This document shows positions 1 through 64,000 of a stretch of DNA of 64,000 nt, in pieces. Each line of letters starts with the position of its first letter. Position 1 is the first letter of the stretch. The translations under genes were made by a program, and so were the position numbers. The stretch is from Terebella lapidaria. Taxonomy: Eukaryota > Annelida > Polychaeta > Terebellida > Terebellidae. The stretch lies in NCBI GenBank assembly GCA_949152475.1, contig OX424555.1, forward strand, positions 64,151,977 through 64,215,976. The letters are read 5' to 3'. The notes under the pieces were generated by a model. It did no database searches and had not been told where the DNA came from. It worked only from the letters and a program-made list of their open reading frames with translations.

Positions 1-1052
1 ACTTGCAGGTGAATAACCAATTGGAATCCGTCCATTGACATTATTGCAATTGTTTTTGGACAGTGTTGCTGTGGCAATTTAACGAGCACCGTGTACCCAC
101 TAGAAGGTTGATAGCTGAGACGGTAGAGAAACACGTGACACCATGTCCATCAGATGTTCTGTTTGTTTACTCTTTTATATCACGCGTCTGATGTAGTACT
201 TAGGCTATAATGGGGTCTGAGAGACTAGGCAACTTCAGGGAGGTTGTTGATTAATTTGAACATTGCACATAATCGCGATCAGACCAAATCATGGATTCCG
301 AAAGATAGGAAGGTTAAAGATGTGTTTGAAATAGTAACTAAAATTGAGCTTTAGTTGGGCTTTAATCTCTTCTACGTAGCTTTATCTCATCAGACAAACT
401 GAATAGTGTCCCGTCCACACAGAGGGCCGGTTTTACTTGAAAGGTATACTACCAAATGACTTCAAGTCAACGGAATACCGATGAGGATTTTATGGTAAAC
501 TCACACGTTTAGAGGTGACCTGTGTCAAGACTATCAAAGGGCACTCACGTGGACTCACGGTCAAGTGGATTGTGGGCTGGTGGTAGATTGCATTATTCCC
601 TGGATGTTGGTGTATGGGTGGAACTGGGAGAGAATCTTCGCGACTATAATGGACAAAACTTGACAACAGTCTGAGTTATGTATGAGGAAACACTCAGCAC
701 ACACTTTCACTAAACTGTGATATGAAGTGGTACCATGATGAACATCTAGACATAATCGACTCTTATATGTAATTTTGATATGACTGAAACAAATGACACA
801 TTGTGGAAATGTGAATGTACGTATCAACCTATAACTAGCAATATAACAATAACTTGATGATGACAATCGCAAAGGTAAAAACAACACTTTTTAATATGCG
901 AAGCCCGACTCACGAAATACAACCAAATACAATTGGTAAGTAGTGTAAGGTAGACCAATTTTGAATCTGAACAAGACAGTATTTCAGAGCTTCAGGATAT
1001 TCGACGTGTGGCATCATGATAGTACTGTTATTGATTTGGCGACTGCAATAAA
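1..1052. other. No gene recognised
   Basis: Open frames here are short (up to 108 codons), lack any recognisable domain and have no splice or promoter context. Nothing recurs elsewhere in the window until the DR1 repeat begins near 1053. I treat the stretch as intergenic or intronic sequence. Confidence 0.5.
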
Positions 1053-1133
1053 GTAAGAATAAATCTATTACCACCAATACAGCCAAATTTTGATGATACC
1101 AATAACAAACGTAAAACACAATATTTTGCAATA
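1053..1133 (+). repeat. DR1 dispersed repeat, left part, split by the 4.6 kb element
   Basis: About 80 bases match the start of the 363 bp unit at 18671-20426 (ATCTATTACCACCAATACAG, then TTTGATGAT, then AACAAACGTAAAA and TTTTGCAATA). The match stops exactly where the 4.6 kb element begins and resumes at 5726 with GAAACAAAGCCCG. Joining the two flanks gives the uninterrupted DR1 order seen in the other copies, so DR1 is the older host of the insertion. Confidence 0.85.
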
Positions 1134-1300
1134 TAGGGGGCTTAGTCAAATAATTGTTCAAATTGGGCTACAAGCACCATTTTTGGATCAGAGGTAGATT
1201 TAACCATCACCTTTTGATATTTCGAGGGAGCCAAGCTGGGCTCCCTCTGTGTCGGCCATTTTGGATGAATCAAAGATGGCCGCCACCCGGATATGATTTT
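1134..1300 (+). repeat. Left terminal inverted repeat of the 4.6 kb element
   Basis: About 165 bases pair with 5545-5725 read on the other strand. The TIR contains an internal inverted repeat (GAGGGAGCCAAGCTGGGCTCCCTC) and the ATGGCCGCC motif. Past it (1300-1380) comes a motif block, CTATAACT, then GATAGAGACATGATTTTTGGT, that recurs in the 15.5 kb element as CATAACTC, then GTAGAGACATGGTTTTGGTG. Confidence 0.8.
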
Positions 1301-1796
1301 CGGCCTATAACTGCACTAATATTTGTGATAGAGACATGATTTTTGGTTCTAGACCATGGTTTTCTTGGGTGTGGAATCGAATGGCGTCATCAAAATCCAG
1401 ATTTGATCAGTACTTCATCGATAATGCAATATGGCCACCAGTCACAGACTTCGAAATCCCAATGTTGGCCGTAACTTATAATGTTGGCCGTGTATAATTG
1501 TGATAGAAGCATAACTTCTGTTTTCAGACCTTGTGCAGCTGCTGTTTCATGATCGAGCAATAAAATGGTGTCAATAAAATCCATATTAAAAAAATCAAGA
1601 TGGCCACCAGGTGCGGGATTAAAACCTTTACCATTTTTGTAGGAACTTCAAACTGGCACTTGATATGTAGGCATACATGTCATACCAATAAAAACAGTGA
1701 GTGCACTACTTTTCTATACAGCCGTGACATTTAGTCAACATGAAACACATTTCGTGTTTTTGCATAAATCATGCCACTGTCATTACTACTGTTTCA

Positions 1797-2160
1797 GACC
1801 AAGTAAAAATAGAATGCAACACATTTCATCTTTCCAAACGTACTGGTTTTCATCGTTGTTTGAACAGCCACCTTTACACTTGCACAGCATTGTGCCAAAA
1901 AGGCCTGTCCTGTAATACAGTTGCCCCCTGCATCTTTTTGTGCAACCTCAGTGCAGTAGTAACGCACAGGCCTTACTGGCGTCAGGAAACATGGCCCACA
2001 GAGGGAGCCATCTCTGGTTGTTTGCACCCTGTTCCCACCCCGCACTGATGAAAGGCAGGGATCGTCTGGTGACTGGTGGCTGACTGATTTCAGTTGAAGC
2101 TTGATTGAGCAAGGATCTTTTGACATGTTGAAAGAGAGCTGCCTGGGTCGGAGGAATGTT
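1797..2160 (-). pseudogene. CRC-like / 'HAFTG' family protein, C-terminal fragment
   Basis: Read on the minus strand, the frame from 2157 gives IPPTQAALFQHVKRS, then WLPLWAMFPDASKACALLLH. A second frame continues with YCTEVAQK and cysteine pairs in GGNC and AQCC. From memory this order (PPTQ/CQ-AALLQHVKRA..., W.PLW..LPEASKAC, then a Cys-rich tail resembling CXC/tesmin-type repeats) is the C-terminal half of a large family of uncharacterised animal proteins. Those proteins carry a HAFTGCDTTS-like motif upstream. Only about 120 residues remain, with at least one frame change between the two halves. It abuts the pogo remnant within 30 bases. A fragment of the same family lies at 54861-55270. Its function is unknown; a mobile-element passenger gene is possible. 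Confidence 0.6.
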
Positions 2161-2188
2161 ATCAAGGGAGTGGCAAGGAATAGCCAAA

Positions 2189-3738
2189 ATGTGGTTTGAG
2201 TTGAACTTTCTTCCTGACATCAGAAGTGAAAGGCCTCATATTCTCATCGTTTATGGGAACGACTCCCACAATATTGTGGAACCGTTGGAACTGGCAGTAT
2301 AGATTGAAATAACAATAATAGAACGCCCAGCGGCCCAAACGTCACATTGGCTGTAACCGTGTGATCGCACAGTGTTCGGACCACTGAAAGCACACCACAA
2401 CCAGATCGCTAATACTCTGATGGCTGAGTATCATGGGGTTATGATTTTCAAATCAAACTTCACTGGACTGTTTGCCAAAACATGGAGTAAGGCCATGATT
2501 GAAGCCAAAATCAGAGCCGGGTTCAGAGCTTGTGGGATATTCCTATTCAACCCTGCAGCTCTTCCAGAGGAGGCATTTCGGCCGAATATGCTGTGCGACT
2601 CAACCATTTCGAGTGTCCAAGGACAACACCAGTCCAACGTCAACTGTAACAGCGTTCATGTCAAATTCCAGCAATGTGATCCTCATCACAGATATGGCAA
2701 CCGTGCAGGACCAGTTACCATCCGGAGTGGCCTTGGTGGCCAATGAGTCATCACTGTGTGCTGAGGTGCACTTGGCTTGCACCTAACTGACTCATCTTAC
2801 GGGCAGATACGACATGTAAAAGAGCAATTGAACGACACTGATGAAAGGTTCATGGCAATCGACTTGTATCCAGTGCCGCAAGCTGTGGATCCAGCACTGC
2901 CTGCCAGGGAACCCACACTGCCTACTGTGGATCCTGTGCTTCCAGCTGTGGAAACTATGCCACCATCAGTTGATCCAGCACTACCTGCTGGGGATCTCGT
3001 TCTGCCACCTGCAGATCCTGTGCAGCCAGTTGTTGATCCCATGCCGACAGCTGTGGATTCCGTGCTGCAAGCTGTGTATTCAGTGCCACAAGCTGTGGAT
3101 CCAACCCTGCCTGCTGAAGAACCTGCACTGCCTGCTGGGGGCCATGCACAGCCAGCCATGCCACGTGTTGGAGCTTTTGTTCCACCTGCTGTGGATCTAG
3201 CTGTTACACTACCTGCTTCAAGCGAATCAAATATGAGGATCACTTCATTGTGTACTGATGTCGACAGTGATATTCTAGAATATCCCACTTGTTCGAGAAA
3301 TGTACGCATCAAAAAATCGAAAGCCCAAAAGTACTTCTTGCTCACATCCAGTGAAGTGATCGAAATTAGAAAGGTGAAACGAAGGGAGAAGGAAGAAAAT
3401 GAAAGACAAAAACAGGAACGTGTGCGACAAAGATTACCCAAGAAGGAGCAGAAATGTTCCACAAAAAGGAAGCAAACGAGGCAAAATTAAGTAGCACCAA
3501 AAAGTCAAAAGTATCCAGCATCCAGAGCCAGTTCACTGCAGAGGAAGACGTTTTTAGTATATATTGTATTGAGCAGTACATCCAATCACCATTCGAAGAT
3601 TGGATTCAGTGTTCTTCGTGCCTCAAATGTTGGAACGAGGCTTGTACAACAGCATCCCTGGAAATCGCATCCGCGACATGTGTAGGAAGTGACATGGACA
3701 TGATGCCACTTGTAGAATACAATCTTTGTTGTTGTTGA
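2189..3738 (+). pseudogene. Pogo-like (DDE) transposase, C-terminal two thirds, degraded
   Basis: One frame reads MWFELNFLPDIRSERPHIL, then GNDSHNIVEPLELAV, TSHWL, PCDRTVFGPLKAHHN, SNFTGLFAKTWSKAM, FRACGIFLFNPAALPEEAF. This is the standard order of the DDE_1 catalytic domain of pogo/Tigger/jerky-type transposases up to the C-terminal tail. The CENP-B/HTH DNA-binding part and the first catalytic Asp are absent. The second Asp (family DGHxSH) is a Tyr here (IVYGNDSH); the third Asp (PCDRTVF) remains. Stops interrupt the frame near 2299, 2350 and 2744, and a local frame change lies at 2740-2780. A Pro-rich repeat follows, then a basic coiled stretch (KRREKEENERQKQERVRQR). After one more frame change comes a Cys-rich tail (WIQCSSCLKCWNEAC) like the PHD-type finger some family members carry. 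Not functional. Confidence 0.85.
2868..3215 (+). repeat. Coding minisatellite (VDPxLPA-type hexapeptide repeats)
   Basis: The transposase linker is expanded into about 18 imperfect six-codon repeats of the type VDPALPA, EPTLPT, VDPVLPA. Because the period is a multiple of three, opposite-strand and shifted frames are open too (a 221-codon frame on the minus strand and a 119-codon frame on the plus strand); these are shadows, not genes. The repeat separates the catalytic domain from the basic tail. Confidence 0.8.
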
Positions 3739-3739
3739 A

Positions 3740-4028
3740 TCAAATAATTAAATGCAAATTCAATTGTCTACATTTGTCTAAAAAAAACTATGTATCTATA
3801 TATGGCTGGAAAATTCATATTAAGGAATACTGTAACAATCAATGGTTGTTAGACCACATAATTAAGTGCAAATTCACGTGTATACGAAGGTAAACTATGT
3901 ACATATCTATATGTCTATATGCTTGCTAAAAAAATGTTCATGGCACTACATGAGGTATACAATCGGTGCTGTAGAATCACAGTATTGAATGCAAATTTAC
4001 GTATGGGCTATACGAATGGAAAATTTGT
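3740..4028 (+). repeat. Decayed tandem repeat, ~120 bp unit, about 2.5 copies
   Basis: Three blocks share the order AATTAAATGCAAATTCA, then an ACG-containing stretch, then CTATGTA(C/T)AT and short TATCTATAT runs: 3742-3810, 3856-3925 and 3978-4025. Copies are strongly diverged, so the array is old. It lies just downstream of the transposase tail inside the 4.6 kb element. Confidence 0.55.
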
Positions 4029-4029
4029 A

Positions 4030-4135
4030 TCTGTCTGTAACCAAGCGTGGAATGCCTCGGCCAGACTGGGATTTGAACCGGGGACCTCACACACCAGCCA
4101 TCCACTCTACCAGATGAGCTGAAGGGATATCACAC
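4030..4135 (-). mobile_element. tRNA-derived SINE head (pseudo-tRNA)
   Basis: On the minus strand the sequence contains a good RNA polymerase III A box (AGCTCATCTGGTAGAG) and, about 40 bases on, a B box (GGTTCAAATCCC), followed by AGTCTGGCCGAGGCATTCC. The A-box/B-box spacing is that of a tRNA, but the acceptor arms do not pair and the anticodon arm is poor. I therefore call a tRNA-derived SINE rather than a working tRNA gene. The 3' SINE body is not resolved. Confidence 0.65.
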
Positions 4136-4249
4136 TAGCCTATCTAGTATGAGTACAATTTCACACATATCAGAAAAGTCATATGTCTATGACAGTAAAA
4201 AAATCGAATTCAAAATAAATTAAAGCATTCGAGCATGTTTTAGTCGTTT

Positions 4250-4465
4250 AATTCATAGACGTAGGTAGATTAGAAGACACTGTTTACACTCTTGACACAA
4301 CAACAACTACAACAGAATGTACAATACCATTATAAAAAAATATACACCAACAATGATATACAACAATGAGTCGATAGACTTAGGTACATTAGAAGATGCT
4401 GTTTGCAATCTCGTCACAACAAGAACAATATGCAATAACATTATACAACAATATAAGAGTTCGTC
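4250..4465 (+). repeat. Two-copy tandem repeat (~115 bp)
   Basis: Two blocks, near 4254-4345 and 4372-4460, share ATAGAC(G/T)TAGGTA, then ATTAGAAGA(C/T)(A/G)CTGTTT, then CACAACAA and ACAATACCATTATA-like stretches. They lie within the 4.6 kb element and are mildly diverged. No coding content. Confidence 0.6.
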
Positions 4466-5544
4466 ACAGCTCTAGGTATTTTGGGAAGAATATTGCGCTG
4501 CTGGCAGTATTGCATGCTGATAATTTGCAATTTGGAAGATACAGAAATTTTTAACTATGACGCTACTAGTACTGACATTGACTGCTTTGAATGGTGGATT
4601 AACTATAACCTTACATTTTATATATTCATACACCCTGGAAATATCCAATAATTGTTCATATACTGACCCACAAACTTTTATGTGGCAAAAAACAACAGTG
4701 AAATGTATGTTAGGAAATCACTAGCCGAGTAAAGGTGAAATTATATTTATACATGGCCAGAAATTGGTAAATTGAGGCCGGAATATGGTGAACTTGACAA
4801 ATATCATCAAACCCGGGGTTGATGTGATAATGTTGCCCAATCAGAGTGCTTTTTGTAGCCAGATTTGAGACCCACGATGGACCAAAATGTAAAAATATGA
4901 CATGCACGTAGTAATTAGAATCCACATGAACCGTCATGAACCTATTTGTGGCCGGAATTAGATGAAATTACCCTAAATGTCATTGAAAAATTATAATTTC
5001 TTAGTTTGTTGAGAGTGTTTATGTTATGGGTAAGAAACAGCCTTGATAAGTTCCTGTAGTCAGGGAGATTAGCCGTCATAAAAAGGGTGTAATATATTCA
5101 TATTGTAGCAGTATTGTTCGAGCAAAATCAAACGGATTGGTTTCAGACAAACCATATTCAAATGAACCTTTACTTAACTCATACTCTGGCACAAATGAAA
5201 TACTCCTGTTTTCAGTGATCAATCAGATCAATGTGATGAGAAACGGCCCATGTAGCGCAGGTTACTCTTTCTTCTGAATTAAATGAAGATTAAAAATGTG
5301 CCAGACGGAATAAATATGGTATACATTCAGTTGGTGAGTAGTAGGCCTATTCGTAGAGTAAGGTGCGCTACTTGGGCCCGAGAAACGCACATTTTGGGCA
5401 GAGGATTTCCTTCAAAACGGCATTATCACAATACTATGTCATATAATCATTAAAACAACACCAGCAATGGATTTCTCATACAGAAAAACCCAAATAAAGT
5501 GGTGTCATACATTATTCTGCCACCTTTGGTTCTCAAGTTATGGC
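4466..5544. other. Right interior of the 4.6 kb element, no gene seen
   Basis: No open frame here has recognisable content; the longest is 75 codons. The stretch is AT-rich sequence leading into the right TIR. The TIR proper becomes alignable with the left end only from about 5545. Confidence 0.5.
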
Positions 5545-5725
5545 AATTTGTTATTCCGGAAGGCGGCCATCTTGGATTTACTCAAAATGGCCGACATAGA
5601 GGGAGCCCAGCTTGGCTCCCTCGGAAAATTGGTAGATGATGGTCATATCTAACTGCAGTCCAAAAATGGTGCTTGTAGCCCAATTTGAACAATTCGGGGG
5701 TTTAGGGAGACTAAGCCCCCTGACT
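5545..5725 (-). repeat. Right terminal inverted repeat of the 4.6 kb element
   Basis: Reverse complement matches 1134-1300 in order: AAGATGGCCGCC, GTCGGCCATTTTG, the GAGGGAGCC/GGCTCCCTC hairpin, AGCACCATTTTTGGA, ATTGTTCAAATTGGGCTAC and GGGGGCTTAGTC. Small indels separate the two ends (for example ACCCCCG inserted near 5694). Confidence 0.8.
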
Positions 5726-5845
5726 AATAGAAACAAAGCCCGATCAAATACTTTATCAAAAGACACACTGGCGTCATCAGGGGCAGACAGTGTGGTAAGT
5801 GTAGTTGTTTCTACTGTACACATGATGGATTGGCATACAACTATA
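5726..5845 (+). repeat. DR1 dispersed repeat, right part
   Basis: Starts at GAAACAAAGCCCG and runs through ACACACTGGCGTCATCAGGG, GCAGACAGTGTG and GTTGTTTCTACTGTACAC, matching the middle of the 363 bp DR1 unit. It completes the copy begun at 1053-1133. The minus-strand reading APDDASV recurs at the 26.4 kb copy, but I see no real gene. Confidence 0.85.
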
Positions 5846-5846
5846 A

Positions 5847-5877
5847 TGTATGCTAATCCTGATGGGATTAGCATACA
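5847..5877. repeat. Perfect short hairpin at DR1 edge
   Basis: A 13-base stem (TGTATGCTAATCC) pairs perfectly with its complement 18 bases on, around a TGATG loop. It sits between the DR1 fragment and the larger foldback at 5884. Confidence 0.75.
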
Positions 5878-5883
5878 CCTACA

Positions 5884-6094
5884 TTGGTAAATATTAGTGT
5901 ATCAAACGCATAGCTGAACGTTATATTTACTGAATACTACATTATACTGGAATTTATTCCGTACTTGCTCCTTCCGCGGAGCACTCGTAAACTCGTGCTC
6001 CGTGAAAAGACCCGTGCGAAATAAATCCCATTATAATGCAGTAGTCAGTAAATATAACGTTCAGCTCTGCGTTTGATACACTAATATTTACCAA
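5884..6094. mobile_element. 211 bp near-perfect foldback element
   Basis: The whole stretch is one palindrome. The left arm runs TTGGTAAATATTAGTGTAT, CAAACGCATAGCTGAACG, TTATATTTACTGA; the right arm is its complement with few mismatches. The centre is a tight GGAGCACTCG/CTCGTGCTCC hairpin. There is no coding content and no clear target duplication. The centre (GCACTCG...CTCGTGC) is shared with the palindrome at 40075-40252, suggesting one family of miniature foldback elements. Confidence 0.8.
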
Positions 6095-6589
6095 GTATTA
6101 CATTCAAACAAAATCGTTTACGTATGGCCACTGCTGAAAAATGGGTGGCGCCCCTAGTGAGTAAAGTGTGCAAACAACCGTTTGTGGTCTATGTTTTGGT
6201 TTTACTTAATTATATAGCATGTCATCCCTTGTCACATGTCGTTTATTAGTGCACTGGTGATATATAATAGAATAATATTAGCCATTTTGAAGAAAGCGCG
6301 AAAAAACTATAGGGTTCGGTTGTTGAAAGGGCATTCTGTCAGAAACTTTCCGATCCACACAAAACAAATACTTTTTAAATCTATGTAAAGAATGAATATG
6401 TTGGCCGATTTTCAGGGAAATTCATTGCATAATATCCGACCGAGAACAGTTTTATACAGAAATAGGTGGTATCAAATTTGAAAAAAAACCCGAAAATACA
6501 TATTTTACCGAAATTGATTCATGTCTTGACGACAATACCAACCCCGGCTAAAAGTTACACTTCTGATGGGTTTTATATGGATCAACAAA
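6095..6589. other. No gene recognised; possible eroded LINE upstream part
   Basis: No long frame and no repeat shared elsewhere in the window. Sequence from about 6480 may already belong to the LINE fragment that is recognisable from 6590, but frame breaks prevent a clear call. Confidence 0.4.
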
Positions 6590-7497
6590 CGTCCTGAACT
6601 TAGTTTAAATGCACTAGTTCAGGACTACAAGGAAGGTTAAAAATGCTTCATTTAGAATTTTTGTGTTTATCTTCTAAATTGCGATGGATAAAGAACTTTC
6701 TTCAAACATCAGAAAACAATTTTGGAAAATAACTGCTTGTACCATATTCATTACGCCCCACATTAACTATTTGTTAGAAGGATCGCTAAACTATATCAAA
6801 AAATATTCAGTATCTATCAAAAATATATTTTGGAAACAATTTTGGACACTTGGATATGTTACCGAGAAAAAATATACTGTAATTATGACGACCAATATCT
6901 CCTTAATACTGTAACTTGGTACTCTGAATTCTGCAAAAATGAAAACTTACAAATACTCAAAAATGAGTTTATCTCGAAAGGAATGGTATATATTAAAGAT
7001 GCATATAACTATGAAGACAAAAAGTTGATTAGCAGGACGCAGCTCGTTGACAAATATAATATTCATATGAATTATCTTGATTACTTTAGTTTTAGAGAAT
7101 CAATTCTTAAGCCCATTAATGACAGAATTAAAAAGATCAGCTTAAAGTAGACGTTAACATAATACAACCTATGACAGAAATATGTGGTCAAAAAAGGTGT
7201 GCAAATTATCATATACTAATCTAATCAAATCATTACCAAGAAAAGATTCATATAAAGAAAAATGGCTAGACGAATTATCAGAAACTTATGACAATAATAA
7301 TTGGGAGAAAATTTTAACACTTGCCCAAAAAATCAGTCCAGACAAAACCACTCAATGCTTTCAGTACAAATTACTACATTGGGTTTTACCGACGAATAAA
7401 CTTCTTTATACCTACAGATTGAGGGATAATCCTCATTGTGACTTTAACCAAAAAATTGAAAATTATTTAGCACATTTTTTCTAAACCTGTCCAATAA
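6590..7497 (+). mobile_element. L1/Tx1-like LINE, C-terminal part of ORF2, broken
   Basis: Across several frames the translation follows the C-terminal order of L1-clade reverse transcriptase proteins. The blocks are GRLKMLHLEF, SSKLRWIKN, ENNFGK, then ILDTWICYREK, CNYDDQYLLNTVTWYSE, LISRTQLVDKYNIHMNYLDY, and finally QCFQYKLLHWVLPTNKLLY and RLRDNPHCDFNQKIENYLAHFF. The last block is the HCDFC..IEDxxHxFxxC-type zinc-binding end; here the second Cys of the usual pair is Asn (DFNQK). At least three frame changes and several stops break it. Endonuclease and polymerase motifs are not present, so it is a 5'-truncated, dead copy. It is interrupted near 7500 by repeat A. Confidence 0.8.
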
Positions 7498-7518
7498 AGC
7501 ATTATGTAGCATTATCTT

Positions 7519-8813
7519 ATTCAACCAAGACTGGTGTGATTTATCAGCATACAGTTCTGCGTTCGTGTAAGTGGCATACATTCTTGTATATGGAAGACGC
7601 CATGCTTTTTACCTTCTTCATATTTAGGTACTTCGGGTAATCAACCTGCTTCTTGTGAGGTGCTAGTCCATGGTGTGTTGATTTATATTACAACTAAAGC
7701 ATTGCTGACCGGAAATTGCGCCTGAAAGTTGGGAACATGAAAACATAATGTGGCACACATAATATTAACGTTTGGATGATACCATAATGGTGTAGCTTTG
7801 TGGTATTGAATTGGTGACATGTACCTCAGAACCAGGTGAAATCAATTTACACCACATTGTGGAGCGTTATTCATATTGCAGGATTAATAGAGATGTATTG
7901 GTTTTGATGGAAAGAAAAAGTTGCCTATGATAAAGTATAAGTTTTGATTACACTCGAAAATTCTACCAAATCACAATGGCAGTTGTCCTCTACCAATGTC
8001 TCATGTATCTTTCTGATCGAGTTAATTTGAGCAAATTAACACTCAATATGGTGAGATAATACATTCTATTTTGGTATAAGTTATGACGATAAGATCTGTC
8101 CAGTATATGGGCACGAATTTCGATGTTTTATGAACCAATATTAATTTAGCAAGTTGTTTTGATGAAGCAAATAGGAATGAACTCTGAATATCCATTGTTA
8201 TCGCAGCTCTTAATTGGAACATGTCTGTCACATCACCTGGTGTGACAGTTAGAATCACTAGGTCTAAATGCACACGTTTTATCAAAATGCAATGATCCTT
8301 TATTCCAGCATATAAACCAGCATATACTCGCTTCAGATAATTTCGATTGACAGCACGTCCACAAATGTCTATTGACAGCACGTCCACAAATATATATCAC
8401 ATATTCCCGGTAAACTATGAAAGACCCTTTTATTTGCCCGTTGCAGAGATGAAACGACATTTCCTCGTGATTTTTTAAATCCCTATGTCAGGATTGGCCA
8501 ATGCTCAGTAATCACAATACACTATAAATTATTTGCAACGACAGCTACATCGAATTAAGCATCCATTCCGATTCCACAGACAAGTCGCATGGAAACATTG
8601 ACTCCACCGTTCTATCACACATGAATCACAAACGTGAAACGCGGGCGATATTAATCTTAATACTATCCGAATTCTGATTGCACAGACATTGAGATGGATG
8701 GTGTCCACGAAACTGCGCATGGGAGCTTACTGTCTCTCGCTTCCTCATTCAAACATTTTCTGTAGTAAAACATGGTAATGTTATGAAACCACCCAACCAT
8801 TTTCTGTATGTGT
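7519..8813 (-). repeat. Repeat A: inverted copy of 12581-13801
   Basis: Read on the minus strand it matches 12581-13801 along its length. It starts CATACAGAAAATGGTTG, passes through GAATGAGGAAGCGAGAGACAG, TTTCATCTCTGCAG/ACGGGCAAATAAAAGGG and CACACCAGGTGATGTGACAG, and ends GAATAAGATAATG. Two direct partial repeats near 8350-8395 distinguish this copy. No domain is recognisable in its frames. It sits inside the LINE, flanked by two versions of the same LINE segment. Confidence 0.8.
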
Positions 8814-8825
8814 TTCAGTATATAT

Positions 8826-8930
8826 ATGTACGAATAAACTACTCTACAGATTGAGGGATAATCCTTATTGTGACTTTTGCCAAAAAATTGAAGATGATTT
8901 AGCACATTTTTTCTTCACCTGTTAAAAATG
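8826..8930 (+). mobile_element. Second copy of the LINE 3' coding segment
   Basis: About 100 bases repeat 7395-7495 with small differences. The frame reads RLRDNPYCDFCQKIEDDLAHFFFTC, a better-preserved version of the zinc-binding end, with both Cys residues and the final Cys present. It begins immediately after repeat A. Either repeat A split the LINE with a ~100 bp duplication, or a second LINE copy lies here. Confidence 0.75.
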
Positions 8931-10439
8931 AAGCAAACACAATGGCATGGAATTGCAGTGTGGTTGATGCCAGGAATAGAAGAATGTATTATCTGTGTGA
9001 ACGAATGTGTCACTCTTGAATGTATGTTTTTTTCACATAAAGAAATAAATGACTTACGAAATTCAAATTCAACAATTAATGCCTAAAAAACTGCGAGCAG
9101 GTTGTTTTGAACTTTAGTACGAAAGAAAAAATGGATCAAAGAATATTCGGGAATTTTTGCAATTTCATTCAGCAGTGATTGTTCTAGTAATTATCAAAGT
9201 TCTGGAAAATTCGTTGGAACCTATCATTTTTTTTTACAAAAATAAAATAATTTGTCTAGTAATGAGTACATATCACTCAAAACTTCAAGCCTGCGGGGTG
9301 CATCACGATGACATGATGAACTGATATCGTCATAATATAATTGATGAAAGTTAATAACACATTTTATTATTCAAACAGGAACGGACAAGGAGCAACATAT
9401 CCACACCTTTTTTCAAATTCCAGCAGTAAAGGATCTTAGAAAACGTTGTGGTTATATTTCACAATGTCATATTCAAAATATAATATTCCATGAACCGTAC
9501 GGTCAATTTCCTTCAGATTTTGGTCGCTGAAGCTGATAGCAACAAACTATCAAATTTTAAAAGAGATCTATGGAAACAAAAAATTTTGCCCCAAAAGTCA
9601 TCATGGGCCTCAAACTAATGATGCGGGCACGGGCGCGGGTATGGCAGAGATGGCGGGCACGGGCACGGTAAAACGCGGCAGCGAGCGGCCGTGTCGTTTT
9701 CCCCAATCATAGTCAATGCGAATCACGTAAAAACGGATGGCTCGTTACCCGGGTCGCACTGGAAGTTGCATTTTTAGAATCTGGATGCAGGTTGAGTGGC
9801 TGTCGTAGCAAAGCCGACTGGGTCCGACAAGCATGTGTGTGCGCATGTGTGAAATAATAGGACTGAATAACTGAATACAGACACACTGACCCCGCGGGGC
9901 AACGTACAGCCGTACAATCGCGAGCCGAGCAATGCCTGGGAGAGTTGAGTAATTCCCCGGATATATACCTGGGGGCATGCTAGGCACACTGGGGGAAACC
10001 AAGACGAGTAGAGAGTATACTATGTTTAACATCTATTGATAAATAAAATAGATAATAAACTAAAACATCAAAAGCATGCAAGTACAAATGTATTGATAAC
10101 TGCCTCATTCGCCAGTTATTATCTACATACTAATATACATATCGAAAACACATATTATAAAGTCACTGCTTCTTGACTTTACATGCAAGGGAATATTTAG
10201 TCTCTTGCCGACCAGGTTCGGTGTTACTCATTTGACAAAGTTTTTATTTAATAAACTTCTATTGATGAAACAGTTCACAGCAATCCAACTCGCAGCCAAT
10301 CCCCCCCATCCTTTCTCATGCTATCTGTGATTTCCCTCACCTATTAACAGCGGAAAGGATTGTAAAATAATTCGTTCTCCGGAGACGAGCAAAACACGCC
10401 TCTAAATACGCTGCAAAATCGACGACGAGCAAGACATTA
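8931..10439. other. No gene recognised; short GC/CpG-rich patch
   Basis: 8931-9100 may be LINE 3' untranslated sequence. 9625-9780 is a CpG-rich patch (GGGCACGGGCGCGGG-type repeats) unlike its AT-rich surroundings. A 95-codon frame on the minus strand overlaps the patch but shows no domain. A promoter CpG island is conceivable, though no transcript evidence exists here. Confidence 0.35.
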
Positions 10440-10855
10440 ACCATTCTGTGCTCTGATCTCGGAAATGAGATCAAAGGTCATGACAAGATTCAGTAGATAT
10501 CATTTCCTTTATCTGCACAATTGATTACTGAGCTGTAAAGTCGATAATAAGCGAGATATTAGGCATTTTGTGCTTTGATCTTGAAAATGAGCTCATAGAT
10601 CGAATTCAAGTTCATGACACTATTCAGCATATATCGTTTACTATATGTTCACAATTGATTCCTAAGCTGTAAAGTCGATAGTAAGCGAGATATTAGCCAT
10701 TTTGTGCTCTGATCTTGTAAATGAGGTCAGAGGTCAAATTCAAGGTCATGGCAATAATCAGCAAATATCATTTCCTATATGTCCACAATTGAGTCCTAGC
10801 CTCTAATCTCAATATTAAGTGAGATATTAGGCATAATGTATCCCATTATAAAGCA
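10440..10855 (+). repeat. Tandem repeat, ~127 bp unit, about 3.3 copies
   Basis: Units begin near 10443, 10568 and 10695 with CATTTTGTGCT(C/T)TGATCTT and contain GAGGTCA/AGGTCA-type stretches, CACAATTGA, and AAGTCGATA(A/G)TAAGCGAG with ATATTAG. The array leads directly into the hairpin-capped repeat at 10880. Confidence 0.75.
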
Positions 10856-11271
10856 TAGGAGAGTTTAACATGGGGAAGTCCCATTTAGGACCCGTCAAGA
10901 AAATGAAAATAGCCGCCACACGTAGACCAGCGATTCAGGTGCAACGAAACTTATACACATCACAGAGGTATATGAGGGCAATGTTTTGAAACAAAAATCT
11001 CGAAACTGTCCGAACAGTTTTAGAAAAATGGCCGCCAAAGTAAAAAATTGGCTGTTTTTCGCTGAAAATGGCCGCAATTTTGAAGAAAAAACGCAAAAAT
11101 AAAAAAAATACCTGCTTTTATTTTTAGGCATTTTTGTGCAAAATTTCAGAATGATCGCCTGTAAACTTTAAAGATAAAAATGTGGACGGATGACGCCGAC
11201 GACGCCGAATGACGGACGACGGACGCAACGCCATGCCAATAGGTTATCTGACCATAGGGTCGGTAACCTAA
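10856..11271 (+). repeat. Hairpin-capped repeat, GGACGAC type
   Basis: Contains ATAGCCGCCACACGTAGACC, AACGAAACTTATACACATCA, and two ATGGCCGC stretches. It then has a CGACGACGCCGAATGACGGA-type GC-rich microsatellite and ends in a palindrome (TAGGTTATCTGACC pairing with GGGTCGGTAACCTA, 11240-11270). The same order occurs at 35160-35870. A 78-codon minus-strand frame is a shadow. Confidence 0.8.
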
Positions 11272-12580
11272 AAACACACATTTTAAATACATGCTCTCAT
11301 ACATTACAAATAGTCTACAATATATAATCTAAAACCGCAAATTAAATATCTCTGACAAACATGCTGTGCAAACAAAAACCATCCAAAACATAGTACGATA
11401 AGCATTCTGTTCGGTGATATTTGCCCATTGTATTTCAGGTAACAATCTAAACAACAATACGTTAGACTGGTATACCGCATAGACAGAAGTCCACGACCAT
11501 CCTGACCGAGACACTTTTATTTGACTTTAGACGATCACTTATTTTAGTTCACCAATCGGATACAACTCAGAATTTAAGTAACTTGTTACTATTATCATTC
11601 ATTAGATCTACGAAATTACATTTTGTGTAAGCTATTGTATTAGTTTGGATGGATATATGGATGACATTGAAAAGAACGTTGAACAATTTGATTACAAGAC
11701 AAAGGTTACAGCTCATGGTTGCCAGTTGAGCGTGAGCTGTAACCAGAAGGTGATGAAAAGGATTTGCTGACAATAAGGTGAACAAAAACTGGTAACTGAC
11801 ACCCTTAAATAAATTTAAAATAATAAAGTGAATAAATGACAAATGGTAGTAAAACGAAAGAGAGAAAGGCGGAAACATAACAGCAATACTACGTACATGA
11901 AAATAATGAGATAAAATAGAGGTAACTAAACATAATGAAAAATTTGATATTAACATGTAACAATATCAGGAGTGGCCCCTTCATTTTTAGCAGAAACAAA
12001 TGGTTTATTTTTATTGGATAGCTTTACAGTCAATATAACACTTGCTTCAAGATATCTGTCAGTCCTCATCTTGGGCAAGATCAGTTATTGTGATGCTGAT
12101 GTGCATTAGCGAAAAAATGCACTCAAGTCACCCATAGCCGCGATCTAGGGATCGAATCTGTCACATGATAAAGTGATAATCTAGTCAGGTATGGGAATAA
12201 ATCCGTCACACGCAACAGTTCTTAGTGCGTTGGATTGTGGTCCCCGGGCGCCTACGGAAGTACCGTGGAAAGATATACCATTGAACGGGGCCTGTAGCCT
12301 CCATGCTTGCATGTGGGTATCATTGTTCGAAGACATTTACTGAGGGCATGTTCATTAAGAATTCAACCACATTTGTTGTTGTAAATGACAGATTATTTTC
12401 GCCAGATATCCACGTGCAATGCACCGAACTATCATGATCATAGTTTCGAAGGCACTAGTCTTCATCATATGGTGCGACCATATTCTGTCAAATTTGCGGT
12501 CGCTATTGTGAGGTTTGTGAACAAAAACAACAAATCTGTTCATCAAGTAAACTCCTACATCTGCAGTGAAATAATAACTA
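11272..12580. other. No gene recognised
   Basis: The longest frame (129 codons, minus, 11567-11956) is hydrophobic and AT-driven with no domain. I see neither splice-bounded exons nor repeats shared with other parts of the window. Confidence 0.5.
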
Positions 12581-13801
12581 CATACAGAAAATGGTTGAGT
12601 GGTTTCATAACATTACCATGTATTACCACATAAAATGTTTGAATGAGGAAGCGAGAGACAGTAAACTCCCACGTGCAGTTTCGTGGACACCATCCACCTC
12701 AACTTCTGTGCACCAAGAATCCGGATGGTAGTAACACTGCTATCGCCCGCGTTTCGCGTTAGTGATCCATGTAGGATAGGACGGTGGTGTCAATTGTTTC
12801 CATGCGACTTGTTTTTGGAATCGGAATGGATGTTTAATTCAGTGTACATGTAGCTGTCATTGCAAATAATGTATAGTGTATTCTGATTGCTGAGCATTGG
12901 CCAATCCTGATATAGGGATGTAATAAATCACAAGGAAATGTCGTTTCATCTCTGCAGCGGGCAAATAAAAGGGTCTTTCGTAGTTTACCGGGATTATCTT
13001 TGTGGAAGTGCAGTCAATAGAAATTATCTGAAGCGAGTATATGCTGGTTTTGTGTGCTGGAATAAAGGATCACTGCCTTTTGATAAAACGTGTGCATATA
13101 GACCTAGTGATTCTAATTGTCACACCAGGTGATGTGACAGACATGTTCCGATTAATAGCTGCGATAACAATGGATACTTAGAGTCCAGTCCTATTTGCTT
13201 CATCAAAACAACTTTCTAAAGTAATATTGGTTCATAAAACATCGAAATTCGTGCCCATATACTGGACAGATCTTATTGTCATAACTTATATCACAATATA
13301 ATGTATTATCCCACGATATTGAGTGTTAATTTTTTTGGTAGAATTTTTGAGTGTAATCAAAACTTATACTTGATCAAAGGCAACTTTTTATTTCCATCAA
13401 TACCAATACATCTCTATTAATCCTGCAATATGAATAACGCTCCACAATGTGGTGTAAATTGATTTCACCTGGTTCTGAGGTACATGTCACCAATTTAATG
13501 CCACAAAGCTACACCATTATGGTATCATTCAAATGCTAATATTATGTGTGCAACATTATGTTTTCATGTTCCCAACTTTCAGGCGCAATTTCCGGTCAGC
13601 AATCAGCAATGCGTCAGTTGTAATAGAAATCAACACACCATGGACTATCACCTCACGAGAAGCAGGTAGATTACCCGAAATAACCCAAATACGAAGAAGG
13701 TAAAAGTCATGGCTTCTTCCATATAAAAGAATGTATGCCACTATCATGAACGCAGAACTGTATGCTGATAAATTACACCAGTCTCGATTGAATAAGATAA
13801 T
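12581..13801 (+). repeat. Repeat B: plus-strand copy of repeat A
   Basis: Matches 7519-8813 in inverted orientation; divergence is moderate, with small indels. The homology begins sharply at CATACAGAAAATGG and stops at GATAATG. Here it is not flanked by LINE sequence. The best frames (64 and 107 codons) have counterparts in repeat A but no recognisable domain. Confidence 0.8.
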
Positions 13802-13961
13802 GATTGTGAATGCGAATGACTGAGAATTGTGAATTATATTATTTGGAAGATTGTTTGTTCCAAAACCTTCATGCATCATAATTCATCATTATTGTGTATA
13901 TGATTAAATTAATAATCAACATGAGACTGTACTGACGGAGCTGTCTGATTGGTTTTTCATA

Positions 13962-14036
13962 TACATGTAAGTAATCTTTTGGCTTTTGATTGGGTACTTA
14001 TATTCATGTCATACACCTACCTATTTCATAGGGTTT
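13962..14036 (-). repeat. DR1 fragment, minus strand, split by insertions
   Basis: On the minus strand it reads AACAAACCCTATGAAATAGG, TGTATGACA, AAGTACCCAATCAAAAGCC, matching the 3' part of the DR1 copy at 26285-26590. It stops at GGGTTTGTT and continues at 16736, so about 2.7 kb of other repeats interrupt it. Confidence 0.8.
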
Positions 14037-15055
14037 GTTAGCCTTGCCCCGATAGGGGGAGAGGGTATTGCATTGTCCGTCTGTCCGTCTGTTTGTTACT
14101 TGCCGAATTTTGGCAAGTATGTTGGTCTGTTTGTGGATGGATGGATGTGTTTGTTTGTATGGTTGTGAGCAGTCTAGCGTCCACAGTTTAGACGCGAATT
14201 GTTTCATATTATGTGGTCAATATGGAATGGTTACTGGGCAGACACTGCACTCTTTTGGTGATTCTAGGTCCAAGGTCAAGGTCAAGTAAAACGTCAAAAA
14301 CACATAAGTGGCCATAACTCCGGTTCTGATCGTCCTAGAGACTAGAGAGATCGTCCTAGAGATCGTCCTAGAAACCAAGTTCATATTGTAGATATACTCG
14401 ATTTCTATCTTTTGTGACCTTGACCTTTGACCTTGAGAAGTTCGCCTGAGGTGAAACTTTTTTTGGCGCTATGACGTACACTGACGTTTTCTGATAATCG
14501 AATACAAATGGTTGCCATGGCAACTGAATAGTGAAAATCACAGAATTGGGCAGAACTCGGGTTCTAATCAATATTATTTTTTGTTACTATTTGTGTAGTT
14601 TTCTTTGGCCAATTCCCGATCGCATGGTGTTCGACCGATGGTCTTAAAACCCAAACTCCCTATTATTGCCCATGGTCGAAAATTTTGGGGTCACGATTTT
14701 ATGACTTTCTAGTGTTCTGAGATTCAAAACGTTATTGTGAAGCCAGTTTTTGATATTTTCAGAAAATCTTCGTTCAGGGGATATGCCTCAATAATAGAAA
14801 CAATACTGTGAAAGTTTACAACTCAATATTTTCTCTAGTATTTCTCTATGGTCAATTCCCCATCGTTTGCTATATGGCCGATGGCCGTAAGATCAAAATT
14901 ACCCGTTTATAGCACAAAGTTGAAAATGTTAAGATTATCAGCTGAAATCACCGATCCCTAATATTTCCAAGAGTAGTAATGTCAAACCGCTGACGATATT
15001 CAATAGATTAGTCAACATAAAGTATACAGTATAAATGTGCGAGAGCTTGCGGAGT
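14037..15055 (+). repeat. Hairpin-capped modular repeat (ACTTGCC cap)
   Basis: Starts with a CCTTGCCCCGATAGGGGGAG-like imperfect palindrome, then (TCTG/TCCG)n, a perfect hairpin (ACTTGCCGAA...TTGGCAAGT, 14098-14118) and GTATGTTGGTCTGT. Diverged ~330 bp modules follow, marked by CCATAACTCCGGTTCT, TTTGGCCAATTCCCGATCG and CGATGG(T/C)C..ACGACCAAAA. It also contains GGTCCAAGGTCAAGGTCAAG. Non-coding. Confidence 0.75.
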
Positions 15056-15159
15056 CGAGGGGTCAGTGTCTAGAATTCATGTAGTAGTCAAGAATATGGT
15101 CAAAGTAGAAAAATCGAAAGAACTCTACTTGTAGCCTATTAACTATTATTTGGTATTCT

Positions 15160-15281
15160 GTAGGTGATCGTAATACAAACGTTATATTGGCAAGACTTAG
15201 AATTGGATGTAGTGGCTTAAATGCGCACTTGTTTGCAAATTTACATGTAGTAGATGATCCTAAATGTCGCTGTGGTTTTTT
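15160..15281 (+). mobile_element. LINE fragment (C-terminal zinc-binding region)
   Basis: The frame reads GDRNTNVILARLRIGCSG, LNAHLFANLHVVDDPKCRCG. This resembles the [ARLRxGxSxLNxHLFxxLHVxDxPxCxCG] end of several animal non-LTR retrotransposon ORFs. The segment stops at the hairpin cap at 15282, where another repeat was inserted or joined. Only about 40 residues remain. Confidence 0.7.
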
Positions 15282-16735
15282 ACCCTCGCCCCGTAGGGGG
15301 GCGAGGGTATTGCAATTGGGTCTGTCCGTTTGTATGTCTGTTTGTTTGTTTGTTTGTCTGTCTGTCTGTCCGCGCGCATATCTCAAAGGAGAATGGTCTG
15401 ATCAACATGAAACTAATAGGGATGAAGCGGTATCTCAGTGGCTCGGTCCTCCTCGAATCTGGTCAAAATCTGACAAAAACTGTTGCCATGGCAACGGAAA
15501 ATGTAAAAATCAATAATTGACCATAACTTCAGTTCTAATCAGGATAATTTTTTCTAACTAATTCTGTATTTTTCTATTGCCAATTCCTGATCATCTGATA
15601 TATGGCCCGTGGTCGTATGACCAAAACTCTCCATTATCGCCCGATGTCGAAAAATTGGGGGTCACGGTTTCGAATATTTTTGGCCAGCGACGTTTCAGTG
15701 CAAATGTCCGCGCTCATAACTCAAAGGCAAACGGTCTGATCGATTTGAAACTTATAGGGCAAGAGTGCTATGGTGGTGGCTCAGTCCCTTTAGAATTTTA
15801 CCAAAATCAGATGGAAACGGTTGCCATGGCAACGGAAAAAAGAAAATCACATCATTGGCTCTAACTCCGGTTCTACTTGATATTAATTTTTCCAACTATT
15901 TTTGTATTTTTCTTTGGCTAATTCCCGATCGTTTGGTGTACAACCGATGGTCGTACGACGAAAACTCTCTATTATCGCCCGATATCGAAAAATTGGGGCT
16001 CACGATTTCGGTTATTTTTGGCCAGCGACGTTTCAGTGCAAATGTCCGCGCTCATAACTCAAGGGCAAACGGTCCGATCGATTTGAAACTTATAGGGCAA
16101 GAGTGTTATGGTGGTGGCTCAGTCCCTTCAAAATTTTACCAAAATCGGATGGAAACGGTTGCCATGGCAACGGAAAAAAATTCACATCATTGGCTCTAAC
16201 TCCGGTTTTACTTGATATTAATTTTTCCAACTATTTTTGTATTTTTCTTTGGCCAATTCCCGATCGTTGGGTGTACGACCGATGGTCGTACGACGAAAAC
16301 TCTCTATTATCGCCCGATGTCGAAAAATTGGGGGTCACGATTTCGGTTATTTTTGGCCAGCGACGTTTCAGTGCAAATGTCTGCGCTCAAAACTCAAAGG
16401 CAAACGGTCCGATCGATTTGAAATTTATAGGGCTGGAGTGCTATGGTAGTGGCTCAGAAAACGGTTGCCATGGCAACGGAAAAATAGAAAATCACATAAT
16501 TGGCTTTAACTCCGGTTCTAATCAATATTAAATCCTCAACCTATTTTTGAATTTTTCTTTGGCCAATTCCCAATCGTATGGCGTACAACCGATGGTCTAT
16601 TGGTCTTAAGACCAAAACTCTCAATTATCGCCTAATTTTAGTGACTAAATCTGAAGGGCGAGGGTCTGCAATCTCTGATTGTCTCGTTGTAACTAATTCT
16701 GGAAGGGCGGGTCTGCAATCTCTGATTGTCTCGTC
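15282..16735 (+). repeat. Hairpin-capped modular tandem repeat (CCCTCGCC cap)
   Basis: Begins with a 27-base near-perfect palindrome (ACCCTCGCCCC pairing with GGGGCGAGGGT), then GTCTGTCC and (TTTG/TCTG)n. Three to four ~330 bp modules follow. Each holds ATAACTCCGGTTCTA-type, ATTTTTCTTTGGCCAATTCC, CGATGGTCGTACGACGAAAA, ATCGCCCGATGTCGAAAAAT, GGCCAGCGACGTTTCAGTGC and GGTTGCCATGGCAACGGAAA. It ends in two GGGTCTGCAATCTCTGATTG repeats. Frames of 70-144 codons run through the modules because they lack stops; they change frame between modules and I reject them as genes. An inverted relative lies at 59650-60898. Confidence 0.85.
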
Positions 16736-16835
16736 TTGGATTTGTAAATTGGTTCATAGATTGTTGGGCAGTTATGCACTAATTCTATCTGGTGTACAGT
16801 AGAAACAACTTAGCTTACATGATGTTTGCCTCTTG
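16736..16835 (-). repeat. DR1 fragment, minus strand, continuation
   Basis: On the minus strand it reads GTTGTTTCTACTGTACACCA, AACTGCCCAACAATCTATGA, then AATCCAAG, matching the DR1 middle. It is the continuation of 13962-14036 and shows that the 14037-16735 block is a composite insertion in DR1. Confidence 0.8.
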
Positions 16836-17530
16836 TGATAATAGTGTGGTTTTTACAATATTTTTTCGTCTGCTTCTGTTCCAAAATTGTTTGATGTTAG
16901 TCTTCTTATCGACATGTTAATCAAAATCGTCCTTTACGAGCGGTGATAGTATGAAACATACAATCATTTGAGTGTTAATTATCCAGGATGAAAAACCTCC
17001 TCATTAAATGCCAATCTAGGGAGTGATTCGGGTATTCGAAAAACCTGGATTGGACGCATTTGGACAGTGTGAAAATTCTCATTGGAATTGCCTCCGGGGT
17101 CCTAGTACATCTCTAGCCAGACAAAGGGGACACAGAGCACATGGACGTGCCCACCGTCGACCTCTCGCCTTACCGACTCTGAAACAAGTCGAAGACAGAA
17201 AGCAGCGTGGCAGTGTAGAAACCTGTCAGCGCACAATACCGAGGGTGTGACGTCACAGTCCGGAGAAATAATGCAGTGGATCGATAGAAGACAATACATC
17301 ACTAATGTGACGCACACGTTTCGAATGTGAAACAACCAAACGGTATGGTGTACGGAAAAGGCCAAACCCCTATCATAATCTTTTTGCATATTCGCCACAC
17401 CGTCGGGCTTCAAATCTGTCCCTAAAATGTTTGGGTTTAAAATATTTCAACGTCAACAGTGCTGTGAATGTGATAGAATATAGGATGTTTCAATGTTTGT
17501 TTGTGCATATGTGTAATCGTTTTTACACAG
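16836..17530. other. Upstream of the host exon; possible earlier exon not resolved
   Basis: 17090-17250 is more GC-rich than its surroundings and two plus-strand frames are open across it (75 codons from 17023). A possible acceptor (CTCTAGCCAG, 17120) and possible donors (GAGG|GTGTGA near 17244) could bound an exon, but reading frame and phase are not decided by the sequence. 17500-17530 is the acceptor tract of the exon at 17531. Confidence 0.3.
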
Positions 17531-17794
17531 ACTTGGATGGAAGACACTCGACCCATACGTCTTGACAAAGGGAGTATCCATTTTCTACTATATGACTTTC
17601 CGTCCAGTCCAGGCCAGACCAGGTTTCTCCAATACCTGAGCAATCCCGAGACCTTCGTTCTGTTTCAGTTGCCACGAGACCTGTCCATTCAGCCCCACAG
17701 GCGGTCAGGTAACCTGGGAAGATTCATGGTTGGTCCAAAGCCCAGGTTCTATGCCCAGCAGCTGGTCATATCAGACAGACATTACCTGGTGTAA
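17531..17794 (+). CDS. Terminal coding exon of an unrecognised host gene
   Basis: A pyrimidine-rich tract ending TTTTTACACAG precedes an 87-codon open stretch, ended by TAA, with AATAAA overlapping the stop. The frame reads TWMEDTRPIRLDKGSIHF, LLYDFPSSPGQTRFLQYLSN, PETFVLFQLPRDLSIQP and ends FYAQQLVISDRHYLV. Base and codon use is more GC-rich than the neighbourhood and the exon is free of repeats. The preceding intron would be phase 0 if the exon starts at ACT. I do not recognise the protein; there is no signal peptide or membrane segment, and the composition is that of a soluble domain. Upstream exons are not identified with confidence. Duplicated non-coding sequence starts just after the stop. 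Confidence 0.6.
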   Translation, partial: TWMEDTRPIRLDKGSIHFLLYDFPSSPGQTRFLQYLSNPETFVLFQLPRDLSIQPHRRSGNLGRFMVGPKPRFYAQQLVISDRHYLV

Positions 17795-17799
17795 ATAAA
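17794..17799 (+). promoter_or_regulatory. Polyadenylation signal AATAAA
   Basis: AATAAA overlaps the last base of the TAA stop of the 17531 exon, giving a very short 3' UTR if used. Canonical hexamer; the position supports this being a true 3' end. Confidence 0.5.
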
Positions 17800-18665
17800 A
17801 GAACTTCTCGTACATAGTATCTATAGGTTGATGTGCGCCGTCGATCGAAACCAGAAATCCACATTTCTCACAAGTGTTTTTGTACTGTCTGACTTCGAGC
17901 GATTAGGGAGCGAGGTGTTTTCTATATCAGCTCCAGTGTCCAATTATAGCAGTCGATAATCTGTTTTCCCAGTATCAAAATTATCTTAGCTGCTTGTTAG
18001 AACCATTAAGCGTTGCCAGCTGCGGTCCTACTTGGTGTGGGGTATTTGGTGCCAATTGGTTTTGTGATTTCTTCAGGTTTTTTCGAGACTCAGACACAAG
18101 TTGGATATAAACATCCGGTATGATAACGGCGCAGGTGTATGGATAACAACGTGGACCAATTTGATACGGTAGTGAATAACCAAACAAAAAACAATTATGT
18201 TTTGTGAACTTTTGTGTCAAAGTTCACCTTCGCATTACTGTGTTTGTAACTTGGAGCAATTCATTCAAAATGGATCCATTGGGTTTAAGGGTACAAGTCC
18301 AACAAGCTATAATTGCACGCTGCTGCATCGGTCCATCCCCTACATTTTTATCTTCCAAATCTGTCTACTCGAATCGGTCTGAAATTTCGAACAAAATTGT
18401 CTAGACATAATCAAGAGCCATATTTGTTTTGTTTTGTTCTTATTTCCACATTTAAAAAGTGGTGTCGATTTTTTTTTACAGAAAACACCCAATTTGGAAC
18501 TCTGGTGGCCACTTTCTCAACAATTTCCAGTAACTCACCCTTAAGTCCATACATTAGACACCCCATGGGTAACTTTGTGACATGTTTTCCAACAAGTTGA
18601 TGTGAAAAAAAAAACGTTCTGTCCGTAATCAAGCTGGTATGTGAGAAAAATCCCCCATTGTAAGT
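17800..18665 (+). repeat. Segmental duplication block F (copy 1)
   Basis: Collinear with 31385-32265. Shared islands include GAACTTCTCGTACATAG, GTCCAATTATAGCA/GTCCAACTAATGCA, AAATTATCTTAG(C/T)TGCTTG, TAGAACCATT, CAGCTGCGGTCCT, GATATAAACATCC and TTTTGTGAACTTTT. Many small indels indicate an old duplication. No conserved open frame links the copies. Confidence 0.75.
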
Positions 18666-18670
18666 ATGTA

Positions 18671-20426
18671 GTAGGTATCAATCTATTACCACAAATACAG
18701 TAGAGTTTGATGATGCCAATAACAAACGTAAAATACAACATTTTGCAATAGAAACAAAGCCCGACCAAAAAGTTAATCCAAAGACACACTGGCGTCATCA
18801 GGGGCAGACAGTGTGTTAAATGTAGTTGTTTCTACTGTACACCTGATGGAATTAGTATACAACTGCCCAACAACCTATGAAAATATTTTAGAAATCCGAA
18901 ACAAACCCCATGGAACAGATATATGACAAGTACATAAGTACCTAATCAATAGCCAGAAGGCAACTGAGTTGATGGTATCCTCGGGGACAGATTTAACGTC
19001 CGCCAGCAGTGACACCGACTCAGTGGTATGAATGTAGGGATCAATCTATTACCACAAATACAGTAGAGTTTGATGATGCCAATAACAAACGTAAAATACA
19101 ACATTTTGCAATAGAAACAAAGCCCGACCAAAAAGTTAATCCAAAGACACACTGGCGTCATCAGGGGCAGACAGTGTGTTAAATGTAGTTGTTTCTACTG
19201 TACACCTGATGGAATTAGTATACAACTGCCCAACAACCTATGAAAATATTTTAGAAATCCGAAACAAACCCCATGGAACAGATATATGACAAGTACATAA
19301 GTACCTAATCAATAGCCAGAAGGCAACTGAGTTGATGGTATCCTCGGGGACAGATTTAACGTCCGCCAGCAGTGACACCGACTCAGTGGTATGAATGTAG
19401 GTATCAATCTATTACCACAAATACAGTAGAGTTTGATGATGCCAATAACAAACGTAAAATACAACATTTTGCAATAGAAACAAAGCCCGACCAAAAAGTT
19501 AATCCAAAGACACACTGGCGTCATCAGGGGCAGACAGTGTGTTAAATGTAGTTGTTTCTACTGTACACCTGATGGAATTAGTATACAACTGCCCAACAAC
19601 CTATGAAAATATTTTAGAAATCCGAAACAAACCCCATGGAACAGATATATGACAAGTACATAAGTACCTAATCAATAGCCAGAAGGCAACTGAGTTGATG
19701 GTATCCTCGGGGACAGATTTAACGTCCGCCAGCAGTGACACCGACTCAGTGGTATGAATGTAGGTATCAATCTATTACCACAAATACAGTAGAGTTTGAT
19801 GATGCCAATAACAAACGTAAAATACAACATTTTGCAATAGAAACAAAGCCCGACCAAAAAGTTAATCCAAAGACACACTGGCGTCATCAGGGGCAGACAG
19901 TGTGTTAAATGTAGTTGTTTCTACTGTACACCTGATGGAATTAGTATACAACTGCCCAACAACCTATGAAAATATTTTAGAAATCCGAAACAAACCCCAT
20001 GGAACAGATATATGACAAGTACATAAGTACCTAATCAATAGCCAGAAGGCAACTGAGTTGATGGTATCCTCGGGGACAGATTTAACGTCCGCCAGCAGTG
20101 ACACCGACTCAGTGGTATGAATGTAGGTATCAATCTATTACCACAAATACAGTAGAGTTTGATGATGCCAATAACAAACGTAAAATACAACATTTTGCAA
20201 TAGAAACAAAGCCCGACCAAAAAGTTAATCCAAAGACACACTGGCGTCATCAGGGGCAGACAGTGTGTTAAATGTAGTTGTTTCTACTGTACACCTGATG
20301 GAATTAGTATACAACTGCCCAACAACCTATGAAAATATTTTAGAAATCCGAAACAAACCCCATGGAACAGATATATGACAAGTACATAAGTACCTAATTA
20401 ATAGCCAGAAGGCAACTGAGTTGATG
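18671..20426 (+). repeat. DR1 tandem array: five copies of a 363 bp unit
   Basis: Unit starts at 18671, 19034, 19397, 19760 and 20123, exactly 363 bp apart; the fifth copy ends early at 20426. Copies look almost identical by eye (one G/T difference after GTAGG in the second copy, one A/T near the end of the fifth), far closer than any other DR1 copies in the window. The 71-codon minus-strand frame recurring in each unit is a by-product of the array. The array begins exactly at the end of block F. Confidence 0.95.
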
Positions 20427-20517
20427 TAAATCACCCACTGTCAAAAACTAGTCTTGAGGAAAAACGAATAAATTCTATGACTGAATTTCCTCATATTCAA
20501 ATGGAAAATTGTGTACA

Positions 20518-21750
20518 CACGGTGGTAGATCGTAACGCGTTCTTGCAAAAATTGTACGCGTTCTTGTCGTTGAAATGGGAATGCTACGCGTTCTTGCATA
20601 TAAAAGAGCACGACAGAGGCCATGTCACTCCCCATGATCCGCCAGGGACAGAAAAAAGAGGTATTTCCCTGAAACGAATGCTTAAATGATAGTTAAGACG
20701 ATTTTGCCTATCCATGTACATAACTATTATCCGTACTGGATCAGCAGATTTATGTATGGGGATTGTACAGTTATGGGGTCTACACACAAACACTGACATC
20801 GAGAAGTTTTCCCAAAAAATCTTCACAAAACTGCGTATAATATTATACCAAATGTACAGAATGTAGTCAAAAATTGTATGCTAGATGTCATATTCACAGT
20901 CTGTTGAAATCGGTAATTAGTTAGGACCATGGAAATAATAGTGATAATATTATCATGTTACGCGTTCTTGTGAGCACCGATTCAGTGCAGAGAGTTGCGG
21001 ACACGTGTTCTCGCAAAAGTTGTGGAGAGTGTCCGGTCACAAGTCGCCTATGGTGTCGCATTTAACAATGCTTTAAACTTTTGATGCCAAGTCTTGTCGG
21101 AATGCAATAACGCCTGGGCCCGTCTGCATGAATAGGCGATATAGAGGTATTTTATTTGACCCAGATCCACCACCGAGCTTCTGCACAGTGAGTCTCCGAT
21201 ATGAGATTTCTTGCAAAAAACCACCATTAAACATGTGGACACTCAAAATAATCATAGGTTCGTCATATTTCTATATTTGCAAGAACGCGTAGCTGACATT
21301 TTCAAGAGCGCGTAACATTGCGCATTTACCGCCAACAGAGATAATTTGCAGGCTTTACGGCGCCTATACATACACTATATGCTATACACTATTCAAAACA
21401 CAATATTTTTTCCTCGCAAAATAACGGTTTTCTCGCACAAATTCGCACGAAACGTAGTGAAAAAAAATGTTTTTCAATATGATCAATTAAAATCTGAGTC
21501 TGTCTAATGCAAATGTACATGGCGCCACACATATCCTGAAACAACTATTAATAAGGTTGCATTTTAGTAAGTAGTTATTGTCACAGGCCATGGTAGAGTT
21601 GTTTTTGATAAGTTGCTCATTTACTGAGTGCAATAATTATTTTGGATATCGACACACTCGTTTTGCCACGAACTCGTTGCAAGAACGCGTTGCACGCTGC
21701 GTACAGCAAGAACATCTGGCTGCAAGAACTCGTTTCTTTCCACCACCGTG
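20518..21750. mobile_element. Non-autonomous Transib-like (RAG-like) DNA element
   Basis: The ends are inverted repeats starting CACGGTGGT, followed on both sides by an (A)ACG(C/A)GTTCTTGCA block. They are flanked by identical 5 bp GTACA (20513-20517 and 21751-21755). CAC(N)GTG termini with 5 bp target duplications are the known signature of Transib/ProtoRAG elements, whose ends resemble the RSS heptamer. The distance from heptamer to the end of the GTTCTTGCA block is 23 bases at both ends. Subterminal copies of TACGCGTTCTTG occur near 20536, 20557, 20586 and 20958 on one strand and near 21282, 21310 and 21682 on the other. There is no transposase; the longest frames lack domains. Confidence 0.65.
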
Positions 21751-21849
21751 GTACATGATATGTATGGCGATTCCATGTATGGCGATTTCTGGTGGTAGCT
21801 TCAAATATATATACTTTTGTCTATCAAATATGTTAATAAAATAGGTTTA

Positions 21850-21990
21850 CCGACTTTGTCACCAATTTATTGTTGACTGATTATCACTCCCCCATGGTCC
21901 TAACTATTTTAATGACTGATTCTTCTTTATGGGAAATGCCCACTCGTGAAATTATAATGAATTAGGGGAAATAACATATGTGTAAATAAT
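21850..21990 (+). repeat. Dispersed repeat G, fragment
   Basis: Matches 22340-22470: TTGTTGACTGATTATCACTC, TGGTCCTAACTAT, GACTGATTCTTCTTTATGGG and a CTCGTGAAATTATAATGAA end. It lies next to a fuller copy, so G is locally duplicated here and was probably cut by the Transib-like element. Confidence 0.55.
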
Positions 21991-22029
21991 ACAATGCATC
22001 ATTCTTATACATTCATTATATTAACGTGG

Positions 22030-22480
22030 TAGATTACCTAAAATGGTCCACTTTAACATCGTGCATGTCAGCGGCCATGTTTTCTTTGAAAGAATGAAAT
22101 GGCGTTCGAACACTAACAAACTTAGAGCTTCAAACAATGCCGGAATGCTACAGCTTGTGTGGGCCTATTTTATCCAATTGTGGTAGGAGAACATCATTAA
22201 TAGGCACACTTTTGAACGTGGTACAGCAAATGACTTCGTCGTAATTGGCCTATTTATCTGATGATGTGCCTAGGGATCTGGTGGTACCTTTTAACATACA
22301 GAGGTCGACAAGTATTCTATCGAACATGTCGACCTTGTTAATAATTAATTGCTGACTGCTTTCCACTCATCCTTGGTCCTGACTATAGTGATAAATGAGT
22401 GTTTATCCTATGAACATGTACACTGGAGAAATCATATATCATAATGAAAAAGAAGATACATGTAAAAAGTTTCACGAAAA
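22030..22480 (+). repeat. Dispersed repeat G, copy 1
   Basis: Shares its order with 29545-29900, 32860-33420, 60925-61325 and 63035-63370. The shared order is TTAGAGCTTCAAACA, CCAATTGTGGTAG/CATGA, GAACATCATTAATAGGCACA, GTAATTGGCCTATTTATCTG, ATGATGTGCC, ATGTCGACCTTGTTAATAAT and GGTCCTGACTATAGTGATAA. All copies run in the plus direction. No coding content is seen. Confidence 0.7.
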
Positions 22481-23569
22481 TAGAATCGGTGTCATGTAAT
22501 ATTTTGTTTTATTAAATTAATGTTAATTTACCGAATACGTTCAGAATTGTTTCTCGTATCACACAAAAGGAAGTACTTGTGTACATAAATGAGTTCATGA
22601 TACACCAAGGCAGGTTCGACTATATTACTCCAAACGGCAGAATTATTCTCCTTTTTATATTGTAACTCCCCTGTAACTTTGAAACGACAATTCATAAAAC
22701 TCAAAAAAGGAGTAAGCAGATTAATGACTGGTCGATATCCATGCTGACACTGGTGATTTGAATTTCTTACTTTCAACAGAATGTACACAATATCTGATGA
22801 TATATGACATTTGTTCTGTCAAAAGTTATATTATAATATACACTATGATTTTTTCAAACATAAATTTTCAAGGAATGAAATAATATTGTATGACATGGAC
22901 CATGGGCTGGTGAAATCGTTGTGACCGACAAAATCTGGTCTTTTTGAGAATATTCCAAGAACAATAATGTGATTATAAGTTTTAATAAGCCATATGAAAT
23001 CACTCTGGACCATGATTCTCCACAATAATGGCAATAAAACCAAAGATCGTTGTTATAACTGAAAAAAATTGATCCCATTTTACGGAATATTGAAATGTCT
23101 GAAATAATTATTTAGAAGCCTTGGAAAACAGGAAAACTCTCAATGAACAAGTACATAATCACACTTCTTACATGCGAAGCTATCTGAAGCCCTGCACCAG
23201 GATTTTTCCTGTATCTGCTTGAAACTACTATAAACTATAAGAATACAACAGAACATAACAGTGGACAAGAGAGTAGCACTGTGCATTAACATCAGTATGA
23301 GCATGGCAATATGATTGTACGTATTTCAATGAGCCAAACAAATCAATAGTGGGGTTTAATCCACGCATACTAGTTTGGGACTTGTGTTTTATTTCGCCAT
23401 AATTTGATAGTCTTCTATCAAGTTGACCACGACCCGAAAGATTGGGCCATATCAAACGGTCGTGTGCATAATGCAGGAAAAGGTCTTGTCAAAAACATTA
23501 TGGTTTGTAGAAAATGTAAATGATGTGCAACTGATAACCTTCATTTCCCATAAGCTGCAAAAACTTACG
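22481..23569. other. No gene recognised
   Basis: Frames up to 86 codons on the minus strand lack domains and splice context. I see no repeat shared with the rest of the window. Confidence 0.45.
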
Positions 23570-24885
23570 ATTGTAAAGTCCAACACATGATAATTGTTTG
23601 AATGTAATTTGTAGATGTACAGTCTATACATTCAGAATACATTCAAATTTGTTGATTAAATGTAACACGGAATTTGCAAGTTCACCAGGGCACAGTTTGT
23701 AGTATACATCGACAAAAAACACTCCTGTAAGTTCAGAGGGGTTGCAATATAACAATAGAAATTCGACAGTGATTAACCTTTCACACAACGACAATCGAGA
23801 AAGCAATCATGTCCAAAACCACACTGGCCTTATCACGAACATAAAGCAATACAACAAAATTCAACTGTGTCATCGGGGGAGAGCATGAACATGTTATGCA
23901 ATATGAATAGTAACACATTGGACCTGTCAACACATCGCCACAGAGGGATGTGAGATGTGATAAATTTGCACTATCATGTACATTTGAAAAGGCCAGACGA
24001 TCCAATCGAGGTGTGTTTTTAAAGATAAATGAAGGTCTGACGTGTTCAGTTTCTTCATTAATTGCGGTGCGTCAAAACGGTTTTTGCAGTTTACTGGTGC
24101 TGATGGTTCGGGACAAGCAGCTTACTCACAGGATATTATTACACATGTTTATCAATATACTGGTTCACTATGTTATAGAATGTTTAGCTTTTTGCGTACT
24201 AAGTATAACATTGCCAGTGACGTGTTCGCTAGTTACGTTTTCGAAAAACTTGCATGTTTGATGTGTGTCAGCTGATCAACAATGATGAGAAGTTTTTTTT
24301 TCATCTACGGACGAGATGACAGTACGTGCAAGTACGTGAAGTGCGAGAAATAAACAGTTAATTACATTTATTAATAGGCAGATAAACTGAACAACAAGCT
24401 GTAACAAGTTAATGTAATCAGTTAACATCCTACTTGTTTTTGCCCATTTGATGTAATTACCACTGATAGTCTTATATGCACAAAGCCTTCAGGAATTTTT
24501 ATACTAATGGAATGATTCAGTTTTTTTAGAGACATGGCCATGCTGTGATTCTCATATATACACTTTTGCAATTCACTACATTTCTTTGAAGTGACATCGT
24601 TGCATTGCGTGCAACAAAATTGCCATGTAGAATTGTTGGTTTATTGGCATAATTATACATATTTGTGGTGGGTTGAGTGAAGTAGGCACACGACAAGCAC
24701 CATGGGGTCGATACGTTGTCTCTATTTCAATTGCTGTTCACGCTTCCCAAAAGAAGACAAAAATGATTATAGATGGGCAATCTTGTGTGTGGTAATGAAG
24801 ATCACGCTAAGCTATGTTATTCAGAGCCTATCTTCCAATGTACTAGCATTTAATGATCTGCCACTCATGAACTGACTCAGTAGCC
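23570..24885 (+). repeat. Segmental duplication block H (copy 1)
   Basis: Collinear with 36590-38980 plus 40530-40710. Shared islands: CAATAGAAA(T/C), GTTTGCACTATC/ATTTGCACTATC, AAGGCCAGA, GATGCGTTCAGT/GACGTGTTCAGT, GAGAAGTTTTTTTTTCATCT/GAGATTTTTTTACCTACC, TTTTTGAGACATG, TTTTGCAATT and TGGTG(G/A)GTT. Near 24715-24870 are CTATTTCAATTGCTGTTCAC, GCTTCCCA and CACGCTAAGCTA. Copies are strongly diverged. No frame is conserved. Confidence 0.7.
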
Positions 24886-24889
24886 TGTT

Positions 24890-24966
24890 GGCTTTTGATT
24901 GAGTAATTGCCACACACCTATTTCATTAGGAGTTTTAGTAGGTTGTTGAGCAGTTTTATATGTTAC
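24890..24966 (-). repeat. DR1 fragment, minus strand (left of an insertion)
   Basis: On the minus strand it matches the DR1 3' part (AACTGCTCAACAACCTACTA, then AAACTCC, GGTGTGTGGCAATTACTCAA). It stops at TTAC (24963-24966) and continues at 26031 after a 1.06 kb insertion. Confidence 0.75.
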
Positions 24967-26030
24967 CTAGACGTCAAGGCCTGAAGATGCCTTGGGGCAT
25001 TTCATGTGAGTTCTATTCCTAGCTGACATATACCTAAGAGACCGTGTCTAGAACCATGATGACTCTGGAACTGTCTGTGGTCAAAGTTTAAGTGACATAC
25101 CCCGCCAAAATACCCATCAGCCTAGTTTGTCTAGTGCCAGGAGGCCGGAATTGAGCTCCGTTTCGCTCTACGACACAACGTTTCCAAACAGGAAGTGCTG
25201 AGTCGGTAAAAATAAATTCGACACCAAGGGTCGTCTCGACCCATAATACCCACTAGACTAGTATGTCTAGTGCCAGAAGACCGGAATAGAGCTCTGTTTC
25301 GCTCTACGACGCACCGTTTCCGAGATACGGGCAAACAGGAAGTGCCGAGTTGGCGAAAAAAAAATCGACACCAGGGGTTGTCTCGACCCAAGATACCCTC
25401 TAGACTAGTTTGTCTAGTGCCAGGAGGCCGAAATTGAGCTCCGTTTCGCTCTACGACGCACCGTTTCCGAGATACGGCCAAACAGGAAGTGCCGAGTCGG
25501 CAAAAAAAAATTCAACACCAGGGGTCGATTCGACCCTAGATACCCCCTAGACTAGTTTGTCTAGTGCCAGGAGGCCGAAATTGAGCTCCATTTCGCTCTA
25601 CGACGCACCATTTCCGAGATATGCATGAAAGCCTCAAGGATGAATCAGCAAAAATTCTTCCGAGCTCTAGGTCAAAGGTCGTTCGACGGATTGATCCCAA
25701 AATCAATAAGATTCTTCCTGGGTGGTATATGAACTCCCATGCACAGAATACTTGCCATTGCATGAATACCTTTTGAGTTATCGCTCGGAAACCAAGTCTC
25801 AAAATCAACCTTGATTTCATCCTCACGGACCTCACGGACCCCGGAGCCACCTCCAAAACAATAGGGGTCTTCCATGTAATATTTCTGATCAGTGGTGCAA
25901 ATTTGGACAAGATCCGTTCAGGCGTTCCCGAGTTATTGATCGGAAACCAAACGGCCAAAAGTGAAAAAAAAAACAAAAAAAAAAAAAAACAGACAAAACC
26001 ATAAGGGCATTTCGGGCCGAAATGCCCTAA
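24967..26030 (-). mobile_element. Hairpin-capped element with 147 bp tandem repeats
   Basis: Flanked by TTAC on both sides (24963-24966 and 26031-26034) inside a DR1 copy. At the right end is a perfect palindrome (AGGGCATTTCGG pairing with CCGAAATGCCCT, 26004-26028), then ATGGTTTTGTCTG and a T-run on the minus strand, then ACTCGGGAACGCCT and ATTTGCACC stretches. The left half is a four-copy tandem array, 25098-25640, period 136-147 bp (TAGTTTGTCTAGTGCCAGGA, GAAATTGAGCTCCGTTTCGC, CCGAGATACGG, CAGGAAGTGCCGAGT). The left end has a GCCTTGGGGC mini-hairpin. Open frames of 116 and 146 codons are repeat shadows. Transposition class unknown. Confidence 0.75.
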
Positions 26031-26034
26031 TTAC

Positions 26035-26205
26035 ATCAGATGTACAGTAGAAACAACTACATTCCACACTGTCTTCTACTGATGACGTCATTGTGTCTTC
26101 AGATACAATATTTGAGTGGGCTTTGTTTCCATTCCAAAATGTTGTATTTAGATCGTTATTCTACATCATCCAAATCTCGTTGTTTTGTCACCGATGATCA
26201 CAAGT
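26035..26205 (-). repeat. DR1 fragment, minus strand (right of the insertion)
   Basis: On the minus strand it reads GAAACAAAGCCCACTCAAAT, ATGACGTCATCAG, GTTGTTTCTACTGTACA, i.e. DR1 in reverse. Together with 24890-24966 it rebuilds one minus-strand DR1 copy interrupted at a TTAC. Confidence 0.75.
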
Positions 26206-26284
26206 GCTTTATCATTGCTACATGTATTCGTTGACGCACATCAACATCACAATATTTCGACATCCTGCTCAATCACCGTGGATG

Positions 26285-26590
26285 TATGTATCAATCTATT
26301 ACCGCTGTTAACCAAATTTTGATGATACCAATAAAAAACCTAATGTCAAAAACTTTCAGAATAGAAACAAAGCCCAACCAAACATTCATATCTGAGGCCA
26401 CACTGGCGTCATCAGGGGCAGACAGTGTGTAACTATAGTTGTTTCTACTGTACACCAGATGAACTTTGTGTACAACTGCCCAACAACGTATCAAAACAAT
26501 TTAGAAATCCGAAACAAACCCCGTGAAATAGGTGTATGACAAGTACATAAGTACCCAATCACAAGCCAAAAGGCTACTGAGTTGATGGTA
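26285..26590 (+). repeat. DR1 dispersed repeat, single near-complete copy
   Basis: Runs from ATCAATCTATTACCGCTG through GAAACAAAGCCCAACCAAAC, CACTGGCGTCATCAGGGGC, GTTTCTACTGTACACCAGAT, CAACTGCCCAACAACGTAT and GACAAGTACATAAGTACCCA to CTACTGAGTTGATGGTA. It lacks the 3' part of the array unit (TCCTCGGGGACAG...), suggesting that part was acquired when the 363 bp array formed. It faces the minus-strand copy 80 bases away. Confidence 0.85.
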
Positions 26591-27119
26591 GAGCAATAAT
26601 CACTTTTAGAATTGACAAATTTAAATGTATTCATTCTGCGATAGCTTTATTTTGTCTATTGAATGAGAAATCGTACAACTTTGGGTCTGGAAATGTGTAC
26701 GTGCCTAAATTGAGTTTCCAAATCAAGATTCAAATTCGGGCCAGTCAATCTCGCATCATTTTTTTCCCTCAAAGCGGCCCGCCTTGTGGGCGAGTTTTAT
26801 ACACAGTCTGATGACGTCATTGGTATGTGTCTTGATACTGTGGCAACCGGCAATATAGGCAGGCCGATCATTCTCTATTCACTGTTTTCACGCACGAATA
26901 ACGGCAATTTTCTGAGTATCTTTTGTCGAACTGTGCATATTTCCTATATATTCCCGACTATCTCGAGATGTACTTTCAAGATTGCGTGACAAACAAGAAA
27001 GCTAAATTTGGCTGATTTTAATATTGATTCCAACTTTAATAATTGAAATACCATATGGTTCATTCCTCCGTCTCATAACAATCCATTTCATAGTATCTAT
27101 ATAAATGAAGCTAATAAAT
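26591..27119. other. No gene recognised
   Basis: One 67-codon frame at 26786-26989 has no domain. No shared repeat seen. Confidence 0.45.
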
Positions 27120-28150
27120 CACGCGTAGATGTCGTATTGAATCTGTGATCAGTCAAAAGCATCTGCCGACAAGTCGTGAATGACACGGCCAATTAAAATA
27201 TCCCACATACGTTGCATTGAATTGAAGCCACTAATTTTTTTATATTAAGCCACATTCTGTGGTCGTGCCAAAACGGCTGTTCCAATTTATGGACACATCC
27301 ACTGGAAATCGTTGACATCAAAAATAAACAACGTTTGTTGATAATTCTCGTTGAAGAATGAAATGAACAACAACACGGTAGGATACCAAGCTATAATCGG
27401 GATAAAAAAAAATTGACTCGATGTCTGTGACGTAACTTCGCCTCTCATGTCTCAAATCACAACAGAGATCCCGCTGGAAATTTGTCGCGTTACAGACATC
27501 GAGCTAAACACATTTTATCCCTTAATCTCCGCCACCTGCTAAATTTACAGATGTGTTTACCGACATTTTAGGCATTTGATAGACACTAATATGGTTTGCC
27601 TACCTCAGCGGTGTTCATTTTTTCAACCTTTGGGTCCACGTCATCTTGAAGGGGTTGCAAAAATACAGAAAAATAGTAATTTTCAACACAATACAGTTAA
27701 GAGTAAAATGTTCCCCAAATACAGTAACACTACTCATTGTATGAAATGTTATTTATAATGTAGTAATAATGATTTATTCACTTGTTGGGCGCAGCGATGC
27801 CTATGATATTTCTGGGCGCTTCATACTGTGATACCATGTAAAAAAAGAATAATACATAAATGTGAGGAATGAGCAGAAACACTCAGTGTTAAATGCTTAT
27901 TTGAAAATTTGTTGTCTTCAGCTGTTCCTGGAAGCTCAGGACAAACATTGGGACATGAACAGGATGCGGATCAGGACACCATATCAAATATTTTGCGCCC
28001 TCGCCTACTAGCACAGGACAAACAACATTACGAAATAGTCCGGGGAAACATGGTATAATCACAGTATTGTTTTTTTCCGTGAAGGCGAATAAACGGGAAG
28101 CTATTCTTTGGAAGACTACAAGTAAACAAGGAAACTACCATAATATTATA
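27120..28150 (+). repeat. Segmental duplication block I (copy 1)
   Basis: Collinear with 41925-42765. Shared islands: GAATCTGTGATCAGTCAAAA, TTTATTCACTTGTTGG(G/C)CGCAG, ACATAAAT, ATGAGC(A/G)GAAACAC, GTTGTCTTCAG, CGCCCTCGCCTAC(T/C)AGCAC, AAATTACG/CATTACG and GGGAAGCTATTCT/TAGAAGCTATTCT. Some of the best-conserved stretches of the duplication are here, but no common open frame was found. Confidence 0.75.
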
Positions 28151-28200
28151 TGGTGCTTTCTACATCCTTTTCTCCATCATTTGACTCGACATGAATAGGA

Positions 28201-28535
28201 ATACACCCATTGTACTATTGGAAATTCGGTATTATCGCCCCATCGTTTTTCCCCCACTTGGCATTGACATTGCTGAAAGTGTCAGTGTACCAAACGCATA
28301 GCTCACACTGGGAATACCTTTGTTATGCGATTCTGTCTTCTATTTTCAATGAGGCTTCAATGCAATGCATGAACACAAACTTAATAAAGAATCTCATTAG
28401 ATGAGTAGTATTAAAGAGCTAAAAACCAATTTGATTCGTCTGGACAATCAGCAACCTGAGCAATGGCAAGGCCAAGTATGGGGAAAAACAATGGGGGCGA
28501 TAATACCGAATTTCCAATAGTGCAATGAGTGTATG
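28201..28535. repeat. Foldback: two ~90 bp inverted arms, ~160 bp loop
   Basis: 28205-28290 and 28452-28530 are inverted copies. Both contain ACTATTGGAAATTCGGTAT, TATCGCCCC, TTTTTCCCC, ACTTGGC and CATTGCT. The loop carries AT-rich non-coding sequence. There is no clear target duplication. The counterpart region of block I' does not show the pair, so it is a later insertion or local inversion. Confidence 0.7.
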
Positions 28536-28588
28536 GATATTTGACAACAAGATGTTGACTATGCAAAAAGAACTCTTGTTGCATCTTG

Positions 28589-28911
28589 CTGTAGCATTTA
28601 AATATTCGCAAGCATGATTTCTAACAGTACATGCCTGTAGCATTTAAATGTTCTCAAGTATGATTTCTAACAGCACATGCGTGTAGCATTTAAATATTCT
28701 CAAGCATGATTTCTAACAGTACATGCGTGTAGCATTTGAATGTTCTCAAGCATGATTTCTAACAGTACATGCGTGTAGCATTTAAATGTTCTCAAGCATG
28801 ATTTCTAACAGTACATGCGTGTAGCATTTGAATGTTCTCAAGTATGATTTCTAACAGTACATGCGTGTAGCATATGAATGTTCTCAAGCATGATTTCTAA
28901 CAGTACATGCC
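28589..28911 (+). repeat. 46 bp minisatellite, about seven copies
   Basis: The unit is GTAGCATTTAAATGTTCTCA followed by AGCATGATTTCTAACAGTAC and ATGCGT. Copies differ at a few positions (TTTAAAT/TTTGAAT, CAAGCATG/CAAGTATG) and the first is slightly divergent (ATTCGCAAG). Alternating variants suggest expansion of a two-unit block. Confidence 0.9.
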
Positions 28912-28924
28912 GATCTGAAGAACA

Positions 28925-29010
28925 GACAATAGTTTACACCCACACATTGCAGCAGGATATGTATACAAATTGAAACGTTACCATGAACCCAGTAAATTTG
29001 TAAACAAAAA
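28925..29010 (+). repeat. Segmental duplication block J (copy 1)
   Basis: Shares ACACCCACACATT, TTGAAACGT and AATTTGTAA with 42905-42985 in the same order. It is a short island continuing block I beyond the minisatellite. Confidence 0.5.
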
Positions 29011-29544
29011 TATTTAGCAAGGGAATAGGGGGATTCTATCTAGTGAGTTGATTGCAACAATATGTCTTCCATCTATTTAATGGTACGAATTTCTGGAATA
29101 TCCGCAATTTTATCAACGATTCGCGGTCTACGACTGTATCTGCTGTGGCTGCGAGTAACCATAACCGTAACTATAACCTGACAAGAAACAAGCAGGGGTA
29201 CTAGTATTGCCAAATTCATCCTGAATCTGAGGTTGGTGTCACTTGCAACAAGACACTTTCAAAAATATCTATACTTTCAATACGTCCAGCGCACGTCCTT
29301 GTGTGAGCTCGTCAATTATAAAAACACATCTAGTAAAAAACGATCCCATATGCAAGAAACAGTATGGTCTGCCAGAAGTTTACCCTGTTCATAATTGTTT
29401 GTTATACTCAGCTAATAAGTGGGTCATAAACTAGTATATTACATAGGAATCCGTTAAATATAAATATCATAACCTTAAACTGCTGACTGAATGATGAGTA
29501 TAAAATTATTTTGGCTTGTTTCCAAAATAGCAGCTTTTTTTTAC
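29011..29544. other. No gene recognised
   Basis: Mixed-composition sequence with frames of up to 63 codons and no domain. No clear repeat. Confidence 0.45.
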
Positions 29545-29905
29545 ACAAAAATCGTATGGTACATGAAGAATACCTTAGGCCAAGGTAGTGGCAATCTCCA
29601 TCCAACTGTGCCATGAAAACATCGTTAACGAGAGCACGTTGGAATTGTGCAGCATTTGACCTTCATTTAATTGGTCCATTTATCAGACGATGCGACAGGA
29701 TCTTCGGTCCTACCCTATCCCAATAGCCTGACAATATTGCGTCGTTAATAATTCATTGTTGAGTAGGTATCGCTCGCCACATGTCCTGACCTTTACGATG
29801 AAATAGTGTACAAAATGTATATTTTAATGAAATCATCCATCGGAGCTCGTTTCGTCTTACACACGAAAGTGTTAAACCAGTGAACGAAAAAAAAGATTGC
29901 TGAAA
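29545..29905 (+). repeat. Dispersed repeat G, copy 2
   Basis: Carries GAATACCTTAGGCCAAGGTA, GGCAATCTCCATCCAACTG, AAACATCGTTAACGAGAGCA, CGTTGGAATTGTGCAGC and TTGGTCCATTTATCAGACGA. It is closest by eye to the copies at 60925 and 63035, as expected if these are duplication counterparts. Confidence 0.75.
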
Positions 29906-29989
29906 TGAAATAAACATTCCCTAAGGCCTCCTATTAAAATGAAGTACAGCACTGACTACCTCAAAGAAAAACATCACAATCTGCATTCA

Positions 29990-30480
29990 CGTTGTGGTGT
30001 TATCGGAATAGTGCCTGAGGTTTTTCAGGTGTTTGTTTATCTTCGTTATTGGCACAGGCCGATATACTACACGTCGATGCTTGGTCGGGGAACGCTGGAT
30101 TGATATCTTGTACCAGAATTATCTACCAGTGAACCGCGGTTTCACATTGATCTAGATCAGAGCAATCCAAACCAATCCAGATTAGCGCATAGAAGTTGTT
30201 CCTTAATAGTTATAGGATATATTCTAGAAATAACAGCCATACGATGTGCTAGAAGCAACAGAAAGCATTAGCTATGTACATGTGCACCACAACACGGGTG
30301 ATAGCTTCTTGATGTTGAAAGTGTATTTTGCTCGACAACTGTCAGGAAATGTGGGTTTCTGTCTTTCAAAATCACTTTTCAGGCATTCCATTAGTTGACG
30401 CGATATCATGTTTCTGAAAGATTTCAGCTGTCTATGTTGGATATTTGCCACAGATATCTCTCGCTGTTTGTATAACAAAC
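29990..30480 (+). repeat. Segmental duplication block K (copy 1)
   Basis: Collinear with 63470-63930. Shared islands: ATCGGAATAGTGCC/ATCGTAATAGTGCC, ATAACAGCCATACGATGTG with GCTAGAAGCAACAG / ACATGGTGTGTTAGAAAGCA, TGAAAGTGTATTTTGCTCGA, CTGTCTTTCAAAATCACTTT, GGCATTCCATTAGTTGAC and CATGTT. Non-coding. Confidence 0.7.
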
Positions 30481-31384
30481 ATTCAACAGCTGTTTATCAA
30501 GTCAGGAGCACACGTTGTTTATCTTGTTATATTTCAAATGTATTAGCGGAGACGTTTGGCTAATGCCTACCTCAACCTGAGGAGCTACTCGTAAAAGGTG
30601 AAACTAAGTTATGGAATAACAATATATCTTGTTTGCGAGATTTTGGTTCAAAAGAAAGGTTGGGTGTGTGACAATAAATGCAGAATTAATCACGGTAATA
30701 CGATATACAGAGGGGATTAATTTTTTCCATTTTATACAGACCCATTCTGAAAGCTGATTCAATAGGAGGATTATTGCATTTGAAAGGGATCTAAGATATA
30801 AAAAAGTTCAACCTAGCATTCGTATGGTTATATTGCATTATCACTGGCAGACCTTCTTCATAGTCGAATGAACGAGAATACGTTTTACTGTGGTTCTCTT
30901 TTGTTAGTCCTTTTCCTTCTCGTGAAATAGTATATAATGGAACACCTACCATAACGGACTGCTCGCTCATAATACCGAGCTCACGGCTACCCGCCGGACA
31001 AGGATAGCGGGAAGAGCGGGATTCATCACTTGTCAGGAGGCGGGTTGATTACCCGAATTAACCTGTATCTGACGAAGGTGTCAGTTTCGGCCAGACGGCT
31101 TTCATATACAAAATGTGTGTCACTTACACCCGGCACAAAGCTTTATGTTAGTCGAGGACGTCACTAAGAATACGTGAAGGAAGAATGAACAATATAGAGA
31201 CAATCATCCTTATTGATACTCAATAATGAATTAGCGGTGTCGTCTAGTTATTTCATGTTATCATTACAAATGGAATTATTAATGAGATACTGTTGAATGC
31301 TGGATATCATCGGTTTCAATATTTACGTACATCTTGAACTCCATGCCTACAACATCATTCTTATGAAGTTGATATGGAAGAACT
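30481..31384. other. End of duplication unit 1; no gene recognised
   Basis: Lies between block K and the second F block. A frame of 82 codons (minus, 31279-31527) overlaps block F' and has no domain. If the duplication model is right, a counterpart should lie just past the right edge of the window. Confidence 0.4.
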
Positions 31385-32265
31385 AAAACTTCTTGTACAT
31401 AGTGTACCGTAGGTTGACTTGCGTCATCAGTCGAAACCAGAATTCCACGTTTCCTCAAAGGAGATATTGTAGTTTGGATTAAGCGATGGGGGACTGATGT
31501 GTTTACTGTGTGAGGTCCAGTGTCCAACTAATGCATTGTCTGTTTTCACAGTTACGAAATTATCTTAGTTGCTTGCTAGAACCATTGAGAGTTGGCAGCT
31601 GCGGTCCTTCTTAATGTCGGGTATTTGGCGTCAACTGTTTTTTTTCGACTACTTCAGACGTTTTAGACTTAAGAGTAATCGTACACAGGATGAACATAAA
31701 CATCCAGTATAATGACGAGGATAATCAGGCACCGTACAAAGATCAGTTCTGTTTTGTGAACTTTTTGGTCAAATTTCAGTAAGTTTGTCACGTGGAGTAT
31801 TTGTGAGGTTACAAAAGGATTTGTATTTCTTTCTTTAATTTCGACGAGATAGTCCCATCACAATTTAAAAGAGTATGAGTTGGGTTTTGGAGTACTGGGT
31901 ATTTGGTCCATTATCCTATCGGTATGGTCCTTTATCAGTCATACTTCCGGTTCCTACATTTTCATTTTCGACATGTTCAGTCCACTCTTATATATTGAAC
32001 AATATTCTTCAGAATAATTCAAGAGTCAGGCATTTTAGTTTTTGTGTATTTAAAAATGTTTGTTCAATGAAAAGGACCCAATTTGGCCATTTTCTTTTAA
32101 AAAATTGATGTATTCTCTACAAATTGGTGCATTAGACACCATCTGGGTGTTTTTAAAACCCTGTCGTTAACATTATGACGTATTAAAGTTTTTTGACAAA
32201 ATTGTGTCGTCCGAAATCAAGGTATTAGGTGTTTTGAGCCATTTCGAGCTCAAAACATATCCCCC
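31385..32265 (+). repeat. Segmental duplication block F' (copy 2)
   Basis: Counterpart of 17800-18665 about 13.6 kb away, same orientation. It begins with AACTTCTTGTACATAGTG and ends ATATCCCCCATTGTA. The host exon that precedes block F is not found upstream of F'. Beyond its end there is no DR1 array, so the array entered copy 1 after duplication. Confidence 0.75.
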
Positions 32266-32859
32266 ATTGTACATTTTCTCTGTCGTTAACTTCAGCCACT
32301 TTTTCTTTCATAATAGGATACTAGGAGTAAACTCCAAGAACACTTCAAGATGTGGCCTGAAAGTTGGCATGTTCAATTGGAAGGTGTTATATTAGCATTT
32401 CATTGGTGACATCAACTCTGACGTCAAATGAACCTAGATGGTCAAAACAGCCATTTTAGTCGATAATTTACCATTTTTAATAAACTATTTCATGATAGCG
32501 CTTAGACGCTGGTACATTCAAATAAGAGGTGTGTATTGTGCGTTCGGTAGCTTTGAATTTGACATTTGATGAACTTGGAACGACCACGTTTCTGGATATA
32601 TTAACAATACTGTAATAGTACTTCCCGATAGAGCTTGGATAATGTCCTTACAGCACTCCTGGCTGTATTAGTAAACCAGCCAAGTAAACACCCAAGTAAA
32701 ACAGCGATTGTTATTCTTATCAAGAAGAAGCTATTAGAACATCAGTAACTTACAGTAGGTATGTGTTATAAGCAATAAATCATATACAGAATGATGTGTG
32801 AGGAATGTCTGATTTAGGCATTGATGAGTTGGAGTGGTCAATTGCATTGCAATGTATAC
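32266..32859. other. No gene recognised
   Basis: No domain-bearing frame. Possibly the continuation of the duplication unit, which in copy 1 is displaced by the DR1 array and the Transib-like element. Confidence 0.4.
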
Positions 32860-33425
32860 TTTGGAAGTATAAAATGGCACTTGAACGTTAACAAACTTAG
32901 AGCTGCAAACACCGCCGGTTTGCTATGGGCCCATGCACTTATTTTTCTTCATCCAATTGTGGCATGGAAACATCGTTAACGGGCACACCATTGGAAGTGG
33001 CATCGCAGAGATCCTGGACGTAATTGGCCTATATAACTGCTGATGTGCCTGGAGATTTGGTGATTGCTTCCAATATACATACTTTCTCATACGGACCATG
33101 TCGATCTTATATGGAATACATTGTTCATAGCTGAGCCCCAAGAATCAATATTGACTTACTTTGGAACATACTTGAGAAACAATCATTTCTCAAAGTGTTA
33201 GCCCGAGAGAAGGACTGGCTCAAACGAAACATAAAGTAGGCAGTATACATCAGGTAGCACCAACCGCCTCTCAACCGCGATCAGGGTTACCATCTACCGG
33301 CCATCTACACCGATCTTGTTAATAGTTCATTGCAAGCATTGCATATCACTTGATCTTGATTATTGTGATATATGAGTGTTTATTGCAGGAAAATATTAAT
33401 TCGAGACATCATGATGAATTCATGT
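32860..33425 (+). repeat. Dispersed repeat G, copy 3
   Basis: Carries AACAAACTTAGAGCTGCAAA, CATCCAATTGTGGCATGGA, AACATCGTTAACGGGCACAC, GTAATTGGCCTATATAACTG and ATGTGCC. An inserted stretch is followed by CGATCTTGTTAATAGTTCAT and TATTGTGATATATGAGTGTT. It matches copy 1 at 22030-22480 best, fitting duplication counterparts 10.8 kb apart. Confidence 0.7.
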
Positions 33426-33817
33426 GGAATTTCAGAGTGGCACAAAAAACAACAAGTTCCTTTTATATATTCCTTTTATAATAGGTGCTGTGTATTTTCG
33501 GATTTTAGTACCATGTATATACACATATACACCCAATAGAATGTTTAGAACAATACATAAACACGTTTACAGTTGGACCACATATACTGTGGGATAACAG
33601 AAATGTGCGAAAAGAGAATGAAATAATATGTATCTTATCAAACCAAAGTCCTGTCTGTCTTGGCACTATTATATCTCAAATAATAAAATAGATGAATTAA
33701 GGAACTGTGCTCTGTGTTTTGCTGGTTGTATTATTTAATAGAAACTAATTGTTTACATAATTGACTTTATGATAAATCAAGTTAGGTTTTACAATTTATC
33801 TCCAGACGTCAGATTCT
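33426..33817. other. No gene recognised
   Basis: AT-rich spacer with no frame or repeat of note. Confidence 0.45.
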
Positions 33818-34174
33818 ATGGAGCGTTTTTAGGGTCAATATTCATTGACATGCATCGTAGATTTTCTTGTTGTGAATGATGTTTCAACCGCAAAATTCTT
33901 TATTCCAAATTACTGTTTCTAAACTTTCTGTGTCAAATTTACATATTATTACTGCATAGTTCTAACTTCCATCTCCTTGCTGCTTACTTACAAGTTCTTA
34001 CTGGTACTTTCTCAATGCCTTATTCATCATGTCAAATTCTAACACCTTTGCTCCATGCAAGCTATCAAAAACAAATCGCGTCTGACACAATGCACATGGA
34101 ACTTAGCACATTGCATTTAGAATATAGCATATCGCATGATGAACAACGTACAACGAATGAAGCACTCGGTGGTT

Positions 34175-34257
34175 AGCGCCGCCTGTCGTCATAATGATAC
34201 AGTAGTAATTGTTGTGGACAAAATTAATACTGCAACATTATGACGACAGGAGGCGCT
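34175..34257. repeat. Hairpin with 22-base stem inside the left arm
   Basis: AGCGCCGCCTGTCGTCATAA pairs with TTATGACGACAGGAGGCGCT across a ~40-base loop with one mismatch. The right arm of the host element has only one half (near 35965-36000: ATTATGACGACAGACGGCGC), so the mirror half was gained or lost after the arms formed. Confidence 0.75.
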
Positions 34258-34844
34258 GGCCGCACGTAACCACATGATGTATGAGAAACTAAGACCTCCC
34301 TTCTTTGGTCACGTGAATTTTTGGGGCGATCAACAGGTGTCACACTCATGGAGCTGAGCACAGGCCCCAATAAATCCCCGCAGCCTGCCCTGTAACCAAA
34401 AGAGTAGTGAGAGATGATTAATATGAGCCTATTAATAAGATTTCTATGTTCATTAAAATCTATTTATCGATGTGACGTCATGAATACTCATTATAATTGA
34501 ATTAGGTGTAAATATTATCATGACATAGGCCTAAAATTAACACATAAAAAAATGGTCATAACTTGAGAACGGACAGTGATAATTGAGATGTGAAAAAAAA
34601 ATTATCAGGAAACTGATGGCTATCTCTTTCAAGGCTAAATATGATGATCTCTCCGATCATAATTTCTTAATGCCGTTGATTTGGCACGAGTCCAGCTCGT
34701 GACAGTACAGTAGATACACAAGTTCTACGCTAGGGTAGTTAAATTGGATTTAACATATATATCTTATTTACCTGTTTGCCACATAAAGAGACAACATAGC
34801 ACCAAGGGTGCTGCAGCTTACCAGCAGATCATGAGAATTACACA

Positions 34845-35870
34845 GTTTATTGATTTTCCCAAATATAAATTGTTACACTGATCTTCAAACCTATTGTCAA
34901 AACATGTTCGTAAATGTTGCCAAACACACATTTCCTGTATGGAATATAATATGGAATCAAGCTACACCTTGAAAGGTATCTTTCGTCAATGACATATTCA
35001 ATGATATATTCACAGACCGTCGATTCAAAGGCAACAAAACTTATACACATCACAAAGGTCAGCCAAAGACAAAAAAATGGCAGCCAAAGACAAAAATCAT
35101 CGTTTCTTTTGACAAAATAGGGTCTTCCAAAGTCACTCGAGGTCAATTTCAAGGTCATCCATCATTCAAACCGCAATATATGATTTCCCATTTGAATGTG
35201 CCAATACTTAGGCTCTATCTAAGTTCTGGGAGTTAACCCCCGCAAAGCTCCCATTATGAAAGAAAAATTGGGTGAAATTTTCCAAAAAAAATCCCCCAAA
35301 AAGTCCCAAAAATTTCAATGGCCCCCAAATTTTTTTTTTGCTGGAAATGGCTCACAACGAATAGTGGCTCGATTAAGGACAAAAGTTACGTCAAAAAATC
35401 AAAATGGCTGCCACACGCAGACCCGTGATTCAAGAGCAATGAATCTTGCTATTGATGTACATGGGAGATGTCTTGAAACGAATTTCTCAAACTGATCAGA
35501 CAGTCCCTATGTAAAAAAAATGGCCGCCAACTCAGCAAAAACGATTGAATAAAAAGAAACCGAAAAAAACGTCTCAGGGTATTAGCCCAAGGAATGTATT
35601 AGTAAATGTTCAGAAAAAATTCATCAAGGCGGACGAACGTACCAAATTTTCAGGTCAAAGGGCTTTCACCATGTTAAATTTTCTCTCCTTTGTGAGCCCC
35701 TTATCCCCAAACCAATCCCCTAAATACACGTCTGCTCATAAAAAGTGGGTTAGGGGCTATTTTCAGCTTTTTCTAGCGAATGGACCGTCCCATTCTCCGG
35801 AAGTTTTCCCGGACGGACGACGGGCGAAAAACCACGCCAATAGCTTATCGGGCCATGGGCCGGTAAGCTA
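34845..35870 (+). repeat. Hairpin-capped repeat, GGACGAC type, second copy
   Basis: Two partial modules (34990-35160 and 35380-35560) share AACAAAACTTATACACATCA or CTGCCACACGCAGACCCGTG and ATGGCCGCCA with 10856-11271. The end is a CGGACGGACGACGGGCG stretch and a palindrome (TAGCTTATCGGGCC pairing with GGCCGGTAAGCTA, 35841-35870). Frames of 79-108 codons are low-complexity K/N/P-rich shadows. Confidence 0.75.
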
Positions 35871-36589
35871 AAACTACAGCACCGGACCAGCGGTCCATCA
35901 AAACAGGGTCTTTCCTTCATCCGGGAGTCTTCAGTTTCTCATTCCCAATGTGGCCACTCGACCCGCAGCGCCGTCTGTCGTCATAATAGTGCAGTAGTAA
36001 TTTTGGCACATGAAATGTTTCATTCGTTGTGCTTTGTTCTTCGTGCGATGTGCTTTATTCTAAGTGAAATGTGCTAAGTTCCATATGCATTGTGCCAGAT
36101 GCGATTTGTTTTTTGATAGTTTGCATGAACAAAGTGTTAGAATTTGACATGATGAATTAAGCATTGAGAAAGTACCAGTAAGAACTTAGGAATAAGCAGC
36201 AAGGAGAAGGAAATTAGAACTATGCAGTAAGAATATGTAAATTCGATACAGAAAGTTTAGAAATAGTAATGTGGAATAAAGAATTTTGCGATTGAAATAA
36301 TCATTCACAACAAGAAAATCTGCAATGCATGTCAATGAATATTGACCCTAAAAACGCTCCATGAGATACAGCCGATACTTCCCTCAAATTGTCTCCGCTC
36401 TCTATAAGAGTTACTGTGATTGTACTTAGTTCAATTGAAGGGTACTTTGCATAATACCGATAATAAGTTATAAGTCTTGGCAACGAGGCGTTGGTTCATC
36501 AGAATTGTGGCGGGTAGTGGCTCAAAGCTTATAATCGTAAAGTTATTTATATGACTATACTGAGTAAATGTAGATAACAAAGCTGCAGG

Positions 36590-38980
36590 ATGGTCAAGGC
36601 CTTTTGAAAACATAATGGAGGGATTATGGTAATAACAATAGAAACCCGCCAACGATTACCCTTCGGCACAGTAGCGAAACCCGATATATCAATTATATCC
36701 AAGACCAAACTGCGTTATCAGGCAAAGAGCAGGATGGTACCATTGGAGGAGAGCATATGTCTGTAATACAAATATCACCAGTCTCTCAGTGTAAGAACAA
36801 ATGGATACCGACAAACAGACAAATCCCAATTCCAAGGCCGAATCCATGGACGCAGTTTACAAGTTCAGTATAAGTGGTCAAATTCGAGGGATACTACCAG
36901 TATCGTTGTAGTACTACCAGTAAAATTGTCTAACCTGCTACGCACTTGGAACATTTAGTGGTGTCTTGACCAAAAATCCCGTATAAAAGTTTCTATGTGG
37001 TTGCTAATTTTGACATCTCCTATGCTTTATTTGGAAGGCATACATACTCTCAGTGTGGATGTCACGATGTAGTATATATTATAGTATGTGTATCCTTCAT
37101 CAATCAATTTTGTTGTCGATCATGAAGAGGTTCCTTTTTGTAAACGAACACTGTACACTTTTTGCTTGAATCTGTCCTCGACAGTGATAAACATCGGAAA
37201 TAATACACAGCATGACTAGTGTGTTCCTTCAATTTGGAGTTGGGATTTTGCCGTGGCAAGTCATAACATGCGATTGTTATAATCATGTAGGCCCACTAGT
37301 ATGTCGTCACTGTGTTGCTTCGTAGAATATAACATGAATCAATATTGTGCTCTGTGACCACGAACAACCCCCAATTACATGCGTTGTACCTTGTAATGTT
37401 CGCGAGAAATTTGATTCATAATAAATTTATGGTTCAGCAGATATGCATGGTAACAAGTCTGGACCAGTAATATATTGTGACATTCATGTATGAGCTTATT
37501 TATGAGAAGTACGTCGTTCAGAATGTACAAATCATTCTTCACCACATGGATATGCGACATGTAATAAGTTTGCACTATCCTAAACATATAAGAAGGCCAG
37601 ATGGTTTCTGACAAATTAATCAAGTAGGTCTGATGCGTTCAGTCTCTGCATTAAAGCAGCTGCCTTCGATACCAGTCAATATTTGAAAACTATATTTCAT
37701 ACTAAACATGCTAAACTAACTGAATGAACATACTCACATCAAAGGTAATGAAAATAACCAGTCCTCAGGGAAATTTTGCTCGTTTGAACAGGCGGTTCTC
37801 GCGTAAATACAGGAACTGTATCACACGAACCATCACACAGGAACCATCACACGCAGATGTAAACAAAGCATAGAAGTGCAAGATAGACTGACAATTCCAC
37901 GCACATCATGGTATATCACTGATTATTTTCTCACAACTACACTATTTATGCACATACGAACTGGAAAATGTACTCGATGTGGACTTTCAAGCGCGATTTG
38001 AGCATTTGTTTACATTCGGGTTTGATGGATACACTTCGTTTGTTTATTTACAAAATAGCAACTAAAACGGATGAAAAGACAACTCGGACGGACAAAAAAC
38101 AACAACTCGGTAATCGTCAAAGTCATTGAGCACATATTTTGTTATATTGTATTAGATGTGTTTAACAAAAGCTTGGTTTTGAAAAAAATATTCCATACCA
38201 TCGAAGGCAGCAGCTTTAATCACAGCGTGTTAAAACTGTTTTGCAGGCCACTCGTGCTGATCCTCAGCGACATGAAGTATACTTATTTTATCAGCATACC
38301 GGATAACTGCGTTACAAAATGTATGTTTGCGTAAGGGTATTGGTTGTTAAATTCGACCAAAAAACTATATATATTTTGAAAATGATGAACATCGCCAGCA
38401 AGGAGTTCGCGAGTTAGGTTTTCAAACAAAAAACTGGCTTGTCCGATGTGGTAGATTAATATTTCAACTGATTAACAAAGATAAGAGATTTTTTTACCTA
38501 CCGACGAGACGAGACGAAACCATGTGCAAGGGAATGAGCTACAAGAAATAAGCACTCGATTCTCTTCATTAGTATGCAGTGGAAACCACTTTTATATCCA
38601 CGAAAACAATGAAGACGCACAAGACAAACTCAGCAAAAGCGCAGTAAATGTACTATATTATCATTCATTCGTGTTTGCCTACTCGCTGTTATTACTGCTA
38701 ATATTGTTATATGATCAAAGCCTCCCAGACTCTGGACTAATGAAATCAGCCAGTTTTTTTGAGACATGTTTATGCAGTGATTTTTATATGCATTTTTGCA
38801 ATTGACTAATTTTCTTCAGGTGGCAAAAAAAAAAAATGAAACGCAGGATTGATTAGTTTATCAGCTCAGTTATATATAACTGTGGTGAGTTAAAGTGAAA
38901 TTGGTATTCGGCAAGCACATTAGTACGCTCATCATGATGACATGGTATCCTGATGATATTTCTAACGTAGACAAGCAGTG
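36590..38980 (+). repeat. Segmental duplication block H' (copy 2)
   Basis: Counterpart of 23570-24700, about 13 kb away and in the same orientation. Copy 2 is longer, with extra sequence near 36840-37550 and 37700-38340. Shared islands are listed under block H. Frames of 87 and 93 codons at 38071-38334 and 38524-38805 have no matching frame in copy 1. Confidence 0.65.
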
Positions 38981-40074
38981 ACACTGGCATAGATACTAAC
39001 ACATGATAATTACAAATCGACCCTTGACCTTCATTTTCATTGTTAGTTTTATATGTTTAGACTGAATGGAGGGATGATTTTTAAAAAAAAAAATCACTGG
39101 AAAAATACCTGTCCCTTTTAGTGATGACTCAAAGCTATCAATTTAGTTATTTTGAGCAATTGCCACAAAGAGTAAAATTCTGAACAATCGATGTAGAGAA
39201 AGGCGATAAAATAATCAGGAATGGTGGTTTGATCCGTTGATCGTTCATCAACCTGTCTATCAAATTTGACTGTCAGTCACAATCACTAAATTGTTCCCCA
39301 AAAAATAACCCATGTTATGCTATGAACTGGTTTCTCTTTCACTCCATTGATCAGTGCATTTAATTTAATGGGGAATATATAATTCATCGAGAAAATTGAA
39401 GTGGAATAATGGGTTTTTGAAAAATTCGTTATACGTCAACTAGTTATCATATATTAGATGATGCATAACCATTATAACCCCCCAAATTCAACCGCATGAC
39501 CCTGCAGTGGAGTTCGAACATACCGTAAAACGCGTGATGTGAACAAATCGTTTACAACTGCACTAACATAAACAAAGACATGAATTTCCCTATATTGTCG
39601 TTATTTATCACATGCTATAAATTTATCTGAAACTACAAACAGTAGGAACACACAGTGATTTCCGACAGTGTGATAACCTTTGCCGGAAACATCATGTTTG
39701 CACTATTTTTTTCTTCACATTTTGCTTCACATTTCACATATTCACATGATTTGAAAGAACAATGAAATCACGAGTGTTCTATGACGTGACAATGAAACAT
39801 CACGCGATTCAACCTTAGCAACATATAACCATGCTGAAAACGTACAACCACCGTGACGTCATAATACAAAGTATTTGACGACCAGATAATCTGCATTGTT
39901 TATACTGTTTCCTAGCAACGCACATGTTTACGGGTCTTCGATCTGCTCAGTACAAGGGTCCTTGAGTACAATCAAGGATTGTAAGAAGTTCTTGCAATCT
40001 TTGGTACAATTTCACTCTAATGTACATGGTTTGGGTTTCCAAATATTTCAGAATCATAAATTCATAGCATGTGA
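38981..40074. other. No gene recognised; probable insertion splitting block H'
   Basis: Block H resumes only at 40530, so this ~1.5 kb is extra relative to copy 1. No domain and no terminal repeat recognised, apart from the foldback that follows. Confidence 0.4.
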
Positions 40075-40252
40075 TAAAAACAAAACCTGTTTCGTGTGTT
40101 TTCCAGCACACGGGAAAGGTCTCGTTTGAACTGGCGGAAGAACATCAGAAAGCACTCGACCTTCGGTCTCGTGCTCTCTTGTATTCTTCCGCCAGTTCAA
40201 ACTCGATCTTTCCCGTGTGCTGGAAAACACACTCACCTAGTTTTGTCATTTT
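40075..40252. mobile_element. ~175 bp near-perfect foldback element
   Basis: The left arm (CAAAACCTG, GTGTGTTTTCCAGCACACGG, GAAAGGTCTCGTTTGAACTG, GCGGAAGAA) is mirrored to 40250. The centre, AGCACTCGACCTTCGG, then TCTCGTGCT, resembles the centre of the foldback at 5884-6094. Short frames across the arms are shadows. Transcribed, it would form one long hairpin. Confidence 0.8.
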
Positions 40253-40529
40253 ACAACACTAAAGGATCAAACTGAATATTTGGGGTTTCATCGCTGTAAT
40301 ATAACATACATATGTGAGTGATTGGGCTGTGTATTTTTCTATATTTTATGCTATTTTCGTTACTTTTGCATCACTGCATGGGAACCGTTCCGTGCGAAAC
40401 TATTTTTAAAATCTGATTTTCAATGTCAAATTTAGACAAGTTCATGTGCGCATTGGAACTTTTGCAATGTGCAGCTGCTTTGAGGTCAGCACTTTCTACC
40501 GGAAAACCCAAAACCGATTATGCCACTTT

Positions 40530-40710
40530 AATGACACGGGATCGCTACGTCGGCTCCATTCCAATTGCTGCTCATGCTTCCCATTTATATAATAGAAGAC
40601 AAGAATATGGATGAGCGATATTTTGTGTACATCACGCTAAGCTAGGGTGTTCGGACCTGCTCTTCCAATATAATAAGATCGAATGAACTGCTACTCAGAT
40701 CTATCTTCTT
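40530..40710 (+). repeat. Segmental duplication block H' tail
   Basis: Matches 24710-24880: TCCATTCCAATTGCTGCTCA, TGCTTCCCA, AAGACAA(G/A)AAT, CATCACGCTAAGCTA, CTCTTCCAAT and GAATGAACTGC. Separated from the rest of H' by the 38981-40529 stretch. Confidence 0.65.
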
Positions 40711-41924
40711 CAGGTACCAAGCTATATCCATACGCGTAAACGTTTACAAACGTGAAAGTATTCAAACTATCCCATATCATACCAATTAGGTGTGAATCCT
40801 GGGAGATAACTCGCAAGTGTGGAGGCTGCATATTGCGTATACAACTGCACGCTGCACAACTGCACGCTGCCGGAATACACTGTCATTCCTATGCCTCGAC
40901 ACACACCAGCATCAGAATAATTCAAGATGTTGCTGAGAAAGCATTTTGCGAATATTTTTGTCCAAGTCATATGTTTCCTCTGACTTTAGTGTTTGTTGCT
41001 GAAAGTTATTTTCAGCGCTAACATTTTAATAGTTGAAATCCATTTTCATTTTGGTCTCAATTCTGACACTTGATATTGAACTGGCTTGAAGCATCTGCTA
41101 TGTTCTCGACATCCTGTAAAAAGAAGTATCCAGTCATCAATTTTACAGGAATTTGCACAAGTAAGGTATATTCTGTCTGGTCTCAAAGAAACCCTGATAT
41201 GGCACAAAACTGAGACAGTTCCATTAGTCAGACTCACGCCATGTACCATTCATTCTCGTTCGCATCTCAGTGCAGTACTAATGGTCACATTAGTGACACA
41301 CAAACAATTGTACGATCATCATGACACATATAAAGTCACCTGCATGGATTTTATCTCTTTATATCAATATTTAAAGCTGATGTGTGTTCACCATTAGATC
41401 AACCTGCACGTGAAAGCTTCCTGGCACAATCATCAACAAAATGAGTAATTAACAGAATGACAATATAACGTCGTTTTGTGATTTGCAGATAGAGCTTTTT
41501 TTTAGCGTTATAGTATTTATCTTTCTGACATAATGGCTTGTAGGAATGAACAAGATACCACATGAAAAGGGAATTGCCGACTAATTCAGTGGAGTGCAGC
41601 CGACATACAAAAATACATGAGCCATACGTAGTGAGCAGATACGCCTTAGCAAATTTAGCCTCTACTGGGTTGGTTTAGTGATCCAACTATGAAGTCATCA
41701 GTAATTGACTGCAAAGGCCACTGGCAATACGGGGGAAGTTTTCCCCCCTTATTTTAGTACTTATTGCCTGTGGCAGGGATTTGCGGTTCATACAAAATAC
41801 ATTCTCACTCAGACAGCGGCCAATTCACCAATATAAACTCCATTTGCTATCAGACAATTCACTCAACTGCCAAGGGGATCCCTTGTCAATTTCTTTCGTA
41901 GTTTTACACCCAATAAATCACGAA
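40711..41924. other. No gene recognised
   Basis: Includes a 103-codon plus-strand frame (41086-41397) without a convincing domain. Otherwise repeat-free sequence. Confidence 0.4.
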
Positions 41925-42765
41925 CTGGTGTGGTTTTGAATCTGTGATCAGTCAAAAGCATACACCGGCATGCTGTCAACGATGTAACCAAACGAAATAT
42001 CCTAAATGCGCCGAACACACATAACTTACTTCAAATGAACATTGAGGGGAGCAAAATACAGTGTACACGCGGCCTTCGTATCATTGTCACCTGGTAATGT
42101 GGCAGATGTGTTTTATTGACTGTCTAGGGCATTCAATAGATAATACTTCGATTCCTTTTCCAAGCTCTTGGTTCTCTTTATCACAAAGGTGAGCAATATT
42201 CAATAAAATACAATACGGAATAAAATATTCCAAAATAACAATGTAAAGATCATGATGGTATTTTCTTGTCGATAACACAAAATCAGGTCCGTTACGCTTT
42301 CCTGCGATAATGTACTCACCCACTTGTTAATAATGAAAATCAATCAAATTTATTTGCATTGTTTTGGGGGACAATCTTATGAAATTATTTCAATAGAGCA
42401 ATAATGCTTTATTCACTTGTTGGCCGCAGTAATACTTGTTTATCTGGTAAAAGTGTCGAGTTAAAATAATAAGACATAAATTTGGCAAATGAGCGGAAAC
42501 ACATACGACATGTCTGATTGGGAGATGTTGAACGTTTTTTGTGTGGAAAGAGTTGTCTTCAGATGTCTCTCGAAGCTCTGGCCATCACATGTGATGTGGA
42601 TCACAGCAGCATGTCACATATTATCCGCCCTCGCCTACCAGCACACTACAAACAAAATTACGGAATGATCTGGTAAAGATGGTAATCACTGGAGTTGTTT
42701 TTCTGCGAAAACGGGTCAACTAGAAGCTATTCTCGACAACACAAGCAAGTAATTCTACCATGTAG
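41925..42765 (+). repeat. Segmental duplication block I' (copy 2)
   Basis: Counterpart of 27120-28150 about 14.8 kb away. The best islands are GAATCTGTGATCAGTCAAAA at the start, then TTTATTCACTTGTTGGCCGC and CGCCCTCGCCTACCAGCAC. The 78- and 72-codon minus-strand frames have no partner in copy 1. Confidence 0.75.
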
Positions 42766-42904
42766 ACGGTCTTTAGTTCGTGATTCATATGACGGGACAT
42801 GAATTGGAATGAATTCACATGATATGTTTGTATTTTACTTGGCCGGATGTTTTGATAACTCAGCATGTGTAGTCGACCACCAGATAACATTAAATGCATC
42901 TTGT

Positions 42905-42985
42905 AGTTATATTTCAACAGGCGGCCGTTGACACCCACACATTATATGAGTCTACTTGTTGAAACGTACATGGTTGAATTTGTAA
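42905..42985 (+). repeat. Segmental duplication block J' (copy 2)
   Basis: ACACCCACACATTATATGAG, TTGAAACGTACATG and AATTTGTAATAAC match 28925-29010. The foldback element begins 70 bases further on, so the 15.5 kb element was inserted into duplication unit 2. Confidence 0.5.
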
Positions 42986-43045
42986 TAACTGTTATGTTCT
43001 TGTTTTGTTGATGGGACGTCGTCCTTGTGTCGTAACTGGTTATTA

Positions 43046-43053
43046 GAAATAAT
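43046..43053 (+). repeat. Target-site duplication, left (GAAATAAT)
   Basis: GAAATAAT directly precedes the left terminus GGCCCAAG; the same eight bases directly follow the right terminus. Confidence 0.85.
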
Positions 43054-43460
43054 GGCCCAAGTATCATACACTGCGCCTTGATACTACTCGTCCACTAAAT
43101 GAATGCCATTTAATCCGTCTGTCACCTTTTTAATCCTTATTGAATATAGAGGAATAGTCCAGTCAAAGTAGTGTTTAACCTTGAACAAATTGCAACAGAA
43201 TTGATTTTTGCATAATCAGTACCCAAAAGGTAATATTTAACCCCTGTTAAAAATAGAAGAAAATAGAAATGGGGGAAATGGTGTTTTCAGCCCCTTTTTC
43301 AAAATGGCCGCCAACCTGTCTCGAAAATCACATTTTTCTTCTTAACTTCGCTTCTATGACGGATAGAGACTTGATTTTGGTGTCTATACCCATGTTTTAG
43401 GATACCAGCTATCTGATGCACTGACTTACAATACTCTACAACCTTTCTCTGAGTCTTGAA
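43054..43460 (+). repeat. Outer left terminal inverted repeat
   Basis: Mirror of 58305-58586: CCAAGTATCATACACTGCGC, AGTCCAGTCAA, CCTTGAACAAATTGCAACAG, AATTGATTTTTGCAT, AACCCCTGTT, AATAGAAATGGGGGAAAT, CCCCTTTTTCAAAATGGCC, and GATAGAGACTTGATTTTGGT with GTCTATACC. The left copy has ~60 bases extra after CGCCTT. Confidence 0.85.
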
Positions 43461-44214
43461 AATTTAAAATTGATAATTTTGAATAAAATTTGGACATTTT
43501 TCTAATATTTCAGAAGCCGATAATCACGTTCTTGTACACAAAATATATTTTCCACTACTGACATGAACAACTTGACCGTGTATTCAGAAAGCGCAAATGA
43601 CACGTGCCCAATCAGTACTGACAGAGCAGCAAATAGATAGACGCATATATGTGATTTCAGTACCTCGTTGTTGCCTAGAAGTTACAGATGTTTTCATCTG
43701 TCGTCGGCGCTACCGAGTTTGAACAACTCGAGAAATGGCACTTTCCACAAGTCACAGGATACTCTTAGTCATGTTTGCGACACATACAACGCATGGATGC
43801 ACAGTTCGATTTACACTTATAATGTATCGCTTCTAATAACGATGTCGGCGCTGCATCCATATCATTCTTTTGTGTTCATCATTAGTGTGTTTCCATCTCC
43901 ACTGTTCAGGGTTCAGGTTGTTAATCATTTGACATTGTTAAGTGTTTCCATTCTTGGACCTGGTATTACACACGTATGATCTTATTGCACTTGATACCTT
44001 TTCACAGAATTTCCGATACCTCAACTGGTCCAGTGTGCTTGGGTTTTTCCACTGTAGGAAAAGATTCAGGTTATCCGGGCAGCAGCAACAACATCAGTAC
44101 ACTTGTCATGGTCTGTTGAAGTTTCTTCATGGTGGTTCGTTTCCAACTCGATCCATGGATCCTTGACGTTGTGTCCCCGGGCGGTTAGTTCTCAATGCTC
44201 ATTGTAGTGCAGGT
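43461..44214. other. Left-arm segment without mirror partner; no gene
   Basis: Not alignable with the corresponding right-arm stretch 56766-58304. Two frames (103 and 74 codons, 43668-44166) are free of domains. Either this or the right-arm segment was replaced after the arms formed. Confidence 0.4.
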
Positions 44215-44632
44215 TCTTAGCTCATAATTTTGGACGAATTGTTCACATTGTGATAAAAGCATGAAACTTTGCAGAGGGGTAGAGTATCATTCACTGATCA
44301 ATATAAGCTAGGGAGCCATTCTCAATATGGCCTGTGGCGGATATGGCAGCCATTTTTCGTTTTGCAGTAAATCGACCTAAAACGGCTTGAGAAATTGGTT
44401 ATTACCTGTGCATGTCAAATAGTATCCAATATCAACAAAATTGGTATCAAACTGACCGGAATAACAAGGCCAACCCACTCATAACAGAAAAAGATAATTA
44501 TATCGAACATTCTACAGCTATATGTCCAAAAAACAGCTTGTTTGCTTGAATTTTGACAAGTTATCTATGGATCTCGTAGTCGGACATGTACAATAGGTGT
44601 GCCTGCACCCCCTCACCGCACGATCATCTTAA

Positions 44633-45049
44633 CGTAGTCCGCTACAAACATGGAGGTAACGGAGAGTCAAAATTTTAAAGTAATTTCTTGAATATTATCT
44701 CTTCAAAATGACATTATTTTATAGAGTAAATGATCAGCATCCTAATACTGAAAAGAAAATAGGGGGTCACCGTGCTCGTTTCTTTTACATATTCGATCAA
44801 AATCACACATATTTACCTAAAATGACATAAATTCTGGCATTTTTGCACATTTTTTCGTCCATATTCACATCTTGCATCGTGTTTTCCATGAGAACGGATA
44901 CGGTGACCCCCTATTTTCTTTTCAGTTTTAGGAAGCTGAACAGTTACTCTATAAAATATATCATTTCGAAGCTCTAGATTATGTTGACATAGTTATTTAT
45001 TTTAAAAAACTCTTTGACCCCCTCCCCTCACTGTTTGGAGCGGACTACC
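44633..45049. mobile_element. 417 bp MITE with TTAA target duplication
   Basis: TTAA lies on both sides (44629-44632 and 45050-45053). The ends are inverted: (C/G)GTAGTCCGCT at the left, AGCGGACTACC at the right. Inner inverted blocks include GAAAAGAAAATAGGGGGTCA mirrored by TGACCCCCTATTTTCTTTTC. It is absent from the right arm, so the insertion is younger than the foldback. TTAA duplication fits piggyBac or Kolobok-type enzymes; no coding capacity. Confidence 0.85.
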
Positions 45050-45053
45050 TTAA

Positions 45054-45829
45054 ATCAATGTTTTTAGTTAGATTTCATCCTATTATTGATTATTAGGGAG
45101 ATTCCAGAGACTCACCACTGGCGAAAATGGTTGTTTTGGGCCTTTTTCAAAATGTCCACCATCTAAAATGCCGAAATCATGTTTTGGGCCATAACTCGGA
45201 TTCTATTGCAGGTAGAGACATGGTTTTGGTGTCTATACCCATGTTTTTGATACTGAAGAATCCAATTCTGTCATTGCTCAGTACCTGTGCCTGTTACTTG
45301 CTTCAGAATTAAAAATGTCTGATAAGGTGGGAATGATATGTGTAGAAACACTGAGAGGGGACCAGATTGATAATGAAAGCAATTCCATTCCCACATAACA
45401 AACTCAGAAGATAAGAATCAACTTACAGAAATGGTGCCAAGGTGAATTCCTTTGAATTCCTGGACACATGACTTGATGATGAATGCGACGCTCGCTTGTA
45501 GTCATTAGAAAAGAGTGCATTTTTCTGTCATTTGACATGGTAAGAAAGTCAAAAATGCACATGAACTAGTATTTGGGGTTTGCAGAAGCCATCTTTATTA
45601 GTTGTGCATGTGATGCAACACCTTTTCCCCTCACGAAAAACAAGGGAAATCCAAGATGGCTACCAAAGCCAACAGATAATTTTCGCATATAAGCAAGGTC
45701 TCTGCATAAGAATTATCAGTATTGGAACTGAACAATCCAATAATAGTCTATTACAAATCCTGTAATTTACCTTCTATTGCATTGTAATCATGGCACAACA
45801 ATAAAATGCCAGTAAAGTTCCCTATCATT
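45054..45829 (+). repeat. Inner left arm of the foldback
   Basis: Mirrors 55600-56350. It holds the second motif block (AAAATGTCCACCAT, ATCATGTTTTGGGCCATAAC, GGTAGAGACATGGTTTTGGT, GTCTATACCCATG), then CAGTACCTGTG, GTGCCAAGGTG, CTAGTATTTGGGGT, GGCCAACAGATAATTT/GCCAACAGATAATTTT and ATCCTGTAATTT. The homology is cut at 45829 by the array and resumes at 53532. Confidence 0.85.
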
Positions 45830-45923
45830 ACTTGACGAAATTAAATTTCGTCAAGTATGTTGGTCAGTTGCGTTTGTTACTTGACGAAATTAAATTTCGT
45901 CAAGTATGTTGGTCAGTTGCGTT

Positions 45924-45954
<31 letters not shown>

Positions 45955-47489
45955 TTGTTAGCGCTCTACAGGTCACAATTTTGATCGTAGAGTGCTGAAA
46001 ATTTGTCAGAAGTTGTGCAGTCAATACTCGACCAAGTGATTAACTTTTGGGAGGTCAAGGTCAAAAATTGAGGTCAAGGTCAAGCAAAAGGTCAAAATCG
46101 AAAAATCGCGATAACTCCGTTTTCAATCAATGTTATTTTTTCTAGCTATTTTTATATTTTTCTATGGTCAATTCCGCATCATATGATGCATGCCGGATGG
46201 TCTTACGACCAAAACTCCCGATTTTCGGTCCAGGTCGAAAATTTGGGGGTCACGAATTTAGGCTTTTTTCTACCTCGCAATATTCAAAACCATATTATAG
46301 AGCAAATTCCCGATATATGTTGCTGATTTTCACTCAGAAGTTGTGCCTTATCACACAAAACACGATTGTGAAGTTATAGGACTCAAGGTCAAGAATTAGA
46401 GTTAAGGTCATAGTAAAGGTCAAAATCGAAAAATTGCAATAACTTGGCTTTTGATCAAAATTAATTTTTCTAAACATTTTTGTATTTTTATTTGGTCAAT
46501 TCGACATCAGCTGACGTATGTCCGATGGTTGTACGACCAAAACTCCCGATTATCGCCCATGGTTGAACATTTGGGGGTTTTCAGATCATTTGTATTTTGT
46601 GCAATATTCAAACCGTTATTGTGGAGTCAGAATCCGATAGAAGTTGCTGATTTTTAATCAGTAGGTGTGTCTTATCATACTGAACATATGTGTAAAGATG
46701 TAGGACTCAATATCAAGAATTACAGTTAAAGTCATAGTAAAGGTCAAAATCGAAAAATCGCAATAACTCCGTTTCTATTCAATGTTATTTTTTCTGAGTA
46801 TTTTTATATTTTTTTATGGTCAATTCCGCGCCCTGCGGTGCATGCCCGATGGTCGTACGACCAAAACTCCCGATTTTCGGTCCAGGTCGAAAATTTGAGG
46901 GTCATGATTTTATGGTTTCATGTCTCGCAACCTTCAACCCCATATTGCGAGGCCAATTTCTGATATGGGTTATTGATTTTTACTCAGGAGTTGTGCCTTA
47001 TCAAATTGAACAAATCTGTGGAGTTTCTTAACTCAAGGTTGAAAATTAAGGTCAAGGTCATGTAAAAGGTCAAAATCGAAAAATCGCAATAACTCCACTT
47101 TTGATCAACATTAATTTTTGTCAGTATTTTTGTATTTTTATATGGTTAATTCGGCGTCAAATGGTGTATGTGCGATGGTCGTACGACCAAAAGTCCCGAT
47201 TATCGCCCGGTGCCGAAAATCTGGGGGTCATGTGCAAGTTGCATAGTGGTAGCCCTAGTGTAGTGGCCGAAAAATTACCTCACATAAGTTGCCAATTTAT
47301 AGGAGATATGAAATGTTTTATGCAGATTTGAATACACAAATGTGAAACGTGGACTTTCTTGCCCTAATTCTCCAATTGAGTTGACTGTGAAAGTTGGTTA
47401 TCAATACTAGTTTGGGTTATAAAGTTACAGTTATTTTGGATCGATTTCTTCGTGCAGTCATGCCGACATGCATGCGGTCATACATGTAC

Positions 47490-47640
47490 AGTAAATGTAG
47501 GCTTTTGACTCTGCGAGTTCGAATCTACCTGCTTTTAAATATTTTTTTTTTGCTCTTTATTTTTTTCAAGAATATCCAGTACCATTATAATCTATTATAG
47601 TGGTTTTATCCAAGAACTTTTTGCAATTTGTTTTGATATA
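47490..47640 (+). mobile_element. SINE remnant in unit 1 (B-box half only)
   Basis: GTAGGCTTTTGACTCTGCGA, GTTCGAATCTACCTGC and a T-rich TTTTTTTGCTCTTTATTTTT tail match the 3' half of the SINE in units 2 and 3. The A-box half is missing, so unit 1 carries a deletion. Confidence 0.6.
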
Positions 47641-49944
47641 TTATGAATATACACTGTTGAATGATCATTTGGTACTAATATGGCGTGCAAAAATTATCGT
47701 TGCCTCTGTCATATAATACCAGTATGGCATGCAAAAACGGCCATCACGATCTGCTTGAACTCATTAGATAGTTCTCCGAAGATGCAGCATCATGATATGA
47801 AAGTTACCAAGTTGTAGTAACGAACATTTATAGCAGTGTTGTATTCTATAATTTTTCTTATATTGACATCATCAAAATTTTGTGCTGTTAGTAGTATATA
47901 TTATGTTGATACACACATCGATTGAATGTTTTGAATGAGTCAGTCTCAAATGGCTGGGTCTTGCTCAGGAGACGTCATAAAGATTCAATATGTATGTCTG
48001 CTCAGGAGTTGTGCATTATTAATGCTAACAAATTTGTGAAAATTCAGAATTCAAGGGCCAAGGTCACTGTGAAAATGAAGCAACTCTTGTCTAATTTTAA
48101 AATTGTGAATTCTTCTGCTGGGTGATGCTCAGGAGGTGTCTTAAAAGTGCCAATTTCTAATGTTAGAAGTTGTTCAGTATATCTTTTCAATGTGTAATTA
48201 ATGAGTAAATGTTTTAAATGTAAACAAATGTTTAGTTATTTCGTCAAGTGTTGGCCTATGGCCGATTTTTACTTGACGAAATTAAATTTCGTCAAGTATG
48301 TTGGTCAGTTGCGTTTGTCTGTCTGTCTGTCTGTCTGTTTGTTTGTTTGTTTGTTTGTTTGTTTGTTTGTTAGCGCTCTACAGGTCACAATTTTGATCGT
48401 AGAGTGCTGAAAATTTGTCAGAAGTTGTGCAGTCAGTACTCGACCAAGTGATTAACTTTTGGGAGGTCAAGGTCAAAAATTGAGGTCAAGGTCAAGCAAA
48501 AGGTCAAAATCGAAAAATCGCAATAACTCAGTTTCTAATCGATGTTATTTTTTCTAGGTATTTTTATATTTTTCTATGGTCAATTCCGCATCATATGATG
48601 CATGCCCGATGGTCGTATGACCAAAACTCCCGATTTCCGGTCCAGGTCGAAAATTTGGGGGTCACGAATTTAGGTTTTTCCTGCCTCACAATATTCAAAA
48701 CCATATAATAGAGCAAGTTCCCGATAGATGTTCCTGATTTTTATTCAGAAGTTGTGCCTTATCACACAAAACACGATTGTGAAGTTATAGGACTCAAGGT
48801 CAAGAATTAGCGTTAAGGTCATAGTAAAGGTCAAAATCGAAAATTCGCAATAACTTCGCTTCTGATCAAAATTAATTTTTCTAAACATTTTTGTATTTTT
48901 ATTTGGTCAATTCGACATCAGCTGACGTATGTCCGATGGTTGTACGACCAAAACTCCCGATTATCGCCCAAGGTCGAACATTTGGGGGTTTTCAGATCAT
49001 TTGAATTTTGTACAATATTCAAACCGTTATTGTGGAGTCAAAATCCAATATAAGTTGCTGATTTTTAATCAGTAGGTGTGTCTTATCACACTGAACATAT
49101 GTGTAAAAGTGTAGGACTCAAGATCAAGAATTACAGTTAAAGTCATAGTAAAGGTCAAAATCGAAAAATCGCAATAACTCCGTTTCTATTCAAAGTTAAT
49201 TTTTGTGAGTATTTTTATATTTTTTTATGGTCAATTCCACGTCCTGTGGTGCATGCCCGATGGTCGTACGACCAAAATTCCCGATTTTCGGTCCGGGTCA
49301 AAAATTCGAAGGTCTTGATTTTATGGTTTCATGTCTCGCAACTTCAACCCCATATTGCGAGGCCATGTTCTGATATGTGTTATTGATTTTTACTCAAGAG
49401 TTGTGCCTTATCAAATTGAACAAATCTGTGGAGTTTCTTAACTCAAGGTCGAAAATTAAGGTCAAGGTCATGTAAAAGGTCAAAATCGAAAAATCGCAAT
49501 AACTCTACTTTCGATCAACATTAATTTTTGTCAGTATTTTTGTATGGTCAATTCGGCGTCAAATGGTGTATGTGCGATGGTCGTACGACCAAAACTCCCG
49601 ATTATCGCCCGATGCCGAAAATCTGGGGGTCATGTGCAAGTTGCATAGTTGTAGCCCTAGAGTAGTGGCCGCAAAATTACCTAACATAAGTTGCCAATTT
49701 ATAGGAAATATGAAATGTTTTATGCAGATTTGAATACACAAATATGAAATGTGGACTTTTCTTGCTCTAATTCTCCAATTGAGTTGACTGTGAAAGTTGG
49801 TTATCAATATTAGTTTGGGTTATAAAGTTACAGTTATTTTGGGATCGATTTCTTCGTGCAGTCATGCCGACATGCATGCGGTCATACATGTACAGTAAAA
49901 GTTGTTCACAATGGGGAAGGGAATACGGCAACAAGTTGTATGAT

Positions 49945-50100
49945 GGCTCGGTGGCCGAGTGGTTACAGTGCTCGCTCTCTAACACGTAGGCTGTTGACTC
50001 TGTGGGTTAGAATCTACCTGCTGGTAAATATTTTTTTTGCTCTTTGTTTTTTTTTAGAATATCCAGTACCATTATAATCTATTATAGCGGTTATCCAAGA
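49945..50100 (+). mobile_element. tRNA-derived SINE in unit 2
   Basis: A box TGGCCGAGTGG and B-box-like GGGTTAGAATCT (one change from the polymerase III consensus) are followed by a T-rich tail (TTTTTTTGCTCTTTGTTTTT) and AATATCCAGTACC. The arms do not fold as a functional tRNA. Confidence 0.65.
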
Positions 50101-52710
50101 ACTTTTTGCAATGTGTTATGATATATTAATAATATACACTGTTGAATGATCATTTGGTAGGAATATGGGCATTATGTCGTGCGAAAATTGTCGTCGCCTC
50201 TGTCATATAATACCAGTATGGCATACAAAAACGGCCATCACGATCTGCTTGAATTCATTAGATGGTTCTCCAAAGATGCAGCATCATGATATGAAAGTTA
50301 CCAAGTTGTAGTAACGAACATTAATAGCAATACTGTATTTTATGATTTTTTTTATATTGACATCATCAAAATTTTGTGCTGTTAGTAGTATATACTATGT
50401 TGATACACACATCGATTGGATGTTTTAAATGAGTCAGTCTCAAATGGCTGGGTCTTGCTCAGGAGACGTCATAAAATTTCAATATGTATGTCTGCTCAGG
50501 AGTTGTGCATTATTAATTCTAACAAATTTTTGAAAATTCAGAATTCAGGGACAAGTATTAAGGCCAAGGTCACTGTGTAAATGAAGCAACTCTTGTCTAA
50601 TTTCTAAAATTGTGAATTCTACTGCTGGGTGATGCTCAGGAGGTGTCTTAAATGTGTCAATTTCTAATGCTAGTTGTTCAGTAAATATTTTCAATGTGTA
50701 AATTATGAGTAAATGTTTTAAATGTAAATAAACAAATGTGTAGATATTTCGTCAAGTGTTGGCCTATGGCCGATTTTCTGTCTGTCTGTCTGTCTGTCTG
50801 TTTGTTTGTTAGCGCTCTACAGGTCACAATTTTGATCGTAAAGTCCCGAAAATTCGTCAGAAGATGTGCAATTAGTACTCAACCAAGTGATTAACTTTTG
50901 GGAGGTCAAGGTCAAAAACTGAGGTCAAGGTCAAGGAAAAGGTCAAAATCGAAAAATCGCAATAACTTCGCTTCTAATTAAGATTATTTTTTCTAATTAT
51001 TTTTATATTTTTCTATGGTCAATCCCGCATCATATGATGCATGCCCGATGGTCGTATGACCAAAACTCCCGATTTCCGGTCCAGGTCGAAAATTTGGGGG
51101 TCACGAATTTAGGTTTTTCCTGCCTCACAATATTCAAAACCATATAATAGAGCAAGTTCTGGATAGATGTTCCTGATTTTTACTCAGAAGTTGTGCCTTA
51201 TCACACAAAACACGATTGTGAAGTTATAGGACTCAAGGTCAAGAATTAGAGTTAAGGTCATAGTAAAGGTCAAAATCGAAAAATCGCAATAACTTCGCTT
51301 CTGATCAAAATTAATTTTTCTAAACATTTTTGTATTTTTATTTGGTCAATTCGACATCAGCTGACGTATGTCCGACGGTTGTACGACCAAAACTCCCGAT
51401 TATCGCCCAGGGTCGAACATTTGGGGGTTTTGAGATCATTTGAATTTTGTACAATATTCAAACCGTTATTGTGGAGTCAAAATCCAATATAAGTTGCTGA
51501 TTTTTAATCAGTAGGTGTGTCTTATCACATTGAACATATGTGTAAAGGTGTAGGACTCAAGATCAAGAATTACAGTTAAAGTCATAGTAAAGGTCAAAAT
51601 CGAAAAATCGCAATAACTCAGTTTCTAATCAATGTTATTTTTTCTAGGTATTTTTATATTTTTCTATGGTCAATTCCGCATCATATGATGCATGCCCGAT
51701 GGTCGTATGTCCAAAACTCTCGATTTCCGGTCCAGGTCGAAAATTTGGGGGTCACGAATTTAGGTTTTTTAGGCCTCACAATATTCAAAACCATATAATA
51801 GAGCAAATTCCTGATAGATGTTTCTGATTTTTACTCAGAAGTTGTGCCTTATCACACAAAACACGATTTTGAAGTTATAGAACTCAAGATCAAGAATTCG
51901 AGTTAAGGTCATAGTAAAGGTCAAAATCGAAAAATCGCAATAACTTCGCTTCTGATCAAAATTAATTTTTCTAAACATTTTTGTATTTTTATTTGGTCAA
52001 TTCGACATCAGCTGACGTATGTCCGATGGTTGTACGACCCAAACTCCCGATTATCGCCCAAGGCCGAACATTTGGGGGTTTTGAGATCATTTGAATTTTG
52101 TACAATATTCAAACCGTTATTGTGGAGTCAAAATCCAATATAAGTTGCTGGTTTTTAATCAGTAGGTGTGTCTTATCACATTGAACATATGTGTGAAGGT
52201 GTAGGACTCAAGATCAAGAATTACAGTTAAAGTCATAGTAAAAGTCAAAATCGAAAAATCGCAATAACTCCACTTTCGATCAACATTAATTTTTGTCAGT
52301 ATTTTTGTATTTTTGTATGGTCAATTCGGCGTCAAATGGTGTATGTGCGATGGTCGTACGACCAAAACTCCCGATTATCGCCCGATGCCGAAAATCTGGG
52401 GGTCATGTGCAAGTTGCATAGTGGTAGCCCTAGAGTAGTGGCCGCAAAATTACCTAACATAAGTTGCCAATTTATAGGAAATATGAAATGTTTTATGCAG
52501 ATTTGAATACACAAATATGAAATGTGGACTTTTCTTGCTCTAATTCTCCAATTGAGTTGACTGTGAAAGTTGGTTAGTTTGGGTTATAAAGTTACAGTTA
52601 TTTTGGGATCGATTTCTTCGTGCAGTCATGCAGATATGCATGCGGTCATACATGTACAGTAAAAGTTGTTCTCCATGGGGAAGGGAATACGGCAACAAGT
52701 TGTATGATGG

Positions 52711-52868
52711 GTCGGTGGCCGAGTGGTTACAGTGCTCGCTCTCTAAGACGTAGGCTTTTGACTCTGCGGGTTCGAATCTACCTGCTGGTAAATATTTTTT
52801 TTTGCTCTTTGTTTTTTTTTTAGAATATCCAGTACCATTATAATCTATTATAGTGGTTATCCAAGAAC
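52711..52868 (+). mobile_element. tRNA-derived SINE in unit 3
   Basis: A box TGGCCGAGTGG and B box GGGTTCGAATC are tRNA-spaced with a class II-like long variable region. T-arm pairing is weak and the acceptor stem does not close, so this is a pseudo-tRNA SINE head. The tail is as in unit 2. It was part of the unit before the array expanded, since all three units hold it at the same place. Confidence 0.7.
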
Positions 52869-53531
52869 TTTTTGCAATGTGTTATGATATATTATGAATA
52901 TACACTGTTGAATGATCATATGGGCATTATGGCGTGCGAAAATTGTCGTCGCCTCTGTCATATAATACCAGTATGGCATACAAAAACGGCCATCATGATC
53001 TGCTTGAATTCATTAGATGGTTCTCCAAAGATGCAGCATCATGATATGAAAGTTACCAAGTTTTAGTAACGAACATTAATAGCAATACTATATTTTACTA
53101 TATTTTATATTGACATCATCAAAATTTTGTGCTGTTAGTAGTATATACTATGTTGATACACACATCGATTGGATGTTTTAAATGAGTCAGTCTCAAATGG
53201 CTGGGTCTTGCTCAGGAGACGTCATAAAGTTTCAATATGTATGTCTGCTCAGGAGTTGTGCATTATTAATTCTAACAAATTTTTGAAAATTCAGAATTCA
53301 GGGACAAGTATTAAGGCCAAGGTCACTGTGTAAATGAATCAACTCTTGTCTAATTTCTAAAATTGTGAATTCTACTGCTGGGTTATGCTCAGGAGGTGTC
53401 TTAAATGTGTCAATTTCTAATGCTAGGAGTTGTTCAGTAAATCGTTTCAATGAGTAAATTTTGTGTAAATGTTTCAAATGTAAACAAATGTGTAAATAAT
53501 TTCGTCAAGTGTTGGCCTATGGCCGATTTTT

Positions 53532-53870
53532 CTTTGATCGTTTTATCAGCCATCATAAAACGATGCCATGAACATGGGAAGGGTCCCTGCCTCAACACCC
53601 ACCAGTTTTATTCTGCGTGGCAAAATTTGCATGTTCATTGTTGAAAAGCTTTCCTGTTGACACAGTAGCATAATCGTGCTGATGTGTTTAATACAATAAA
53701 AATGATTACCCCTTATGTATGGCACAGAAATATGTGTGTAATTTTTTGTGCATCACGGTATGACAGTGAACTGAAAACAATGCAGTAGCTTCAAAGAAAT
53801 TATATGCCAATCCTAGCTTGATCTCTAGTCTCGAGAACGATTACACAGCAAATAAGCAATGGCATATACA
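53532..53870 (+). repeat. Inner left arm, continuation after the array
   Basis: Mirrors 55285-55600: CATGAACATGGG, CTGCCTCAACACCCA, CACCAGTTTT(A/G)TTCTGCGTG, TTGACACAG, AACTGAAAACAATGCAGTAG and TCTAGTCTCGAGAACGATTA. It confirms that the array split a single continuous arm. Confidence 0.85.
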
Positions 53871-54795
53871 TGTTCATTCCAACTTGGATCTTCTGGATTC
53901 GCAAGGTGAACTGTATTTTGTGCAGTGGCATTTGACACAAAGGTCAAAGACATCCTTAACCTCTTGACCGCCAGACCTGAAAAATTGTCCCACGCCGGGC
54001 ATTTTTTCAAGGAAATTTGCAAAATTAAAGAAAAACCCACAGTTGATTGAAATTTATTAAACAAGTATGAAAAAATATCTAGCCTCGTGCAAGCGACACC
54101 ATTGGGCCTCGGTGTGTTCTGGTTACCATAGCAACAACCACTAATTCTTGAACTTTTCACAAATCTTGAAATAATATTCACGAAAGCATGCAATGTTTTC
54201 ACAGAATATTAATATCCCCATGTCTTTGATTATGAATGTAAGTATCAATCTATTACCACCAATATAAAATATTATACATGCAACTCAGTTTCTTTTATTG
54301 ATGTTAACAACCATACCTAGATATAACTGGTACACATGACAGTGAATTCAGTGGAAGATACCTTTGCTCAGCATGCTCACACACTTACATACATCTGTCA
54401 GACGACAACACCACGGAAAACCCAATAATTTCTCTTTCCATCACATGCATTCCCATTGTATTGATGTACTGATTGTATTGATCTTTGACCAACATATTGA
54501 TTGTAACGAACACTACAACAGTTTCATCGATATACGGAAGCTGCGTGGGAACTTTTGACTGAAAAATATAGACCGTACAAGAAAAAACATGGGAGTGACT
54601 TTGCGCCGGATATTTCCGGCACATAGGCGTCACACAATTACGTTTTGCGCCGGAAATATCCGGCGCTGTTGGCGCTGAAGAGGTTAATAAAATGCATTAT
54701 GGTCTAGAGGGGAACCATCTTTGTTGTCTGTTTCAGTCCATCCATGGTCTGTGGTGTTTTGAACAGCTCCTACTGGTTAATGGGCTCTAGATTGT
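53830..54795 (-). pseudogene. CRC-like gene fragment, left-arm copy (split by MITE)
   Basis: On the minus strand, 54795-54700 gives EPVGAVQNTTDHGWTETD and DNKDGSPL. After the 724 bp insertion, 53955-53830 gives RMSLTFVSNATAQNTVHLAN. These parallel EPLGVVQTPKRHGWNEKDGK and CVRDVSVLDVKCHRTNP in the right-arm copy at 55090-55270. The cysteines of the right copy are not kept, so this copy is more decayed and is broken in several places. Confidence 0.65.
53960..54683. mobile_element. 724 bp non-autonomous piggyBac-like element
   Basis: TTAA on both sides (53956-53959 and 54684-54687) and termini CCTCTT...AAGAGG. The TTAA target and CCY-type ends are typical of piggyBac elements. Subterminal sequence includes GCGCCGGA and a TATTTCCGGC/GCGCCGGAAATATCCGGCGC palindrome at the right. 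A scrap of DR1 (54237-54270) and AT-rich filler lie inside. No transposase. It splits the left CRC-like fragment and has no counterpart in the right arm. Confidence 0.8.
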
Positions 54796-54860
54796 GTTCT
54801 TAATTGGAGTCTTCTGATATGTTGTTCTAGCACATCACTTGTTCCAGGAATTCATTACAT

Positions 54861-55270
54861 ATGACTGATCTTGTGAAAGAGAACCTTCATCCCGACAATG
54901 TCAACGTTGATGTCATCAGTGATAAATTCATGATCCTATTTCATGCATTCACTGGATCTGACAGCTCCTTCGATCTGACTCTCCTTCATATGTTAATATC
55001 ATCTGAGCTGAGACGATGGAATTGGTCTGTGATGATGCAATTATTGAATCTAATATTTATGATATCAACATTGACCTCGTAAGCACAGGGACTAGAGCCC
55101 ATGAACCACTAGGGGTTGTTCAAACCCCTAAAAGGCATGGATGGAATGAGAAAGACGGCAAGAAATTTCCCATGTTAACCACAATATCTTGTGTCAGGGA
55201 TGTCTCTGTTCTTGATGTCAAATGTCATCGCACAAACCCTTGTCAATTTTGCGAATGCAAGCAGGTCTAA
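54861..55270 (+). pseudogene. CRC-like / 'HAFTG' family gene fragment, right-arm copy
   Basis: The first frame reads DLVKENLHPDNVNVDVIS and FHAFTGSDSSFDLTLL. After a frame change the next reads RAHEPLGVVQTPKRHGWNEK, DGKKFPMLTTISC and VKCHRTNPCQFCECKQ. The order HAFTGSD(T)S, then HGW..KDGK.P..TT, then CxxxxCxxCxC matches the family of uncharacterised animal proteins described at 1797-2160. The family role is unknown; the Cys-rich end suggests DNA or zinc binding by analogy with CXC/tesmin domains. The first part lies in the single-copy centre and the second in the right arm. Broken. Confidence 0.65.
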
Positions 55271-56765
55271 CTTGAAATGTATACATGTAAATGCCATTCC
55301 AAATTTGCCGTGTAATCATTCTTGAGACTAGAGGTCAAAGCTATCATTGGCATAGAACATTTATCTTGAGCCACTGCATTGTTTTCAGGTAACTGTCATA
55401 TCGTTCTGGACAAACAAATCACATGTCATTGCTGTATCATACATAAGGGGCAACTCCTGTGTCAACCGGAAACCAATCAACAATGAACATGCTCCATTTG
55501 CCACGCAGAACAAAACTGGTGCATGGGTGTTGAGGCAGAGATATTTCCCATGTTAATGGCAGCTGATAAGATCAACAAACGCGCGGTAGAAGTGACCTTC
55601 AATGGCATTTTATGGTGCCGTGATTCCAATGCAATTGAAAGGAAATTACAGGATCCGTACTGGTCCATTATTGGATTGTTTAGTTTTATCATTACTGGTA
55701 ACTTTTATGCAGAGGCCTTGCTTAAATTCAGAAATTATCTGTTGGCCGTGAGGGCCATCTTGGATTTGATTTCTGTGAAATAAAAAGTGTTGCATTCCAT
55801 GCACAACTGAGAATGATGGTTTCTGCAGACCCTAAATACTAGTTCATTTGTATTTTGCACCATCTTACTAGGAAAATGCAATATTTTCCAGAGACCACAA
55901 ACGAGCATCGCATTAATCATCGAGTCATGTATCCAGGAATTCAAAAGAATCCACCTTGGCACTAATTCTGTAAATTGATTCTTATCTTTTGAGCTTGATA
56001 TGTGGTAATGGAACTGCTTTTACTATCAATCTGGCCTCTTTTAGGATTTCTACTCATATCAGTCGCACCATGGTTGGAGATGTGCTTTTCGCCAGTTTCA
56101 TTGTCAGTCTTTCGTAACTCTGAAGCATTCAACAGTCACAGGTACTCGGCATGGATAAAATTGGATTCCCCAGTATCAAAAACATAGGTATAGACACCAA
56201 AACCATGTCTCTACCTGCAACAGAAGCTGAGATATAGCCCAAAACATGATTTCAGAGTTTTCAATGGTGGCCATTTTGAAAACGGCCCAGAAAACCATAT
56301 TTGCCAGCGATGGGTCTCTAGAAACAGTATTAATAATCAGTAATGTGTTCGGAAATAACTAAAAAAAATAATTTCAGAAAATCATCGGGGGGAGGGGGAG
56401 GAGAGGATGCAGGCACACATACTATACATGCCCGACTATGAGATCCGCTAATAATTAGCAAAATTCAAGCAAAACGCTGTTTTTTTACATATTGCTGCAG
56501 AACATTCAATATAATTATCTTTTTTTCATTTTTTCATATTTGACAGGTATAGTTAGAAATAACGAATTTTGCGAACCGGCCGTTTGAAGTCAATTTACTG
56601 CAAAAAGAAAAATGGCTGCCATATCCGCCACAGGCCATATTTAGAATGGCTCCCTAGCTTATATTGATCAGTGAATGATACTCTACCCCTTTGCAAAGTT
56701 TCATGCTTTTATCACAATGTGAACAATTTTTTTTGCTAAGAACCTGCACTATTGGTTTTCATGCG
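55095..56765 (-). repeat. Inner right arm of the foldback
   Basis: Mirror of the left arm from 54795 back to 44215 without its three insertions. Landmarks read on the minus strand: TGGGCTCTAG, ATGCCATT with GTAATC(G/A)TTCT, CATGGGAA, TTCTGCGTGGCAAA, GGCCAACAGATAATTT, GGTAGAGACATGGTTTTGGT and GGAGCCATTCT(A/C)AATATGGC with CTGTGGCGGATATGGCAGCC. It gives the empty-site sequence for each left-arm insertion. Confidence 0.85.
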
Positions 56766-58304
56766 GATCGGACATTTTTCCAAGACTATATGACCAAACA
56801 TGGTGAAAAAAACATTCAAATGGGTGTGGGGTGTTATCGGTTGCAGATAAGGCTTATGTTATTATGAAAAACTCATAGGAGGTTGTATATGGGCTTCAAA
56901 ATGATGACTTTGAATTTGACCTTGGATGACTTCAAATACTCTGCTTCAGCGTTTGCGTACCTAGAGTTTCCAGCAAAATTTTGCTCGAATTGTGTTATTT
57001 TTTAATAAGCATCTACTAGTAGTGCGGTTTAATAGTTCTCAACGCCTACAAATTTCCATGGGGGGCGGACATTTTTTGAACATTTTATGATCAAATATGG
57101 TGAGAAATTTTAAAATGGGTGTGGAGCATTAATAGTTGCAGATAGGGCCTTCTGTTATGTTAGTATCGAATACTTACTGGATGTCATATATAAATATATG
57201 GACATGAAAACGTTGACCTCGATTATGACCTCGGATGACCTTGAGACGTCAAATACTGATAATTTTACTTTAGCTCAGTTTGTTTGGGGAATTAGATGTA
57301 GGGATTAACGGTTGGGTTTAAATAGTCTATATTGATAGAGAACACTGTGTCACATGTTTATGAAGTTAGTAGGTGACTTTGATCCTAACTATCTACGGTT
57401 GATCCTGCCAGTGGCTTTAAACTTGTTTTTTTTAATAGGCTCATTGTTCGTTTGACTTCAATGTATATGAAGCTGTTTTGAGAAATCGACATGGCACTTG
57501 AGCATAATCACCTTGAATATGTTCTGTTGAATATCTGTATACAGTAACTGTTCTGTCTAGGTGATTCTATAATCTATACAAAAGAGACTGTGTCCAAACC
57601 TGTTGAACCTGTATCATGCTTTATGTATTTTTACTGAAATAAAAGATATAAATAAATATGTGACTCACATAATATGTACCTGAGGAACAGGATCTAAACA
57701 GGTTTCCTCAGGTCTGTTGTACACGAAATGCAAAACATATCAACGTTTATCTAAAGCACTTCGAATCGAGCGCCAATTCATGTGAAAGGATCACCTGTTG
57801 AATATTATGTACTTTGATTAGTTTGAATATCTATTATATTGGTGATAAACTGGTCCTTCTCGGATAAGACCCTCTCCATAAAGACTTACTTTAATGACTT
57901 TTTCCTATGGCGCTAGGATGACTTTTAACATGTAGATGAACCCCTTTAATGACTCCCCTTCATACAAGACATCTATTTCACGGCAGGAGTGTAGGTCGTA
58001 TCTGAGATCACTTTGATATGTGATCATATGGAACTGTGATATGTGGCTCGATAATTCTCAAGTTACCAGTATTCAATTTTTTGCCTGGAGGTGAATGCTC
58101 ATACATATAAGTCACAAGTCCTGGAAATTCGGTTGGACATTGGAAATCTCATATCATTTGGATTTTTAGCGTGGGTGTGTAGAAAGAATCAACTTCGAAA
58201 CCTTACAGCGAACAGGGAATGTCTGATGCCTGACTGGTGTACTTATGTCAATTATGATTACATGTATGTCAGACTCGATTGCATGGGAGCTGTGATATAT
58301 ACAT
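56766..58304. other. Right-arm segment without mirror partner; no gene
   Basis: Contains a loose tandem repeat (56750-57180: AATTTCCATGGGG or TTTTCATGCGGATCGGACAT, TTTTTGAACATTTTATGA, AAATGGGTGTGG, TTGCAGATA(A/G)GGC). The rest is unremarkable. No domain is seen in any frame up to 104 codons. Confidence 0.45.
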
Positions 58305-58586
58305 GGGAGCTGTGGTATAGACACCAAAATCAAGTCTCTATCTGTCATAGAAGCAAAGTTAGGAAGAAAATGGTGATTTTCGAGACAGGTCGGTGGCCAT
58401 TTTGAAAAAGGGGCTGAAATCACTATTTCCCCCATTTCTATTTTCTTCTATTTTCAACAGGGGTTGAATATTACTTTTTGGGTACTTATCATGCAAAAAT
58501 CAATTCTGTTGCAATTTGTTCAAGGTTGGGCAGAATTTCAGCCTAGCTTGACTGGACTAGAAGGCGCAGTGTATGATACTTGGGCC
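58305..58586 (-). repeat. Outer right terminal inverted repeat
   Basis: Mirror of 43054-43460, ending CAGTGTATGATACTTGGGCC. Frames of 104 and 89 codons overlapping here are shadows. Confidence 0.85.
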
Positions 58587-58594
58587 GAAATAAT
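58587..58594 (+). repeat. Target-site duplication, right (GAAATAAT)
   Basis: Identical to 43046-43053 and directly abuts the right terminus GGGCC. Confidence 0.85.
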
Positions 58595-59329
58595 TAAGAT
58601 GTTTCCTCTTTTAGTCCTTTATTCAAAAACACATCTTTACACCATGGCGGCGGGATCTCAACTGAATACAAATTCAAAATTACACATGAAGCGGGAAACC
58701 GGCTTTCTGGAAAGGGGCATGGTCAATTAGCATGGAATGCTCGTGCGTGACAGTCTGACCCCAAGGGGTCACGTACAATAAACATTAAAATGCCGGTCTC
58801 TAGATCTGTGAAACTCATTTATAAACTTTGTGGATATCTGACATCACAAATAAAATCAGTAAGGTATAGTATAAGGGACCAATATATTCATTGCACCTTT
58901 CATCGATTCGATGTCACAATACACAATGCAACAAAGAATGTATGGGGGAAAATAATGACATATTCTCCATCAAATGTGAATCCCAGACTACGCGAGAAAC
59001 AATAATATTTGCAACATTCGTAAAACTTGTCTTCCAAACTTTTCATAGTACATGACATCTCCTGACTAGTATTTATTCATTCAACTACTAAACTAGCTCA
59101 CAAACTAGTTTATTCATTGAATTCTAGTAAATACAAATATTATACACCAAATGTTGTTGAGTGGATGTGATAAGTGAGGCACCGAAACTGTGAGAATGAA
59201 ACATACGCACACAGGATATATAACGTGTCACCACCCTGGTCATTTCCTCAAGGTAAATGGACAATAGTATAATAATAATACAAAATAACATAGAACGTGT
59301 GTTGAACCGGTACATGTGAAATCAACGCT
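58595..59329. other. No gene recognised
   Basis: Frames of 60-88 codons show no domain; no repeat shared elsewhere. Confidence 0.45.
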
Positions 59330-59645
59330 AAATGTGAAACCTGTTCAATGATATTCAGAGTTTCCTAAGCAAACAATACCAAATATTGTTCCATCTTTAT
59401 GAACAGTGAAATATTAATTTGGGGTCATCCATATCAGGTGAAGCTTAAAAACACAGCAGTGTTGCCCATGACGCACTGGTGACACTTCGCACGATCAATG
59501 TGCGCGCGTGTGTGTGTGTGTGTGCATGCCGTACCGGTGTGCAATATAATTGTACCCTTAGAATAATAATTGTACCCATAGAATTACCAGTGTGATTTTG
59601 AATACAGCCGTTTCGTACGACTACTTATCTACCCAGAGATTTTAG
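59330..59645 (+). repeat. Local duplication block L (copy 1), with (GT)n
   Basis: Collinear with 62610-62900: GTTCAAT(G/A)ATATTCAGA, TGTTCCATCTTTATGAACAG/GCTCCATTTTCATGAAAGG, GTGAAATA, GCATGCCGTAC and TTTCGTA(C/T)GACT. A (GT)n run with CGCG lies at 59498-59525. Confidence 0.65.
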
Positions 59646-59649
59646 CAAA

Positions 59650-60898
59650 CATAACGAGACAATCAGAGATTGCAGACCCTCAGCCCCTTAGTCACTGAAA
59701 TTAAAGCTGATAGTTTTTGTATTTTGAACGTGGGCGATAATCAACGATTTTGGTCACACGGCAATTCGTTATATATTAAAGGGTTGGTAATTAGCCATAT
59801 AAAAATCATGGGAGAATTAATCATTAATAAAAGTTCCTGCGATTTCTCTATTTTGACCACATTCTCGACCACAGCATGAATTCTTGACACTGACCTTCCA
59901 AACTTTGTAGGCTCACCCAGATTTATACTGCGTAAAATATTATATTGAATATCTTCAGTGGTTTCTGAATTATTACTACTTGTATTATAATGAATCTGTA
60001 ATTTCAGCTGATGACCCTTACATTCTCGACCTTGGACGACAATGAGGAATATTGATCGCAAGACCATTGGTCTTATAGTTAATGATGAAGAATTGACCAC
60101 AGAAAAATACAAAATTATTAGGGAAAATTAATCATGAATATAAACAGAGTTATTGCAACTTTCTGATTTTGACCTCTTCTGTGACCTTGACCTCGTAGTT
60201 CAATATTGAGCTGTAAAATTTCACCGTAATGTTCCTATTATTAAGGCACATTTCATGAACGAAAACGGTTGAAACAGATCGATAACTGGTTCCACAAAAT
60301 GGTCTCGAATCTCAGTAGGTTGAAAATTTAATATTGATTAGAACCGGAGTTATAGCCAATTATGTGATTTTCTTTTTTCCGTTGCCATGGCAACCGTTTT
60401 TATTCGATTTTGGCAAAATTTGAAAGGGACTGAGCCACTACCATAGCACTCCAGCCCTATAAATTTCAAATCGATTGGACCGTTTGCCTTCGAGTTATGA
60501 GCGCAGACATTTGCACTGAAACGTCGCTGGCCAAAAATAATAGAAATCGTGACACCCAATTTTTCGACATCGGGCGATAATGGAGAGGTTTCGTCGTACG
60601 ACCATCGGTCGTACACCAATCGATCGGGAATTGGCCAAAGAAAAATACAAAAAATAGTTGGAAAAATTAATATCAAGCAGAACCGGAGTTAGAGCCAGTT
60701 ATGTGATTTTCTTTTTTCCGTTGCCATGGCAACCGTTTTCATCCGATTTTGGCAAAATTTGAAAGGGACTGAGCCACTACCATATCACTCCAGCCGTATA
60801 AATTTCAAATCGATCGGACCGTTTGCTTGCGAGTTGTGAGCGCAGATATATACCCGTTTCGTTTTCGAGTTATGAGCGCAGATATATACCCGTTTCGT
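59650..60898 (-). repeat. Modular tandem repeat, inverted relative of 15282-16735
   Basis: On the minus strand from 60890 the modules read ATATATCTGCGCTCATAACT, CGATTTGAAATTTATA, CCATAGCACTCC-type, GGTTGCCATGGCAACGGAAA, TAACTCCGGTTCTGCTTGAT, TTGGCCAATTCCCGATCG and CGACCGATGGTCGTACGACG. More diverged modules follow, and it ends GGTCTGCAATCTCTGATTGT near 59665, the same end as at 16735. The cap and (TCTG)n of the other copy are absent, so this copy is truncated on that side. Frames of 60-123 codons are shadows. Confidence 0.85.
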
Positions 60899-60919
60899 AT
60901 ACATGGTACTGAAAACGCA

Positions 60920-61330
60920 CACACTACATACGGGAATACCCTGAACCAAGGTAGTGACAACCTTCATCCAATTGTATCATGAAACGTCGTTAACGAGAGC
61001 ACATTGGAATTGGTGCAGCGGTTGACCTCGATTAAATTGGTATGTTTATCAGGCAATGTGTCCGGGCCTTTGATGTTTACTTCACTATAGCCTGACATTA
61101 TTCCATGAAACATGTTGACTTTCTGTATAATTCATTTGTGATTGGATCTCACTCATCTCAGGTCCTGACTTTCGTGATAAATATGTGTATATTTGAACCA
61201 AATTATCCACCCGGGCAGGTATCGGGCAACGTAATGAAAAATAGTTTAACTACTAACATAATATTGAGTGTGATACAAAACCAGAGGAACGAAAGTATGT
61301 CCACTGAATTCAAATATGTTACATTGCTTT
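60920..61330 (+). repeat. Dispersed repeat G, copy 4
   Basis: Contains CGGGAATACCCTGAACCAAG, TCATCCAATTGTATCATGAA, ACGTCGTTAACGAGAGCACA, TTGGAATTGGTGCAGCGGTT and ACCAGAGGAACG. Very similar in order to 63035-63370. Confidence 0.75.
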
Positions 61331-61532
61331 GAATAACGGCACATTGGAATCTGATATTAAAAATGAGTAACATGAGCATTGACGATCCCTTCATAGGTGT
61401 GGCATGTGGCAAAACAACTCTACAGCTTTCTCGCCACATCTTTATCCTCTTATTCTCTTATGCACATCTTTTTGTCTTGGCTGGTGTTGCTGAAGTGTAA
61501 GACATACAGAACCCAATTGTGGTGAATTGCAT
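61331..61532. other. Spacer, no gene recognised
   Basis: Short non-coding spacer between repeat G and the coding-like minus-strand region. Confidence 0.4.
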
Positions 61533-62436
61533 TCAACGTTCTCTATAGGTGAGCCACAAATCGTCGTCGAGTGGACCGGCACTCCAACATTCAACATCCG
61601 GCACTCCAACCAGCTCAGAGGCTAACTTCAGTAATAGCCACCACTGGTTGGGGCTGTTCTTGAGATGATAAAATAGGTCTTTCAAGAATGAATCAACATC
61701 GGCAGAGTGTTCTACAAGTGTGTCCCGTGCTGTCAGCTCGAGCCTTGTGTGCACAATAGAGCACATTCACTAGCCAATAAGCTTTTGTGTTTTAGGGTGT
61801 GTTTCATTCTTTCTAAAATTTATGGAAACTCCATCCGCTCCCGACCAACAACTTTTTTTCTTCTCAAAACCATCACACAGTACCTCAACCAGCTTTCCTG
61901 TCTGTACCTCAGCAGGCCTACTGTACATTTCTTGATTCTGTAGGTCACTGTCTTCTGAAGTGAAGAGAGTTCTCATCACAACTTGAGGTAAGTTGTCGGA
62001 ACTTACAGATGCATTCGGGACCATGCTGACAAATGCACGTTCTGATTTAGAAATACGTTCTTTTGCTGTTCAGATGTATGTCAGTTTTGCCTCATACTTC
62101 AGCCTTCTTTTTGAAGCTGCTGTACCGTCGATCAAACAACTGAAGAAATTTGTTTCGGCAACAGTTGTACAGTGGTTCTCATTCATCTGTTCAACTACAA
62201 TGTGGTTAAATGTTCTGCCTGATTTTCATTATTGAATGCCGTCGATAAATGTGAACCCATATGGCTGTATATATCAAGAAGATCAGGGAACTCTGGATAT
62301 GGTGTTTCTTCTCTGCCAATATAGACACTAGCAACAAAAAGTGGCCAAAGGACTTTCCATGCTCATCCCCTCGCAGCAACAAAGAAACTTTCAAGCGTTT
62401 TCTGGTTTTTTTTATGATTGGTTGATCAGTCTCCAA
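61533..62436 (-). pseudogene. Decayed coding region, unrecognised protein
   Basis: Minus-strand frames succeed one another without overlap. First comes KKTRKRLKVSLLLRGDEHGK with SFGHFLLLVSIL, then YPEFPDLLDIYSHMGSHLST and AFNNENQAEHLTT. Then come NLPQVVMRTLFTSEDSDLQN and PAEVQTGKLVEVLCDGFEKK, and finally TRDTLVEHS-like sequence with SFLKDLFYHLKNSPNQWWLL and PLDDDLWLTYRER. Composition is protein-like, unlike the random frames elsewhere. It is broken in several places. I do not recognise the family; it could be a host pseudogene or part of a mobile element. It lies between the two L/G duplicates. Confidence 0.45.
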
Positions 62437-62609
62437 ATCCTAGACACTACGTATGTGCTTCATTGTAACAAGGTTACGGTTCAACATGTAGGTCTTTCCA
62501 TGCATCCCGTAGTCAATACATTTTGCTACCACCTTGCCTTTTTATCTGAAAATAAATAAAATTTGAAAAATCTTTGATACATGGAAAATAGTGAAGTAAT
62601 ATTACAACA

Positions 62610-62900
62610 CCATGTAGAATGTGTTCAATAATATTCAGATTGTTCCAGAGTTGCTCCATTTTCATGAAAGGTGAAATACTAATTTGGGTCAATTTCGGCC
62701 GAATTCAGATAGGTGATCCTTAAAGACAGAGCATCACAACGCATCGATGTCACTTCACGTGTTCAGTTGTGTGCATGCCGTACATGTGTTGATAACCGTA
62801 CTCTTTATTTACCAGGTGGGGTTTGATTATAACTTTTTCGTATGACTGCTGCCATACTCTGTATGTATATACTCCCGTATATCAAAAATAAATTGAAGAG
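62610..62900 (+). repeat. Local duplication block L' (copy 2)
   Basis: Counterpart of 59330-59645, without the long (GT)n run. With repeat G following in both places, it marks a local tandem duplication of ~2-3 kb. Confidence 0.6.
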
Positions 62901-63029
62901 GGAGGTATAATAGAATTTTTTTCTGCGTGTTTCACTTGTGGACTTTTTTGTTTCTAAATCTGTTTCGGTATTCTCTTATGCACTCTTAGCACTCAATAAA
63001 CATGTTTGATATATGATACTAGAAATGCA

Positions 63030-63375
63030 CAGAGTACAATACACATACGGGGATACCCTGACCTATGGTAGTGAAAATCTTCTTCCAATTGTGTCATGAA
63101 AACATCGTTATCGAGAACACGTTGGAATTGGTGCAGCGGTTGACTTAAATTGGTCTATTTATCAGACGATGCGACCGGACCGCTGGTGTTAGCATTTCAC
63201 CATAATCAGACACAATGTCATCAAACGTGTTGACCTTCTGAATAATTCTTGTTGGTTGGATCTTACTCAGCATAGGTCATTCGTATATATTTGAATTTTC
63301 CACCAGGGCATGTTTCGTGCAAGGTAATGCAAAATAATTTAACAACATAGTGTGATACGAAACCAGAGGAGCAGT
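63030..63375 (+). repeat. Dispersed repeat G, copy 5
   Basis: Carries CGGGGATACCCTGACCTATG, CTTCCAATTGTGTCATGAAA, ACATCGTTATCGAGAACACG, TTGGAATTGGTGCAGCGGTT and GTTGACCTTCTGAATAAT. The minus-strand 71-codon frame overlapping its end has no domain. Confidence 0.75.
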
Positions 63376-63469
63376 AAAGGAAAATATGATCGCTAAAATA
63401 AATAAAATATACGTCACAATATTTCGAGCACCAGCACAAAATGACTAAGCGACCACCTCGAAGGAAAAC

Positions 63470-63930
63470 ATGGCACATCGCATCTCATCGTAATAGTGCC
63501 ACGAGTACCGAGGCCTTTCACATGTAGGATATATTGACATTTGAACTTCTTTTGTATTCAGGATATGGTGAAGTATTCAAACGTCTAAGAATCTAAACGT
63601 CTAGTAGGAGGACCACGGCCTGATATCTTATGCCACAGAAAACGGAGATCCACCGATACACGGTGGTAAAACTTTTCCGAACCCGTAAACAAACAACAAT
63701 CCACTACATTACATACAATTCTTAGATCATATAATGATATCAGCTAGAACTAACAGTCACATGGTGTGTTAGAAAGCAACAGCCGTCATGTGATCAGTTT
63801 CAGGCTTTTGAAGTGTATTTCCTTACGACAATCAGTAAGCCGAAGTATGAGTCTCTGCCTGTCAAAATCACCTTGAAGGGTTTCCATTTGTCGACCTGCA
63901 AGCCATGTTAATGAAAGAAACCAGCTGGTG
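63470..63930 (+). repeat. Segmental duplication block K' (copy 2)
   Basis: Counterpart of 29990-30480; see block K for the shared islands. The order G then K is the same as in copy 1, which supports one long duplication rather than scattered repeats. Confidence 0.65.
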
Positions 63931-64000
63931 TACTACGGACTTATGTTGTCCGCAGGGTATGAATTGATATCTACCTACATCCTATGCTTTCATGGTCACG

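Follow-up and report, generated by a model that had tools for sequence, protein, structure and literature searches.

A possible pair of nested, dead cut-and-paste elements with mirror-ordered arms in Terebella lapidaria

We analyzed a 64,000-bp stretch of Terebella lapidaria DNA (contig OX424555.1, positions 64,151,977 to 64,215,976; hereafter the window) and found that the unit at 43046-58594 most plausibly represents, in our guarded estimate, two dead cut-and-paste elements, an inner element B nested in an outer element A, together with later inserts. The constituent pieces are of known kinds. Element A (~3.0 kb without B) would have inserted through an 8-bp staggered cut, and element B (~3.7 kb without its inserts, a near-complete palindrome) would have landed in it later, possibly with a 3-bp duplication, TTG. 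A head-to-tail array and two TTAA-flanked inserts have broken up the left arm of B. Both elements may have been mobilized by an enzyme from elsewhere, since we found no transposase in A or B.

The perfect 26-bp inverted terminus of element A (43054-43079 and 58561-58586), starting GGCCCAAGTATCATAC, is flanked directly outside by exact 8-bp copies of GAAATAAT at 43046-43053 and 58587-58594. It forms the tip of inverted repeats of ~270-340 bp, the left at 43054-43390 (plus strand) and the right at 58314-58586 (minus strand), whose outermost mirror block (43177-43390/58314-58527) is 93% identical by blastn. Among 111 maximal inverted exact pairs of at least 16 bp in the window, the pair of element A was the only one with a flanking duplication of 4-10 bp; by chance, flanks matched over 8-10 bp in 27 of 200,000 random position pairs. 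Thus, the 8-bp duplication reported in the first-pass annotation, and the real insertion event read from it, both stand. Inverted termini with a target duplication are those of a class II TIR transposon, and element A seems to be an animal-type DNA transposon, now dead, that left a clear footprint of its insertion. Even a perfect outer footprint does not prove that all the enclosed sequence was moved in a single piece.

Inside these termini, mirror blocks follow in strict reverse order until they meet a core that is present once and spans about 290 bp (54797-55084, limits approximate), in agreement with the ~300 bp first given. The mirror order nearly to the centre described earlier was therefore upheld, but only when later insertions are skipped. 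Further blocks were found by blastn at 44205-44614/56401-56751 (73% with gaps), 45049-45823/55591-56377 (75%), and 53564-53955/55198-55561 (70%), while the innermost pair, ~54688-54796/55085-55175, emerged only in the global alignment, with 73% identity over 75 ungapped columns. Without gaps, the arms are 73-87% identical depending on the block, i.e., they differ by 13-27%. The description of the unit as almost wholly palindromic was not borne out, since the mirror blocks total only 3,927 of 15,533 bp and 45829-53536 consists of direct repeats. By the measure of a foldback or long-TIR element, the inverted arms make up about 25% of the whole 15.5 kb, yet most of B alone once the inserts are skipped.

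The inner palindrome is itself sharply bounded. Its outer arms (left, 44205-44614, plus strand; right, 56401-56751, minus strand) begin with 17 perfect base pairs, are 90-98% identical over the first ~150 bp and mostly about 80% further in, and are flanked by TTG on both sides (44202-44204 and 56752-56754), a weak match that was looked for after the fact, with 509 of 20,000 random pairs sharing 3-10 bp. With up to 3 mismatches allowed, the 17-bp terminus does not recur elsewhere in the window. The inner arms lie at 45049-45823 (plus strand) and 55591-56377 (minus strand). The left arm resumes past the array at 53540-53959, where the end of a gene relic (gene B) lies on the minus strand, and again past a TTAA-flanked insert at 54688-54796, up to the core; the right arm next to the core occupies 55085-55575 (minus strand). 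A single 15.5-kb palindromic element, as first proposed, finds no support in this layout: ~7.7 kb of the unit belongs to a later array, and the separate ends of the inner palindrome make it more probably a second element.

The array (45829-53536, plus strand, edges by eye) extends over 7.7 kb and is built of three units, arranged head to tail, that contain tetranucleotide runs and 324-bp tandem repeats; its repeat pairs all share one orientation among the matches listed. The two TTAA-flanked inserts, 1.1 kb together, lie at 44629-45053 (self-palindromic) and 53956-54687 (ends CCTCTT...AAGAGG). Mirror homology resumes on both sides of each nested insert, which shows that the array and the TTAA-flanked inserts interrupt the left arm of B. 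Palindromes are a common assembly error, and a fold or hairpin artifact would have copied one arm; we rejected this explanation, which is hardly credible because the arms have diverged by 13-27% and hold different, arm-specific inserts. It is also unlikely that the mirror arrangement reflects chance, or independent dispersed repeats that ended up in opposite orientations with unrelated ends on either side. The window does contain a great many repeats, among them another inverted pair at 7510-8811/12580-13802, but the adjacent blocks keep exact mirror order once the identified inserts are skipped.

A more substantial alternative, to which we give appreciable but lesser credence, is one mosaic foldback, ~6.7 kb long once the array and both TTAA-flanked inserts are subtracted. 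It would have been transposed as a unit; pieces of its gene would have been taken up into its long inverted arms, and the sequence separating outer terminus from inner arm would have been lost or replaced on one or both sides. In its favor, the blocks keep strict mirror order all the way from the termini inward to the core, and the outer terminus and the inner arm have a segment in common: the subterminal segment of A at 43283-43398 is 72-74% identical, in the same sense, to the B arms, a link between A and B that would also suit one mosaic element. Galileo provides a precedent, its termini, up to 4.7 kb long, having taken up ORF pieces and other transposable elements (PMC4168063). On the other hand, 43391-44204 and 56752-58313 are alike at chance level only (three matches of 19-23 bp, E 0.53 each), the two arms of B resemble each other more closely over their first ~150 bp than over most of the sequence further in, which a single gradient does not predict, and a second gene relic (gene A) was seen in the left arm only.

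Nesting of B in A is favored by the end signature of B, by the TTG on both of its flanks, and by the 93% block of A ending apart from it at 43390. It is also favored by the position of the gene A relic, which extends to ~150 bp from the left end of B and was not seen by eye within the arm of B, and by a blastn match between two imperfect repeats that stops 4 bp outside the right end. These repeats, spaced by ~297 bp, lie in the right-only sequence of A or later inserts (56752-58313). However, an alignment of the two repeats across the right end of B beat 295 of 300 shuffles; similarity that may cross this end would speak against an insertion edge and in favor of the mosaic. Likewise, a clean insertion into gene A predicts its continuation to the right of B, and none was visible there by eye, which argues against nesting.

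The gene A relic (43672-44051, minus strand, delimited by eye) is a frameshifted, Cys-rich gene end that points to the left terminus, with its Cys motif at 43722-43815; we take it to be of a CXC-like family. The gene B relic is present in two outward-facing copies, the right at 54831-55312 (plus strand, more than one frame) and the left at 53861-53959 plus 54688-54796 (minus strand). These copies agree with the inverted duplication of a gene-bearing sequence proposed previously. B is arranged as if the 3' half of a gene-bearing transposon were present twice, with the two copies joined at their heads; this layout may have arisen by template switching during gap repair. We sought a codon-phase bias between the mirror copies of gene B and found none (12, 10, and 8 differences of 30 each; 11, 14, and 11 of 33, 34, and 34), as expected for a dead gene. 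Gene B may be nuclease-like; a HAFTGSD stretch resembles Academ transposase/XPG-type nuclease proteins.

When 43000-45902 and 53540-58532 were searched against Pfam in six frames, nothing matched at E≤1, and 7 ORFs had no match either; single relic pieces gave sub-threshold matches only (preSET_CXC, E 4.1; Zn_ribbon_bTOP1, E 0.04). The arms had been said to carry a CRC-like gene: the outward-facing gene-end copies were confirmed for gene B, but the CRC-like label lacks profile-level support, the best CXC profile being preSET_CXC at 8.4 bits against a cut-off of 23.3 for Tesmin/TSO1-like CXC (CRC). A strict Cys (CXC) pattern had no match in the window, and a looser one, written once the fragment had been seen, had one. 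In PDB sequence searches a gene A piece had no match and a gene B piece had 6 (best E 0.83); a protein search of viral_contigs with one gene B piece gave 33 pattern stretches, 0 confirmed. A literature search combining CXC/CRC and transposon terms returned no CXC-bearing transposons by title. The six-frame scan was also run over 1-4992, 38001-42992, 46001-50992, and 58651-63642 (E≤0.01). Its sole match, a DDE_1 fragment near the window start, indicates that the method is able to detect a relic.

Neither an Academ transposase nor an XPG-type nuclease matched inner B in Pfam, its TTG/TTG duplication is weak, and the nuclease-like character of gene B is only putative. AcademX, compared with inner B alone, has 3-4 bp duplications and a nuclease (PMC10045372), and Academ is amplified in bivalves (PMC10294476). 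The GGCCC start of element A had been thought to match no usual ends, but this overlooked Merlin, whose termini begin with GG, with 8- or 9-bp duplications and TIRs of 24-462 bp (PMC8101967). The GG terminus and 8-bp duplication of A fit Merlin and do not prove membership. The 8-bp duplication of Zisupton fits A as well (PMC12730594). In the same two regions searched in six frames at E≤1, there was no Pfam match to the Merlin transposase DDE_Tnp_IS1595 or to the KDZ (KDZ/Zisupton), P-type (P superfamily, Galileo-like), or hAT transposases, any of which a non-autonomous copy would also lack. The bivalve Merlin copies, unlike this unit, average 1,635 bp (PMC10294476).

The locus has precedents in Galileo, Tetris, and Tm1. 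Galileo, of the P superfamily in Drosophila, shares long variable inverted termini with gene pieces and repeats inside and an 8-bp duplication: its copy 112 has termini of 4,246 and 4,680 bp, copy 147 holds at least 545 bp of the transposase ORF inside both termini, and tandem repeats and other transposable elements lie within termini flanked by 7- or 8-bp duplications (PMC4168063). In contrast, the Galileo ORF is its transposase, and terminus identity, where given, is 97.5-99.9% (the nearly complete copy and copies 147 and 145; PMC4168063), whereas here no transposase was recognized, the arms have diverged by 13-27%, and the ends are GGCCC. Tetris, a foldback of Drosophila virilis, is likewise apparently non-autonomous, with 8-10 bp duplications and no conserved ORF (PMC4079207), but carries ~220-bp tandem repeats in its termini, whereas the array here is an insert in one arm only. 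The Tm1 Mutator/Foldback elements of root-knot nematodes have composite long termini (mean 93% identity), 8-10 bp duplications, and, in some members, gene-like cargo (PMC3169594); they differ in that the duplications are most commonly 9 bp and a MULE-like transposase copy exists, none being seen here.

More tentatively, A and B could be cousins of one animal transposon group unrecognized by Pfam here, whose protein would have a Cys-rich, CXC-like module as its last part, encoded directly inside the 3' terminus. The gene end would now be part of both inverted arms, another gene recruitment into termini beside Galileo, although we consider this doubtful. Should there be further copies with this layout, the locus would illustrate the growth of inverted termini through uptake of the gene of the element itself, which has been documented in Galileo and described as so far unique to it (PMC4168063).

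Patterns for the A terminus (24-mer and 18-mer) had 0 matches each in viral_contigs, and the 17-mer of B had 2, neither of which showed homology to the window at E≤1e-3 in the sequences compared. A literature search with the terminus letters returned, in the best 10 of 26 matches, none about transposons by title. In genome_contigs, a 20-base terminus pattern had one match, in a Clostridiales contig that has long bacterial-type ORFs and, outside the terminus, resembles the window only at chance level; we judged the match to be chance. Elsewhere in the window, the A terminus had one weak further match, at 5363-5378 with 3 mismatches.

The outer element, A (43054-58586), is bounded by perfect 26-bp inverted copies at 43054-43079 and 58561-58586, and GAAATAAT directly adjoins both of them on the outer side, with no extension of this duplication possible either way. 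The perfect 8-bp duplication beside inverted termini that the first-pass annotation had proposed was thus borne out; among the 111 inverted exact pairs of at least 16 bp in the window, only A's termini have a flank duplication of 4 to 10 bp. A shared flank of 8 to 10 bp was found in 27 of 200,000 random position pairs. A's termini and their duplication are those of a real insertion. The ends are alike inward up to 43390 and 58314 (93.5% over 214 bp), and approximately 60 bp of the terminal region is left-only. At 5363-5378, on the minus strand, GGCCCAAGTAGCGCAC matches the first 16 bp of the terminus with 3 mismatches.

Inside A's ends, four further block pairs lie in strictly reversed order, three of them from blastn and the innermost from global alignment alone (73% of 75 ungapped columns identical). 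The left arm has three interruptions: a self-palindromic insert with a TTAA copy on either side (44629-45053), an array of three head-to-tail units (45829-53536), and an insert between TTAA copies with the ends CCTCTT...AAGAGG (53956-54687). With these skipped, the mirror extends to about 54796/55085, leaving a single-copy core of ~290 bp, in agreement with the ~300 bp annotated earlier. The same annotation's "almost wholly palindromic" did not hold, as mirror blocks make up 3,927 of the 15,533 bp. An assembly fold or collapse was ruled out, since it would make the arms near-identical: their ungapped identity is 73-87% by block, and one arm alone contains the array and the two TTAA inserts. 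Each array unit terminates in GGCCTATGGCCGATTTT, with tetranucleotide runs and 324-bp tandem repeats, and the array looks like a pearl/Helitron-type modular element inserted in tandem, a family assignment drawing on the resemblance to the bivalve "pearl"-type modular repeats in PMC5139131, itself at most a hint of a molluscan host. Parts of the array are resembled by two related repeats, at 14496-16632 (containing a 338-bp array at 15367-16457) and, oppositely oriented, at 59832-60849.

Between A's outer ends and the inner mirror lie a left stretch of 814 bp and a right one of 1,562 bp, which match each other at chance level only. The inner palindrome, B, ends sharply at 44205 and 56751, where 17 bp are perfect and TTG adjoins both ends; its arms are 90-98% identical over the first ~150 bp and mostly about 80% further in. 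Pieces of gene A, a frameshifted Cys-rich relic (43672-44051, minus strand), could be followed by eye until some 150 bp short of B's left end, and on the right side a blastn match of two imperfect repeats ends 4 bp outside B. The dissimilar intervening stretches, the sharp ends, the TTG flanks, the extent of the gene A pieces, and this repeat stop favor two nested elements, B inserted within A, a reading to which we give about an even chance. One mosaic foldback is possible but less likely. Several observations count against B as a separate insert: the TTG match is weak, since 509 of 20,000 random pairs share 3 to 10 bp; gene A has no visible resumption beyond B's far side; and A and B have a segment of about 100 bp in common (72-74%). 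Moreover, similarity may continue past B's right end, as an alignment crossing it scored above 295 of 300 shuffles.

B's two arms hold copies of one gene end (gene B), the right copy (54831-55312) running outward to the right and the left copy (53861-53959 plus 54688-54796) outward to the left. The differences between the copies are not biased by codon phase (12, 10, and 8 of 30 each; 11, 14, and 11 of 33, 34, and 34), and they have therefore drifted as dead sequence. Gene A, read by eye, consists of broken Cys-rich gene-end pieces in minus-strand frames, directed at the left terminus. Its Cys pattern, formulated after the fragment was seen, occurs once in the window. Of 100 simulated windows, 2 contained this pattern and 0 a longer form of it, and a stricter pattern formulated beforehand gave 0 matches in the window. 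A six-frame Pfam scan of 43000-45902 and 53540-58532 returned no match at an E of ≤1; two different single gene A pieces gave subthreshold matches, to preSET_CXC (E 4.1) and Zn_ribbon_bTOP1 (E 0.04). Both relics may belong to a CXC-ended, nuclease-like protein family known from invertebrate repeats.

Beyond the footprint and the arrangement, which are observed, A would have moved by cut-and-paste with an 8-bp stagger, its putative transposase supplied from elsewhere. B may have arisen by inverted copying of a gene-bearing element's 3′ half, most simply via template switching during gap repair, which PMC4168063 names among the processes for altered Galileo copies. Coding function was lost in A and B, and B's left arm was broken up by inserts. 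Galileo copies carry gene pieces in both inverted termini, which reach 4.7 kb (PMC4168063). Tetris (PMC4079207) and Tm1 (PMC3169594) are foldback elements with 8-10 bp duplications, Merlin has ends starting with GG and duplications of 8-9 bp (PMC8101967), and the duplications are 8 bp in Zisupton (PMC12730594) and 3-4 bp in AcademX (PMC10045372). No transposase that would decide among these elements was found by Pfam in the six frames of 43000-45902 and 53540-58532. The element would carry more than modest weight only if further copies show the whole mirror moving as one unit.

The window as a whole (38% GC) is presumably animal nuclear DNA, and tandem and inverted repeats are abundant across it. 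Its stop-to-stop frames reach at most 241 aa, ARAGORN found no tRNA, and nothing matched Rfam at gathering scores. A further large inverted pair lies at 7510-8811/12580-13802 (86-92% identity); visual inspection of its aligned edges revealed no target duplication. An inverted pair of ~347 bp, 90% identical, lies at 33818-34164/36016-36362. At 18664-20426, a 363-bp unit is repeated in tandem (4.9 copies, 99%), and more weakly related sequence lies at 5726-5842 and at 26.0-26.6 kb. A weak Pfam match to DDE_1 at 2180-2425 on the plus strand (E 0.0018; 18.3 bits against a cutoff of 22) is what we take to be, probably, a pogo/Tigger relic.
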